From positions 1 through 42,789 of IMG/VR virus record IMGVR_UViG_3300025141_000217: a stretch of DNA of 42,789 nucleotides, one strand, 5' to 3'. A program made the position numbers and the translations under genes. How positions within the stretch are numbered: position 1 is the stretch's first letter; every line of letters starts with the position of its first letter. This document shows, one piece after another, positions 1 to 42,789 of the stretch. The notes beneath the pieces are model-generated. The model did no database searches. It saw only the letters and a list, made by a program, of their open reading frames with translations, and was not told the DNA's origin. The stretch is from a virus.

Positions 1-974
1 CCCATGAGGATGAGGTTAGGCTCACCACCATTCTTACGAATGTTCATGATTGCGTTGTCCAAAAGGTTCAACGACAGGTCACGGCCTGTACCAGAGTTAT
101 ACTGGACCGAAGCACCAGCATTCCACGTACCAGCGGTACGGTCAGCATACGTTAGGTTGTATGCTCGTACACCACCGTTAGCGGTGTAGTTAGAGTGGGA
201 TGTACCACCAACTGCTGCACCGTCTTCCCAGACGATATCATCAATTGAGGTCATACCTGCACGACTGTAAATTGCAGCAACGTCGCTGTCTGCGAAAGTT
301 GTGCCTGTAGCAATCGTTACAACACCAGTTGAGGTGTTGACAGCCGAAACTACAGAACCGCTTGTGCGGTCCCAGTCGTTTGCTGAGTTGTCGTACTGCG
401 AAACTGCGTCACCAATCTTGAAGTTCTTAGCTACTGAAGCTGGAACCGTGAAAGTGGTAGTTGCACCTGCGCTAGTCAAGTAAGCAGAACCAGCAAGGAG
501 TTCTTCGTTGATTTCCTTTACGTGGTCGATTTCTGCATTCTCATGCTCCATAGCCAGAATGTCACCAGCACCACCCTCAAGGTTGGCGGTGAAGATTGCC
601 TTCACAGCTGCACCAAAGGTAGTACCAACGATTCTTGGCAAGGAGTTGATATTCTCAATATTTGAGATATCTACGGTCGGGAGAGTTCCCGTTTCCGTGA
701 TCGGACGAGATCGCCCAGAACCACGGTCGGTTCGTACACGCCAACCAACGCTGTTGCCCCAAACCACACGGGGAAGGGCATTCCAGAATCGAGTCTGGTT
801 GTTTAGAGCATGCCACACTTTGCGTCCGTATGTAGCATTGAAAATTCCAGTAGCGGAGTCAACCGTAAAGTAAGACTGCTTCTGCATGAAATCCGGTCCG
901 AAGACGTTCTCAAGCAAGCCACGGCCACGTTGCGCCTGACTGAAGTACTGAAATAGTGATGGATTAGTAGCCAT
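1..974 (-). CDS. Major capsid protein, C-terminus beyond window edge
   Basis: Open frame of 324 codons from an ATG at 974 running off the left edge without a stop. It follows directly behind an acidic scaffold-like gene, the usual place for the major capsid protein. The N-terminus begins MATNPSLFQYFSQAQRGRG, followed by a basic, Trp-containing stretch (about residues 50-85) and a Thr/Ala/Gly-rich region with alternating hydrophobics, as in HK97-fold shells. Codons here favour C-ending forms (AAC, GAC, ACC, TAC) far more than the rest of the window, as expected for the most highly expressed structural gene. I see no catalytic motif. The HK97 fold is inferred from context and composition, not from a diagnostic motif. 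The role as main shell subunit is likely. Confidence 0.8.
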   Translation of the reverse strand, partial: MATNPSLFQYFSQAQRGRGLLENVFGPDFMQKQSYFTVDSATGIFNATYGRKVWHALNNQTRFWNALPRVVWGNSVGWRVRTDRGSGRSRPITETGTLPTVDISNIENINSLPRIVGTTFGAAVKAIFTANLEGGAGDILAMEHENAEIDHVKEINEELLAGSAYLTSAGATTTFTVPASVAKNFKIGDAVSQYDNSANDWDRTSGSVVSAVNTSTGVVTIATGTTFADSDVAAIYSRAGMTSIDDIVWEDGAAVGGTSHSNYTANGGVRAYNLTYADRTAGTWNAGASVQYNSGTGRDLSLNLLDNAIMNIRKNGGEPNLILM

Positions 975-994
975 TATCTATCTTATCTCCGTAA

Positions 995-1822
995 TTACTT
1001 TGAGGGCTGAGAAAGGATACCCGTTAGAGAGTCGCCCTGTCCAGCCATGCTAACCTGCATTTCTGCCATGTCAGCGTAACTCATTTTGGTAAGTTGGTCT
1101 ACAACAGCTTCAGGGTCGAAGTTACCGTCGGCAACCTGTTCACCAATTTCTGCTGCTTTCTGAAGTGGGTCGCCTACATCTGGAAGAATCCGGCTCTGTG
1201 GTCGTCCACCAACCTCAGCCTCTTTCCAGCCAATCTTCCGCATCTGGTTCTCGACTGCCGAAGCAACCGCAGAGTCGGTAGAAGCCTGAGACTTAGCAAG
1301 GTCAGCGATAGCCTTAGCCATTGAAGTCAATTGAGACTTCATGTACGCCATGTTAACTTCTTCACCGTCAACAACGCCTTCGTCCTCTACCTGAGGATAC
1401 TCGTCTGCGCCCTCATCTGCCAACTTAATTTCTGCAGCAGCAGCAATAGGCTGCTGAACAGTCTCAGTGTCAGTGTCAGGGTCAGCGTCTTCCTCTGTGT
1501 CCGCAGCTGGCGGAGTGGCAGGGCTAGAAACGTTCTTGTAGTTGTAGTCGTCAACTGGCATACCTTGAGGAGATTCTCCTGAAGGAGCCTCGTCACCTTT
1601 AGCAAGACCAAAAGCGTTACCAACTGCCTTTACAATTTCTTTAGTAAATGCAGCCTTAGCAAGCTCTTCGGCCTCTGCGTTCTGTTTCTCTTCTGCTTCT
1701 TCGTCTTCTTTTGCGAATCGGGCTGCAAGAGCGGCAGACAAGTCGTTAGACTTCTGAAGCTGCTCGGCAATAGCCTCAAGCGCAAGGGTGTTACCCTTTA
1801 GCAAATCGTTTTGATCCGTCAT
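995..1822 (-). CDS. Capsid scaffold / assembly protein
   Basis: 275 aa, strongly acidic, low in aromatic residues and rich in Ala, Glu, Asp and Gln. Predicted helical or coiled-coil stretches flank a disordered Pro/Asp/Thr-rich middle (about residues 80-125). This composition and the position 20 bp upstream of the major capsid gene fit an internal scaffold that is removed during maturation. The start is an ATG with the strong site GGAGGAATAATA in front. Its codon use shares the capsid gene's preference for C-ending codons, so the two are probably one late transcript. It has no protease motif; the likely maturation proteases are encoded at 3474-5090 and 5103-5726. It could instead be a decoration or accessory head protein. 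Confidence 0.7.
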   Translation of the reverse strand: MTDQNDLLKGNTLALEAIAEQLQKSNDLSAALAARFAKEDEEAEEKQNAEAEELAKAAFTKEIVKAVGNAFGLAKGDEAPSGESPQGMPVDDYNYKNVSSPATPPAADTEEDADPDTDTETVQQPIAAAAEIKLADEGADEYPQVEDEGVVDGEEVNMAYMKSQLTSMAKAIADLAKSQASTDSAVASAVENQMRKIGWKEAEVGGRPQSRILPDVGDPLQKAAEIGEQVADGNFDPEAVVDQLTKMSYADMAEMQVSMAGQGDSLTGILSQPSK

Positions 1823-1875
1823 TATTATTCCTCCAAAGAGAATAAAACTTTGTCCATAACCTTTCTATCGCTTTG

Positions 1876-1900
1876 GAGGGTGGTCTCGCCGCACGCCCTC
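1876..1900 (-). promoter_or_regulatory. Leader hairpin before scaffold gene
   Basis: A 7-bp stem (GAGGGCG with CACCCTC, one G-U pair) closes an 11-nt loop in the untranslated leader of the scaffold/capsid mRNA, about 55 nt before its start codon. No U-run follows, so it is not a terminator. It may protect or process the leader; this is inference. Confidence 0.3.
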
Positions 1901-1919
1901 GTAATTGTGCGAAATAACA

Positions 1920-1950
1920 AATAAAAAAGCAGATGCCAAAAGCAACTGCT
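1920..1950 (-). terminator. Rho-independent terminator
   Basis: On the minus strand AGCAGTTGC and GCATCTGCT pair (9 positions, one T-T mismatch) around the loop TTTTG at 1928-1950, followed at once by a T-run. It lies after the 58-aa gene and before the scaffold/capsid genes, so it separates the main head operon from the capsid unit. Confidence 0.8.
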
Positions 1951-1965
1951 TTCTCTTGTCTATTG

Positions 1966-1973
1966 TTATTATA
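1966..1973 (-). promoter_or_regulatory. -10-like box TATAATAA upstream of terminator
   Basis: TATAATAA sits 23 bp after the stop of the 58-aa gene and just upstream of the terminator hairpin, so a transcript starting here would meet the hairpin almost immediately. It resembles the TATAATAT boxes at 6591, 32206, 33478 and 37099. No good -35 is visible. It might serve the capsid unit by read-through or make a short RNA. Confidence 0.35.
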
Positions 1974-1995
1974 CATCTATTAGAGGTAAATGAAC

Positions 1996-2172
1996 TTAGA
2001 TTTTAAATATTTCATCCAAATCCAAGTCTGCGAGAAGTTTAATTTCCGAAATTCTAGGTTTTTTATTCTTTTTAGGGTTGGGAGTAGGAGAATCTAGTTT
2101 ATTCATACTCTTTAAACGCCTACGTTTGGTAATCTTCCGATCCCGATTCTCCCACGCCTCTAGATTAGACAC
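1996..2172 (-). CDS. Small basic protein, unknown (58 aa)
   Basis: A GTG-initiated frame of 58 codons with an excellent Shine-Dalgarno (AGGAGGAAGT) and a stop at 1996. The N-terminal half is very basic (residues 9-22 hold most of the Lys/Arg, including KRRRLK), a Lys/Pro-rich linker follows, and the tail is acidic and hydrophobic (ending DLDLDEIFKI). It begins 11 bp after the stop of the 62-aa membrane protein and is the last gene before the terminator, so it is the end of the head operon. I do not recognise the family. A basic head and acidic tail could suit binding to nucleic acid or to a head protein. The good ribosome site supports a real gene. Confidence 0.6.
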   Translation of the reverse strand: MSNLEAWENRDRKITKRRRLKSMNKLDSPTPNPKKNKKPRISEIKLLADLDLDEIFKI

Positions 2173-2183
2173 GCCACTTCCTC

Positions 2184-2372
2184 CTACGAATTACTGAACC
2201 ACCGGACTTTATTCCACACTATTCGGGCTAAACCTATAGAACCTACAATTACGGAAGACCACGCAACTACCTGTAGTGTTATTATTTCCGTGTCTATAGA
2301 ATTAGCTATATCGGCAGTTATCCCACCGAATAAAATTAGGGGAATAGGGAAATACTCTTTAATTTTAACCAT
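2184..2372 (-). CDS. Small two-helix membrane protein, holin candidate
   Basis: 62 aa with two hydrophobic segments, about residues 8-25 and 33-52, separated by a short polar turn (NSIDTE), and a basic C-terminus (WNKVRWFSNS). Its start overlaps the end of the 72-aa gene by 8 bp, so they are translationally coupled. Size and topology fit a class II-like holin or another small inner-membrane phage protein. No endolysin gene is adjacent, so the lysis role is only a suggestion. The 50-aa protein at 32295-32447 is a rival candidate. The position at the end of the head module, before the scaffold and capsid genes, is unusual for a holin. Confidence 0.6.
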   Translation of the reverse strand: MVKIKEYFPIPLILFGGITADIANSIDTEIITLQVVAWSSVIVGSIGLARIVWNKVRWFSNS

Positions 2373-2583
2373 TCTTCTTTTTACGGGTTTTTAGGATACC
2401 TAGCTTTCCGCCAATACGACCCCATTCTGGAACCGTAACCTGACCGTCGGCTAAAGCCTCCTTTATGTAAGCCAAAGCATCGTCACGTTCTTCCTTGGTA
2501 TCCAAGTTAGCGAAAATCTGCTGACCTAACTCTAACAACCCTTTATATTCTTTTGGAAGTAGCTTACTTAGAAATGCGAGCAT
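2365..2583 (-). CDS. Small phage protein, unknown (72 aa)
   Basis: 72 aa, mostly helical. It starts MLAFLSKLLPKEYKGLLELG and ends in a very basic tail (KTRKKKNG). A Shine-Dalgarno (GGAGAC) lies 7-8 nt before the ATG. The middle (residues 30-50) is an acidic helix, followed by TVPEWGRIGGKLGIL. The frame overlaps the next small membrane-protein gene by 8 bp and follows the linker-motif protein by 12 bp, so it is part of the head operon. I do not recognise a family. Coupling to a membrane protein could mean a regulatory or partner role. Confidence 0.6.
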   Translation of the reverse strand: MLAFLSKLLPKEYKGLLELGQQIFANLDTKEERDDALAYIKEALADGQVTVPEWGRIGGKLGILKTRKKKNG

Positions 2584-2595
2584 GGTTGTCTCCTC

Positions 2596-3474
2596 TTATC
2601 TTTGTGTACCGCCCTTGTTGGACAATACTATTGGATCACGCCTTTTGTTATCTACATTATGTTTCTGCATCATCTTAACCATTTTTTGAGTTTCGGATAA
2701 TCCTGATTGTTCACCAACCCAGCTAGCAAAATCTATAGCATTATGATAATCATTGTCAGATACGAAGGCGTCATCATATTGAACTATATCGCTTAGGTAC
2801 TCGTGTATACCATCCTGAGTCAGAGGTCCGTCATAACCAGAAAGTAATTCGGCCGGATTAGATCCACCTTCTTGTTGATATCGTTCCCCAAGGGCATTTA
2901 CAGCTTCCGTGTCTGAACCAATAAGTTCGCTAATAGGATAGGGGTCACTACCCGGCAACTGTATGTTACCTTGTCCATCAAATGTAGGTTCGGATACGTC
3001 AGGAGGTGAAGCACTTGGACCATAATCAATATCTTCTGGTTTAATTTCTGGTTTAACCGGACCGTAATCAACTTGGTCAACCCCTTCAATTCCTTCAACC
3101 GGACGAACAATTCTGTCTTGAGAAATTTCAGGACCGGGTTCAGGGGCAGGAGGAACGTCTATACCTTGCTGATCTAAATCTTCCCTAATTTGGGCGGCAC
3201 GTTCTGGGTCGCCATAATCTAGGTCATACCCACCTTCAGCAGCATCAGGAGCTACTGCTCCACCACCACCCATGTCGTCGTAGTACTGTCCACCCTTAGG
3301 ACCCGTTTGTACCTGCGCTCCCTCAGGAGCTTGTTCACCGGGCTTAAGGTAAACTCTAGCTTTATCCAATTCCGCAGCGTCCAAACCTTCACCAAAGGGA
3401 CCTTTAGCCAAATGTTGAGTTTGAGTCTTTTTTACGAAATTAGGAAATAGTTCGGACAGTAAGTACTTAGACAT
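2596..3474 (-). CDS. Virion-associated protein with YLKPG linker motif
   Basis: 292 aa, acidic, rich in Gly, Pro, Asp and Gln and probably largely disordered from residue 70 to 200. Residues 41-67 carry a distinctive module that starts VYLKPGE and ends TGPKGGQYYD. A module about two-thirds identical occurs at residues 601-626 of the 882-aa fusion protein in the same operon. I recall similar sequences in head proteins of other phages and haloarchaeal viruses but cannot check this here. Repeats of the type YGP/DYGP (residues 135-155) are also visible. The C-terminal 80 residues look more ordered. The gene overlaps the prohead protease gene by one base (ATGA-type junction). Probably a minor head or virion protein; function unknown. 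Confidence 0.6.
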   Translation of the reverse strand: MSKYLLSELFPNFVKKTQTQHLAKGPFGEGLDAAELDKARVYLKPGEQAPEGAQVQTGPKGGQYYDDMGGGGAVAPDAAEGGYDLDYGDPERAAQIREDLDQQGIDVPPAPEPGPEISQDRIVRPVEGIEGVDQVDYGPVKPEIKPEDIDYGPSASPPDVSEPTFDGQGNIQLPGSDPYPISELIGSDTEAVNALGERYQQEGGSNPAELLSGYDGPLTQDGIHEYLSDIVQYDDAFVSDNDYHNAIDFASWVGEQSGLSETQKMVKMMQKHNVDNKRRDPIVLSNKGGTQR

Positions 3475-5090
3475 TAGCTACACCCGCAGTCTTCAGATTT
3501 AGTGATATCTAAAGTTTGGTAATCCTGTCCTGCCGTAGTGACAGCAGTACCACGTTGAGTGGTTCCTCTAGATTCAGGGTTGTTTTTCATATCGTGTAAT
3601 TCGTTTAGGGCTTCCTTTTCTTTCGGCCAGCCATGTTTTTCTCGAATTTCTTCAGTTCGCTCTAAAATTTCCTCTGGAGTGTCAAAAATTTCGGTCAAAG
3701 TCCCTTCTGGACCAACCTCAGCTTTTATGAAACTTTTCAGTTGTTCCAAAGAGGAACGCTTTCCCGTAACCATTTTAAAAACCTCCTGTCGGCGTTTTTC
3801 TAACTTTTCATCATATTCAGTAATTTCTTCTACCTTATCTTCATTATACTCAGAGTACGACTCTAATCCGGGGGACATGCTCCCTTGAGTATTATTATCC
3901 ATAGATAGAGAATATTCTTCTACCGTTTTACCTGCGTTTGGTAAATCTTTGTCGGGGTCGAATCCGCCGTAAAACTTGTTATAGTTTCCGCCGGTATCCG
4001 CCCCATGGGGAACACCTGAACCCGGGCCAGCTTGTTCCTTTTCTAGCTTTATTAGGCAACTGCCATCTATACAACTTCCCGAATTTTCTGAACCATGGGC
4101 TTTTAGTAAGTTAAAATGAGCTCCTTGGTTTACTCCTTTTTCACAGACGGTAACTTCAGCTAACTCTAACTCAGTTACCTTAGTTATAATTCTGTCCTTA
4201 CCTTTTTCCTGAACTAGCTGTGAGTCGGTTTCAAGGGCGGAGCCTGCGATGGAGTAACTTCGTATACGTCCCTCTTTCACCTGCTCTTTTACCCTGTCGG
4301 CAATCTTTGTGTCGTTACGCATTTCTGTAATGAAAAACAGATGGTTCTCATGCACACCACTTTTAAATATTTGACCCGACTTATTTATGTACGCTGGTAA
4401 CGCCCACCCAACCTGTACGTCCGAGTGTAGAACCATGGCATTACGGGTTCTAATATTACCCATAAACTTTCTAAATGCCCTATCCATAGCATCCATGGTA
4501 ATAAGGTGTCCCTCTCGGTCTACCATTTCAACCGAAGCGGGGCCACCCACCACTAGAGGTTCATTTTTCTCCAAAATATCACCCGCAAGTTGGGCGTATG
4601 CTTTATTGTTAGGGTAATAACGAGATAGGGTTAAAATTTCTGCAGCGGTTGAAAATCCTGCTTTATATAAACGTTCATACTCATCAATAGCGTCTTTGAT
4701 ACTGCCTTTAGTAGTCATTCCGCCTGAAGGAGCAGCTTTAGATAAGTTCAGAAGTTCTCCGGTTTCTGTATCGGAGAAGTCTAAGTACTCAGATTTTTGA
4801 ACTACAGCATCCTCTTTTTCTAAAATTTCATCGTCCTCAATGAAATTTTGCATAGCCTTAGAAAAATACGAATAGTCACCTTTAGGGTATGCTCTAGTGA
4901 AGAAAGACTTGTCTAGCGAAAACTGCGAAGCAGTATCTACCAAAAAGGCTGTAGAAGATTTAAAATCGTTAGATCTAGGAAAAGATAAAGTCCTAGTAGA
5001 AACATCCTTTACTAGATGCTTAATTTCATCATTAGTAACTCTATGATCCCTAATGTCTTTACACACCCTTAGTAAGGTGAATTCGTTCAT
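3474..5090 (-). CDS. Prohead serine protease, XkdF-like
   Basis: 538 aa. Residues about 180-325 match the pattern of phage prohead/XkdF-type serine proteases: GGPASVEMVDREGHLI, then a His in a hydrophobic strand (VLHSDVQVG, H222), then GRIRSYSIAG with S280 (or S278) as nucleophile, then LELAEVTVCEKGVNQGAHF, the usual 'E-V-s-n-p-A' end of the domain. The family cleaves scaffold and capsid N-termini inside the procapsid. The first 170 residues and the last 200 residues (acidic, Gly/Asn-rich, then coiled) are extra, making it longer than most relatives; they may be scaffold-like. A C-x4-C pair (CIDGSC) lies at 340-345 and CGCS at the very end. A ClpP-type protease lies directly upstream, so the phage has two candidate maturation proteases. 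Confidence 0.7.
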   Translation of the reverse strand: MNEFTLLRVCKDIRDHRVTNDEIKHLVKDVSTRTLSFPRSNDFKSSTAFLVDTASQFSLDKSFFTRAYPKGDYSYFSKAMQNFIEDDEILEKEDAVVQKSEYLDFSDTETGELLNLSKAAPSGGMTTKGSIKDAIDEYERLYKAGFSTAAEILTLSRYYPNNKAYAQLAGDILEKNEPLVVGGPASVEMVDREGHLITMDAMDRAFRKFMGNIRTRNAMVLHSDVQVGWALPAYINKSGQIFKSGVHENHLFFITEMRNDTKIADRVKEQVKEGRIRSYSIAGSALETDSQLVQEKGKDRIITKVTELELAEVTVCEKGVNQGAHFNLLKAHGSENSGSCIDGSCLIKLEKEQAGPGSGVPHGADTGGNYNKFYGGFDPDKDLPNAGKTVEEYSLSMDNNTQGSMSPGLESYSEYNEDKVEEITEYDEKLEKRRQEVFKMVTGKRSSLEQLKSFIKAEVGPEGTLTEIFDTPEEILERTEEIREKHGWPKEKEALNELHDMKNNPESRGTTQRGTAVTTAGQDYQTLDITKSEDCGCS

Positions 5091-5102
5091 TAAACCTCTG
5101 GG

Positions 5103-5726
5103 TTATTTCCCAATAAAAGTATTCTGAGTAATGAATTTATCTGCTAAACCATACTCGATTGTTTCCGACGCATCTAAGTAAAATTCTCTATCTATATCTT
5201 TCATTATAGTGCGTTCTTCCTTAGACACTCCCCATTCCTTTATTAATCCGACCAAAGTTTTCTTGACTTTTTGCATTTCTTTACTTTGGATTTCTACTTG
5301 CTTTGCATCTCCTCTAGTTGTACCCGAAGGTAAATGCAACATAGTGTGAGCATGCGGGTATACGTACCTGTGACCCGCTTCACCTGCCGCTAGTATCATA
5401 GCTCCCATACTATAACAATTAGAACCCACAGTCCAAACTGGAGCTTCTACGGTTTTCATGATATCTATCAATCTCAATCCGTCCCTAACCGAACCCCCCG
5501 GTGAGTCTATATGTAAAATAATAGGTGCCTTAGAATCCTCTAAACTTAGAGAAATAATGGAGTCTGCTGTAAATCCAGAATTCCAATTATCTATCCTATC
5601 TATTGGTCCTACTATAGTTCCATATAAAAACAAATTTCGATGCTTAGTAGCCAACCCTTCATACAGGGTTTGCATTTCATCTTGCTTAACTACTTCTCCG
5701 TCTATCCTTCTTACAGACTGATACAT
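5103..5726 (-). CDS. ClpP-family serine protease
   Basis: 207 aa, close to the size of bacterial ClpP. Residues 70-80 have IILHIDSPGGSV, the oxyanion-loop region. S106 in NCYSMGAMILAAG is the nucleophile, H131 in MLHLPSG the base and D179 in DIDREFYLDASETIEYGLAD the acid. Spacing (25 and 48 residues) is almost that of E. coli ClpP (25 and 49). All three catalytic residues are present. ClpP-like proteases replace the herpes-type protease in the maturation module of some phages, and this gene sits between HK97-gp10-like and XkdF-like genes, so a head-maturation role is likely. It could also use the host ClpX/ClpA unfoldase. No ATPase partner is encoded nearby. Confidence 0.88.
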   Translation of the reverse strand: MYQSVRRIDGEVVKQDEMQTLYEGLATKHRNLFLYGTIVGPIDRIDNWNSGFTADSIISLSLEDSKAPIILHIDSPGGSVRDGLRLIDIMKTVEAPVWTVGSNCYSMGAMILAAGEAGHRYVYPHAHTMLHLPSGTTRGDAKQVEIQSKEMQKVKKTLVGLIKEWGVSKEERTIMKDIDREFYLDASETIEYGLADKFITQNTFIGK

Positions 5727-5739
5727 GAACTTCCCCTAA

Positions 5740-5979
5740 TTACTTTTTTGTCTTCTGCTGTATATCTAACTCAACTGTTGCCCTTAATAGACTATCTCTG
5801 TATTCGTACAAAATGTCTTCTATCAACTGCTTCAGTTTTTCTAGTTGTTTCCCTTCTGGCATAGAAGACTCTAGTTGGTCTAGAGTCTGTCCTACCATTC
5901 GAGATGCTCCCCGCATAATGTATTCTTGAAAAGGTGTAATATTATCTATAATTTTTTGAATTTCTTGTTTGCTCGGCAC
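5740..5979 (-). CDS. Small helical head-module protein (79 aa)
   Basis: 79 aa, predicted almost entirely helical, with heptad-like hydrophobics between residues 5 and 70 and no Cys. The start overlaps the stop of the HK97-gp10-like gene by one base, and the ClpP-type protease gene follows 13 bp later, so it belongs to the head/neck operon. I do not recognise its family. Candidates are a head-completion or small coiled-coil assembly protein. Nothing enzymatic is visible. Confidence 0.55.
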   Translation of the reverse strand: MPSKQEIQKIIDNITPFQEYIMRGASRMVGQTLDQLESSMPEGKQLEKLKQLIEDILYEYRDSLLRATVELDIQQKTKK

Positions 5980-6569
5980 TATCTCTTTCCTCCAAACTTA
6001 TTCTTATGTTTCGAGCCCTGTGTCTGAGGTTTTCCACCAGATTTTGATGTAGGATTACCACCAGAAGATGCCGGTTTTCCACCCGTGGAGGATGCTAATT
6101 TTACTCTACCAAATTGTCTCTGTAATGCGTTGAATACATTAGTAGTTAAATCTGGCATCTCTGTATCTACTGCCCTAGTAAGATATTGCCCTCCCTGTCT
6201 GGGGTCACGACGTAAGCGTTTCCCTGAAGGGGAAGTGTAATACCCTTTTACTCTAGTAGCTTTTACTTGAGTTCCGTCTTTACGTCTAAAGGCTCGCCTT
6301 ATATGCGCCCCCACAGTTTTCGGTTGTGTATCTTCGCCAGAACTGTAAGGTCTAGCCTCTACATCGGCAGCATAAGGAGCATTATACTTTAAAATCCAAC
6401 CATCTTTTTTAGCTGAAAACCCTCCGCTCTTTTTTAGTTGCCCTGTTTGTACAGGAACATATTGTTGTGATCTTTGGAACACATGCTTACCGTTGACCTG
6501 AACGCCGTTAGTGATAGCTTTTAATATCTTATCTTTAATTCGTCTATGAGTAGCTCGGTCAACTGGCAT
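5979..6569 (-). CDS. HK97 gp10-like neck / tail-completion protein
   Basis: 196 aa. The first half shows the hallmark of the HK97-gp10 family: a long N-terminal helix, then VPVQTGQLKKSG, a beta segment (GWILKYNAPYAADVEA) and more strands. The family caps the tail tube or joins head and tail. A basic middle (residues 100-130) and a C-terminal tail of Gly/Ser/Lys low-complexity (SGGKP-type repeats, residues 160-196) go beyond the usual length of about 130-150. The Shine-Dalgarno GGGAGGATTT is strong, and the box TATAATAT lies 22 bp before the ATG, so this may begin its own transcript. Confidence 0.65.
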   Translation of the reverse strand: MPVDRATHRRIKDKILKAITNGVQVNGKHVFQRSQQYVPVQTGQLKKSGGFSAKKDGWILKYNAPYAADVEARPYSSGEDTQPKTVGAHIRRAFRRKDGTQVKATRVKGYYTSPSGKRLRRDPRQGGQYLTRAVDTEMPDLTTNVFNALQRQFGRVKLASSTGGKPASSGGNPTSKSGGKPQTQGSKHKNKFGGKR

Positions 6570-6590
6570 TAGGAAAAATCCTCCCTCATG

Positions 6591-6598
6591 ATATTATA
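6591..6598 (-). promoter_or_regulatory. Promoter-like box TATAATAT
   Basis: TATAATAT in the 36-bp gap between the metallophosphoesterase stop and the HK97-gp10-like start, in the orientation to transcribe the latter. It is identical to the boxes before the tmRNA and the tRNA. There is no convincing -35, since upstream sequence is the 3' end of the preceding gene. Confidence 0.45.
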
Positions 6599-6605
6599 CT
6601 AGGTT

Positions 6606-7862
6606 CTATTCAATAAGCTCCGCCCAAATCTCTGGGACATAATCATTAAAACCATGCCTCTCGTCATCAAAGTTTTCTAAATAAATAGTATCCCTGCTAA
6701 TCAATCCATACTTGGGGTGGAAGAACGTTAGAACATGTGATGCTCTAGAGGCTAATCCCTGCAACAGGGCATACTCGTCAGTTCCCTTCATACATCCACA
6801 CATCAATGCTGTACCTGTGCCTATATCATGTTCCTCTACATGGTGGTAATGTCCCATAAACATGTATTGGAAAGCTTTCCCTTGTGGTTGTAAAGCCTGT
6901 CGTAGGGAGTGTACTTTTTGTTGCATAGATGACCCTCTCATAGCATCCCCGTGATGTATGAGAACATCAAATCCGGCTACGTCGATCAACTGATAAAAAG
7001 TTTTAGGAATGGTAAATTTAATGTTAGGTTGATTCTTACAGAAAGCAGCCACCCATTGGTAGAATAAATAATCCCACCCCACATATTTATCTTTGTAGTA
7101 AATTTCTTTCCTTAGACGTTGGTGATTACCCACCACAGAGTCCACATGAACCTCTTCAAATTGACTAGCAAGCGTCATGAGAGATTGGGATACCATGTAA
7201 GCACCACGAGCCATGGTCATGATGACATTATCTAAATTAGTACGAACTAATTCTTCGTGGATTTCTCCGGACACCATATCTCCGAGCATTGGCACTTTAA
7301 GGATTGGTACTGAGACAAAGGAACGCCGTAAAGAGCAAAGATCGCTAATTTGATTAGTCCAACCAAAGAGTCTATTAGTAAAAATTTCAAAATCGTAAGC
7401 ATTAAGACCTCCCATTTGCTGGGTGTCTACGAATTCCCCAATATGTAAATCCGTAAGTGGAGCTACTGCTACGATGGGGCTTTCCGAAGTAGTTTTCTGA
7501 GTTTCTCTCAGACGTATCTTATTAGGTGGTAACGCCTGAGCAGACATTTTTATAACATCTACAATATTTTCGTGGGAAAGTTGTTTATTTACTAGGTCGC
7601 TAACACGCTTCTTAAAATGTGCGCTTTCTAGTTTAGCCCTGCGGGTACCAACCTCATCTCTGAGCAATCCGTCTTCCCCATAATGTTCAAGGATATGCTC
7701 GTCCCGCATCAAGTTCAAAACCCACCTACGTATGGTGGATCGGTGTCGCCTTTCGCCAAATACTTCTTCGTATTGGCGGGCTATTTCTGTCCAATTGGGA
7801 TGTGGTGTAGAATTAACTTGTTCTAGTAACCAGTCCCGCTTTTCTTGTTCTATAATAAGCAC
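6606..7862 (-). CDS. Calcineurin-like metallophosphoesterase with N-terminal HTH
   Basis: 418 aa from a GTG start. The N-terminal 70 residues look like a helix-turn-helix (NWTEIARQYEEVFG ... RSTIRRWVLNLM). From about residue 130 the metallophosphoesterase motifs follow in order: LTDLHIGE (D-x-H), MLGDMVSGEIHEE (GD), VVGNHQRL (GNH), LIHHGDAM (H) and MGHYHHVEEHD (GHxH). All metal ligands for a two-metal phosphodiesterase/nuclease site are present. Related proteins in phages are often annotated as DNA-binding phosphoesterases of unknown substrate. It lies inside the head module, between a 40-aa gene and the HK97-gp10-like gene. A nuclease acting on nucleic acid is plausible given the HTH; this is inference. 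Confidence 0.8.
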   Translation of the reverse strand: MLIIEQEKRDWLLEQVNSTPHPNWTEIARQYEEVFGERRHRSTIRRWVLNLMRDEHILEHYGEDGLLRDEVGTRRAKLESAHFKKRVSDLVNKQLSHENIVDVIKMSAQALPPNKIRLRETQKTTSESPIVAVAPLTDLHIGEFVDTQQMGGLNAYDFEIFTNRLFGWTNQISDLCSLRRSFVSVPILKVPMLGDMVSGEIHEELVRTNLDNVIMTMARGAYMVSQSLMTLASQFEEVHVDSVVGNHQRLRKEIYYKDKYVGWDYLFYQWVAAFCKNQPNIKFTIPKTFYQLIDVAGFDVLIHHGDAMRGSSMQQKVHSLRQALQPQGKAFQYMFMGHYHHVEEHDIGTGTALMCGCMKGTDEYALLQGLASRASHVLTFFHPKYGLISRDTIYLENFDDERHGFNDYVPEIWAELIE

Positions 7863-7873
7863 AGTAACCTCGC

Positions 7874-7996
7874 TTACTTAGTGGTAGACTCTTCTTCCTC
7901 TATCCCGCCGTTTGCTTCCGACTCCTTAATTTTCCTGACTTCCCCTAACCAATTAACGTTAGAAGAATCTAATTCAGTTATGTCGATAGTTTCCAT
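7874..7996 (-). CDS. Small acidic protein (40 aa)
   Basis: A 40-codon ATG frame filling the gap between the fusion protein and the metallophosphoesterase. It begins METIDITELDSSNVNWLG and ends in a Glu-rich tail (IEEEESTTK). The ribosome site is weak (AGGA, about 9 nt upstream, overlapping the previous stop). It leaves 11 bp before the next GTG. Compact spacing supports it, the weak site and lack of known family count against. No function can be proposed. Confidence 0.45.
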   Translation of the reverse strand: METIDITELDSSNVNWLGEVRKIKESEANGGIEEEESTTK

Positions 7997-8007
7997 TATA
8001 ACACATC

Positions 8008-10656
8008 CTACATGCCTGTATGCGACACGTATTCTACTGTAGACTCTACCCCCACATCTGGGGTGTGGACTATAAATTCAAACTCCCCGAGTGGAAGCTT
8101 GTCCACGCAAGAGGCTATAATATCCTTTACATCAAATCTTCTAGATACCACTACATCTCCAAAATATGTGGACTCATGTGGATGGGCAGTCCAAGAAGAT
8201 AGTGGTAAATCCTTCATGGCTACTCTTTCTCCCGATTTCACGGGAACTTGTCGTTTAGTGTCAACGCCTCGGTACAAAGTAATTTCCTTAATACCACGTT
8301 CTTCAAAACTCCTTTGAGTATTGGAATACAACTCTTTCAGATACGTTCCTGCGCTATTTATAGCTTGTGGATACTTATAGTCTTCTACAGTTTCTTCTGG
8401 GTAGGTAGCTTTAAAAAAGTTAACATTATCTAATTTTTCCGAAGAACTTTCGAACAGTTCTGCGGCAGCGTATTGCATACTTATTGAACTGTTTTCTACG
8501 CTACTTCCTGACCAATCTCCTAAAAATTGCATATCAGAGTATTCTACAAAATTTTCATCTGGTTCTGAAAAAGCATTCTGTAATTTATTCCTATATTCCT
8601 CTGAGTCTAAACCTATTTCTCCTACTATTCGATTAGATATATCTAAATAAGCTTCATTGAAGTCTTTATTGAAGCTATCTGTCATCCCCGGCTCTCTACC
8701 CTCTACTGCTCCGTAGAAAGATGCCTCAGAACGCTCTTCGTGACCTTCAAGTTCCGTTAGTCCCGGATCAACCTCGGCATCATAATAACGACCCCCCGCT
8801 GGTCCCGTTTCGACTTTAACTCCCTCAGGAACCTCTTGACCGGGTTTCAGATAAACTCTATCTTTTTCTAGTTGAATAGCATTAGGTAAAGAATCTATAA
8901 TTTCTAATGCCAACTTCTGGCCGGCGGTGTGATCCATCGGAAAGTGCCAACCAGCTTTTACTCTATTGACACCTATTCTTTCCGCAATATCTTGGAAGTT
9001 TTCTTCGTGTCCCGGAAATAAGTTTCCTAATATCTCAGCTACCACCAAAGATTGGGTAGAGTGTCCTGATGGGTACGAAGGAGAGTCTATACTCGGTCGC
9101 AGGGCAGATACAACATCGTAAATGAAGTAAGGCTCATCCATTTCATACTGCCACGGTCTAGGGTAATTTATTTGATATTTTTTACTCATAACTATAGTGT
9201 TTATGTCGGATAGAAAATCCTCCAACATAGGCACATAATCACCTAAATCTAACCCGTGGTCTAAGCCGTACCTCAAAAAAGGTTTTAGTATCTCTTCATC
9301 AGCCATATCTAATTGTTCTTTTAACCGCTCCTGACCTTTCTCAGATAAGGCTCTAAAATCCGCTTGAATTTGTTCTAAATCTTCTAAAACTTCTCCAGAG
9401 TTGGGAGCGGGAGGTTTGGCTACAACATAATCTTTCGGGGAGCCTCTCAATAGCTTGAATGGGCGATTTACAATTTGGTCATGCTCTTCTGAAATCGGCC
9501 GGTAAAATTTCATAGGAATCGGAGTATCTTTTCGCTTTTCTAGCACCCAACTATGGTCGAGAAAATCATCTTCCTCTATATTCAACAAGTCTCCGGTTTC
9601 TTCCGATGCCGGCCAAGGTTCTTGTTTGAACACTTTTCCGTCACTTTTTACTAAATACACTCCATCTGATGCTAGAGCGGTTTTATCCCCAGATTCGTCT
9701 GTATGAATTACCATAGCTTTATCTAAACGCTCTAAAGCTGCCGATTGGGTTTCCACATAAGGATTATCTTCCTCATGTGCGCCTTCAAATAAAAATCTTA
9801 GGATATATCGTATAATCGGACCCCAAACACCTAATTTATAGTAATAGGTAGATTCCATGTTTATCCAAGCATAGTCCGTATGCTCGTCGCTAAGGAGGGG
9901 TTTAGGTGAGTCTAAAGGTACATAAGCAACTAGAAATAACCCTAGTTTATGCCCTAAATCAGTTTCAACTTCTTGACCTATAACCAAATCGACATCATTT
10001 AGCTTTATTCCCGTTTCTTCTTCAACTTCCCGCAACGCTCCCTCTTCGGGAGTTTCTTCGGTGTGTATATGCCCACCCGGTAAATCCCACCAATCGGAGA
10101 AACTATCCTTTAAAATTAAAACTTTGTCGGACTCATCACGTATAAGAACTTTAGCCGTTATTTGTAAATCTTCATCTTCAGCTTTTTGGAAAATATCTTC
10201 CCAAGACAAAACTGGGTCATGTTGAAAAGGAATTTCGGGAGGATTTAGAACTTTGTACTGGTTCTTTCCTCCTATGTCGGCGGAACGAGTATATTTCCTA
10301 TTATCTCCACTTTTAGGAGACTGTCCTAAAGCGGTATTACCCATATTGTTTATAAAAGGACCTTTTTTAAGGAGAGAATAGTCTTCTTCTATGGAATCAG
10401 GAAAACGTTCAAGACACAGTTGCAACAACTCTTCAGCAAACCCTTCGGGAGTATTTTTCTTGATATCCCGTTTCTTAGGCTTTTTTCTTTTACCCCCACC
10501 ATAAGTAGGAACAAATCCCGAAGATTCTACCGTAAAAACTGTGCCGCCACCATCACCGCCAGAGCCCCCTCCATCACCGCCGGAGCCGCCTCCACCGTTA
10601 CCACCACCTTCTTTTTGCAAGAAAGCCTTAAAGTTCTCTAATTTTTTAGAGGTCAT
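8008..10656 (-). CDS. Nudix - PAP2 phosphatase - ADP-ribosyltransferase fusion, virion cluster
   Basis: 882 aa with at least three enzyme domains. Residues 14-40 are a Gly-rich linker. A Nudix hydrolase domain spans about 160-290 with a perfect box (G195-x5-E-x7-REVEEETGI). A PAP2/haloperoxidase-type acid phosphatase spans about 430-590 with all three signatures: K493-x6-R500-P, PSGH at 529-532, and R565-x5-H571-x3-D575. Residues 601-626 hold the YLKPG linker also seen in the 292-aa protein. Residues about 660-880 fit a mono-ADP-ribosyltransferase: LYRG (R796), LSSWT (S820/S821) and E858-x-E860 as the R-S-E triad. The gene overlaps the portal gene by 11 bp, the place where other phages carry head-morphogenesis proteins with toxin-like domains. 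It may be packaged and injected, like the T4 Alt transferase. Targets are unknown; the ART assignment is the least certain. Confidence 0.8.
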   Translation of the reverse strand: MTSKKLENFKAFLQKEGGGNGGGGSGGDGGGSGGDGGGTVFTVESSGFVPTYGGGKRKKPKKRDIKKNTPEGFAEELLQLCLERFPDSIEEDYSLLKKGPFINNMGNTALGQSPKSGDNRKYTRSADIGGKNQYKVLNPPEIPFQHDPVLSWEDIFQKAEDEDLQITAKVLIRDESDKVLILKDSFSDWWDLPGGHIHTEETPEEGALREVEEETGIKLNDVDLVIGQEVETDLGHKLGLFLVAYVPLDSPKPLLSDEHTDYAWINMESTYYYKLGVWGPIIRYILRFLFEGAHEEDNPYVETQSAALERLDKAMVIHTDESGDKTALASDGVYLVKSDGKVFKQEPWPASEETGDLLNIEEDDFLDHSWVLEKRKDTPIPMKFYRPISEEHDQIVNRPFKLLRGSPKDYVVAKPPAPNSGEVLEDLEQIQADFRALSEKGQERLKEQLDMADEEILKPFLRYGLDHGLDLGDYVPMLEDFLSDINTIVMSKKYQINYPRPWQYEMDEPYFIYDVVSALRPSIDSPSYPSGHSTQSLVVAEILGNLFPGHEENFQDIAERIGVNRVKAGWHFPMDHTAGQKLALEIIDSLPNAIQLEKDRVYLKPGQEVPEGVKVETGPAGGRYYDAEVDPGLTELEGHEERSEASFYGAVEGREPGMTDSFNKDFNEAYLDISNRIVGEIGLDSEEYRNKLQNAFSEPDENFVEYSDMQFLGDWSGSSVENSSISMQYAAAELFESSSEKLDNVNFFKATYPEETVEDYKYPQAINSAGTYLKELYSNTQRSFEERGIKEITLYRGVDTKRQVPVKSGERVAMKDLPLSSWTAHPHESTYFGDVVVSRRFDVKDIIASCVDKLPLGEFEFIVHTPDVGVESTVEYVSHTGM

Positions 10657-12652
10657 CTAGTCCATCCGGCAAGTCTAATTTATCTGGTTGGTATATAGCA
10701 TTCAGTTGCTTGTTTTTAGCCCTATCTTCTGGGGGCTTAGGGAAATGAGCCGGTTCGATATCCATCAAATCACCAGTTTTATTAAACGTAGCGACGTAAT
10801 CATCTCCGCTAGACTTGAACCACATTTTACCCATATCGGTAGTAACATCTTGTATTTCTGGGATATGTCCCCTATCTATAACTTGTTTCAACATCGTTTT
10901 TGTGCCGCTGTAATTACTATTAAAGGCATTTTGGATGTTCGGTTGCATTTCGGGAACACCAGAATCCATTTGACCTGTCTGGTCTCTACCTGCTCCACCT
11001 ATTCCGGGTTGCCCTTGAGCAACTGGAGGTTCAGTCATACCTTGTTCAGCCTCGCCCATACCATCAGGCATGCCTTCCATACTCATTCCCATGCCTTCCA
11101 TACCGCCACCCATCATTTGTTGCTGTTGCATCTCCATCTGCTCTTTAGGTCCTAGACCCTTTCCAGATATTTCAAAGTCCAAACTCATTATTCCAGAGTC
11201 CAAAGACTTCAATTTTACGTCATATCCTTCTTGTAGCAATTGGCTCGCAATCATAACTTTTTGTTGTACGAATTGAAGTTGGGTAGCTTCGGCTTTTTCT
11301 TCTGGAGTGAGTAACTCTAGCTTCCAGTCAGTAATTCCAAACATATCCAAGATAATCGGGAATACCTTTTCATGGAAAATACGCTGGTCGCCCTCAACCA
11401 CTCTGCTCATGACAACTAGTTGCTGAGTTTGGGTCGATAGTCCGCCAAATCCTTCAGGCGCACCCTGCCATGCAGGAGTTACACCCCACATAGCTGCAAT
11501 TCTTTCTCTAATTTCCTGTCGAACAGGTAAATAGTCCATTTCTTGCAGATTATGGAACAAGCGAATCATGTCAACCTTTCCACGTTGAGATTCGTTGCTA
11601 ACTGCAATCATAGGAATATATTCTGGGTTTTGTCGAATTTCTTGCTCTACTCGCTCCCGTTCTGCCCTCAAACTATCAGGGTCATCCGTAGATATCAAAA
11701 TCATGGATGCGGGCATTTTTCGCTCAAAGAAGTAACGGTAAAGAGTCTTATCCATACCGATAATAGTTAAGACTTTATCAAATAGCGTTAGAACTGGTGA
11801 CCACCCGTAAGTTCGGGTGGGCATAAATTTAGATACGTGTAGAACTTCCGAATCTAATAGATAAACTTCCTTACCTCTATATCGGTAAGTAAACATAGCA
11901 GGAACTAACGGTTTACCACATGAATCACAGCCCTGAGGTACTTCTGAAGCTGCGGCATCCCTGTGGATGTAACAAACATAATGTAATGCTTTAGGAACAC
12001 CTGTAGATTTATCTAAATCGTACTCGATAAGAGCAGGATTCAGTCGTTCCACAGAAATAACTTTAGAACGGATTTTTTCTCCATAATCTTTATATTCTTT
12101 GGCGAAATAAATAAATCCGTCGTCTATAGTGTTTACGTCCCACCAAAATTCCCTAAGAACATCCTCTAGAGTTTGGTCGAAGACGTTACAATCAGTTATA
12201 AAAGACTTGAGTTTTTGATATTGATCGACATCAGGTTCTACGAGAGTTTCTGAACTTCCTTCGTAATCACAACCCTTATTAGTACACGCCTCAGGCTTGT
12301 TTTTATATTCCGTAGAACAACTACTACATTTAACGGCAAACGCTGGTCGCCACGTTACACCACGACGGAAAATTTCTGAAATAATATGGTTGACAGGAGA
12401 TCTAACTTCTTCCACAGATTGTGCAATCTGCTGGATATCCTGAATCATATGCTGCCTAAAGGCAGCTTGTTGTTGAACCCAAACGTTTACTACTTGATCT
12501 ACCCCAAAAGTAGGGTTTCTGTAAGTTTCTCCGCTTTTATTTATTAGAGCCTGTTGCCCCATAGTATTAAGAAGGCTACTGAGCTCATATTCCTTTTGGG
12601 CTAAATGACCAGCTTCTGGAGCAAAATCATTAAGGGTTAGTCGTCCTGCCAT
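10646..12652 (-). CDS. Portal protein with zinc-ribbon insertions
   Basis: 668 aa. Length, location after terminase, and the C-terminal Met/Gln/Gly-rich tail fit a portal, the dodecameric ring through which DNA is packaged and to which terminase docks. Core signs are TIDDGFIYFAKEY, ISVERLNPALIEYD, VLHVSKFMPTRTYGWSPVL and the IREEIAAMWGVTPAW-like wing/crown segment (about residues 390-405). Unusually it carries two Cys clusters: C109-x2-C112 ... C123-x4-C128, and C227-x2-H230 ... C242-x2-C245, both typical of zinc knuckles. Residues 520-560 are Met/Gln/Gly low-complexity, probably disordered. It overlaps the fusion gene by 11 bp and the preceding small gene by 23 bp. Confidence 0.8.
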   Translation of the reverse strand: MAGRLTLNDFAPEAGHLAQKEYELSSLLNTMGQQALINKSGETYRNPTFGVDQVVNVWVQQQAAFRQHMIQDIQQIAQSVEEVRSPVNHIISEIFRRGVTWRPAFAVKCSSCSTEYKNKPEACTNKGCDYEGSSETLVEPDVDQYQKLKSFITDCNVFDQTLEDVLREFWWDVNTIDDGFIYFAKEYKDYGEKIRSKVISVERLNPALIEYDLDKSTGVPKALHYVCYIHRDAAASEVPQGCDSCGKPLVPAMFTYRYRGKEVYLLDSEVLHVSKFMPTRTYGWSPVLTLFDKVLTIIGMDKTLYRYFFERKMPASMILISTDDPDSLRAERERVEQEIRQNPEYIPMIAVSNESQRGKVDMIRLFHNLQEMDYLPVRQEIRERIAAMWGVTPAWQGAPEGFGGLSTQTQQLVVMSRVVEGDQRIFHEKVFPIILDMFGITDWKLELLTPEEKAEATQLQFVQQKVMIASQLLQEGYDVKLKSLDSGIMSLDFEISGKGLGPKEQMEMQQQQMMGGGMEGMGMSMEGMPDGMGEAEQGMTEPPVAQGQPGIGGAGRDQTGQMDSGVPEMQPNIQNAFNSNYSGTKTMLKQVIDRGHIPEIQDVTTDMGKMWFKSSGDDYVATFNKTGDLMDIEPAHFPKPPEDRAKNKQLNAIYQPDKLDLPDGLDDL

Positions 12653-13109
12653 TTACCACCTTGTCGATCTGACTTTGGCCTGTTATTTGTGTAAGAGCGT
12701 GTATAGCTGCCATAGCTACCTGAGATTGATCGGATAATGCTTCTTTTACAATTTCTGGTTCACTAGAATCAGGCTTAGACGTTCTGGCTAAGTCTAATTG
12801 CTCTTTCAAAGTTTTTACTGTGGCTTCAGAAGCGGCTAATCGCTCCTCCACCTCCACCAACTCATCCTCGGAAACTCCCCCAAACATATGTTCAAGTAAA
12901 TTTAACTCCTCCGCTACCCTTACAGTCTCAATCATAGCTGCCATGGGTAATAGCACCATAGCGGGATGATCGTCCGGTATTTCATCGGTTGCCTGTAAAG
13001 CTTCTAAAGATTTATTCCATGTATCGAGAATTCTCCATATATGGCTAACTTCATCGTACTTTACTGCAAACTGCTGCGTTCTTTGACGTAACTGCTCTCC
13101 TGCCGGCAT
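12630..13109 (-). CDS. Helical protein between RNR and portal, unknown
   Basis: 159 aa from the ATG at 13109 (MPAGEQLRQRTQ). This start is preferred over an upstream one at 13148 because AAGGAGG lies 5 nt in front of it, overlapping the stop of the ribonucleotide reductase gene. The protein is acidic and helical, with a coiled-coil stretch at about residues 80-115 (EVEERLAASEATVKTLKEQL). It overlaps the portal start by 23 bp, so it is coupled to portal synthesis. I do not recognise the family. Its place suggests a head-assembly or portal-associated accessory protein. Confidence 0.6.
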   Translation of the reverse strand: MPAGEQLRQRTQQFAVKYDEVSHIWRILDTWNKSLEALQATDEIPDDHPAMVLLPMAAMIETVRVAEELNLLEHMFGGVSEDELVEVEERLAASEATVKTLKEQLDLARTSKPDSSEPEIVKEALSDQSQVAMAAIHALTQITGQSQIDKVVNGRTTNP

Positions 13110-13119
13110 AATAGCCTCC

Positions 13120-15438
13120 TTATCTAATCGGGCATACTCCCGACTCACACGCTTCGTCTATGAGTTCGGTGTCTACTTCCACCGATTCGTACTTATATAA
13201 CAAAGTTGGATCGAATTCTCTAAATGACGCACTAATATTATTATACTCCTCTTCAGTGATTTCCTCATACGGAGCCAACTCGTAAGTTCCTCCATCATGG
13301 GCTAAAAAGGATGCTCCCATCCATTTATCCCAATTTTTCCATGCTAATTCTTTAGCTAAATCCCATTCATCGTTCTTTACAGTCATGGTTATGGAAGTAT
13401 TATGGTCGGTATAATTGTCCTGAAATTGAAAATACGTATCCATTTGATCTTCTAGAGACACATTGTTTTTAGTATCTGTGCTACTAGCTTTAACTGGAAA
13501 ATCTATAACTAGAGTTCTAGCATTATTCATTTTTTCTTCTAAACTAGCTCCCGGAGTTCCAACTTCTGGAGATATAGGCCAATCTAATTCCCGAATTACC
13601 TGTACCATGGGGTCAATCGAACTAATACGCATACGGCGAATGTAGTATGGGCTGTGGGACATGTGAATTCCCGCCGAGACTCCCCCGGCTACCAAACTTA
13701 ACGTTCCCTCAGGTTTTACGGTTGTTACCAACAAAGGCGAGTTAACTCTCAACTCCTTAGAATATCTGATAGCCTCAGAATTGGCAGCTTCTCGTAGACG
13801 CTGCAAAACAGAATTTTGTTCACTCTTACTATATGATACAGCAGAAAACGCATCTTTGACTCCAGTTAGAGATGTTCCTAGTAATCTATCCCTCTGTTGG
13901 ACTAGATTCCATGCGGGCAACTCCAAATCTACCAACGTCATACGTAAACCTGCCCTAGCGGACATTTTTTGAGCCTCGATTAGGCCATCTACATCCAAGT
14001 TACCATTTTCTACAAAGGCTGACATGTTTACTGTAGTGAGGTTACATACGCCATGACTATCTAAAAGAATTTCTCCACAAGGATTGGTTCCCACAGCATT
14101 AGGTCGTCGTCTAGATGCTTCTTCTTCATTAAAGAATCCGGGTTCGCCCTCATAACGCATCATATCAAAAACCATGTCAAGATATTGCTTATCTGGTTGG
14201 TCGGAAAATACTATAGAGTTATTAGACATCCTTCGGTGATCTAACCCTTCTCTAGAATTTTTTCCATTCTCTAACTTTAGAGAATCCCACCAAGCAGGTT
14301 TTTCGCCTATATCTTCTAATTGTTTCCCTAACTTGTCGTGGGCTTCAAATTGTTCATCTGTCCAAAGACCATTTATGGCGTATTTAGCTAGTAGTGATTC
14401 ATAATCACCTTCACCCATCAGAAAAATTTCTGCTGTACGTCGGACTCCCCCGACTACTACGTTATTGCCTATCAAGTTACCCATATCTAATATATGAATA
14501 GGGCGGACTTTGTAATAGCCCTGATAAACCCTTTGTAGCGGTTCAAGGTGAGAATCAATCTGATTTGTGAGTACTTGATGGAATCCATCGAACATTTCCC
14601 TCAAAGGTTCGGGTCCTGATGCGGTTCCTCCAAAAGTCTTAAGTTTTTCACCTCTAGGTCGAACAGAGTTATAATCAAATTTGACTGTTTTGATGTGTTC
14701 ATACTCATGTTCAGTCAGAATCTTTAGGAACAATCGTAAGGCTTCAACCCAGCCCTCCTTAGAGTCCCCAATGTAAATCTTTGCATACCCTTGCTCTAAG
14801 TCTATCCATTTAGTGTTTTCTAAACGTTTTTCGGGAGCGGCAGGTACATAATCGTCATGCAAAACTTCGATATTCGCTCTAATCGGAGGAAGATTTTCTG
14901 CCATTTCGGGGGTGCATTTAAATCCTACACCTGTCCCCACTAATAGAAGATAAAATAGGTCGGCTAAATCTCCCCATTTTTCTATAGCGGTAAAAGAACA
15001 ATTATAGTTGGCTAGAGGGTATTTATCAGCAACGTGATTTTCTCCTCCCCCTATCCAAAGAGTTCGTCCGCTAACAAACTGTTTTGTGTTATACATTGAA
15101 TCGAATAAAGATTCCGCTTCCTTATTCAACTTATCTACATCTGGAGTGTATCCAATTTTTTCAAGGTGCGTATACGCCAATCCAACGTTATACTCTATCG
15201 CTCGCTTACATGCCTCTAACCAAGTCTCTCGCCTACCTAATTTATTAGAAAATCTAGAATAAGTTCTATAAAATACAAAAGACCCCATCGGACTTAGCGG
15301 GGAATCTTGTGATTCGTATTTCTCTAGGAAACTTGGAGAGAGTTGAATGGGGGTATGTGCTGAATGATCGTGAACGTAGTCTTCTAAATTAGTGTGTGAT
15401 TCTGTTTGTACTTGGGGGTGGGCAATAAGTGTCGTCAC
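13120..15438 (-). CDS. nrdJ: Class II (B12-dependent) ribonucleoside-triphosphate reductase
   Basis: 772 aa from the GTG at 15438, which has GGAG 7 nt upstream just after the terminase stop; an upstream ATG at 15477 would overlap terminase. The enzyme reduces ribonucleotides to deoxyribonucleotides for phage DNA synthesis using adenosylcobalamin. Visible sites match the monomeric Lactobacillus-type RTPR: C147 (redox pair), NPCGE with C454 and E456 (radical site), VCNLT with C465, and the C-terminal shuttle C-x4-C in CESGVCPIR. The 11-residue spacing between C454 and C465 is that of C408/C419 in the Lactobacillus enzyme. Phage class II reductases are common in aquatic phages. Its place between terminase and portal, away from the replication genes, is unusual. 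The host must supply cobalamin. Confidence 0.93.
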   Translation of the reverse strand: MTTLIAHPQVQTESHTNLEDYVHDHSAHTPIQLSPSFLEKYESQDSPLSPMGSFVFYRTYSRFSNKLGRRETWLEACKRAIEYNVGLAYTHLEKIGYTPDVDKLNKEAESLFDSMYNTKQFVSGRTLWIGGGENHVADKYPLANYNCSFTAIEKWGDLADLFYLLLVGTGVGFKCTPEMAENLPPIRANIEVLHDDYVPAAPEKRLENTKWIDLEQGYAKIYIGDSKEGWVEALRLFLKILTEHEYEHIKTVKFDYNSVRPRGEKLKTFGGTASGPEPLREMFDGFHQVLTNQIDSHLEPLQRVYQGYYKVRPIHILDMGNLIGNNVVVGGVRRTAEIFLMGEGDYESLLAKYAINGLWTDEQFEAHDKLGKQLEDIGEKPAWWDSLKLENGKNSREGLDHRRMSNNSIVFSDQPDKQYLDMVFDMMRYEGEPGFFNEEEASRRRPNAVGTNPCGEILLDSHGVCNLTTVNMSAFVENGNLDVDGLIEAQKMSARAGLRMTLVDLELPAWNLVQQRDRLLGTSLTGVKDAFSAVSYSKSEQNSVLQRLREAANSEAIRYSKELRVNSPLLVTTVKPEGTLSLVAGGVSAGIHMSHSPYYIRRMRISSIDPMVQVIRELDWPISPEVGTPGASLEEKMNNARTLVIDFPVKASSTDTKNNVSLEDQMDTYFQFQDNYTDHNTSITMTVKNDEWDLAKELAWKNWDKWMGASFLAHDGGTYELAPYEEITEEEYNNISASFREFDPTLLYKYESVEVDTELIDEACESGVCPIR

Positions 15439-15448
15439 AGAGGTTCTC

Positions 15449-17146
15449 CTATAGGGATTCTTCGCCATACATTTCAACGGCTTTAGCGTAAATATTGCCC
15501 AGCGCAGCAGTCAGCTCTTCGTCTTGAGGCATGTCATTATTATACGCTGGATGATCGGCTACTGGCTCACTATTTTCGACCGAATTTCCAGAGAATACTT
15601 GAGCGTCACCTACCCCTGTATACGATGCTGGGCCGTCTAACTTATCGGCCGCTAAACAAGCCAATCCTATACTCCAAAAAGAGTCGCCGTGACCGTTAGG
15701 TGTCTCCGCTGCGTATAAATCCCTATTTACCACCAAAATTTGCTCTTTCTGTACAGCATCCGGCAATAAATGAAGTTTTTCGCTAACAACATAATGTTCA
15801 AATTTTGTAGCCATGTTGTTTTTGGCTCTACGGCTAAAGTGCATCAAATCCCACTTTCTATTCAACCCTCTTAAATGTCTAACTCGTTCAGTATTTTCTT
15901 TATCACTTAATCCTTGATCGTGATCGGTTTGCAAACCCCTTTCTTCTAACGCCCTGTCTGTGTTATCAATAAAACCTTTATCTATTTGAAAATTAGTCGC
16001 TACCTGATTTAATATGTCAACCTGCGCCTGATACGACATGCCCCGTATAAACTCGTGGTACAATTGAACGATGTGTCCGTCCGTTTTACGCTTTCCAAAA
16101 ATAGCTAAATGGGCAGGGTGGCGACGTTTTCCTACGTCATATCCAGCTACTACCCATTCATAATCCTCAGTTAAGTCGTCGGCGTGATCTAGAGTTCTCC
16201 TGTAAATTTTCAGCGATTCATCTTCGCACTTTTCAATTTCTTCTTCTGTGAAATACCCATCCGTTCCAAAATGGGGTTGTAGCATATATTCTGAGGCAAA
16301 AGAACTACGGTTACTCTTTTTGTACGCTTCTAGCCACTCTTTATCCCGAATTTCTGGGGCTAAAACATGTCTACCGGGTACAGGGTCAAATGCGGGGAGT
16401 ACTACACTATTAAATTTTTCATCATCTATAAGCGTAGCCATCAAGTCGCCGGGTGCCATTGGCGTTCCCACTACAACTGTAGGAGTTCCGGGGTTAGGAA
16501 TAGGCATCAACGCCCTAAAGAATAAATCTTTAATTTTAGGCAATTCACCGGGATCAGTAGGAGAGTTAGCATCTTTTAGTATGTCGTCTACTACCATTCC
16601 AGCATTAGTGTGAAGTCCTCGTTTAAACTGAGTTACTCCTGCCATTTCTACTCGTACAATACCCCCATCTGCGGTTTGGTATCGTATGGAGTTATCTGCT
16701 CCTCTAGCCAAATCTCTAGTAAACCACTCATTAGACAAAATAGGATTTGCTCGTATCTCATCTTTCATAGTTCTAACATGGTATCTTACCATATCGTGGT
16801 TGTAAGAAGCATACAACAGACTCTTACTATTAGAAGCGGTCCTCATTAATTGCCAAATCGTATACCCATGACCTAAAATCGTAGATTTCCAGTGTCCACG
16901 GGGAAGCACACAAATAAAGTTTTGTCCCTCATCTAAGGCTCTATCTAACTCATCGCAAACAAAACCAACATGCCAAATGTCGAATAATTCAGGATGGGGG
17001 AAACTAAATTTCCAAATTGTTGAGACAAACTCTTTAAAAGTTTCCGGAACCTCGATACTAGTATCATTAGTTAAATCTGAAACTAGTTCATTAACGGCTT
17101 CTGACCAAGATAATTTAGCGTTTTCGCTTTTTGAAGCGTTAACCAT
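15449..17146 (-). CDS. terL: Terminase large subunit
   Basis: 565 aa from the ATG at 17146, chosen over a TTG four codons upstream because GAGG lies 6 nt before it. The N-terminal ATPase has a deviant Walker A, LPRGHWKST (the lysine and serine about residues 87-88 from this start), and a Walker B AGMVVDDILKD. The C-terminal RNase H-like nuclease shows VVAGYDVGKRRHP and GFIDNTDRALEERG with the expected metal-binding Asp residues. It packages DNA into proheads through the portal. The start overlaps the small-subunit stop by 8 bp. Length is in the normal range for tailed phages. Confidence 0.9.
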   Translation of the reverse strand: MVNASKSENAKLSWSEAVNELVSDLTNDTSIEVPETFKEFVSTIWKFSFPHPELFDIWHVGFVCDELDRALDEGQNFICVLPRGHWKSTILGHGYTIWQLMRTASNSKSLLYASYNHDMVRYHVRTMKDEIRANPILSNEWFTRDLARGADNSIRYQTADGGIVRVEMAGVTQFKRGLHTNAGMVVDDILKDANSPTDPGELPKIKDLFFRALMPIPNPGTPTVVVGTPMAPGDLMATLIDDEKFNSVVLPAFDPVPGRHVLAPEIRDKEWLEAYKKSNRSSFASEYMLQPHFGTDGYFTEEEIEKCEDESLKIYRRTLDHADDLTEDYEWVVAGYDVGKRRHPAHLAIFGKRKTDGHIVQLYHEFIRGMSYQAQVDILNQVATNFQIDKGFIDNTDRALEERGLQTDHDQGLSDKENTERVRHLRGLNRKWDLMHFSRRAKNNMATKFEHYVVSEKLHLLPDAVQKEQILVVNRDLYAAETPNGHGDSFWSIGLACLAADKLDGPASYTGVGDAQVFSGNSVENSEPVADHPAYNNDMPQDEELTAALGNIYAKAVEMYGEESL

Positions 17147-17648
17147 TAGTGTCCTCAAATTCTAGCAAAAAGTCTTGGAGTCTATTTCCTAGTCTTTGGC
17201 GCAATTCTTTGTCATTTACTTCTTCCATGATGATAGTAACAATTCCTTGAATAAATCTTCGAGAAATTAAACCTTCTAGAATAGTGCGCTCACCCTTGAT
17301 GCCCATATCCACCGCTTTAGCGGCATCTGAAGCCCTATCAAATTGAAGAACTCCTAGAGCTTCTGATGCTTTAGAGGTTATTTTCTTATATTGATCTAAA
17401 TGAATTTCTGATTCTAATCGCCTATGATCTGCTTCAAGTTCTACCATCTTATCTCTTGCCCTAGCAATAGCTTTGGTACGTAATTCTTTCCAACCTTGCT
17501 CTTTAGACCATTGGTATAACGTATCTTCTGGAATTTCGATCTCGAATTTTTCTAAAATATTTTCTTTAATTTTAGGAATTATCACATCGTCATGAATATA
17601 CGTTTTTGCGGCAAAGTCTTTAACTTCTTGAGAATATTTTCGATTCAT
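17139..17648 (-). CDS. terS: Terminase small subunit
   Basis: 169 aa. Residues 1-55 look like a helix-turn-helix DNA-binding domain (IPKIKENILEKFEIEIPEDTLYQWSKEQGW, quoted here only by its ends: IPKIKEN and YQWSKEQGW). Long helices at about 55-120 suit ring oligomerisation, and the C-terminus (LGNRLQDFLLEFEDTNG) would contact the large subunit. Architecture, size and the 8-bp overlap with terL make it the small terminase subunit, which recognises the packaging site. Sequence similarity within this family is always low, so the call rests mainly on layout and domain order. Confidence 0.75.
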   Translation of the reverse strand: MNRKYSQEVKDFAAKTYIHDDVIIPKIKENILEKFEIEIPEDTLYQWSKEQGWKELRTKAIARARDKMVELEADHRRLESEIHLDQYKKITSKASEALGVLQFDRASDAAKAVDMGIKGERTILEGLISRRFIQGIVTIIMEEVNDKELRQRLGNRLQDFLLEFEDTNG

Positions 17649-17657
17649 TAAAAATCC

Positions 17658-18164
17658 TTAGTTTTGGAATGGGGAATTGTCCATTACCCATCCTTCATCT
17701 CTAGCCATTGGGTCTTGACTATCATCTATGGTGTAAGATTCTCCCATGCGCTTACTCATGTCAACATGCCCAGAACGACCAAGTTCCCATGGTGTATGGC
17801 ATCCCGGTACTCTAGTTTTACTGCCACTTGGACCTCTCTGAGTCTTAATGTCAATTACAACTTCACTTCGGGTACATACAGATTTCCACACTTTCTCCAT
17901 TTGGGGGGTGAGTGGTTTCCAACTAGAATGCTTGTTGTTTCCCCGTTGTACTACTGTTTCAGTATGTACGAGTTCATCTACTGACTGATTAAATACGCAA
18001 TCTGAGGCGTTGCAGTATACAACTTTCTTATAATCTTCAACAGAATTTGGAACATGCTCAACAGGAGGCACAAAAGCACTAGTGTACTCAGGATCTCCTT
18101 TCTTGGTTACTACAAAAGTAGGTTTCTTCGGCTTCGGACGGATTGATCCCGGCTTTCTAGGCAT
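17658..18164 (-). CDS. Cys-containing phage protein, unknown (168 aa)
   Basis: 168 aa with a basic, Pro/Lys-rich N-terminus (residues 1-20). Four Cys sit in the middle: C51-x4-C56 (YCNASDCVF), one near 97 (SVCTRSE) and one near 122 (VPGCHTPWE), with nearby His residues, so a metal site is possible. Its start overlaps the RuvC-like gene stop (ATGCCTAG), and terS follows 9 bp later. Genes directly before terS are often small DNA-binding or packaging factors, but I do not recognise this one and no enzymatic motif is visible. Confidence 0.6.
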   Translation of the reverse strand: MPRKPGSIRPKPKKPTFVVTKKGDPEYTSAFVPPVEHVPNSVEDYKKVVYCNASDCVFNQSVDELVHTETVVQRGNNKHSSWKPLTPQMEKVWKSVCTRSEVVIDIKTQRGPSGSKTRVPGCHTPWELGRSGHVDMSKRMGESYTIDDSQDPMARDEGWVMDNSPFQN

Positions 18165-18603
18165 TTCTTCTGCTCCATTCTGCTATACAGGCTGCATCAG
18201 CCCAATCTTGTTCTTCAAACTCTGCGTCAAAATATTTAGTCGCATATTTAATTATATCATCTTTAGACGCATTACCCATACTTATAACTTCCTTTTTCCA
18301 CACTCGATTATCTACAGTCTTATAGGAAATGTTAGCCAACTCTAAAACCTCTTTTACTGCCCCGACTACCTCAGAGATAGAAATAGTAGAGTGTGGGTTT
18401 TTAAAATATAGAGGTTTTTCAATCGCAACGGTTCCGCCTTCAACTAAACTAGGTAATACACCTAAACCTTTAGCTATATCCGGAAATCTGTCTGCGGAGG
18501 TCTTACCTTTAGCGTCAAATTTTAGACATCTAACTATATTGCCGTTATTATCTATAGTTGTGGCGTGAACCGCCTTAGAACTACAATCTATTCCTGTATG
18601 GAT
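18157..18603 (-). CDS. RuvC-like Holliday-junction nuclease, apparent ATC start
   Basis: The frame encodes 148 aa with a RuvC-type RNase H fold: GIDCSSKAVHATTID (first Asp), VAIEKPLYFKNPHST (Glu), and DWADAACIAEW (final Asp pair), the D-E-D order and spacing of junction resolvases. Phage RuvC-like enzymes debranch DNA before packaging. No ATG, GTG or TTG lies between an upstream in-frame TAG and the first catalytic Asp. The only well-placed codon is ATC at 18603, 7 nt after GGAGG. The first usable standard start (TTG at 18339) would delete the catalytic core and leave 60 aa. I therefore annotate ATC. An alternative is a sequence error or a frameshift from the overlapping MazG gene. Confidence 0.7.
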   Translation of the reverse strand: MHTGIDCSSKAVHATTIDNNGNIVRCLKFDAKGKTSADRFPDIAKGLGVLPSLVEGGTVAIEKPLYFKNPHSTISISEVVGAVKEVLELANISYKTVDNRVWKKEVISMGNASKDDIIKYATKYFDAEFEEQDWADAACIAEWSRRNA

Positions 18604-19067
18604 GACCCTTCCTCCAGAGTAAGACCTCTAAGCTGCCATTCTTCCCTCATTTGCTCCTCAGCACCTTTCCACTTTTCGGGTTTATGGATAGAAATAAGTT
18701 TACCAGTATCTTTACGTATGGCGTAGTTTTCTACATTCTTAGATTCATTTTTATCAACTACCAATTTAACAATTCTGTCTCTAGCATCCGAAGTGTCTAT
18801 AGCCATCAAATTACCCATAGCTACCCATAACAAATCTCCGGTTTCCTCGTCAAAATTGGCGGGATCTTTTCGAAAATTTTTGATAGCCTCTCGCCATTCC
18901 TTGACTTCTTCTTTAATAATCGGAATTCTCTCTTTAGCTAGAGCCTGATCGGATTTACCTTCGTATAAGCCTTTGTGCGTAAACCCCCATCTATCGTGGA
19001 AGTCGTAAACCGCTTCGGCTATTACCGTCATTATTTCCAAAAACCGATCTTTTTCTATAATATCCAT
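18588..19067 (-). CDS. MazG-like nucleotide pyrophosphohydrolase
   Basis: 159 aa, all-alpha. The metal-binding pattern of the MazG/dUTPase-like all-alpha NTP-PPase fold is visible: KEEVKEWREAI at about 51-61 and EETGDLLWVAMG at about 74-85 (E-x2-E ... E-x2-D). Such enzymes hydrolyse NTPs or dNTPs to monophosphates; phage versions may adjust nucleotide pools or alarmone levels. The C-terminal 60 residues are basic and Glu-rich and exceed the core domain. It overlaps the neighbouring 166-aa gene by one base and the RuvC-like gene by 16 bp. Substrate cannot be told from sequence. Confidence 0.75.
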   Translation of the reverse strand: MDIIEKDRFLEIMTVIAEAVYDFHDRWGFTHKGLYEGKSDQALAKERIPIIKEEVKEWREAIKNFRKDPANFDEETGDLLWVAMGNLMAIDTSDARDRIVKLVVDKNESKNVENYAIRKDTGKLISIHKPEKWKGAEEQMREEWQLRGLTLEEGSSIQE

Positions 19068-19567
19068 TATCCTTTCCCTGCCTCTAAGCTTCTAGCGGAT
19101 AATACTCTACTAGATGTGTTAAACAATCCCTTAAAGGCTTCCTTGCGCCCCAATAATTTATCGTAGGCGGCTCTGATTTCTATTAGGGTTTTCATACTAG
19201 TGTTTAGACGTTTATTGTCTCTTAGTATTATACCTTCCATTTCATCAATAGTAGGTTTACGGATTCCTTTTTCTAAATATTCTTCGGCTAGTTTGGCTTT
19301 TTCTACCTTCATTCCCGTTTCAAACGCCGTTTCATATGCACCCTTTTTTGCGCCTAAAGCGGCTAAATTTAATTCAACAAAAGCTAACCAAGCCCCAGAC
19401 ACAGATAAGTATTCCTGTAGTTGTTCGTTAGTAGCTTCCGACAAATTCCCAAACGTAATATCTTCACGAGTGTTGTCTTCAATTCTAATAAAAGGAATTT
19501 CCATATCCTCTACATATTGATTAGCTTTATTGTAGCCTTTTTCAACTGTCCAAGTTTCTTCTATCAT
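19067..19567 (-). CDS. Helical protein of nucleotide/recombination block, unknown
   Basis: 166 aa, acidic first third and then long helices (about residues 45-160) with Leu/Ala heptads, suggesting a coiled-coil or helical bundle. No Cys or catalytic motif is visible. It overlaps the dNMP kinase gene by 26 bp and MazG by one base, so it is translated with nucleotide-metabolism and recombination genes. I do not recognise the family. A role as a small scaffold or recombination mediator is possible but unsupported. Confidence 0.55.
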   Translation of the reverse strand: MIEETWTVEKGYNKANQYVEDMEIPFIRIEDNTREDITFGNLSEATNEQLQEYLSVSGAWLAFVELNLAALGAKKGAYETAFETGMKVEKAKLAEEYLEKGIRKPTIDEMEGIILRDNKRLNTSMKTLIEIRAAYDKLLGRKEAFKGLFNTSSRVLSARSLEAGKG

Positions 19568-20132
19568 TTATATTCCTCATACCTTGAAGGCTTATCACTA
19601 GTGCATCGGCCACACCGTTCATGTCACGTTTAGATAAATTATTCGTGTCAATAGATAGATTCCAACCTAATTCCTTATCATCTAATTCTAATTCGGATGA
19701 ATGGGTTTGAGCGTAATTCCATTTTTCCCTAGTTGCCCCCGGTTCCCATTTACTAGACTTTTGATATCTGTCCCACCGCACTTCCTCATCCGCATACAAC
19801 TTAACTAGTAAACCATTTTCTTCCCGGATGTAATCGAATTCATTAAGGTACCGTAAATCATCGAAAATTACAGAATGCCCTAAATTTAACCTCCGCTGAA
19901 CATCTTTATGAACGGCTTTCACCCAAACATCTGGCCATACATCCCTCAAACCTTGCCCTACTTGTTGCATAGACTCTCTGGTTTCCTGAATGCCTAAAAC
20001 ATTTAGTACTTCTCTGAGTTTTCCAGCGAAGGACATAATTTCAATTCTATTAGGATCTTTTTGTTTAATTAGTTTAGCTACAGCAGACTTGCCTGTGTGC
20101 ATTTTACCGTGTAGCCCAATTAGTTTAGCCAA
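19542..20132 (-). CDS. Deoxynucleoside monophosphate kinase
   Basis: 196 aa P-loop kinase. The Walker A GLHGKMHTGKS lies at residues 6-16; FDDLRYLNEFDYIRE (about 95-109) has the DDLRY motif typical of phage T4 gp1-like dNMP kinases, and VKLYADEEVRWDRYQKSS follows as the substrate-lid region. The enzyme phosphorylates dNMPs to dNDPs and so works with the class II reductase and MazG in nucleotide supply. It overlaps the nuclease gene upstream by 8 bp. The family is confidently a nucleotide kinase; the exact dNMP is not predictable. Confidence 0.75.
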   Translation of the reverse strand: MAKLIGLHGKMHTGKSAVAKLIKQKDPNRIEIMSFAGKLREVLNVLGIQETRESMQQVGQGLRDVWPDVWVKAVHKDVQRRLNLGHSVIFDDLRYLNEFDYIREENGLLVKLYADEEVRWDRYQKSSKWEPGATREKWNYAQTHSSELELDDKELGWNLSIDTNNLSKRDMNGVADALVISLQGMRNINDRRNLDS

Positions 20133-20823
20133 GACCTAATTCCTCATCTTTTACTAATTTGCAATCACAGTAATGATAATGCGTGGCCTCCACCTCCGCC
20201 AATCTAGGTGGAAGAGGCATATTAGCGATAGCTTGAGCTCTAGACAAAATTCCATCCCATAAGTCGTCATTTCGTTTTACTACAAAAGTCTTAATCTGTT
20301 GAGTATTTTTGTTTTCATACAAAATTACTCCTTCGGAATGTCCTAACATATGTAGGTAACACTGTAATTGGGTAGAATGCTCTGTCTTAGGACCATTAGA
20401 GATATCATCGTCCCACCCTCGTTGATTAATCGTTTTTAGTTCTAGCACAAATAATCTACCATCATTGTGAAGTATGAAGTCGGCACGACCCGATAGAGGA
20501 ACGGGGCTCTCTATCTTACAGGATTGCTCCCTGTATAGCATCATATCGCCAAAATACTTAGCATACCTATCCTCAGCGGAACTACCTACACCAAATATAC
20601 GTTGTAACGTAGCAGAAATTGATTTTTTAGGCACTAATCCATTGTAGTGAAGCCACAAGTATCGGTCACAAGGGTTCCCTATAGCAGATACAAAGAACTT
20701 ACCTTTACTAGTACTTTTTTGCGGATGTGTTAGCTGTTTATCCAACTGTTTTACTAGCAATTGACCTAAATCTTTAGTCTCCCAAGATTTAGTGACATTT
20801 TCCGTTATTTCTTTTACGCCCAT
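20125..20823 (-). CDS. PD-(D/E)XK exonuclease, RecB/Cas4-like
   Basis: 232 aa. The nuclease core is clear: GRADFILH (Asp near residue 114), LFVLELKT (E-x-K near 127) and STQLQCYLHMLG (Q-x3-Y motif near 151), the order seen in RecB-nuclease/Cas4-like proteins. The C-terminal YHYCDCKLV has a Cys pair and, with the N-terminal GNPCDRYLWL Cys, could bind an Fe-S cluster as in Cas4/AddB-type nucleases, though only three Cys are evident. It starts right after the DUF559-like gene (TAAATG) and sits in the recombination block beside a RecA homologue. Probably a 5' end-processing nuclease for recombination. Confidence 0.8.
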   Translation of the reverse strand: MGVKEITENVTKSWETKDLGQLLVKQLDKQLTHPQKSTSKGKFFVSAIGNPCDRYLWLHYNGLVPKKSISATLQRIFGVGSSAEDRYAKYFGDMMLYREQSCKIESPVPLSGRADFILHNDGRLFVLELKTINQRGWDDDISNGPKTEHSTQLQCYLHMLGHSEGVILYENKNTQQIKTFVVKRNDDLWDGILSRAQAIANMPLPPRLAEVEATHYHYCDCKLVKDEELGLG

Positions 20824-21147
20824 TTATTTCCTTTCCGTAGCAATATCAACTAAAAATACATCAATATCGTGACGGATTTCCGTAGCATTTTCTGTGGTAA
20901 TATGTAAAACATAATCTACTCCACTTTCTAGCAAGAATTCATTACGTTCTTTATCTTTTTTAGAAAAATGACCGTAAACCCCGTCCGCCTCAATAACTGT
21001 CCCGATTTCAGCTATCCAAAAGTCTACAAAATATTTACCTATTTCCCTTTGAGACTCCCACCGCAACCCCAACTCACTTAAGTAGTTGGCTATTTTTACT
21101 TCCTGTGGAGTCATCGTTTGAGGTGCCGATTGAACGTTTAGAGGCAT
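20824..21147 (-). CDS. DUF559 / Vsr-like endonuclease-fold protein
   Basis: 107 aa. The fold of very-short-patch-repair-like DUF559 proteins is seen: MTPQEVKIANYLSELGLRW, then FVDFWIAEIGTVIEADG (D ... E-x-D), GHFSKKDKERNEFLLESG and VLHIT, a minimal PD-(D/E)XK core. It overlaps the recA-like gene by 74 bp; the ATG at 21147 is kept because AAGGAAG lies upstream, although an internal ATG at 21114 would shorten the overlap. It is probably a DNA endonuclease or nicking activity used in repair or recombination. Such domains are also common as mobile or R-M associated pieces. Confidence 0.7.
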   Translation of the reverse strand: MPLNVQSAPQTMTPQEVKIANYLSELGLRWESQREIGKYFVDFWIAEIGTVIEADGVYGHFSKKDKERNEFLLESGVDYVLHITTENATEIRHDIDVFLVDIATERK

Positions 21148-22093
21148 TGTCTACATCTTCCTTTAATTTTTGTCCCAACTCCGGTTGTTCTGTTACCAAT
21201 AAAGTCTTAAGTCCATTTAATCCCATGACCTTATTATCATTGTACTCGTACCATGCTCCAGACTGCTGGATGAAACCATAAGCTATGCCTTCACGCATAT
21301 AGCTTTCCATGGTATCTATTCCACCATCTACTTTAAAGGGTACAACCACCTTTTGCCAATGGTCAGCCGAAGTTTTATTCTTCTTTAGAGTGACCTCCAT
21401 ATCGAAGCCTTCTTTAATTTTAGTTTTCTTGTTCTCTATCCACCCAGACCTTCGTACTTCAAGCATCATGTGGTTCCAATAGACCTGACCCTTACCACCC
21501 GGCATGTCTTTAATCGCCACAGGTCCAATAGCTGATCGTTGTTGGTTTATACAAATCAAGGACGACCCATTCTTTAGCCGACTCATCAACCTACTAAGGG
21601 AATCGTTTACAAACCTAGCCAACCATCCCATAGGATTCTTATCAAAATCCGTTAATTCTGCTGCGGGAACCATACCTGCAATACTATCTATCACCACCAA
21701 GTCCACTCCTGCTTCCATAACGGCTCTAGCTATATCTATAGCTGCTTCCCCATTTTCCGGTTGGGACGCAAGAAGCAAGTCGGGGTTGACCCCACACTTA
21801 CGGAACCATGATTCGTCTAGAGACATCTCGGTATCAATCCAAACCGCCGTTCCTCCTTCTTTTTGGACAGATTCAACCGCTTTCATAGCAAGATACGACT
21901 TACCACCACTAGGCTGACCCGTTAGTAGTGTAAATCGCTTCTTAGGAATTCCGCCACCTGTCAATTTATCCAACTGGGGGATACCGAAAGGTATACGCTC
22001 AAATTTAAACTCGTTATCCGACGCTAACGTAAGCCCATCCACTCCCTTTAGAAGCTGATCCATCAAAGGGGTTTCTGTCTTAGTTTTAGCCAT
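21074..22093 (-). CDS. RecA-family recombinase
   Basis: 339 aa. Walker A GQPSGGKS at residues 59-66, the WIDTE strand with catalytic Glu, Walker B VDLVVIDSIAG, and the L2-like ICINQQRSAIGP followed by Gly-rich PGGKGQVYWNH are all present in RecA/UvsX/Sak4 order. The N-terminal recognition RIPFGIPQLDKLTGGGIPK is typical. It should coat ssDNA and pair homologous strands for phage recombination-dependent repair or replication. Overlaps with the 69-aa gene (8 bp) and DUF559 gene show tight coupling. It is closer to phage Sak4/UvsX types than to full-length bacterial RecA, since the RecA C-terminal domain is not evident. Confidence 0.88.
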   Translation of the reverse strand: MAKTKTETPLMDQLLKGVDGLTLASDNEFKFERIPFGIPQLDKLTGGGIPKKRFTLLTGQPSGGKSYLAMKAVESVQKEGGTAVWIDTEMSLDESWFRKCGVNPDLLLASQPENGEAAIDIARAVMEAGVDLVVIDSIAGMVPAAELTDFDKNPMGWLARFVNDSLSRLMSRLKNGSSLICINQQRSAIGPVAIKDMPGGKGQVYWNHMMLEVRRSGWIENKKTKIKEGFDMEVTLKKNKTSADHWQKVVVPFKVDGGIDTMESYMREGIAYGFIQQSGAWYEYNDNKVMGLNGLKTLLVTEQPELGQKLKEDVDNASKRSIGTSNDDSTGSKNSQLLK

Positions 22094-22295
22094 TAGCTAG
22101 ACTCCTTATTTTTGTTACCTCAGCATCAGCCGCAGACAAAACCAAAGGCCATGCCTTATTTATAGCGACTTTAGCTTTAGCCATTTGTTCATCCAAATCT
22201 TCTTCTGTGTCTATATCTCGGATAGTTACTTCAATTTTAGCATTGTTATAATCGCCTAAATTGACGGTAAATCCTAAAGCCTGATCTATCTTCAT
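22086..22295 (-). CDS. Small protein between polymerase and recombinase (69 aa)
   Basis: 69 aa, mixed beta/alpha: strands at residues 8-27 (FTVNLGDYNNAKIEVTIRDI), then an acidic helix and a long Ala-rich helix. It overlaps the polymerase gene by 4 bp and the recombinase gene by 8 bp. I do not recognise a family. It may be a small accessory subunit of the replication or recombination proteins; no motif supports this beyond location. Confidence 0.55.
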   Translation of the reverse strand: MKIDQALGFTVNLGDYNNAKIEVTIRDIDTEEDLDEQMAKAKVAINKAWPLVLSAADAEVTKIRSLANG

Positions 22296-24400
22296 AGTAT
22301 TACTACCTCTTCAGTCTTAACTAAATCTTCGTACTTTTGTCTCCATATACAATAATGGTCTTCCAATTGCTCCTTCTCCCTGTCAGCAGGATATTGTGCT
22401 TCCCTAATTGCCTTGTCAGCGTCCATTACATGCGCCCATGAGGGGTCATGAATTTCTACATCTACTAGCAACGGAATGCCTATGGAATTTTCTTCCATCA
22501 ATCGACGGATGTTTTCCACTACGTTTTCTTCACCATCAGCTACCTCTACCAATAATTCATCATGAACTTGCATTATGAGGGCAGATTTTTTATCTTTGAG
22601 GTACTCATGCACCGCAATCATACGCTCAGACATTATATCAGCCGATGTACCCTGTACTAAGTAATTAATACCCGCATATGCGAAATCTTCTGGAATCCAG
22701 TATTTACGACCATACCTATTCTGAACCATTCCAGTTTTGGTGATTTTATTCATGACATTTTTAATAAAATCTTTAGACCCCGGTAGCCCATTCAAAAAGT
22801 TGGCTTTATACTTTTTGGCTTCTGGGATAGTGCAATCTAAAGAATTGGCTAAGTTCTCTAATCCTAAACCATACAAAATACCAAAGGATAGGTTTTTAGC
22901 TGCTTGTCGATAGAATTTCCACTCTGCATGATTTTCATCTACATGGAATGCTGCCTTAGCGGAATTATCGTGAAGGTCAACCCCTTTGTCTTTCAAAGCT
23001 GCTAATTCTTTATCGTTCATAAAATATGAAAGAAAAACCCAAACTTCCATCTGTTTATAATCTAAACCATATAGGGTGTATCCCTCTCTAGGAACAAAAG
23101 CCTTCCTAGTTGCAAACTTAGTAAGGTCACCGTCAACGAAAGTTTCTTCCCCCACAAAAGCCCACGCCGAAATATCTTGATTATCCAAAGATATACGACC
23201 CTTGTTAGCCTTTACAATTGCCTCTAATCGCCCTTGTAGTGCTTTCATCTCTTCTTCATTGAGATTTTGTTCTACAGTATTTATAATCCCTCTAGGAATA
23301 TTCTGTAAGTTAGGGTTTCGGGAAGATAATCTACCTGTTACTGTTCCCCAATTAGCATAGGTACAGTGAAGCACATCCGTTTGAGAGAAGGGTTCAATGT
23401 AGGTACTCAACATCTTACCTAATGTTCTGTACTCTCTTACCCGTCCTGCTAACTCATGGTTAATTTTGACTAAGGATTTTTCTCCCCATGACGGATTACC
23501 CTTGTCAGTTTTATCCGGAGACTCAATACCTAGCGACTCAAATATCTTACCTAACTGTAGGTTAGATGCAACATTAAATTCTTCACCCGCTATTTCATAA
23601 ATTCGTTTCAGGACCGCTTCTTGTCTAGCCCCTACACGTTTAGCCCCATCTAAAGCATACTCTGTATCTATTTTAACTCCTCTGTACTCCATATCATATA
23701 GAACAGAAGTTAATTTGATGCTTTGTTGCCAAATTTCAACCTGTTTAGTTTCTTCTATAGCCTTTTTTCTAGAAAAATATAATTCCCTAGTCCAAAATAC
23801 GTCATTACAGCAATATGGACCTAATAAACTTATGGGGGCTAACGAGAAGTTTTTGTTCCACTTATTTTTTCTCAGGAGCTCTTTACAATTAGCGTCATAC
23901 TTGGAGGCTTCCTCTCCAAATTCACGGGTTATCGTATGAGTTAAATCTAATCTTTCATGTTTAGCTTTTTCAGTCAGGCGTATCATGACTAAAACATCAA
24001 TAAGATTTTTATCCTGAGTGTTCAGCCAAGTAAAATTATCTTCTATGTTGGTCAGACCGCACTCATACTCTAGAAACTTTAAGTCAAACTTTAGGTTATA
24101 CCCAACTAACGTTTTAGTACGCTCTAAGGCTTTCAACACCTTACGCATATGATCTTCCGACAGATTACCATACACTTCCGGGTGGTCGGCGTGTCGGAAA
24201 GGGAAGTACATAACCACACTCTCAGGTGTAGCCAACCCTACTCCACATATCTCATTTTTATTAAATTCAAATCCGTTACTTTCAATATCTAAAAAGATAG
24301 TATCAGACTCATTTAATTTCCTAAGGCAGTCATCAAAATCCTCAGGAGTAACAATTATAGATTCATTGCTGAATAAGGTGTCTGTACCGTAATTTATCAA
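22292..24400 (-). CDS. DNA polymerase I (family A) with 3'-5' exonuclease
   Basis: 702 aa. The proofreading exonuclease comes first: TIFLDIESNGFEF (D-x-E), GYNLKFDLKFLE and later Asp/Tyr motifs. The polymerase domain shows TGRLSSRNPNLQNIPRG, motif A YGLDYKQMEVWV, the O-helix RQAAKNLSFGILYGLG, and motif C MQVHDELLVE. The O-helix residue equivalent to E. coli Phe762 is Phe (K-N-L-S-F), the wild-type form often found in lytic phages. There is no N-terminal 5'-3' exonuclease domain, as usual for phages. It overlaps the 69-aa gene by 4 bp. This is the main replicative polymerase. Confidence 0.95.
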   Translation of the reverse strand: MINYGTDTLFSNESIIVTPEDFDDCLRKLNESDTIFLDIESNGFEFNKNEICGVGLATPESVVMYFPFRHADHPEVYGNLSEDHMRKVLKALERTKTLVGYNLKFDLKFLEYECGLTNIEDNFTWLNTQDKNLIDVLVMIRLTEKAKHERLDLTHTITREFGEEASKYDANCKELLRKNKWNKNFSLAPISLLGPYCCNDVFWTRELYFSRKKAIEETKQVEIWQQSIKLTSVLYDMEYRGVKIDTEYALDGAKRVGARQEAVLKRIYEIAGEEFNVASNLQLGKIFESLGIESPDKTDKGNPSWGEKSLVKINHELAGRVREYRTLGKMLSTYIEPFSQTDVLHCTYANWGTVTGRLSSRNPNLQNIPRGIINTVEQNLNEEEMKALQGRLEAIVKANKGRISLDNQDISAWAFVGEETFVDGDLTKFATRKAFVPREGYTLYGLDYKQMEVWVFLSYFMNDKELAALKDKGVDLHDNSAKAAFHVDENHAEWKFYRQAAKNLSFGILYGLGLENLANSLDCTIPEAKKYKANFLNGLPGSKDFIKNVMNKITKTGMVQNRYGRKYWIPEDFAYAGINYLVQGTSADIMSERMIAVHEYLKDKKSALIMQVHDELLVEVADGEENVVENIRRLMEENSIGIPLLVDVEIHDPSWAHVMDADKAIREAQYPADREKEQLEDHYCIWRQKYEDLVKTEEVVIL

Positions 24401-24414
24401 AAAATTCTCAATTC

Positions 24415-24621
24415 TTACTTTAGTATTGCGTTTGGCTTTTCGTATCTTTTATTTACTGTAGTATAACAGAACTTGCATGTCCACTGTACAGGTAAATAAT
24501 CTTTACCGTTATCGTAAGTTACTCTAAAAGTCTGTTCTAGTAAGCCCCAGTCATGTCGCAACCCATCTAACATACAAGACCTATCTTTTCTGCGTACTCT
24601 ATAGGGGTTTTGATGCGCCAA
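24415..24621 (-). CDS. Small protein with CxxC, unknown (68 aa)
   Basis: 68 aa from a TTG two codons after an in-frame stop. It has a basic N-terminus (YRVRRKDRS) and WTCKFCYTTVNKRY near the end, half of a zinc knuckle; one more Cys is at residue 16. The ribosome site is weak. It lies between a terminator and the polymerase gene (14 bp gap), so it may be the first gene of the polymerase transcript. Not a known family to me. Confidence 0.5.
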   Translation of the reverse strand: MAHQNPYRVRRKDRSCMLDGLRHDWGLLEQTFRVTYDNGKDYLPVQWTCKFCYTTVNKRYEKPNAILK

Positions 24622-24662
24622 ATTCTACCCGTTCTTCCTAACCACTAAACTTCCAATTCTTC

Positions 24663-24701
24663 AAAAAGAGTGTAGGGGGGACACCTAAGCATCCCCCCTA
24701 C
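24663..24701 (-). terminator. Strong rho-independent terminator
   Basis: A perfect 10-bp stem with six consecutive G-C pairs (GTAGGGGGGA with TCCCCCCTAC, 24672-24701) and a 10-nt loop, followed after four bases by CTTTTTG on the minus strand. It sits between the 65-aa gene and the 68-aa gene and would end the primase/SSB transcript. Confidence 0.8.
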
Positions 24702-24705
24702 TATT

Positions 24706-24903
24706 CTACGCCTCGGATACAAATTGACCCTTAGCATTTCGTTTTCGGGGCTTTCGGCTACGCTTAGTAGTCGAAGCGGACATAGTTGGCCTATGCAACT
24801 GGGGTGCTACATTACGACTCGAAGATGTCCGAGTTGGTTTTGCGGAATCTGTTTCAACGGCAGACCCACCAAACAACTCCTTTACAAACCCAAGTATTCC
24901 CAT
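24706..24903 (-). CDS. Small basic protein (65 aa)
   Basis: 65 aa. A hydrophobic N-terminus (MGILGFVKELFGG) is followed by a Ser/Thr/Arg-rich low-complexity middle and a very basic end (KRSRKPRKRNAKGQFVSEA). The 'NAKGQFVS' ending recurs in small phage proteins and may bind nucleic acid. It follows the putative SSB gene by 16 bp and ends at the strong terminator. Its G+C content is higher than its neighbours. Function unknown. Confidence 0.55.
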   Translation of the reverse strand: MGILGFVKELFGGSAVETDSAKPTRTSSSRNVAPQLHRPTMSASTTKRSRKPRKRNAKGQFVSEA

Positions 24904-24919
24904 ACTGGTCTCTCCTTAT

Positions 24920-25777
24920 CTAGAATAACGACTCTTGATCGTTATCCACAGAGGATGTGTTGAACGACGGAACTTCCGACGAACCATTCACATTCCATGG
25001 TGGCTGATTAGACGACCCACCTGCCCCATTTAGGGAGGTAGTTTGGTTATCTGAATTACGCTTCTCTACAGCTGCGGCTATAGCACGTTCTTTTTGTAGG
25101 AAAAAGTCTACAGGTCGAACTAAAGAATCTGCTGATTGACCCTGCGCCTCAGAAGGAATCTGTGCATCCTCAGCAATGGTTTTTATAGAGTACGATGTGT
25201 CATCTCTTCCACTACCAGTTCGACGGATTCTAACCTTATGCTTGTTCAACGCCCCATCTTCATCATAAATATCTACAATTTGATTCCATAGATACTTACT
25301 GCGACCAAAACCTTGTGACCACATCTGGAAATTTCCTGCGGGTTGTTGCAAAAAAGCTTTTCCACTAGGACTCTGTATTGTCTCCCAAGAAGCTACAGCG
25401 TCGTCCCCAAAGTTCTTTGACAGCGATGCGGAGTTAGAGGGGTTCCTCATAACATTTTCCACATACAACCAAACACCAAACTTAGTCCTGAGTTGAGTTC
25501 CAGAATCTACTTCCGCAGCTTTGTAATCACCCTCAGCAGACTGTCCAATAGCCATAGCGTCATAGGTATAGGCACCATTACGTCCCATGCCCGTAGCACG
25601 ATATGTTGAAAAGTCTTGAATTCGGTAGTCTTCGGGGTCGCCTGAAGGCACTATAGAAACGGTAGCAATATCGCCATCGTAAAGCCATAATTCAGAACCG
25701 GGACCTCTACGAGAAGAGCGTTCCTGTTCTTCTTTGTCGGCTCGTTGGCTGATGCCAGCAATTCCACTACTTACCAT
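24920..25777 (-). CDS. Putative single-stranded DNA-binding protein
   Basis: 285 aa, lying between primase and polymerase genes. The core has many aromatic residues in beta-like segments (SELWLYDGDIATVSIVPSG, KFGVWLYVENVM, NFQMWSQGFGRSKYLW). The C-terminal 55 residues are Asn/Ser/Gly-rich and disordered and end in an acidic, Phe-terminated tip, SVDNDQESLF, like the protein-binding tail of SSB and of T7 gp2.5. I see no clear OB-fold signature, so the call rests on position, length and tail. It overlaps the primase gene by 7 bp. Confidence 0.6.
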   Translation of the reverse strand: MVSSGIAGISQRADKEEQERSSRRGPGSELWLYDGDIATVSIVPSGDPEDYRIQDFSTYRATGMGRNGAYTYDAMAIGQSAEGDYKAAEVDSGTQLRTKFGVWLYVENVMRNPSNSASLSKNFGDDAVASWETIQSPSGKAFLQQPAGNFQMWSQGFGRSKYLWNQIVDIYDEDGALNKHKVRIRRTGSGRDDTSYSIKTIAEDAQIPSEAQGQSADSLVRPVDFFLQKERAIAAAVEKRNSDNQTTSLNGAGGSSNQPPWNVNGSSEVPSFNTSSVDNDQESLF

Positions 25778-26727
25778 TTTTTAAAACTCCCTTCCAAACC
25801 TAAAACGGTTCGGTTAGTTATTACAGAATGCAAAAGACTTGCATCCCTAATTTCCTGAATGTCTTTATAGCCATCAGGGAGTCTAGCGAAACTGACTAAC
25901 CTATGCTTCGATAATTTAGACGCAATCTGCCGTGAAGCAGCTATTCCTGTCTCATCATTGTCCAAACATAGGACTAGTTCAGAGGTATGGAGTGTATTGA
26001 TGAGGGACTCTTGTTTTTTAGACAATGAAGCCCCAAGTATTGCTATTGATTCGAAGTTATGTTGTTTAAGCCATAATGTGTCGAGTATGCCTTCAGTTAG
26101 ACAAATAAAACTAGACTCATCTATATTATACAGTCCGTAAACGATTTTGCTCTTTTTCAATCCGAAACTGTATAAATATTTAGGGTTATAGCCCGATGGT
26201 TGTCGGGTTACACTTCCTACTATAACACCTCTATCATCTCTGATGGGAAGAACTAATCCTCCACGACCGTTTGTTCCGGCCTCAGCGTCAATCAGAGTTT
26301 TTGCTGTGAATTCTCTATCGAAAATCCAGTTAGGCACTTCTCCTTTCGTATACTCTAAATTTACTTCTTCTAACGGAGCTTCAACTTCTTCCGCTGTATT
26401 CCAAGTATCTTGAAGTTGTAACTCTACGTTTTCAGAAAATTTTCTAATAAATACATCGGTTTGTAACCGTGACCAGCCTGTGTACTTGGATATAAACGAA
26501 TCCAAGGTTCCCGCCCCACAATTAGCATAACAAATCCACTTACCACTATCTAAATTAATAGAAAGAGATGGTGCTTTATCGTCGTGAAATGGGCAATGGT
26601 AAACCCTCTGATCTAATCGCTCCGAATTTGTTTCAAGTGCGGTTTCAAATCCTGCTTCGTTGAGGATGTCTTCCCACGGGTAAAATTGAACTTCCGTTTC
26701 CTGTTTCGACTTTTCTTCTCTAACCAT
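25771..26727 (-). CDS. DnaG-type primase
   Basis: 318 aa from the ATG at 26727; an upstream start at 26808 would add residues wholly overlapping RNase H. An N-terminal zinc finger follows the CHC2 plan (HCPFHDD, C45/H48, then WICYANCGAG, C66 and C70, with C-x3-C instead of C-x2-C). SYTGWS-like and GLVLPIRDDRGVIVGSVTRQ belong to the catalytic core; the TOPRIM domain shows LTEGILDTLW (Glu) and LVLCLDNDETG (D-x-D). It makes RNA primers for lagging-strand synthesis with the DnaB helicase encoded just upstream. It is shorter than bacterial DnaG (about 580 aa), lacking the helicase-interaction domain, as in many phages. Confidence 0.88.
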   Translation of the reverse strand: MVREEKSKQETEVQFYPWEDILNEAGFETALETNSERLDQRVYHCPFHDDKAPSLSINLDSGKWICYANCGAGTLDSFISKYTGWSRLQTDVFIRKFSENVELQLQDTWNTAEEVEAPLEEVNLEYTKGEVPNWIFDREFTAKTLIDAEAGTNGRGGLVLPIRDDRGVIVGSVTRQPSGYNPKYLYSFGLKKSKIVYGLYNIDESSFICLTEGILDTLWLKQHNFESIAILGASLSKKQESLINTLHTSELVLCLDNDETGIAASRQIASKLSKHRLVSFARLPDGYKDIQEIRDASLLHSVITNRTVLGLEGSFKKW

Positions 26728-27143
26728 TCTTTCAAGTCTCCAGACGCATTCGTAGCCAAAGTATCTGCCATTTCCTGTAGAGGGTGTCCCGAATGCCCCG
26801 GAACCCATACATGGCTAATATCCTTGAACGATTGGTGTAAGGCGAAATATTTACTCCATAAATCACTAGAGGAGGTACTAAACTTAATACAATTATCTAT
26901 AACATACTTACTGTCGGAATATATAGTAACACATTCAGATAAATCGTCTAAATACAAAGCTTCCAACCCCCGCACAACTCCCGTCAACTCCATTTCACTA
27001 TTAGTAGTGCTGGGTTCGCCTCCTGAAAGAATAAACAAGAGGTCTTCATCTTCATTAGTTATCACAACCCCCCATCCACCTACTCCACCGGGGTTTGTCC
27101 TACAAGAACCATCAGTATATATTTTTAATTTAGAATTTGGCAT
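26613..27143 (-). CDS. Ribonuclease HI
   Basis: 176 aa. All RNase HI catalytic residues are visible: D11 (YTDGSC), E50 (NSEMELTG), D77 (YSDSKYV) and H117/D127 (VPGHSGH ... EMADTLA). It removes RNA primers during replication. After residue 140 a basic tail (KKSRNRKRKFNFTRGK) extends beyond the usual domain, and this tail-coding region overlaps the primase gene by 115 bp in another frame. The gene starts inside the last codons of the DnaB gene (14-bp overlap). Confidence 0.9.
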   Translation of the reverse strand: MPNSKLKIYTDGSCRTNPGGVGGWGVVITNEDEDLLFILSGGEPSTTNSEMELTGVVRGLEALYLDDLSECVTIYSDSKYVIDNCIKFSTSSSDLWSKYFALHQSFKDISHVWVPGHSGHPLQEMADTLATNASGDLKEWLEKKSRNRKRKFNFTRGKTSSTKQDLKPHLKQIRSD

Positions 27144-28401
27144 CTTCTTGCTGTAAATCTTCCTGCATTAGTTCTTGAACATCCCCAACATCTACATTCC
27201 AACTCAGAACACTCTTAGCTGTAATTTCTGCATCGTCACGTTGTTTCATATAATAGAGAAATCTTTGATTATCATCATCTTCTACTTTACTCATCGCAAA
27301 CGCAATGTCGCTAGCCCGAACCAACGCATCTCCATTAGCTACCTGATTCAACTTAGGTGGTTTGAATAAGTCTACAGCTTCTCGTCCTGCCTGAGTGGTA
27401 CAAAACACAGGAATTTCATGAGCCATCGCTATATTCTTCAAACCTTTAAATAGATTATCATTCTGTTCCCACTTAGCCCTACTAGAATCATCGCTAAGTA
27501 GGTATACCCCATCAACTACCACTAAGTCTGGGGTATACTTTCGCACCAAATTTCTAATGGTCGATATGCTTAAGGCATCAAAGCCCAAATGGTGAGGAAA
27601 CAAAATATTTCTAGAGTCCATAGAAGTAAGAAATTCTCTATACTGTTCTTCATCTATCCCCTCTTCTCCTCTTCTAAGTTTAGTTAGAGAAAACTCATAC
27701 CCCAATAGTTTCCCCAAAAAAGCATCCATTCGCATGGACATAGCTTTCACGGGCATTTCTGTAGATATCAGTAGCGTTTTATACCCCTGTTTCATGGCAA
27801 CAGCAGCTACCTTTACAGACATGAACGACTTACCTACCGTAGGTCGAGCAAAGAGTGAATATAGTTCACCCGGCATCCACCCTACACCAAGCCTGTTAAG
27901 CGTCTTGAACGGGGTTGGTATACCCAACATACCCAACGACTGATCCTTACGCTGTGCAACCCTCTCAGAGTACTCTGCTAGACGATCTATACTGCCTGAG
28001 TCATAGACTTCTATATCATCATCGACAGTAGCGGTTACAGCCTCTAATTCTTGAATCAAACGCTCTATCGCTTGTTGTGGATTATTTCCCTGTATCTGGG
28101 GAACCCACTCATTGGCAGACTGGATGGCAGTACGATACATTAGTTGATGTTTCAGTTCTCCCGAAAAGAAACTTACGTCGGCTGCGTCTGCGGCACTTTG
28201 GTCTAATTCTGGATACTTTGCTAGAAGCACAGACCTTGATGGAACTTGCCTACTATCATCTAACTCATTCAAGATGAACTGGAATGCTTCCCCAAAAACG
28301 GCAAAATGTTTGGGGGTTACATTAATCTTCTTCAAATCGGCATAAGATGAGATATTTAGAACTATTCCACTTTCTACGTAGCTGTATGAAAGGTTACTCA
28401 C
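27130..28401 (-). CDS. DnaB-type replicative helicase
   Basis: 423 aa. Residues 1-110 are helical like the DnaB N-terminal domain, 115-165 a linker, and the RecA-like ATPase follows: Walker A ARPTVGKS at 185-192, LISTEMPVKAMSMRM (catalytic Glu), Walker B PDLVVVDGVYLL, and IPVFCTTQAGR with GDALVRASDIAF (arginine-finger region). It unwinds the fork in the 5'-3' direction as a hexamer. No DnaC-type loader is recognised; the adjacent 137-aa gene, overlapping by 4 bp, could be one but has no ATPase motif. Confidence 0.92.
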   Translation of the reverse strand: MSNLSYSYVESGIVLNISSYADLKKINVTPKHFAVFGEAFQFILNELDDSRQVPSRSVLLAKYPELDQSAADAADVSFFSGELKHQLMYRTAIQSANEWVPQIQGNNPQQAIERLIQELEAVTATVDDDIEVYDSGSIDRLAEYSERVAQRKDQSLGMLGIPTPFKTLNRLGVGWMPGELYSLFARPTVGKSFMSVKVAAVAMKQGYKTLLISTEMPVKAMSMRMDAFLGKLLGYEFSLTKLRRGEEGIDEEQYREFLTSMDSRNILFPHHLGFDALSISTIRNLVRKYTPDLVVVDGVYLLSDDSSRAKWEQNDNLFKGLKNIAMAHEIPVFCTTQAGREAVDLFKPPKLNQVANGDALVRASDIAFAMSKVEDDDNQRFLYYMKQRDDAEITAKSVLSWNVDVGDVQELMQEDLQQEDAKF

Positions 28402-28811
28402 TTAGCCCACTCCTTTAACTCTTCTTCTATTTCTGATAATCGCTTACGGTCAGATGCAGACGGAAACCACCTAGTAGAAATATCTTCATATTCATACCAA
28501 AGATTTTTCTGTCTCTTATTCCCTCTATCCTTTACCAACCATTCTAACTTCGGGTGGGGGGAGTGAGAATCGTAATCCTCAAAGTTATTACGGAATTCGG
28601 AAATTATAGTTCCCGATTTAGTGGCCACCTCTATCGCCAATAAAATAGTATACACATCATAATAGTTCAGCAACTCCTTAAAGGATTGTAAGTCCAAACC
28701 TCCCCATCGTAAAGACACGTATGGTTTAGACTGGTGAACTATAAATTCCGAATTCCAATAATCTAGAAGATGTTTACTAGTATACTTTTCTGGATGAACT
28801 TTTTTAGGCAC
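28398..28811 (-). CDS. Unknown replication-block protein (137 aa)
   Basis: 137 aa, rich in Trp, Tyr and charged residues; it is predicted helical from residue 45 to 80 and ends in an acidic helix (RLSEIEEELKEWAK). It lies between the NADAR gene and the DnaB gene and overlaps each by 4-8 bp. No P-loop, Cys cluster or HTH is evident. A helicase-loader or primosome role can be guessed from position only. I do not recognise the family. Confidence 0.55.
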   Translation of the reverse strand: MPKKVHPEKYTSKHLLDYWNSEFIVHQSKPYVSLRWGGLDLQSFKELLNYYDVYTILLAIEVATKSGTIISEFRNNFEDYDSHSPHPKLEWLVKDRGNKRQKNLWYEYEDISTRWFPSASDRKRLSEIEEELKEWAK

Positions 28812-29202
28812 GAAGTATTTCGCCTCTAACTTTCATCAAGATGGAGCCTAATTCGGAATCCCTTTTACCGCCTATACGCTTGGTACCAGTATTAGTTAGC
28901 ACTTTAGCTAAATCTTTATTAGACTCAAACTTTATTTTTACCAATTGATGTAGTGTAGCATACCTAACCTCATTCCAGTTAGGTCTAGTCCATTCATCCG
29001 ATAACAATTTCCTAACTTCGGCTAAATCAGACATTTTAGAAATTTTAAATTTCACGGTTCTGTCTAGAACTTTAGCAGCTAGGAAAGCGTGTTCTACCGA
29101 CGGATAGGTAATTCCCTCAACAATAACAGAGGTTGGGTATGAATTAGCTAGACACTTGTACGGTCCTTTCAATTCGATAGCGGGTATGTGTGTTCTACTC
29201 AT
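28804..29202 (-). CDS. NADAR (YbiA/DUF1768) family ADP-ribose glycosidase
   Basis: 132 aa from the ATG at 29202 with GGGA 7 nt upstream. The NADAR pattern is visible: LKGPYKCLANSYP, then EGITYPSVEHAFLAAK (YpSvEhayqa-K), a helix with VRKLL and W, LHQLVKIKFESNKDLAKVL (the KF-xxN-xxL segment), LTNTG, and the end LGSILMKVRGEIL. The family removes ADP-ribose from modified bases or hydrolyses N-glycosides, and phage members can reverse DNA guanine ADP-ribosylation. It is shorter than the usual 150-180 aa: the D-x-FWG segment between the Thr-Gly and final helix is missing (TNTGTKRIGGKRDSELG). Activity may therefore differ. It lies between SNF2 helicase and DnaB genes, overlapping both neighbours. 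Confidence 0.72.
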   Translation of the reverse strand: MSRTHIPAIELKGPYKCLANSYPTSVIVEGITYPSVEHAFLAAKVLDRTVKFKISKMSDLAEVRKLLSDEWTRPNWNEVRYATLHQLVKIKFESNKDLAKVLTNTGTKRIGGKRDSELGSILMKVRGEILRA

Positions 29203-30811
29203 AATAATTCCCATCAACTAATTTTGCATAATCTTGTACTGATAATTTTACTTCTTGCATTTGCTCTGCGCCTTCCATAAAATTATTAGATTCTGCCAAC
29301 CGAGTATTGTAAACTTTCTGTATTCCTTCATCTATTGTACCGATTAAATACGGTAATAAAATGTTAACTGTTTTTTCCTGACCCATGCGCCATAATCTAT
29401 CTTCACGCTGAATCATCGTACCGGGGTTATGGACATATCCGTAGTGAACTAATGTATCCGCACCCACCATATCTAAGCCGAATTTTCCAGCATCGGTAGA
29501 TATGAGAATTCCCTTTTTAATTTTGTTGAAATCCCTAACTACTTCAAACCTATTGTTCTTTTCTTTTCCAGATATGTAATAAGGAGTATCAAAATACTCT
29601 TTCAACATTCTGGCACTTTTTTCAAAGAATGTGAATACGACTAGCTTATCTACAGTTTTATATAAATCTTCTAGCCATTGTCTTTTAGTTTTAGTAGCTA
29701 AATTACCATACATACCTTCAACGAAATATCTGACGTCTAGCGTAGCAGACCCCACAGTTTTATGTTCTTCTTTACTCCCACCCTCAACCCATGCTTTAAA
29801 TTCTGAGGATAGTTTTGAGTATTCAGATTTTTCTTCCGCCGACATCTCTAGTGGAATAGGTGTGTAGATTTTTGGAGGTAACTCCTTCAGCTTTTCTAGC
29901 TTAGTTCTACGCAACACAAATGGAGAAGTCAGGGCGTGGAGCTCTGGTAATTTTTCTTTTTTCGCTCCTAAAACTTTACCGTTCCAATCGACTTCACAAT
30001 AGCGTTTAGTAAATGTGTAGACGTTATCGGGAACAACCTCAGGGCGGATAAATTTCATAATAGAAAAGAACTCCGTTAGGCTGTTTTCTATGTATATTCC
30101 CGATAAGGCGAACTTATATTCTGCCTCTAACTTTAGAGCTCGTTTAGTTCTTATGGCTTTGGGATTTTTTAGGTACACCGCTTCATCGGCAATAATAACA
30201 TCCCATTTGTGGGGCATATCGTCCCAATCCCTATTAGGGTGGAGTAGGTCATAGTTAGCTATAATATACTTAGCTTTAGATTTCCAAACTGCCCTACGTT
30301 CTTCCTTTTTTCCTGCGACCACAAAAGCATCAATGTTGAAATGTTTTTTAAACTCGTCAGCCCATTTCCACTTTAACGACGAAGGACATAATACTAATAC
30401 TTTATCGGCAGGTACATCCATAGAAGCTTTAATAGCTTGGATGGATTTACCTAATCCCATATCATCCGCCAATAATCCTTTTTTAGCAAACGTTAGAAAC
30501 TCAACCCCAACAGTTTGATACGGGCGAAGTAATCCGCCAGACTCTCCTTCTTGAAACTTCAAATCCACTAATTTTAGTATCGTGTCTTCGACTTTTCGTT
30601 TGGCTGCCTGAGCTGCATCTGTCCAAGTAGCGGGTACTGTCCGTGGGGGACCTAATTGCTCTAAGGATTTACTAGCTAACCTAGGAACTCTCCACTCTTT
30701 AGTGGATTTGTTCCATTCACGAACTGGTAAATTTTGGACAAGTTTCAAATCTCCCTTATTATAAGGAAAATCTAAAATAAAGAATGGGGCTTTATAATCA
30801 ATCCGAATCAT
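29195..30811 (-). CDS. SNF2-family DEAD/H helicase
   Basis: 538 aa. An N-terminal HARP-like segment (WNKSTKEWRVPRL) precedes the helicase core: RPYQTVGVEFLT, Walker A DDMGLGKS, DEAV (motif II; usually DEAH), the motif III region ALSGIYIENS (usually SGTPIEN), PFVLRRTK, and motif VI QREDRLWRMGQ. The order and length fit SMARCAL1-like phage translocases that remodel forks or clear proteins. It overlaps the Gp157 gene by 4 bp (ATGA). The His-to-Val change in motif II and Thr-Pro to Ile-Tyr in motif III are visible deviations, which may alter coupling of ATPase and translocation. Confidence 0.88.
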   Translation of the reverse strand: MIRIDYKAPFFILDFPYNKGDLKLVQNLPVREWNKSTKEWRVPRLASKSLEQLGPPRTVPATWTDAAQAAKRKVEDTILKLVDLKFQEGESGGLLRPYQTVGVEFLTFAKKGLLADDMGLGKSIQAIKASMDVPADKVLVLCPSSLKWKWADEFKKHFNIDAFVVAGKKEERRAVWKSKAKYIIANYDLLHPNRDWDDMPHKWDVIIADEAVYLKNPKAIRTKRALKLEAEYKFALSGIYIENSLTEFFSIMKFIRPEVVPDNVYTFTKRYCEVDWNGKVLGAKKEKLPELHALTSPFVLRRTKLEKLKELPPKIYTPIPLEMSAEEKSEYSKLSSEFKAWVEGGSKEEHKTVGSATLDVRYFVEGMYGNLATKTKRQWLEDLYKTVDKLVVFTFFEKSARMLKEYFDTPYYISGKEKNNRFEVVRDFNKIKKGILISTDAGKFGLDMVGADTLVHYGYVHNPGTMIQREDRLWRMGQEKTVNILLPYLIGTIDEGIQKVYNTRLAESNNFMEGAEQMQEVKLSVQDYAKLVDGNYYE

Positions 30812-31347
30812 CGTAGCCTTAGGTGTTGATTCCTTTCTACGTGAGTTCCTTGAACTTCAAAATCATCGTTCCTAGCTAAATCTATAATAGCTTTTTTATC
30901 CACAGCTAATTTTAGTGTGGGGTGTCCTGATAGTTCTTCGGGTAATTCATTTAGTTGGAGGGTTAGCGTGGCTTTCATAAAGTCCGATGGAATCACATTT
31001 TCATCATCTACCACTAAACTCGGAGGACTGTTTTGTATATTTACAGAACCTAACGTACCCCCGGCTTTAGTTCTTCCTGAAGCCTCTAGTAACTGCCTCA
31101 TGTAATCTTTTATTCGAGTTACGTGGTTATTGACAGCTTTCTTTTTATCTTTCAGCCGGGTGATTTCTGAATCCACTACTGCGGATTGCGCCTCCAAAGT
31201 CTTTACCGACAACACTAAACTTTCCATTCTTTGGTCTAGTGTTTCAGCAATACCTAATAAGACTTCCGAAATATCTACATCTTCTTCTTCGGCAAAATCT
31301 ACTAAAGTTCTATACTGTTCTGATAACTCGTAAAGGTTAATTGGCAT
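30808..31347 (-). CDS. Siphovirus Gp157-family protein
   Basis: 179 aa. The layout matches the Gp157/host-nuclease-inhibitor-like family: LYELSEQYRTLVDFAEE, a long coiled-coil (residues 35-95, including SEITRLKDKKKAVNNHVTRI), then beta strands (LGSVNIQNSPPSLVVDDEN, IPSDFM) and the end AIIDLARNDDFEVQGTHVERNQHLRLR, quoted only as ALIDLA-type and GTHVERNQHL motifs. In other phages the gene accompanies recombination and SSB genes. It overlaps the sigma-factor gene by 46 bp and the SNF2 gene by 4 bp. It probably has a DNA-recombination accessory role. Confidence 0.75.
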   Translation of the reverse strand: MPINLYELSEQYRTLVDFAEEEDVDISEVLLGIAETLDQRMESLVLSVKTLEAQSAVVDSEITRLKDKKKAVNNHVTRIKDYMRQLLEASGRTKAGGTLGSVNIQNSPPSLVVDDENVIPSDFMKATLTLQLNELPEELSGHPTLKLAVDKKAIIDLARNDDFEVQGTHVERNQHLRLR

Positions 31348-31889
31348 TCTGATTTAAGTCCCCATTCTAATTTAAGTTTTACGCTTTCTCGTAGCTTTAC
31401 AGCATTAACCCCTAGTATATCACTAATTTCCCTTAACCTATACCGTTGGGTTCGTAAATCTATAAAATCTAGCTCTTTAGGGGTGAGGTTACACTTATCT
31501 ATCAGAGACAGTAAATCCACCTCGTCGAAAAGTTCTACCTGAGTAGAATCCTCTAAAGCCGTTAGCAACTTATTAGATACCGACCCTATATTTCTAGTGT
31601 CGGATTGAGACATAGAAGAACTTAAATGTTGATCTAAAGAAACCGTTGGTACGTGTTTCTTCGCCTTCGCCATTAAACTTCTAATTACGTTTAACATAGA
31701 TACGTGTAAATACGTATGGAATTTAGCTGAAGTGTTTTCGGGGTTATACCCTCTAGCAGATTTCAATATTGAAATCCGAAGTTCTTGGGCAATATCTTCC
31801 CGATCAAGTCCTACGATAGACACACTACGAAGCATAGAATTTACCTTAGGCTCCCACTGTTCTAGCAACTGTGCTTCGTTATGTGTCAT
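31302..31889 (-). CDS. Phage sigma-70-family sigma factor
   Basis: 195 aa. Region 2 is visible at about residues 20-75 (LDREDIAQELRISILKSA, then GYNPENTSAKFHTYLHVSML), with the -10 recognition helix. A Ser/Thr-rich linker follows, then a region 4 HTH (LTPKELDFIDLRTQRYRLRE, SDILGVNAVKLRESVKLKL). The order is that of ECF or T4 gp55-like sigma factors. It could direct host RNA polymerase to phage promoters, such as the recurrent TATAATAT boxes without a -35. A weak AAGG site lies 7 nt upstream and a 32-aa ORF precedes it by 4 bp. Confidence 0.8.
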   Translation of the reverse strand: MTHNEAQLLEQWEPKVNSMLRSVSIVGLDREDIAQELRISILKSARGYNPENTSAKFHTYLHVSMLNVIRSLMAKAKKHVPTVSLDQHLSSSMSQSDTRNIGSVSNKLLTALEDSTQVELFDEVDLLSLIDKCNLTPKELDFIDLRTQRYRLREISDILGVNAVKLRESVKLKLEWGLKSECQLTFTSYQNSIEL

Positions 31890-31893
31890 ACGT

Positions 31894-31992
31894 TTACCTT
31901 ATCCATTTTATGTAAGAGTCTCTATGACCTAAATACTCTTCCAACTCCAGTTTTTGAACAATCACCCTAAAAAACTCTCTAATAGTACGCAT
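31894..31992 (-). CDS. 32-aa small ORF upstream of sigma factor
   Basis: An ATG frame of 32 codons with a near-ideal Shine-Dalgarno (TTAGGAGAAGATA). It starts MRTIREFFRVIVQKLELEEY and ends HRDSYIKWIR, an amphipathic basic helix, and stops 4 bp before the sigma-factor ATG. It may be a leader peptide coupling translation to the sigma gene or a tiny anti-/co-sigma factor; only the ribosome site and spacing support it. Confidence 0.45.
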   Translation of the reverse strand: MRTIREFFRVIVQKLELEEYLGHRDSYIKWIR

Positions 31993-32009
31993 TATCTTCT
32001 CCTAACGCA

Positions 32010-32056
32010 CTAAAGAGTGTGGAGGGCCGTCTTCATGTGGCGGTCACGCACTCTAT
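32010..32056 (-). terminator. Hairpin after tmRNA, possible terminator or processing site
   Basis: AGAGTG and CACTCT (6 bp) enclose a loop with further partial pairing (GACCG/CGGCC region), ending in CACTCTTTAG. The T-run is short, so termination would be inefficient and the sigma-factor operon could be reached by read-through. It may define the 3' end of the tmRNA precursor. Confidence 0.3.
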
Positions 32057-32060
32057 GTTT

Positions 32061-32200
32061 TGGTGGAAGCGGAGGGAATTGAACCCTCGTCCTGACTTCC
32101 TACTCGGTCAACCCTGCCGTATTTGCTGTGGGCTTTTTAGCAGTTGAGACATTACATCTCTGATTGATTGCTAGGGAACCAGTCGAAACCATGCGCCCCC
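32061..32200 (-). ncRNA. ssrA: Compact tmRNA (transfer-messenger RNA), 140 nt
   Basis: The ends fold as the tRNA-like domain of tmRNA. A 7-bp acceptor stem pairs GGGGGCG (5') with CGCTTCC (3'), including the G3-U70 pair that directs alanine charging. It is followed by discriminator A and encoded CCA. The D-loop substitute ATGGTTTCGACTGG is the tmRNA hallmark. The T-arm is GAGGG-TTCAATT-CCCTC (32072-32088), preceded by GTAGGAAGTCAGGAC as in other tmRNAs. An interrupted P2 helix joins ACT, GGTT and CCCT with AGGG, GACC and AGT. Inside are a hairpin (32146-32160) and CTAAAAAGCCC, resembling the stretch before the resume codon in E. coli. A possible tag frame GCA...TAG (32100-32126) would encode ANTAGLTE. 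Usual tmRNAs are 300-400 nt with four pseudoknots; most of the middle is absent. The tag is uncertain. Confidence 0.85.
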
Positions 32201-32205
32201 AATAC

Positions 32206-32213
32206 ATATTATA
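32206..32213 (-). promoter_or_regulatory. Promoter -10 TATAATAT for tmRNA
   Basis: TATAATAT; its TATAAT core ends 7 nt before the mature 5' G of the tmRNA, the normal -10 to +1 distance, so the RNA may start at its mature end. No -35 match is evident 17 nt upstream (AT-rich). Confidence 0.55.
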
Positions 32214-32232
32214 TAGCTTATCACAAATTTAT

Positions 32233-32295
32233 TTAGTGTGCCAACCCTTTTTTACCGCATTGGCAATTTCCGCCACATTTGCATTCGGAAAGCAT
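32233..32295 (-). CDS. 20-aa Cys-rich micro-protein
   Basis: ATG frame of 20 codons: M-L-S-E then CKCGGNCQCG (Cys at 5, 7, 11 and 13) and KKGLAH. Two C-x-C pairs separated by three residues resemble a minimal metallothionein or Zn/Cu-binding loop. Its ATG overlaps the stop of the 50-aa membrane gene (TAATG), so translation is probably coupled. It is close to the tmRNA promoter. The four regularly placed Cys and the coupled start support it; nothing else is known. Confidence 0.45.
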   Translation of the reverse strand: MLSECKCGGNCQCGKKGLAH

Positions 32296-32447
32296 TATTC
32301 GTTCTCCAGTACCTTCATCCCAAGAGCTATGATGCCCCCAATGGTACCTGTAGCAATTTCTGGAAGCCCATTATTTGCTCCCGTGTAAGCTAGTACACCT
32401 AGGACAATTATAGCTAAAAAGATTTGAGGTCTAAGTTTTCCAATCAT
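32295..32447 (-). CDS. 50-aa two-helix membrane protein, holin-like
   Basis: 50 aa with two hydrophobic stretches, FLAIIVLGVLAYTG (about 10-23) and ATGTIGGIIALGMKVL (about 32-47), joined by ANNGLPEI; N-terminus basic. GGAG lies 6 nt before the ATG and overlaps the end of the Hsp20 gene, so it is coupled. The size and topology fit a small holin or another inner-membrane phage protein; no endolysin is nearby. Alternatively a membrane-stress protein linked to the chaperone genes. Confidence 0.65.
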   Translation of the reverse strand: MIGKLRPQIFLAIIVLGVLAYTGANNGLPEIATGTIGGIIALGMKVLENE

Positions 32448-32450
32448 AAC

Positions 32451-32855
32451 TTACTCCATAGTTACATCTACTGGAATTACTTTAGGTTTTGCTTCCTCAG
32501 TTTTAGGAAGAGTAATCTCTAGAATTCCCTTAGAGTATTTTGACGTTATCTGATCTACGTCAACATTAGTATTATTCAGAGATAAAGTTTTAGAAAACTT
32601 ATAGTCTGATATACCGTGTATATTGAACTGTCCCTCTTCTTGATCTTTTTCTGAGAAATCTCGCTCTACGTCTATAAGTAGAGAATTATCTTCGACCGAT
32701 ACACTTACATCCGTTGCACCCGGCGTAGATACTCTTATTAGATATTCTGCTTCTCTATCTATTATATCCATAGGACGCCGAGTATCCAAACCATAAAAAC
32801 TTCGGACGAAATTTCCGCTAAGAGGAAGATTCATTAAATCTGTAATATTAGCCAT
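32451..32855 (-). CDS. Hsp20-family small heat-shock protein
   Basis: 134 aa. The alpha-crystallin domain spans about 30-125, with MDIIDREAEYLIRVSTPGA, VSVEDNSLLIDVERD, FSKTLSLNNTNVDVDQITS and the signature end YSKGILEITLPK. The N-terminal FVRSFYG region is short. The family holds unfolding proteins as ATP-independent oligomers. Phage Hsp20 genes occur in cyanophages and others; here the gene is in one operon with GroES, so it probably supports assembly or host proteostasis. It overlaps the 69-aa gene by 8 bp. Confidence 0.9.
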   Translation of the reverse strand: MANITDLMNLPLSGNFVRSFYGLDTRRPMDIIDREAEYLIRVSTPGATDVSVSVEDNSLLIDVERDFSEKDQEEGQFNIHGISDYKFSKTLSLNNTNVDVDQITSKYSKGILEITLPKTEEAKPKVIPVDVTME

Positions 32856-33057
32856 ATTGAATATCTCCTTCTATGACACTAGCCCTAGCAACTACTAACC
32901 ACAATCTACTGTCTTTTAGGAACTGCACTTGCAGGTCCCAGTTAGCTTCGTCTGCTCTATTATCAATAAACTCAGTTAGAACTTTGTGAACCTCGTCTAT
33001 TGTGTTACAGGTAAAATTCTCGCTCAACTCAGTTCGTTTATCTTGAATTATTGACAT
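32848..33057 (-). CDS. Small protein between GroES and Hsp20 (69 aa)
   Basis: 69 aa with an acidic N-terminal helix and a C-terminal beta-like segment (WDLQVQFLKDSRLWLVVARA). It starts immediately at the GroES stop (TAGATG) and overlaps the Hsp20 start by 8 bp, so all three chaperone-block genes are coupled. Unknown family; possibly an accessory to the chaperones. Confidence 0.55.
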   Translation of the reverse strand: MSIIQDKRTELSENFTCNTIDEVHKVLTEFIDNRADEANWDLQVQFLKDSRLWLVVARASVIEGDIQYG

Positions 33058-33369
33058 CTACTTACCTTTCTCGGTTTTGTGCAACGTGGCCACAATTTCG
33101 TGGTCAGTTAGAACAAAATACTTAGTGTCTTCATGGTCTATCACCATTTGAGAGTGCTTTATAAAAACCACCCTAGTCCCAACCTTTAGTCGGGGTTTAA
33201 TAGTGTCCCCAGAAAACTCATTTACTCGACCTTGACCTACACTAGCTATAGTCCCATATCCGTGAACTGTCATTAGTTCTCCCGGAACATGCAACCCACC
33301 TTTGGTCATAGTATTATCGTCTTCCACAACAAGATACTTACTATCGTAAGCTACCAACTTTTCTGACAT
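33058..33369 (-). CDS. GroES-like co-chaperonin
   Basis: 103 aa. It has a Cpn10 fold pattern: KYLVVEDDNTMTKGGLHVPG (roof/mobile loop region), GYGTIASVGQGRVNE, KVGTRVVFIKH and YFVLTDHEIVATL (C-terminal strand). The mobile loop, which docks to GroEL, appears as the segment around TKGGLHVP. Like T4 gp31, it may change host GroEL so that capsid or other phage proteins fold. It follows the tRNA gene by 24 bp with site GGAGATAAGGT. No GroEL is encoded in the window, so it must use the host chaperonin. Confidence 0.85.
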   Translation of the reverse strand: MSEKLVAYDSKYLVVEDDNTMTKGGLHVPGELMTVHGYGTIASVGQGRVNEFSGDTIKPRLKVGTRVVFIKHSQMVIDHEDTKYFVLTDHEIVATLHKTEKGK

Positions 33370-33393
33370 ACCTTATCTCCTATAAAAATTTAT

Positions 33394-33468
33394 TGGTAGC
33401 GGGGGCGGGAATCGAACCCACGATCTTCTAGTAATGAGCCAGATGAGATGCCACTTCTCTACCCCGCA
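33394..33468 (-). tRNA. tRNA-Met(CAT), initiator-type features
   Basis: 75 nt with a full cloverleaf and encoded CCA. Acceptor TGCGGGG pairs with CCCCGCT at six positions but leaves a T1-T72 mismatch, as initiator tRNAs (C1-A72 in E. coli) leave position 1-72 unpaired. D stem GAGA/TCTC gives A11-U24, the initiator type (elongators have pyrimidine-purine). The anticodon loop is CTCATTA (CAT). The variable loop AGATC and T arm GTGGG-TTCGATT-CCCGC are normal. The anticodon stem has only one of the three G-C pairs (U-A, G-U, G-C at 29-31/39-41) of strong initiators, which may weaken P-site preference. Overall close to fMet tRNA. A promoter box lies 9 nt upstream. Confidence 0.88.
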
Positions 33469-33477
33469 ATGGATACT

Positions 33478-33485
33478 ATATTATA
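33478..33485 (-). promoter_or_regulatory. Promoter -10 TATAATAT for tRNA/chaperone operon
   Basis: TATAATAT ending 9 bp before the tRNA 5' end, downstream of the nadA stop. It fits initiation near the tRNA and read-through into GroES, Hsp20 and the small genes. The -35 region (TGTAAC) is poor. Confidence 0.5.
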
Positions 33486-33503
33486 CAGTATTTTATCTAA
33501 AAG

Positions 33504-34712
33504 TTACACTCCTAGCTTTAGCATACGGTCAAGCGCAACTAAAGCATGCCTCTTATGCCCCGATTCAACCTCAATCCTGTTTATTGCAATTCCCGCCAAT
33601 ATCCCCTCCAATACCCAAAGAATGTACGCAGGATGTATTCTATACATTGTAGCACAAGGGCATACTATAGGGTCGAGACAAAATATCTCTTTATCGGGAT
33701 ACTGTTGTGCTAACCGTTTCACCATATTAACTTCAGTACCGATTCCCCAAGACGTTCCTGAGGGAGCGTTAGCTATAGTCTTCAAAATAAACTCTGTAGA
33801 ACCTGACATATCCGCTGCGTCTACCACTTCTCTAGTACACTCAGGGTGTACCAAGATATTAGTCAGAGGATTTTTATCCCTGATAGCGTCTATTTGATCG
33901 GTGGTAAATCTAGTATGAACAGAACAGTGTCCCTGCCACAATAACACAGTAGCTTTGCGAATTTCTTCTTCCTCTAATCCACCCATAGGTAGGTGAGGAT
34001 TCCAGACTTTCATATCCGACTCAGGTATGCCTTTAGCTAGTCCAGTGTTTCTTCCTAAGTGTTGGTCAGGTAGGAATAATATTTTATTCCCTCGTTCCAA
34101 CGCCCAGTCAAAAGCTTTATCAGCGTTAGAAGAAGTACACACCAAGCCACCGTTTTCTCCACAATGCGCTTTTATGGAGGCGGAGGAATTCATGTAGGTT
34201 ATAGGAACAATATCCTCTGTAGAACCCAACACATATTTCAACGCACTCCAACTAGTCTCTACATCATCTATCGCAGCCATATCAGCCATGGAACAACCTG
34301 CGGCTAAGTTAGGCAGTATAACGTTTTGGTCGTTTGAAGTAAGAATATCGGCTGTTTCAGCCATAAAGTGGACACCGCAAAAAATTATCCATTTAGCGTC
34401 TGTGATTTCCGACGCTTGTTTAGATAGTTGATAAGAGTCTCCCGTTATGTCTGCAAATTGTATTACATCATCACGTTGGTAGTGGTGACCTAACACTACA
34501 GCCTTAGTTCCAATTTCCTTCCTAGCAAACGCAATTCCTTCAGTCAATTCCTCAGGAGTTAATTTTGCATATCTAGTAGGTATCTTCTGCCAACGAACTC
34601 CTGCCTTAAACTCTTCTTCTAAAGTTTTGGTGCGTAGGTTTCCATCCGACTGACAAAAAGCCGATTGTTCTAATTCGGTTATGGGTACTATTTGTTTAGT
34701 AGCCGTTACCAT
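33504..34712 (-). CDS. nadA: Quinolinate synthase
   Basis: 402 aa from the ATG at 34712, preferred over one 7 codons upstream because AAGGA lies 7 nt before it and the methyltransferase stop is adjacent. NadA condenses iminoaspartate with dihydroxyacetone phosphate to quinolinate, the first dedicated NAD+ intermediate. The three [4Fe-4S] ligands are C140 (AAGCSMADM), C192 (GLVCTSSNA) and C351 (PIVCPCATMYRIHP). Other signatures are FCGVHFMAETADIL, YMNSSASIKA, LFLPDQHLGRNTG, LLWQGHCSVHTRF and VHPECTREVVD. It is full length. Phage nadA is uncommon. Neither NadB nor NadC is in the window, so the host pathway must supply and finish the reaction. Confidence 0.93.
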   Translation of the reverse strand: MVTATKQIVPITELEQSAFCQSDGNLRTKTLEEEFKAGVRWQKIPTRYAKLTPEELTEGIAFARKEIGTKAVVLGHHYQRDDVIQFADITGDSYQLSKQASEITDAKWIIFCGVHFMAETADILTSNDQNVILPNLAAGCSMADMAAIDDVETSWSALKYVLGSTEDIVPITYMNSSASIKAHCGENGGLVCTSSNADKAFDWALERGNKILFLPDQHLGRNTGLAKGIPESDMKVWNPHLPMGGLEEEEIRKATVLLWQGHCSVHTRFTTDQIDAIRDKNPLTNILVHPECTREVVDAADMSGSTEFILKTIANAPSGTSWGIGTEVNMVKRLAQQYPDKEIFCLDPIVCPCATMYRIHPAYILWVLEGILAGIAINRIEVESGHKRHALVALDRMLKLGV

Positions 34713-34713
34713 T

Positions 34714-36228
34714 TTAATTTCCTTCGTGTACACCTAACATTCGATTTTCTAGCATAAGAAAAGCTACCGCTGCTTGTTGCGGAACTACTCCGTTTCCAAG
34801 TATGCGAAGTTTGTCAGCTCTACCCAATCCTCCGGCCAACCCATCAACCACTCCACGAACTTCGGGTTTAGCCGGGGCAAGGTCGGGTCTTTCCCTGAGG
34901 ATTTGTCCCCACTCAAGGCTTGTTGGACGGGGCGGCCATGAAAATGGTCTGCATCCGAAATCAATCCCCGTTGATGGGAATTCACTGTTGATTTCGCTCC
35001 GTCGTCCCCCGCCATTGGAGTTGACCAATTCGCCGTTTGATCCCGTAGTTTTATCTTCGGATTGCCCCCGTAGTTCTTCTTCACTATCCCACCATCTGGA
35101 TCTGATGCGCTTGGCGTTCTCCAACCCGCCACCCTGTCCTGAAGATTCAGACTGTGGCTGTTCTTTCCATCCTTCGTCTTCCGTCGTCCCGTTTCCGTTA
35201 ATTCCATATCGGGGTGCGGAGTCTCCTGAGTCGTGGGGGTCGGCCAAGTTGACCACATCACCGCTTGTCCCATCAGACGAGAGGGATCCGTCGGTCGATT
35301 CTTGAATTTGTCGTTGGCGTTTGAGGTAGTAGGAGAAGCCCAGTTGTTCCCCACTTCTTGGGCTAGTTCCGCTGCCTTCAGCAAAGATTTCGGACGATTC
35401 TTCACGTTGCTGTTCTGATTCGGTGCTTCGGGCATCGTATCGGGAGTCGGCCAGTTCATATCCTGACTGTACTCTTCTTTCCAACTGGGAACGAATTCGT
35501 GTGCTACTTGATTCGGAAGTTGCGTCATGAACTTCGGTTGACTGTTGGTTCCCTTTACGTCCCTCGCTGTAGGGGTGGACCAACTGCTCACTACCTGACC
35601 CAGCGATACCGAATGTCTCCCCAAACCCGTTTCGGGATTGAAGTTCGTATCCTTGCGGAAGTTCTTGGGTTTGTAGTTCCTGTCCGTCGTGTCGGGGGTC
35701 GGCCATTTGGGCATAGATGAACGCCCGTTCTCGTCTATGACTGGCTCCAACATCGGACGCTTTGTAAACACCCCATTCAACATGGTACCTGAGGTTGGCC
35801 AAGTCCCTGAGGATTTCTTCGAATCCGTCCCCATCATTAACAGATAGGAGTCCACGCACGTTCTCCAAGAACAACCCTTGTGGCTGCGCTTCTGACACGA
35901 TTCTCCTAATGTGAGGGAAAAGCCATCTCTCATCGTCTTGTCCTGATCTTCGTCCTGCAACGGAGGCGGGCTGACAAGGGAATCCTCCAATGATCCAATC
36001 CACTTTTCCACGCCATGGTTTACCGTCGAAGGTTCCGGAATCTGCAAAGATAGGCGCATCATCCAATTGTCCCGTTTGCATGTGGTCAACCAAGAGCGCA
36101 AGGCTCGATGCTTCCCTTTCCACGTAACAGACTGCTCTAGCACTTGGATTTGCGAGTTTGAAGGCAAGGTCGAGTCCCCCGCCTCCTGAGTAGAGACTGA
36201 TGTATTTGATTTCGGGATGTGTATCCAC
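34714..36228 (-). CDS. DNA cytosine-C5 methyltransferase
   Basis: 504 aa from a GTG with AGGAG 10 nt upstream. C5-MTase motifs occur in order: I (SLYSGGGGLDLAF), IV (GGFPCQPAS, catalytic C85), VI (LFLENVRGLL), VIII (GASHRRERAFIYA) and X near the end (LRILGNGVVPQQAAVAF). The middle (about residues 165-440), where the target-recognition domain should lie, is replaced or filled by a hydrophilic array of repeats of the kind LADPHDSGD, LADSRYDAR and LVNSNGGGRR, seven in all. This region has G+C well above its neighbours and encodes a second long frame. Likely it protects phage DNA from host restriction; no matching endonuclease is present. It lies between the TrpF-like gene and nadA. Confidence 0.85.
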   Translation of the reverse strand: MDTHPEIKYISLYSGGGGLDLAFKLANPSARAVCYVEREASSLALLVDHMQTGQLDDAPIFADSGTFDGKPWRGKVDWIIGGFPCQPASVAGRRSGQDDERWLFPHIRRIVSEAQPQGLFLENVRGLLSVNDGDGFEEILRDLANLRYHVEWGVYKASDVGASHRRERAFIYAQMADPRHDGQELQTQELPQGYELQSRNGFGETFGIAGSGSEQLVHPYSEGRKGNQQSTEVHDATSESSSTRIRSQLERRVQSGYELADSRYDARSTESEQQREESSEIFAEGSGTSPRSGEQLGFSYYLKRQRQIQESTDGSLSSDGTSGDVVNLADPHDSGDSAPRYGINGNGTTEDEGWKEQPQSESSGQGGGLENAKRIRSRWWDSEEELRGQSEDKTTGSNGELVNSNGGGRRSEINSEFPSTGIDFGCRPFSWPPRPTSLEWGQILRERPDLAPAKPEVRGVVDGLAGGLGRADKLRILGNGVVPQQAAVAFLMLENRMLGVHEGN

Positions 36229-36230
36229 AC
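34785..36230 (-). CDS. Overlapping WPTP-repeat protein in alternative frame of methyltransferase
   Basis: 481 uninterrupted codons in a different frame, from a GTG at 36230 with AGGAG 8 nt upstream, a better spacing than for the methyltransferase. From residue 120 it is not random: SWRTCVDSYLL, SSGTWPTSGTMLNG, then seven repeats built from W-P/S-T-P...D and L-x-D/N-Q-V-A-x-W (for example WSTPTARDVKGT, LQDRVAGWRTPSASDPDGG), and the end LNPKFVEWLMGWPEDWVEL. I recall free-standing phage proteins of this kind, often labelled DNA methyltransferase. The first 120 residues overlap the conserved catalytic half of the methyltransferase and look less organised. Either a genuine overlapping gene or a shadow of repeat-coding DNA; see findings. 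Confidence 0.5.
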   Translation of the reverse strand: MWIHIPKSNTSVSTQEAGDSTLPSNSQIQVLEQSVTWKGKHRALRSWLTTCKRDNWMMRLSLQIPEPSTVNHGVEKWIGSLEDSLVSPPPLQDEDQDKTMRDGFSLTLGESCQKRSHKGCSWRTCVDSYLLMMGTDSKKSSGTWPTSGTMLNGVFTKRPMLEPVIDENGRSSMPKWPTPDTTDRNYKPKNFRKDTNFNPETGLGRHSVSLGQVVSSWSTPTARDVKGTNSQPKFMTQLPNQVAHEFVPSWKEEYSQDMNWPTPDTMPEAPNQNSNVKNRPKSLLKAAELAQEVGNNWASPTTSNANDKFKNRPTDPSRLMGQAVMWSTWPTPTTQETPHPDMELTETGRRKTKDGKNSHSLNLQDRVAGWRTPSASDPDGGIVKKNYGGNPKIKLRDQTANWSTPMAGDDGAKSTVNSHQRGLISDADHFHGRPVQQALSGDKSSGKDPTLPRLNPKFVEWLMGWPEDWVELTNFAYLETE

Positions 36231-36241
36231 TAATTTAACTC

Positions 36242-36958
36242 CTATTGCTTTAGAAATCCAGAGTTTTCAACTTCGTCCAAAACCCGCTGAATTTTATCAA
36301 AATCCAATGTGCCGTGATTAAATGACCAATTTCGTATTTTACCTTCCATATCAATCCATATGTCTGCATCTCCCGCTGCCGCAGCAATTTGAGGAAGAGC
36401 AGTTCTCATGTTGTCAGGACCTAAACCACCTGAGTATCCAAACTTTCCACCCAAAAGAACGTGATCTGCTTTAGGCCAAACGTTAGGAGAAGTTCCACTT
36501 CCATGAGAAGTATCGAATAGTCCTGATACATTTACGCCCAATGAGTTAGCAAGTCCAAATGTATATGTGTTCATAGGAACATCATCCAACTGGAATATAA
36601 TTTCCTTGTCCGAAAATAAATCGGATTTGAATAATTCTAACGTAGTGTGCTGAGTGTGGTGAGGGTGACCGTGAGTATTAATCTGTACTCGTTGAAAAGA
36701 ATCCCATCCTTCAATAGACAATACTTCTACCGGGTTAGAATTCTCTAATAGTTCTTTTACCGAACACATATGAGCAGAAAGAGGAAGGTCGGTAGAGGTT
36801 AATTCTTTAACCCAACCAGCATCAGGAAAAAGCCCGCCTCCAAAATGTGGTGTTTGTATACCCCATTCAATATATGGATGGGTTTCGTAGAGGTCACACA
36901 TCTTTGTAATAGACGTTCCATTGCTCGCTCCACTAAAAGTTACTGTGTGTATGTTCAA
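36242..36958 (-). CDS. TrpF-like (phosphoribosylanthranilate isomerase-fold) protein
   Basis: 238 aa from the TTG at 36958, chosen because AAGGAG lies 8 nt upstream; an ATG at 37012 lies ahead of the promoter box. The C-terminal half follows the TrpF pattern: GLFDTSHGSGTSPNVWP (LLDSSSGGTG-like), VLLGGKFGYSGGLGPDNMRTAL (aGGLnpeNv-like phosphate site), and ADIWIDMEGKIRN...GTLDFDKIQRVLDEV (DvsSGvE..pGvKD..KI-like). The classic catalytic Cys motif KICG near the N-terminus is not seen; the start is IHTVTFSGASNGTS. So it is a TIM barrel of PRAI type with a changed active site. Substrate unknown; neighbouring nadA could suggest a phosphoribosyl substrate. Confidence 0.55.
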   Translation of the reverse strand: MNIHTVTFSGASNGTSITKMCDLYETHPYIEWGIQTPHFGGGLFPDAGWVKELTSTDLPLSAHMCSVKELLENSNPVEVLSIEGWDSFQRVQINTHGHPHHTQHTTLELFKSDLFSDKEIIFQLDDVPMNTYTFGLANSLGVNVSGLFDTSHGSGTSPNVWPKADHVLLGGKFGYSGGLGPDNMRTALPQIAAAAGDADIWIDMEGKIRNWSFNHGTLDFDKIQRVLDEVENSGFLKQ

Positions 36959-36988
36959 TATGCTCTCCTTAAGCTTTATAGGACTGTA

Positions 36989-36997
36989 AGTATAGCA
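36989..36997 (-). promoter_or_regulatory. Extended -10 promoter TGCTATACT
   Basis: TGCTATACT, an extended -10 (TG-n-TATACT) 28 bp before the TTG start of the TrpF-like gene. A start site about 7 nt downstream leaves a short leader containing AAGGAG. The -35 is weak, as extended -10 promoters permit. Two other -10-like boxes lie further upstream at 37049-37056 (TATAATAA) and 37099-37106. Confidence 0.5.
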
Positions 36998-37098
36998 TAG
37001 ATTTAAGAACATTGGACGAATTATATATTTTCCTACCCAAATATAATTTTATTATACTCAAGTTTTTCAAAAATAAATGGTCAATTTTTAAGGGCTTT

Positions 37099-37106
37099 AT
37101 ATTATA
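37099..37106 (-). promoter_or_regulatory. Promoter-like box TATAATAT beside palindrome
   Basis: TATAATAT just after the stop of the HTH/zinc gene. The expected -35 position (about 37124-37129) falls inside the 22-bp palindrome. The following intergenic stretch to 36959 is very AT-rich and contains no coding frame. Confidence 0.5.
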
Positions 37107-37110
37107 CTAC

Positions 37111-37419
37111 CTACGTACCCTTACTTAAGTAAGGGTAAGCATTTCTGTCTCTATCGTAATGTTCCCTATTGCAATAGAGATTTTGGTTTCCTCGCAGCTT
37201 TTTCTGGGCTAGGGCAGACCTTAGGATAGGTTTTTCCTCTCCACAGTAATTACAGGTAAATGAAGTCCACGGAGACTCATACAGCCCGTCCTGCTTCAAT
37301 ATCTCAGTTACCCTGCTTATAGATATCCCTAGCTCCTGTGCGATGCTTGTAGCGGTTCTAGCAGGGTCTTTTTTCTTCAGCTTATTGACTTGTCTACGTC
37401 GCCATTTATGAAGTTTCAT
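37111..37419 (-). CDS. HTH and zinc-finger DNA-binding protein
   Basis: 102 aa. A basic N-terminus (KLHKWRRRQVNKLKKKD) leads into a helix-turn-helix (TATSIAQELGISISRVTEIL, residues about 22-42). A zinc finger follows: C55-x2-C58 (FTCNYCGEEKP) and C-x3-H (LYCNREHYDRDR) near 82-86. It overlaps the 68-aa gene by one base. Its last codons contain the 22-bp palindrome and its stop is beside a promoter box, so it could repress or activate the leftward transcript. HNH-type nuclease remnants have similar Cys spacing, but no HNH catalytic set is clear. Confidence 0.7.
   Translation of the reverse strand: MKLHKWRRRQVNKLKKKDPARTATSIAQELGISISRVTEILKQDGLYESPWTSFTCNYCGEEKPILRSALAQKKLRGNQNLYCNREHYDRDRNAYPYLSKGT
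37116..37137. repeat. 22-bp perfect palindrome, operator candidate
   Basis: TACCCTTACTT and its exact complement meet without a gap (centre between 37126 and 37127). It lies in the last codons of the HTH/zinc gene and overlaps the -35 position of the box at 37099. There is no T-run after it on either strand, so a terminator is unlikely. It could be the binding site of a dimeric regulator. Confidence 0.6.
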
Positions 37420-37625
37420 TAAAAAGAATCTAAACCACCGTCGGCATTTCTACGGGCTTGTTCCTGTTCGTATAGCTCTACAAATTTCTGCACCCTCTTT
37501 TTTAACATTGCAGCTAGATATGGAGCATCTACATCTCCTGTTTCTCCTAAGTTTTTTATACGGCTAGATGCCGCAACAACTCTTGTCCATTGTGCGTCTG
37601 TAAATGATACCGTTACATCAGGCAT
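37419..37625 (-). CDS. Small tail-adjacent protein (68 aa)
   Basis: 68 aa, with an N-terminal strand (DVTVSFTDAQWTRVVAAS) and a C-terminal long helix (AMLKKRVQKFVELYEQEQARR). It overlaps the S74 protein gene and the HTH gene by one base each. The pattern is common in small proteins next to phage tail fibres or baseplates, but the family is not one I recognise. Confidence 0.55.
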   Translation of the reverse strand: MPDVTVSFTDAQWTRVVAASSRIKNLGETGDVDAPYLAAMLKKRVQKFVELYEQEQARRNADGGLDSF

Positions 37626-39700
37626 TAGTTTTTCTCCTTTAGTTGCTTCACTTCGTCTGAAAGTTCTTGTACTGCTTTTATTAGCATAGGAATAAATTCT
37701 GAATATCTGGCTCCATAATAATCTTCATCTTCACCGCCATGTGTAATACCGCCAAACTCTTCGATAGAATTTATACCATGTTTTTTAAGTGTTTCCATGA
37801 CTTCTTGTGCTATTATACCGTAGTGGGTTTGATTCACCTTGTCTTCTTTTTTATTTTTCCATTTGTATGAAACAGGGTTTAGGTCGTTAACAAAGTCCAA
37901 CCCCAACGTTAAGGGGGTTATGAGTTCTTTTAGCCTCATGTCTGATGTTTGAATGGTGCCATTAGTCGCATAAACATCATCCCATCTGTAAGAAGAAGAT
38001 CCTAAATCAAAAAAATCATCAGCACCGGGAGTAACGGTTTCGTAAAGCCAAATCCCCGTACCATTTTCTCCAAATAAAGCCGCTGTTGCACCATCGGCTG
38101 TAATACCTACCATTTCAGTTGCCCCGGTTTCGTAAAGATAGAGTCCCGTATGTCCATCAGCGGAACCAGCAAAAGTTACACTGGGGGCAGAATAAGTACC
38201 GTCTGACGCTGTATATTTATTTGAAGTGTCCTGAATAGCACCAACAGCTTCTATACCAACATCTTTAGCGATATTTCCTACCTTTTCTACTCCAGATAAT
38301 AGTAAAGGAGAGCCTTCATCAGTAGTAAGGCTCAAAGAAGATATACTTCTACCTCCTTCTTGTACATATTCTATTTTGGATATTATGAAGTCTTGCTGCA
38401 AGTCATCTTGGGTAATATTATCTGTTACAAATATCGTGTTACCCGGTCTAAGGACGGTAGTTGTGCCGCTTCTTCGCATTATAGGAAAATCGAAAATTTT
38501 TACGGTGGCTTTACGATGAGTATCCGCAGATATATCTATGAAACCTGCCCTTAATACTGCGTAAGCTGTCTGTGATGTATATGTCAGAGCGGAAGCCTCT
38601 GTTCCCGCAGTAAATACTAAAGTAGATCTACGTAGATGTACTGGTTGCGCTTTATCTGTTTCCTGACCTGAAGTAGTGGTGTAAGTTGCGGTGGCTCCAC
38701 TGGATGCATCTGTTATTGTTGCACCGGGGTTAAAATTAGGAGGTTCTGCGGTATAATCAGTAGCGTGAGATATCAACATAGCCCCACTTAGGATTAATCT
38801 AATTTGAGCTGTCGCAGTACCAGAACCTCCTTCGGCTGTTCCGGTAATATTATTGCCCGCCGCAAACGGAGATCCCGATCCTCCCACGGTTCCATGAGTG
38901 ATTAATTTTAATCGCACCACTTTTGCTTCACCAAGGTATTGGTAGTGGGCATACACCTCAGACACTATATCAGCATCAAATTTTGAGTAACTAGGGGTGG
39001 GAAGAATCTGTTTAGTGTAATCATTAACAGATGCAGAAGCTAAACCGAATGTTAAAACTAGACTATTTGACGATGCCCCAGATGGATATGGGTATGAATG
39101 GTAGTGCATATCAGCTCCACCATCTAAGTAAAAGTGCCAACCAGCGTTTTGAGTAGATTGGTAACTTGATGCGTGTGGGTCTTCTGCTGCCAAGTCTTGG
39201 ATAGTTTTTAGGACTGACCTACCGTTGTTGTTTCCTATTACCTCAACAGCATTAGTATTTGCAGAACTTTCGTAAGCTGCGGTATTAGAACCCACGGCGG
39301 GGAGCGCAAAGTTGTCACTAACATTTTTTACATGCCCCCTAATAATGGCGTTTATGGTGGCATCTGCCCCGTTTTCCGTGTAAGTAGCTGAGTTAAACGG
39401 CATAGTTAACTCAGCTAGGTTATCTCTAGCAGTAATGGTAAGTATTTCTGTGCTATTTTCTACAGATTTTAAAACGTTTTGTATTTTTCCTCGAAAAATT
39501 ACGGGGTTGTCGGTGATACTAAACTCCCTAACATCAATTTCGTCACCGGTTGTATATCGTGTGTCTTTCGCCCCATCTTTGTTAACTATTTTGGCAATCA
39601 GGTACGAAGGAAAATTCCTTTCATCTATAATTCTAATGCTTATAGTATCAGCTTCTGTTGATGGTATAGAAAGGTTACCATATTCTAGTTTAGCCACCAT
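37625..39700 (-). CDS. Tail fibre/spike-like protein with S74 chaperone domain
   Basis: 691 aa. The N-terminal 100 residues look like a virion-attachment domain (ISIRIIDERNFPSYLIAKIV, FRGKIQNVLKSVENSTEILT). The middle is beta-rich with Thr/Gly/Ala repeats. The C-terminal 105 residues are a peptidase S74 intramolecular chaperone: TSDMRLKELI, with the autocleavage Ser at 586, then DLNPVSYKWK, YGIIAQEV and a final coiled-coil (IKAVQELSDEVKQLKEKN). S74 domains trimerise fibres and then cut themselves off. The protein probably contacts the host surface. The N-terminal part resembles baseplate/tail hub proteins, so it may be a hub-fibre fusion. Confidence 0.82.
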   Translation of the reverse strand: MVAKLEYGNLSIPSTEADTISIRIIDERNFPSYLIAKIVNKDGAKDTRYTTGDEIDVREFSITDNPVIFRGKIQNVLKSVENSTEILTITARDNLAELTMPFNSATYTENGADATINAIIRGHVKNVSDNFALPAVGSNTAAYESSANTNAVEVIGNNNGRSVLKTIQDLAAEDPHASSYQSTQNAGWHFYLDGGADMHYHSYPYPSGASSNSLVLTFGLASASVNDYTKQILPTPSYSKFDADIVSEVYAHYQYLGEAKVVRLKLITHGTVGGSGSPFAAGNNITGTAEGGSGTATAQIRLILSGAMLISHATDYTAEPPNFNPGATITDASSGATATYTTTSGQETDKAQPVHLRRSTLVFTAGTEASALTYTSQTAYAVLRAGFIDISADTHRKATVKIFDFPIMRRSGTTTVLRPGNTIFVTDNITQDDLQQDFIISKIEYVQEGGRSISSLSLTTDEGSPLLLSGVEKVGNIAKDVGIEAVGAIQDTSNKYTASDGTYSAPSVTFAGSADGHTGLYLYETGATEMVGITADGATAALFGENGTGIWLYETVTPGADDFFDLGSSSYRWDDVYATNGTIQTSDMRLKELITPLTLGLDFVNDLNPVSYKWKNKKEDKVNQTHYGIIAQEVMETLKKHGINSIEEFGGITHGGEDEDYYGARYSEFIPMLIKAVQELSDEVKQLKEKN

Positions 39701-39721
39701 TACTGTTTACCTCTCCTTATT

Positions 39722-40855
39722 TTAAGGGATTTTCTCAAAGTCATCTGTAAAGCCTAAATTACTAAGTTGCATGTCTATTGAACTCTGCGGGTTAGCTGAT
39801 GTTGGTCGTCCGCCCGGATCCGGAAATACGGGTACATCTGCGTCTGTAATGACAGTTCCTTCACCTGAAATAGATTTGTCTATGAGTGTTTGTACTGCCT
39901 CTTCTCCACTCGTCTTTTCCCACGTTCCAAATAAATACCTAGCCATATCATTTGGAGTTATGCTCAAATCCTCTGCGGAATCTTTCGCCCAGTCTAATAT
40001 ATCGTCCCATCCGAATGGAACAATATCGTCTGCCCAAGAAAACCACTTTTCTGCTACGCTATCTTTATCCTCCTGATCGAGTTCCTCATCTATAAGTTCT
40101 ATCTCTCCCGCCGTTGTTGCGTCTGTAATAGCCATATCTACATAGCCTCCGGGAGGGGTAGAGGGTCCTCCCTGATATATCCAAGAAAGGCTAGCAGTTT
40201 GATTTGCATCTCCCGCAGCGTCGGTTTCACTCTGATAGTCAGGCCTTGCAAGATTACTAGTCATGTCAGGATTCCAGTAGGAAGGGTCAATTCGACCCGT
40301 TTCGACAAGGTTCGCCTCCATATACTCTTCTACCTCTTCTTTTGAAACTTCGGGAACAAGTTTTATAAGGAGGTCATCTCTTTCCTTATCTACATTAATA
40401 GATTCCGCTTCCCATCCGAAAGCTTCGGCAATTCCCGGCCATAAACTTACTGCGTGATCCCGTATCCAACCCCAAATATTTTCAAAAATTTCTTTAAACC
40501 ATTTTCCAATATTTTCCAACATGGTTTCAATTACATTTATAAGGTTAGAAATATTAACAAGAATCCAGTTTATAACTGGTAACACCGAAGCTAATAGGAT
40601 ATCTAGCATGAAGGTTACCATCTTTAAAACTTGATTTAAAAGGCTTCGGGCAATCTGCGAACTTCCTAATAATAACCAAAGTAATCCAGTGGATTTATTT
40701 TTAACTAAAGATTTAAACCCCGTTTTAATATTTCTAAGACCTAGAGCTATTCTCTGTAATATAGACATAGAGGGACTAGCCTGTTCTTTTCCCCCCGTAA
40801 GATCAGAGCTCTCCATAATTTGTGCTGTAATTCCTATAACGCCACTAGCTGCCAT
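39722..40855 (-). CDS. Hydrophobic tail protein, tape-measure/pilot-like (377 aa)
   Basis: 377 aa. The N-terminus MAASGVIGITAQIM resembles that of the 378-aa gene two places upstream. Residues 55-105 are hydrophobic and amphipathic helices (LLWLLLGSSQIARSLL, MLDILLASVLPVINWIL), with aromatic-rich helices at 110-140 (WFKEIFENIWGWIRD). The C-terminal 180 residues are acidic and soluble. Such mixed proteins in tail modules are tape-measure segments or pilot proteins that insert in the host membrane during DNA entry. No lytic motif is visible. Confidence 0.55.
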   Translation of the reverse strand: MAASGVIGITAQIMESSDLTGGKEQASPSMSILQRIALGLRNIKTGFKSLVKNKSTGLLWLLLGSSQIARSLLNQVLKMVTFMLDILLASVLPVINWILVNISNLINVIETMLENIGKWFKEIFENIWGWIRDHAVSLWPGIAEAFGWEAESINVDKERDDLLIKLVPEVSKEEVEEYMEANLVETGRIDPSYWNPDMTSNLARPDYQSETDAAGDANQTASLSWIYQGGPSTPPGGYVDMAITDATTAGEIELIDEELDQEDKDSVAEKWFSWADDIVPFGWDDILDWAKDSAEDLSITPNDMARYLFGTWEKTSGEEAVQTLIDKSISGEGTVITDADVPVFPDPGGRPTSANPQSSIDMQLSNLGFTDDFEKIP

Positions 40856-40859
40856 TGTT

Positions 40860-41288
40860 TTAGGCTACTCCATCTCTAAATTGAGTCAGTAATGTCATAG
40901 TAAAAGTCCAGTAAAGTTCTTCTTTAGTGGATCTTAAAGTAGCACTAAAATCTGATATAACACACCTATAAGTACTAGTGTCAGTAAGGTTTCCGACTCC
41001 GGCCTCTAATATAAAATCTATATCCTCATCAAAATCTGTATAGATTGCATTTTCTAACACATCCTTAGAGGGAATAACGTTAGTACCATCACTTCCGGGG
41101 GTTATGGGTAGAACTCCTCTAATACGAATACTAGGGTCGGAGTACCCCATGTCTTTTTGTACAGGACTTACACCAAACATAGGCATGTTATATGGAGAAC
41201 GTCTTATATTCACCACAACCTCTTCTACTTGCAAAGCGAATGTGGTTGAACCAAACTTTAATTGTGCGCTTAAATTTCCAAATGCCAT
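40860..41288 (-). CDS. Small tail protein (142 aa)
   Basis: 142 aa, beta-rich: LSAQLKFGSTTFALQVEEVVVNIRR (quoted by its ends LSAQLKFG and VVVNIRR), then SIRIRGVLP and a C-terminal strand TLRSTKEELYWTFTMTLLTQF. It could be a small baseplate or tail-tube completion protein. It lies exactly between the two hydrophobic tail proteins with spacing of 0-4 bp. Confidence 0.55.
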   Translation of the reverse strand: MAFGNLSAQLKFGSTTFALQVEEVVVNIRRSPYNMPMFGVSPVQKDMGYSDPSIRIRGVLPITPGSDGTNVIPSKDVLENAIYTDFDEDIDFILEAGVGNLTDTSTYRCVISDFSATLRSTKEELYWTFTMTLLTQFRDGVA

Positions 41289-42425
41289 TTAATCCTTCCT
41301 ATTTACATACTCTAATGGTTGGGTTAGCATATTCATAAACTGATCTATCGTCTGAATAGGGCTCTCAAGGAAACTAGACGCAAAATTATAGCCTTGCGAG
41401 AAAGCCTCTTTAATATTTTCCCAAGTGTTCGTTATGGGTTCAGAAATTTTATTTAGAATAAAATCCCTAGCCTCATCTGCCGTAATCATACCGAAAGTTA
41501 TGAATTCTATTAAATACAATGCACTCACGGCTGTACCCATTCCGATAATCCCTAATATACCTAATATACCTTTCCAAGTTATAGGTTCGTCTGAAAAGAA
41601 CACTTCTTTAATTTGTGTTATAAGTCCGTTCTCTCCTGTTAGAAAGGGAGGACTCTTTATTTGGTCTAATCCAAACGCAGCCATAATAGCCGCTCCTGTA
41701 ACAATTACTGTACCTACAGGAACAAACCTACCTAACATATTAGCTAAGTTCAAAGCTCCACGTTTTATAAATCTAGCTGTTCTCGCTGCTTTAGTTCCTT
41801 TTCTAGCTTGGGATAATTTAGGTGCTTTTTTAATGCCCATAACGTTTGCAATAACGTCTAATCCAAATTTTCCTCCCGACCACTTCAAGAGGGAACTCAA
41901 CACAAACGCAGCCCCGGCAGGTCCAGCAACCAGTCCTCCAATTAACGTAGCAAATATAGACATTCCTGCTGATAGTTTAAACATATTTTTGATTATGCCT
42001 AGTAAACCACCTTCATTCCATTGATTAGTCCAAAAACTAGTCCAATCTCCCCACACCTCAGAAAAACTTTTTTCTCCCCTAAGTAATTGAGATAGGTAAG
42101 TTAGAAACTTAAACATATGCCCTAACGTCCAAACTAATAGGGGTACTATGGGTCTAAAAAACACATCCCCTATAACCCCTAGAAAATAAGCTAAGGACGC
42201 ATATATATTACTTAGGGTTTTAGAGTTAGCAATTAACCCGCCGACGGTTAGATATTTAATTATCTGTTTAACGTCAAAAGCCATACCAAAAACAACTACT
42301 TTAAGTTTGTTTTGTTTGGTTTTATCAGAAGCTTTTGCACTAGCCCCTGTTCCAGCTATCGGGGAACCAGCGTCCCCCATTACTTCTGCAATTATATGGA
42401 TGGTTCCACTAACGTCGGTAGCCAT
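41289..42425 (-). CDS. Hydrophobic tail protein, tape-measure/pilot-like (378 aa)
   Basis: 378 aa. The N-terminus MATDVSGTIHIIAEVMGDAG resembles the start of the 377-aa protein. Several hydrophobic helices follow: residues about 55-100 (SLAYFLGVIGDVFFRPIVPL), 150-185 (IFATLIGGLVAGPAGAAFVL), 225-255 (VPVGTVIVTGAAIMAAFGL) and 285-310 (ILGILGIIGMGTAVSALYLI). This length and hydrophobicity suit a pilot or tape-measure-type tail protein able to enter membranes. It abuts the 142-aa gene and the 119-aa gene (0 bp gaps). Confidence 0.55.
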   Translation of the reverse strand: MATDVSGTIHIIAEVMGDAGSPIAGTGASAKASDKTKQNKLKVVVFGMAFDVKQIIKYLTVGGLIANSKTLSNIYASLAYFLGVIGDVFFRPIVPLLVWTLGHMFKFLTYLSQLLRGEKSFSEVWGDWTSFWTNQWNEGGLLGIIKNMFKLSAGMSIFATLIGGLVAGPAGAAFVLSSLLKWSGGKFGLDVIANVMGIKKAPKLSQARKGTKAARTARFIKRGALNLANMLGRFVPVGTVIVTGAAIMAAFGLDQIKSPPFLTGENGLITQIKEVFFSDEPITWKGILGILGIIGMGTAVSALYLIEFITFGMITADEARDFILNKISEPITNTWENIKEAFSQGYNFASSFLESPIQTIDQFMNMLTQPLEYVNRKD

Positions 42426-42785
42426 TTATTTCCCATCTCCCGTTCCCGCCCTTTGGGGGTTGCCCTCTCCGGGTTGCGGAACTAAGAATTGCCCCCAACT
42501 TATCCCTGCGTCATAATTTCCACCCCCACCCGGTAGGTTTGTGGCTTGCCATCCCCCTGTCTCGCTCCTTTCAAACAAACTATTGATATACTCAGACCAT
42601 ATTTCGCCTATACCTTGCCCAAAGACTTTGTTGGTGAGGGCATTCAGTACAAACGTTCCACCAACCACTAAACCTACCGCCGCAAGAGCAATTAATCCAG
42701 CAATACCTAAAACACTTAAGGCACTACCTATACCCAAAGCACTAAATAAGCTACCAATCCAAGTAGCACCCGCAGCAGCACCCAT
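42426..42785 (-). CDS. Hydrophobic tail-module protein, possibly truncated by window edge
   Basis: 119 codons from an ATG four bases from the right edge; the frame is still open beyond it, so the true start may lie outside. The N-terminal 55 residues form one or two hydrophobic helices (IGSALSVLGIAGLIALAAVG, VVGGTFVLNALT), then a soluble part with Gly/Gln/Pro (PGGGGNYDAG, PQPGEGNPQRAGTGDGK). Composition is like the next genes. Perhaps the end of a tape-measure protein or a small pilot protein. Confidence 0.5.
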   Translation of the reverse strand: MGAAAGATWIGSLFSALGIGSALSVLGIAGLIALAAVGLVVGGTFVLNALTNKVFGQGIGEIWSEYINSLFERSETGGWQATNLPGGGGNYDAGISWGQFLVPQPGEGNPQRAGTGDGK

Positions 42786-42789
42786 TCTA

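Follow-up and report, generated by a model that had tools for sequence, protein, structure and literature searches.

A gene for an intact, predicted working quinolinate synthase (NadA) was found in an uncultured phage, IMG/VR record IMGVR_UViG_3300025141_000217, whose 42,789 nucleotides were analyzed in full and are called the window here. This gene is probably a phage copy of a host nadA, exchanged with SAR202-type bacteria, and would act as a metabolic gene that keeps or raises NAD+ by way of host enzymes. Phages of SAR202-type bacteria are, to our knowledge, little known, and the window may represent an uncultured phage group linked to these bacteria. The genes that bear on this reading are the following.

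8008 to 10656, minus strand: virion-cluster fusion with Nudix (amino acids 165 to 270), PAP2 phosphatase (492 to 579), and putative ADP-ribosyltransferase (ART) tail (about 710 to 875); Pfam matches and conserved R-S-E-type positions
10646 to 12652: portal gene, adjoining the fusion gene
27130 to 28401, minus strand: DnaB-like replicative helicase (PF03796, 7.2e-20; phrog_19, 5e-53)
28398 to 28811, minus strand: 137-amino-acid protein encoded between the NADAR and DnaB-like genes, with a frame that overlaps that of NADAR; kept in relatives
28804 to 29217, minus strand: NADAR-family protein lacking the C-terminal catalytic loop (PF08719, 3.2e-13)
29195 to 30811, minus strand: SNF2-type helicase, its end overlapping the NADAR open frame (PF00176, 1.4e-36)
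33394 to 33468, minus strand: tRNA-Met (cat), just past nadA (ARAGORN)
33504 to 34712, minus strand: nadA, quinolinate synthase, 402 amino acids, ATG at 34712 (PF02445, 9e-95; TIGR00550, above cutoff)
34714 to 36228, minus strand: C5 cytosine DNA methyltransferase directly upstream of nadA (PF00145, 3.5e-38)
36242 to 37012, minus strand: 256-amino-acid conserved protein upstream of the methyltransferase, syntenic in the related records L112 to L114

One base separates the methyltransferase stop codon from the nadA ATG, as read at the junction. The nadA frame has a longer alternative start, a GTG at 34733, and a ribosome-binding-like stretch was read at the start. The 256-amino-acid protein had no match in Pfam, NCBIfam, PHROG, or PADLOC, and family searches with the 137-amino-acid protein gave no significant match. 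Promoter and terminator sites were no more numerous than in shuffled sequences.

The presence of nadA, claimed in a preliminary description of this DNA, was borne out. Its product matches PF02445 over the full length (317.6 bits against a cutoff of 27) and TIGR00550 with 311 bits against a cutoff of 262.9, and alignment to the solved NadA 4p3x recovers all three Fe-S cysteines. Cysteines 140, 263, and 351, which we take to be the [4Fe-4S] cluster ligands, are conserved in the window as well as in all 82 cellular-type rows, two of which are mislabeled "phage" records. Among the 21 viral rows examined, 18 gave full-length readings, and each of these has the three cysteines and the checked H, Y, N, T, S, and E positions intact; position 264 varies. 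A dN/dS of 0.043 against the closest relative indicates that NadA is under purifying selection. Family, length, Fe-S cysteines, and checked active-site positions are thus the same as in bacterial NadA of the SAR202/Dehalococcoidia type; the window copy differs in being phage encoded, in a record without nadC, and in lying behind a phage methyltransferase.

The closest cellular NadA, at 75% identity, is from a Dehalococcoidia metagenome-assembled genome (MAG), which joins the window clade in the NadA tree with support of 100/99. Two other phages, L115 and L116, are joined with a second, SAR202-type MAG (100/100). Cellular rows were thinned for these trees (54 rows in the first and 27 in the second, used for the AU test), and three viral copies with a partial or failed reading (L120, L121, and L131) were omitted. 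A single phage clade was rejected by the AU test (P = 3e-57, for groups picked after the first tree), which implies at least two exchanges of nadA between cells and phages of this kind; on these trees, nadA is held independently by unrelated viruses. The direction of transfer between phage and cell is not proved by the tree. Two features, the ancestry of nadA and a B12-dependent ribonucleotide reductase also encoded in the window, are the basis on which we infer SAR202-type (Dehalococcoidia) bacteria as the candidate host.

That nadA is a neutral, recent pickup of host DNA, or host contamination of the assembly, is extremely unlikely. Some nadA-bearing database records labeled "phage" do turn out to be bacterial chromosome. 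Two of the nine NadA matches in named-phage records were examined as possible phage precedents, and both were rejected: MT835574 and OR848117 are pieces of bacterial chromosome that also carry nadB and nadC (the latter identified only by eye in OR848117). In the window clade, however, nadA occupies the same site between the same genes in four records whose NadA proteins differ by up to 19%, the dN/dS given above is low, and the contig also encodes a portal, DnaB, and a terminase-like protein whose relatives are found in viral contigs.

No nadC was found in any of the 21 nadA-bearing viral records (the window and 20 others), so the phage NadA must feed a host pathway. In the nearest Dehalococcoidia MAG, the nadA locus holds nadX, miaB, and nadC. 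Host NadX, an aspartate dehydrogenase, would supply iminoaspartate, which phage NadA would condense with dihydroxyacetone phosphate to quinolinate; host NadC, NadD, and NadE would then carry quinolinate to NAD+. An added copy of this oxygen-sensitive iron-sulfur enzyme could in this way keep or raise the NAD+ pool during infection. NadX itself uses NAD+ and NadA is one of five steps, so a larger supply of NadA might leave the NAD+ level where it was.

The phage NAD+ supply systems described to date, namely, salvage by NadV, NadM, and NadR and the NARP1 enzymes Adps and Namat, likewise consist of phage genes that feed NAD+ synthesis; these salvage nicotinamide or ADP-ribose, whereas NadA in the window contributes one de novo step. 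Only salvage enzymes are named in Section 3.6 of PMC9503650. A literature search, with incomplete coverage of subscription papers and preprints, found no paper on phage nadA, and the word matches in PMC6102473, PMC12965618, PMC9239159, and PMC13232231 do not concern a phage nadA gene. A lone, intact, and repeatedly acquired de novo NadA points to quinolinate supply as a possible limit on phage growth in some hosts.

A more specific role, in which NadA refills NAD+ drained by SIR2, TIR, or ART NADases (as in Thoeris and DSR) and is a de novo counterpart of NARP, is possible, although we consider it rather unlikely. It would fit the finding that nadA was repeatedly exchanged between unrelated phages and cells, the published precedent of NARP1 for NAD+ rebuilding by phages, and the NadV-like PF04095 found alongside nadA in 6 of the 21 records, none of them in the window clade. 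NAD-targeting defenses exist in the candidate host order, where SIR2_2 occurs in 18 of 147 genomes, and this leaves room for NadA as an antidepletion gene. Against this role, the de novo route requires NadX, NadC, NadD, NadE, and ATP, and the products of NADases are not known to be substrates of NadA. Searches of the window with PF01467, PF04095, and PF01729 brought up no NARP-like partner, and the neighbors of nadA are a methyltransferase, a tRNA, and chaperones rather than defense-linked genes. Tentatively, quinolinate synthase may even be a recurrent phage weapon, acquired by unrelated phages of SAR202-type bacteria and separately by some very large phages, that pushes de novo NAD+ synthesis past host NADase defenses; this would add a third route to those of nicotinamide salvage and NARP. 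Phage NadA poses a clean question: whether it is of benefit only when an NADase defense is present, or always.

The preliminary description had tentatively joined NadA, NADAR, and the ART-Nudix fusion into one distributed set directed against NAD+ depletion and DarTG, and had proposed co-occurrence as its check. The window has all three genes, as do 3 of 3 close relatives, and DarT occurs in 15 of the 147 genomes covered from the candidate host order. Nevertheless, co-occurrence spoke against a system: the putative ART domain was found in 4 of the 21 nadA records, all of one clade, NADAR was found in 7 of the 20 others and is limited to some lineages, and all three genes occur together only in the window clade (4 of 21), with the qualification that misses in these counts are soft because most nadA records are fragments. 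Each of the three lies in a gene group of its own, with 4.3 kb between nadA and NADAR, and the span from 28804 to 34712 also encodes proteins and an RNA outside any NAD theme (SNF2 helicase, Gp157, a sigma-like factor, Hsp20, GroES, and tRNA-Met). NADAR was found in 5 of the 147 host-order genomes and in none of the 15 that carry DarT; with 0.5 joint genomes expected by chance, this separation is weak, and these genomes show no sign of guanine-type DarT1-NADAR pairs, against which a NADAR would be directed. NADARs tested so far leave thymidine ADP-ribosylation unreversed (PMC11125620). A three-gene shield fails because the NADAR has no catalytic loop and the fusion is only a likely enzyme, and we regard such a set as very unlikely. 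The general idea that ART, Macro, NADAR, and Nudix virion proteins counter NAD-based defense has already been published (PMC9503650).

For the NADAR protein, the family assignment was upheld (PF08719, 50.7 bits against a cutoff of 35.1; PDB matches to ybiA 2b3w at 1e-6 and NADAR 8bau at 0.0018; hhalign probability of 100%), whereas the claimed removal of ADP-ribose is unlikely, given the loss of the catalytic loop. E35, K42, and W74 are retained, the first two matching E43 and K50 of the oomycete enzyme. In 4 of 4 distinct clade sequences, about 15 alignment columns are deleted, and with them the catalytic acidic residue of the last strand and, from the ADP-ribose pocket, the Asp and Trp; this sets the clade apart from the DarT1 antitoxins and orphan phage NADARs of the NADAR/YbiA family. 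A frameshift or assembly error was rejected as the cause, since the four sequences sharing the deletion are distinct, down to 50% identity. The loop Glu, Asp, and first Trp are present in 80 of 80 panel NADARs and the second Trp in 78 of 80, in a panel that favors intact loops because it was taken from the top of the score list (80 of 502 matches) for an alignment led by a canonical NADAR. With the window protein as the query, which is less biased, 39 of 40 among the matches listed (of 85) span at least 9 extra residues, and the remaining one ends before the loop.

Hydrolysis of ADP-ribose or of riboflavin intermediates through other residues is improbable. The retained Glu, Lys, and Trp would allow it, as would purifying selection on the gene (dN/dS of 0.20, faster than NadA; between the window and its relative L003, NADAR is 50% identical and NadA 81%), and gp30.3-type phage NADARs have His in place of Glu, the T4 protein being reported as active (PMC11125620). 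Yet the deletion takes all three residues together, Ser17 and Phe19 of the LSNF motif are changed in the clade, and the Escherichia coli C7 NADAR was no longer efficiently active once it lacked the acidic residue (PMC11543638). A nonhydrolytic binding or accessory protein is most likely, judging from the residues; encoded in the replication group between the SNF2 helicase and DnaB, it would act outside the NAD pathway. NADAR is common in large phages, with a reported share of over 48% among those of medium and jumbo size (PMC9503650), and the loop-less form is a warning that not every NADAR match is an ADP-ribose hydrolase.

The fusion, which was suggested to use NAD+ and ADP-ribose, would be a separate virion-cluster protein. 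Its Nudix (2.6e-16; 60.3 bits against a cutoff of 21.1) and PAP2 (2.9e-6) domains are well supported, and its tail, encoded at 8008 to 8535, is plausibly, on motif grounds, an ADP-ribosyltransferase. The DRAT match to the tail is below threshold (0.055 for the whole protein and 0.007 for the domain alone; 16 bits against 25), hhalign gave no match to T4 Alt, and PDB profile searches returned chance matches only. Two AlphaFold models were poor (pLDDT of 44 and 54), and with Foldseek and VIA-align the poor tail model gave weak ART-fold chains mixed with unrelated ones. LYRG, LSSWT, and E-x-E occur in this order in eight homologues, with the first Ser replaced by Ala in L020, in what is presumably the R, S-T-S-type, and E-x-E layout of R-S-E ADP-ribosyltransferases. 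Virion-associated ART/Nudix polyvalent phage proteins share the Nudix domain, an ART (putative here), and the position beside the portal gene; the fusion differs from them in its PAP2 phosphatase at midprotein. One relative of the fusion, in L009, adds an ART-PolyVal domain (PF18760, 2.8e-7).

The minus strand of the window, a partial virus record from IMG/VR of 42,789 bases, carries its long family-matching frames (portal, class II ribonucleotide reductase, RecA-like, DnaB, SNF2 helicase, a sigma-like factor, Hsp20, GroES, and a methyltransferase); the names terminase, PolA, and primase were assigned by eye. Its second half (20001-42789) had no near match among named phages. The features discussed are as follows.

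33504-34712, minus strand, quinolinate synthase gene nadA
28804-29217, minus strand, NADAR-family gene
8008-10656, minus strand, Nudix-PAP2 protein with a putative ADP-ribosyltransferase (ART) tail
34785-36230, minus strand, second open frame (481 aa), in a different frame inside the methyltransferase gene (34714-36228, minus strand)
36242-37012, minus strand, conserved protein of 256 aa, for which four libraries gave no family

NadA is a host gene that has been exchanged repeatedly with phages, and this is the real and interesting part of the observation. The frame, called nadA in the preliminary description, encodes a complete quinolinate synthase by family profile matches, and alignment with the solved NadA 4p3x spans the three cysteines that bind the cluster. 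Among 21 viral NadA rows (the window and 20 loci in viral contigs), 18 are full length, L120 and L131 are partial, and L121 lies outside the 18; the cysteines and the checked H, Y, N, T, S, and E positions are kept in all 18, position 264 being the sole variable one among those checked. The dN/dS of nadA between the window and its closest relative (99% identical) is 0.043. The methyltransferase stop lies one base ahead of the nadA start, and GGAAA, resembling a ribosome-binding site, precedes the ATG.

With one genome per species scanned and the best 80 of at least 593 cellular matches kept, the closest NadA among the matches listed, at 75% identity, belongs to a Dehalococcoidia MAG, followed at 61 to 62% by Dehalococcoidia/SAR202 MAGs ("SAR202-type" is our own label; a record title says SAR202 for L034 only). 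The 75% copy lies on a chromosome stretch that also carries nadX (aspartate dehydrogenase), miaB, and nadC, and the MAG locus L033 reads miaB-nadA-nadC. Synteny with the window is limited to L112 to L114. L120 shares the portal (51%) and Nudix genes with the window and L117 a phosphoesterase (41%), so that both are distant kin with nadA placed elsewhere, in L117 after thyX.

In trees of 54 and then 27 rows, the window clade was sister to the MAG L032 (100/99 in the 27-row tree), and viral contigs L115 and L116 grouped with L033 in both (100/100). Constraining five phage rows to a single clade was rejected (p-AU, 3e-57; log-likelihood gap, 115), as was constraining six with L117 added (p-AU, 4e-79; gap, 147); these p-AU values are optimistic because the groups were picked after the 54-row tree, but the log-likelihood gaps are nonetheless large. 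The 27-row tree requires four phage/cell changes, one of which serves the large phages L118, L119, and L130; the position of L117 is poorly supported. The partial L120 NadA is 73% identical to that of L032 versus 65% to that of the window (137 residues). Capture by phages from cells is the simpler reading, while the tree does not give direction. Viral contigs with nadA form two more groups (L118, L119, and L130; L122 to L129), in which some exceed 270 kb and several have NadV-like genes. MT835574 and OR848117, labeled as phages in a phage collection, were rejected as such: both are pieces of bacterial chromosome that carry nadA along with nadB and nadC.

NadC was found in none of the 21 nadA viral records, weak matches to a CTP_transf_like domain (NadD/NadM and other types) in 3, and PF04095 (NadV/PncB type) in 6, none from the window clade. 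Phage NadA must thus rely on host enzymes downstream and probably upstream too. NAD-based defenses occur in the candidate host order (that of the L032 genome), where DarT is found in 15 of 147 genomes and SIR2_2 in 18, and NadA may be a counter to NAD+ depletion by such defenses. NADAR occurs in five of these genomes, and DarT and NADAR in the same genome in none, versus 0.5 expected, numbers too small to test avoidance. DarT is absent from the three nearest genomes, one of which (G023) has SIR2_2. ART, Macro, NADAR, and Nudix proteins carried in virions have already been proposed to act against NAD-based defense, and section 3.6 of the same source gives phage NAD+ synthesis as salvage only (PMC9503650). 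NARP1 is reported to regenerate NAD+ from ADP-ribose. No paper on phage nadA was found in the literature searched, in which subscription papers and preprints were incompletely covered.

The NADAR protein was said to be capable of removing ADP-ribose from DNA bases. Its family membership is clear (Pfam and PDB sequence matches; profile match, 100%), but the activity is probably lost: the profile alignment places a single deletion of about 15 columns at the L-x-E-G-N-x-W-x-D-x-x-W-G site of other NADARs, and the clade, with four distinct sequences, lacks the motif throughout (the window, 3300030329, 3300046467, and a type shared by 3300025131/3300025141, which has a few unrelated residues there). 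According to PMC11543638, ADP-ribose is contacted by E125, D130, and W133 of an oomycete NADAR, and Escherichia coli C7 NADAR is no longer efficiently active once the corresponding acidic residue, D171, is lost. The motif E, D, and W are kept in 6/7 aligned rows outside the clade, T4 gp30.3 being of a His type. In a panel of the best 80 of 502 matches, which favors intact loops, E, N, the first W, D, and G are kept in 80/80 and the second W in 78/80. Also replaced in the clade are Ser17 (80/80 in the panel) and Phe19 (77/80) of the LSNF motif; Glu35, Lys42, and Trp74 are retained. The dN/dS of the closest pair, 0.20, is the highest of the genes compared apart from the overlapping methyltransferase, yet still indicates purifying selection. 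We read the protein as a non-hydrolytic derivative; its frame, which lies before DnaB, overlaps both SNF2 and the gene that follows, and we infer that it serves replication or binds DNA.

Regarding the claimed ART-Nudix fusion, the Nudix and PAP2 domains are solid (Pfam), and ART activity of the predicted tail is plausible from conserved motifs. LYRG, LSSWT, and E-x-E, the arrangement seen in R-S-E type ARTs, are kept across eight homologues (the window and seven at 51 to 98% identity to it), except for one Ser-to-Ala change in L020. The Pfam DRAT match is below the cutoff, and tail models are of low confidence. An ART theme in this virion protein is believable because the fusion relative in L009 (865-1491, minus strand) bears an additional ART-PolyVal domain (PF18760, 2.8e-7, just above the cutoff). 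A motif resembling RVYLKPGQEAPEGVKVETGPxGGxYYD recurs across several structural-cluster proteins of this phage group, in the window (8008-10656 and 2596-3474), L011, and L013.

A distributed shield of the three genes, for which co-occurrence had been put forward as the check, is not supported. NADAR is present in 7/20 nadA records (three of the window clade; L118, L119, and L130; and L128) and the ART tail in 4/21, and no linked set was seen among these fragments. NADAR was not found in L115 (81.6 kb), L116 (66 kb), or L120 (53 kb); such absences are soft negatives because the records are fragments. NADAR is common among big phages generally (PMC9503650).

The second frame at 34785-36230 spans nearly the whole methyltransferase gene, is open in the more distant relative L003 too, and looks like an overprinted gene. 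Differences by methyltransferase codon position were 18/7/3 between the window and L112 (nadA, 4/2/24) and 88/30/49 between the window and L003 (nadA, 73/27/238), so that the second frame seems no less conserved than the first. The protein that it encodes has a match to phrog_1008, annotated "DNA methyltransferase" (2e-26). By eye, the neighboring 256-aa protein may resemble a TIM-barrel isomerase such as TrpF.

Follow-up and report, generated by a model that had tools for sequence, protein, structure and literature searches.

Two overlapping phage genes that probably encode one cytosine-5 DNA methyltransferase, split into a catalytic and a recognition domain

Between motifs VIII and X, a cytosine-5 DNA methyltransferase requires a target-recognition domain (TRD) and motif IX. 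In the two-polypeptide enzyme M.AquI (CYCGRG), the protein is split near the recognition domain and both chains are needed; its genes are not nested, unlike those described here. The genes of a second two-polypeptide enzyme, M.EcoHK31I (YGGCCR), also overlap in different frames, and we know of no module array or shared start codons in that system. The recognition modules of multispecific phage C5-methyltransferases are about 40 amino acids long. C5-methyltransferases are active when divided between motif VIII and their recognition domain (PMC3404938, PMC5944983). The larger chain of M.EcoHK31I carries motifs I-VIII and X and the smaller chain carries motif IX, with the predicted TRD said to be in the larger chain (PMC3404938). 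Multispecific enzymes of the Bacillus phage type place several recognition domains in the interval from motif VIII to motif IX (Trautner et al. 1996, as cited in PMC12707154). Among actinobacteriophage methylases, Float294 gp62/gp61, Mundrea gp78/gp77, and Ramsey gp69 have the same modules and motif IX as the pair described below and belong with it to phrog_1008, but their reading frames overlap little or not at all, and opposite motifs I-VIII they have no conserved second frame. Kampy, also of cluster A4, has two adjacent methylase genes that are both transcribed early (PMC4626039). A literature search found no account of the nested alpha/beta pair that we describe here, and its nesting with shared starts is new relative to the known split enzymes M.AquI and M.EcoHK31I.

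The pair lies in IMG/VR virus record IMGVR_UViG_3300025141_000217; the window referred to below is the whole stretch of DNA that was analyzed, 42,789 nucleotides in length. The alpha gene (34714-36228, minus strand) encodes 504 residues from a GTG start codon and, on the evidence of its open reading frame, PF00145, and TIGR00675, carries motifs I-VIII in its N-terminal part and motif X at its C-terminus. The beta gene (34785-36230, minus strand) likewise starts with GTG and encodes 481 residues, which we divide, using the open reading frame, phrog_1008, and constraint, into an N-terminal part, seven WPTP modules, and motif IX. Beta is read in the +1 frame relative to alpha, with alpha codon position 1 being beta position 3, and nearly all of the DNA, about 1.4 kb, is common to both genes. 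The beta GTG is 2 nt upstream of the alpha GTG, both within the sequence GTGTGG (36225-36230), and a single Shine-Dalgarno-like AGGAG (36239-36243, minus strand) lies 5' of both start codons. A preliminary description of this DNA had placed the two reading frames at these same starts, with all 481 beta codons open and one AGGAG common to both, and had pointed to recognizable C-terminal motifs in each frame (LGNGVVPQQA in alpha, which is motif X, and LNPKFVEWLMGWPEDWVEL in beta); our results agree with it on all of these points. Also confirmed is its observation that seven alpha repeats and seven W-x-[TS]-P beta repeats occupy the same places, and the arithmetic that it gave for this holds: CTGGCCGACCCC reads LADP in one frame and WPTP in the other.

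Two close IMG/VR relatives of the locus are L011 and L012 (L013 has the same sequence as L012). Directly downstream of the pair, in L012 as in the window, is the gene for NadA, quinolinate synthase (33504-34733, minus strand; PF02445, E = 9e-95). Just upstream is the gene for a 256-residue protein (36242-37012, minus strand) that is conserved in L011 and L012; Pfam and PHROG searches found no match for this protein, which contains FGYSGGLGPDNM, a stretch that by eye is reminiscent of a TIM-barrel isomerase. Elsewhere in the window, an 882-residue protein (8008-10656, minus strand) has Nudix hydrolase matches and an overlapping portal-protein family match.

Alpha residues 8-268 match PF00145 with an E-value of 3.5e-38, a match that covers motifs I-VIII. 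Alpha also scores above the TIGR00675 cutoff and aligns with M.HhaI (E = 6e-15). The motif I region ISLYSGGGGLD (36169-36201), motif VI FLENV (35857-35871), and motif VIII HRRER (35725-35739) are apparent in the minus-strand sequence, and motif IV with its catalytic cysteine, GGFPCQ (35971-35988, minus strand), was placed by alignment with M.HhaI. Motif X, LGNGVVPQQA (34771-34800, minus strand), is kept in all five seeds and falls where the constraint ratio for alpha, defined below, is 0.19. With motifs I, IV (PCQ), VI (ENV), VIII, and a C-terminal motif X, alpha has what is expected of a cytosine-5 DNA methyltransferase. It does not, however, qualify as a complete one-chain enzyme: a search with the M.HhaI motif IX stretch did not find motif IX in alpha (best score 10, compared with 29 in beta), and between motifs VIII and X alpha holds just a hydrophilic stretch, a spacer that is unconstrained.

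Profile searches with beta found no Pfam or NCBIfam match, and beta matches phrog_1008, 'DNA methyltransferase', with an E-value of 2e-26; this family is common to beta and to the fused and split relatives described below. Within beta, the M.HhaI motif IX stretch RKLHPRECARVMGYPDSYK is best matched by LNPKFVEWLMGWPEDW (34824-34871, minus strand), whose score of 29 is reached by 0.35% of shuffled betas. When the end of beta is compared with the same place in single-chain relatives, hhalign gives a Prob of 96.5 and an E-value of 7e-10 over 20 columns. By pattern, position, and this 20-column profile match, the end of beta is motif-IX-like. Since beta carries the motif IX that alpha lacks, which had gone unnoticed in the preliminary description, the pair has the look of a single enzyme divided over two frames. 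Motifs I-VIII and X on one chain and motif IX on the other is the same distribution as in M.EcoHK31I, the difference being that the predicted TRD of that enzyme is said to be in the larger chain while the presumed recognition modules here are in beta.

The modules of beta follow one another on the minus strand. Module 1 (WPTPDTTD..., 41 residues, 35583-35705), whose alpha shadow is MADPRHDG, is mostly absent in L012. Module 2 (WSTPTARD..., 43 residues, 35454-35582) is followed by module 3 (WPTPDTMP..., 37 residues, 35343-35453), which is also the first module of L023, and by module 4 (WASPTTSN..., 32 residues, 35247-35342). Module 5 (WPTPTTQE..., 41 residues, 35124-35246) is the second module in L020, module 6 (WRTPSASD..., 32 residues, 35028-35123) is missing from L012, and module 7 (WSTPMAGD..., 34872-35027) spans 52 residues together with the linker to motif IX. 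Across 71 betas there are 1-8 modules per protein (mean 3.8) with a median module length of 40 residues. The same module types occur at different positions in unrelated betas, L048 differs from L075 by one module, and L152 and L066 have near-identical N-terminal parts and different last modules. Beta thus contains several modular units that are gained, lost, or exchanged between loci. The array resembles that of the multispecific phage methyltransferases, although those are single chains and here a second protein, read in a different frame, bears the array. Each module may read its own target sequence.

The AlphaFold model of beta is mostly of low confidence (pLDDT 50, pTM 0.23), with residues 25-81 (35988-36158, minus strand) predicted to be helical at moderate confidence. 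Comparison of solved structures with the beta profile gave chance hits only. The fused relative has a C5-methyltransferase fold (Foldseek, M.HhaI E = 2e-12), and its WPTP-like region is of low confidence in AlphaFold.

We compared about 220 related loci. Besides L011 and L012, scans yielded about 160 further loci from viruses, 80 from cellular genome records, and 32 of the fused type. They were picked out by their resemblance to alpha or beta, which biases frequencies among them. Many are metagenomic, and several come from isolates, among them Sinorhizobium glycinis (L191) and Rhizobium oryziradicis (L185). Among 145 distinct virus loci, motif IX, where detectable, is in the +1 frame in nearly every case, and alpha is unbroken to motif X in 79 of the 84 loci that have motif IX in +1 and motif X in frame 0. 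The catalytic motifs and motif IX are therefore in different frames with complementary motif content, as expected for a split C5-methyltransferase. Alpha breaks off soon after motif VIII in L025, L080, L123, and L145, where beta is intact and motif X is still in the alpha frame; these loci look as if they encode a three-piece enzyme or translate motif X separately, and perhaps not every member of the family needs an alpha chain bearing motif X. A (CA)n tract, read HTHTHT, lies between the modules and motif IX in L106 (approximately 3200-3300) and L118 (approximately 3250-3330), in both of which motifs IX and X are shifted one frame. This tract could be a phase-variable switch, an indel, or an assembly error.

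Other relatives carry the same parts without the nesting. Mycobacterium phage Ramsey gp69 (L006, fused) reads motifs I-VIII, LLPTP repeats, EWMMGWPAGW, and then motif X in one frame. L007, L008, and L010 are split relatives. In Float294, Mundrea, and Upyo, one gene holds the I-VIII part and another the LPTP-IX-X part, and the two overlap little or not at all. Among the kin of the fused mycobacteriophage methylases, the LPTP-IX-X part is in +1 in L272, L274, L277, and L284 and in frame 0 in L256-L265, so splits have arisen repeatedly. Gordonia phage JKSyngboy (L009) has another layout, with TPTP repeats in +1 and motifs IX and X in the catalytic frame. Annotated records give one frame only: beta in the isolated Acidovorax phage Alfacinha1 and in Ssp-JY39, and alpha in C75C1 and Mae-JY24.

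To ask how many stop codons the beta frame should contain, we kept the protein sequence and the codon usage of every alpha unchanged. The nested set for this comparison consists of 81 virus loci that, with relaxed motif detection, have motif IX in +1 and motif X in an uninterrupted alpha frame. Opposite motifs I-VIII, these loci contain 6 beta stops compared with 197 expected, and beta is open in 76 of the 81 compared with 5.6 expected. The third frame is near expectation, with 504 stops and 562 expected. Depletion is likewise seen in the 42 loci of the alpha-only search subset (2 beta stops, 105 expected) and in 54 nested loci from cellular records (19 stops, 119 expected). The fused genes show no depletion (98 stops, 83 expected; 0 of 23 open). 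Some distant members, such as L188, L199, and L231, do have beta-frame stops opposite motifs I-VIII, so beta in those loci probably starts inside alpha. Taken alone, the window is no more than suggestive in having beta open opposite motifs I-VIII (p = 0.07, with 1.9 stops expected), and the wider family makes the case decisive. In the other direction, alpha has 0 stops opposite the modules of beta compared with 393 expected, in a locus set preselected for open alpha. When synonymous codons of the window were permuted with beta amino acids and codon usage fixed, the alpha frame acquired a mean of 13.5 stops and was open in 0 of 300 permutations.

We measured selection in each frame as the ratio of nonsynonymous to synonymous changes in that frame, among changes that are nonsynonymous in the other frame. 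Independent local alignments were used, since whole-gene pairwise alignment had mixed non-homologous modules, and the ratios are simple counts with one reference sequence per pair, the main bias of which is addressed by matched controls. The controls are needed since, in any gene, a change at the first codon position is milder than one at the second; the same analysis of 43 flanking gene pairs gives 0.215 for the gene and 1.06 for its +1 shadow. Over motifs I-VIII, the omega-like ratio is 0.32 for alpha and 0.69 for beta. The beta segment concerned (residues 1-175, 35706-36230, minus strand), which has partial AlphaFold confidence, differs from the flanking-gene shadows with p = 3e-10. Over the WPTP modules, alpha is unconstrained (1.76) and beta is at 0.29; in the last stretch up to motif IX, the ratios are 0.80 for alpha and 0.40 for beta; and from motif IX to motif X, they are 0.19 for alpha and 0.56 for beta. 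Selection thus moves between the frames, acting on both over motifs I-VIII, on beta only over the modules, mainly on beta at motif IX, and mainly on alpha at motif X. There is purifying selection in both frames beyond that in matched non-overlapping controls.

Between the window and L011, 18 of 23 module substitutions fall at the beta third position, and there is 1 substitution in 516 bases over motifs I-VIII. Between the window and L012, alpha third positions over motifs I-VIII differ by 10%, compared with 60% in nadA and 48% in the upstream gene. In 30 diverged loci with synonymous codons permuted, beta similarity opposite motifs I-VIII is 38 standard deviations above the null and that of the third frame is 18; the third-frame excess indicates a contribution from relatedness or shared bases, and the evidence accordingly lies in the contrast and not in the absolute figure.

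We consider it probable, at roughly 0.8, that the two genes, which overlap fully, code for the two domains of a single cytosine-5 DNA methyltransferase, made as subunits that assemble in trans. Alpha would be the large catalytic domain, with motifs I-VIII providing AdoMet binding and the Pro-Cys catalytic loop and motif X closing the fold, and its hydrophilic LADP stretch would be an unconstrained linker kept open so that motif X stays attached. Beta would be the small DNA-recognition domain, with an array of WPTP modules of about 40 residues followed by motif IX, and its N-terminal segment would be overprinted on the catalytic domain. A single ribosome-binding site would serve both start codons, which lie 2 nt from each other, and the two chains would come together in trans as an active enzyme. 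Gain, loss, or exchange of whole modules would alter the target sequences, plausibly providing escape from host restriction. Dual constraint, the motif split, overlapping starts, module turnover, and the fused and split relatives are read directly from the sequences; what we infer is that both frames are translated, that the products assemble and methylate DNA, that each module has its own specificity, and that the enzyme has an anti-restriction role.

The order of motifs I-VIII, TRD, IX, and X across the two frames is that of a single enzyme, and in L025, L080, L123, and L145 the +1 frame continues where alpha stops soon after motif VIII. Both observations would fit programmed ribosomal frameshifting, in which motifs I-VIII are read in frame 0, the ribosome slips to +1 for the modules and motif IX, and it returns for motif X to give one fused chain. 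We regard this as improbable. Two shifts would be required, and frameshifting has no need for a beta frame that is open and constrained opposite motifs I-VIII, for an alpha frame that is open through the modules, as it is in 79 of 84 loci, or for a conserved beta N-terminus with its own start. The sequence NTGTGG, with the alpha start 2 nt past the beta start, is present in 58 of 77 nested loci, and W[ILMV] occurs close to the beta N-terminus in 69 of 78, typically as WLYVP or WILPK, where alpha is variable. The overlapping starts together with the kept beta N-terminus favor two separate initiations over frameshifting.

It also seems unlikely that beta is real and conserved but no subunit, acting instead as an independent factor for DNA binding, regulation, or anti-restriction that happens to be overprinted on a methyltransferase gene. 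Such a role would accommodate the long N-terminal part of beta, which lacks a counterpart in known C5-methyltransferases, but the recognition modules and motif IX that are absent from alpha are both present in beta, and fused and split enzymes join the same modules and motif IX to catalytic motifs. Furthermore, the alpha domain is also encoded at all 80 beta-like loci from cellular records, where we found no solitary beta gene.

The preliminary description had offered a choice between a dual-coding gene and a family of annotated WPTP proteins that arises by mistranslation of Dcm genes in the databases, as an artefact. In the latter case the WPTP frame would be no more than the shadow of a conserved methyltransferase frame. 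The repeat arithmetic that would speak for an artefact is real, but the comparisons refute this reading: over the repeats it is beta that is conserved and alpha that is not, alpha being unconstrained there beyond staying open; stop depletion is confined to the beta frame; and the catalytic frame of the single-frame relative reads LLPTP, not LADP. The dual-coding alternative is strongly supported, since the WPTP frame is constrained when homologues are compared, is open in relatives rather than frequently interrupted, and has its own conserved N-terminus. The idea that the two repeat families are each other's shadow stands insofar as the repeats coincide, with the direction reversed, the LADP spacer being the shadow of the WPTP array. 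As for stand-alone WPTP genes, arrays without overlap do exist, fused in Ramsey gp69 and separate in Upyo gp53, although no beta gene turned up without its alpha partner. An out-of-frame mobile endonuclease like the ShiLan element, a sporadic HNH insertion in actinobacteriophage methylase genes (PMC11855218), would share with beta its kind of host gene and a second protein hidden without stops in another frame, but is hardly tenable given that beta covers the whole gene including the start, is present family-wide, matches methyltransferase profiles, and gave no nuclease match in Pfam, PHROGs, or NCBIfam that would make it a homing endonuclease.

Overlapping genes usually code for unrelated proteins. 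Here, two frames with shared starts appear to code for complementary halves of one enzyme in about 1.4 kb. On the strength of the sequence comparisons, we lean toward the view that the subunit pair represents a class of phage and prophage methyltransferases that is old and widely distributed, with catalytic and recognition domains in two frames, overlapping starts, an overprinted beta N-terminus, and a module array that is exchanged while both frames stay open. The nested arrangement is found in many phages and prophages of which annotators record one of the two proteins. Phage methyltransferases in databases would often be half an enzyme, as the examined records carry one frame or the other, and activity or specificity predicted from the annotated frame alone would fail. 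The alpha/beta pair also lends itself to the study of selection in two frames as a natural experiment, in which relatives of the fused, split, and nested types can be compared, and its modules may offer a modular set of recognition units.
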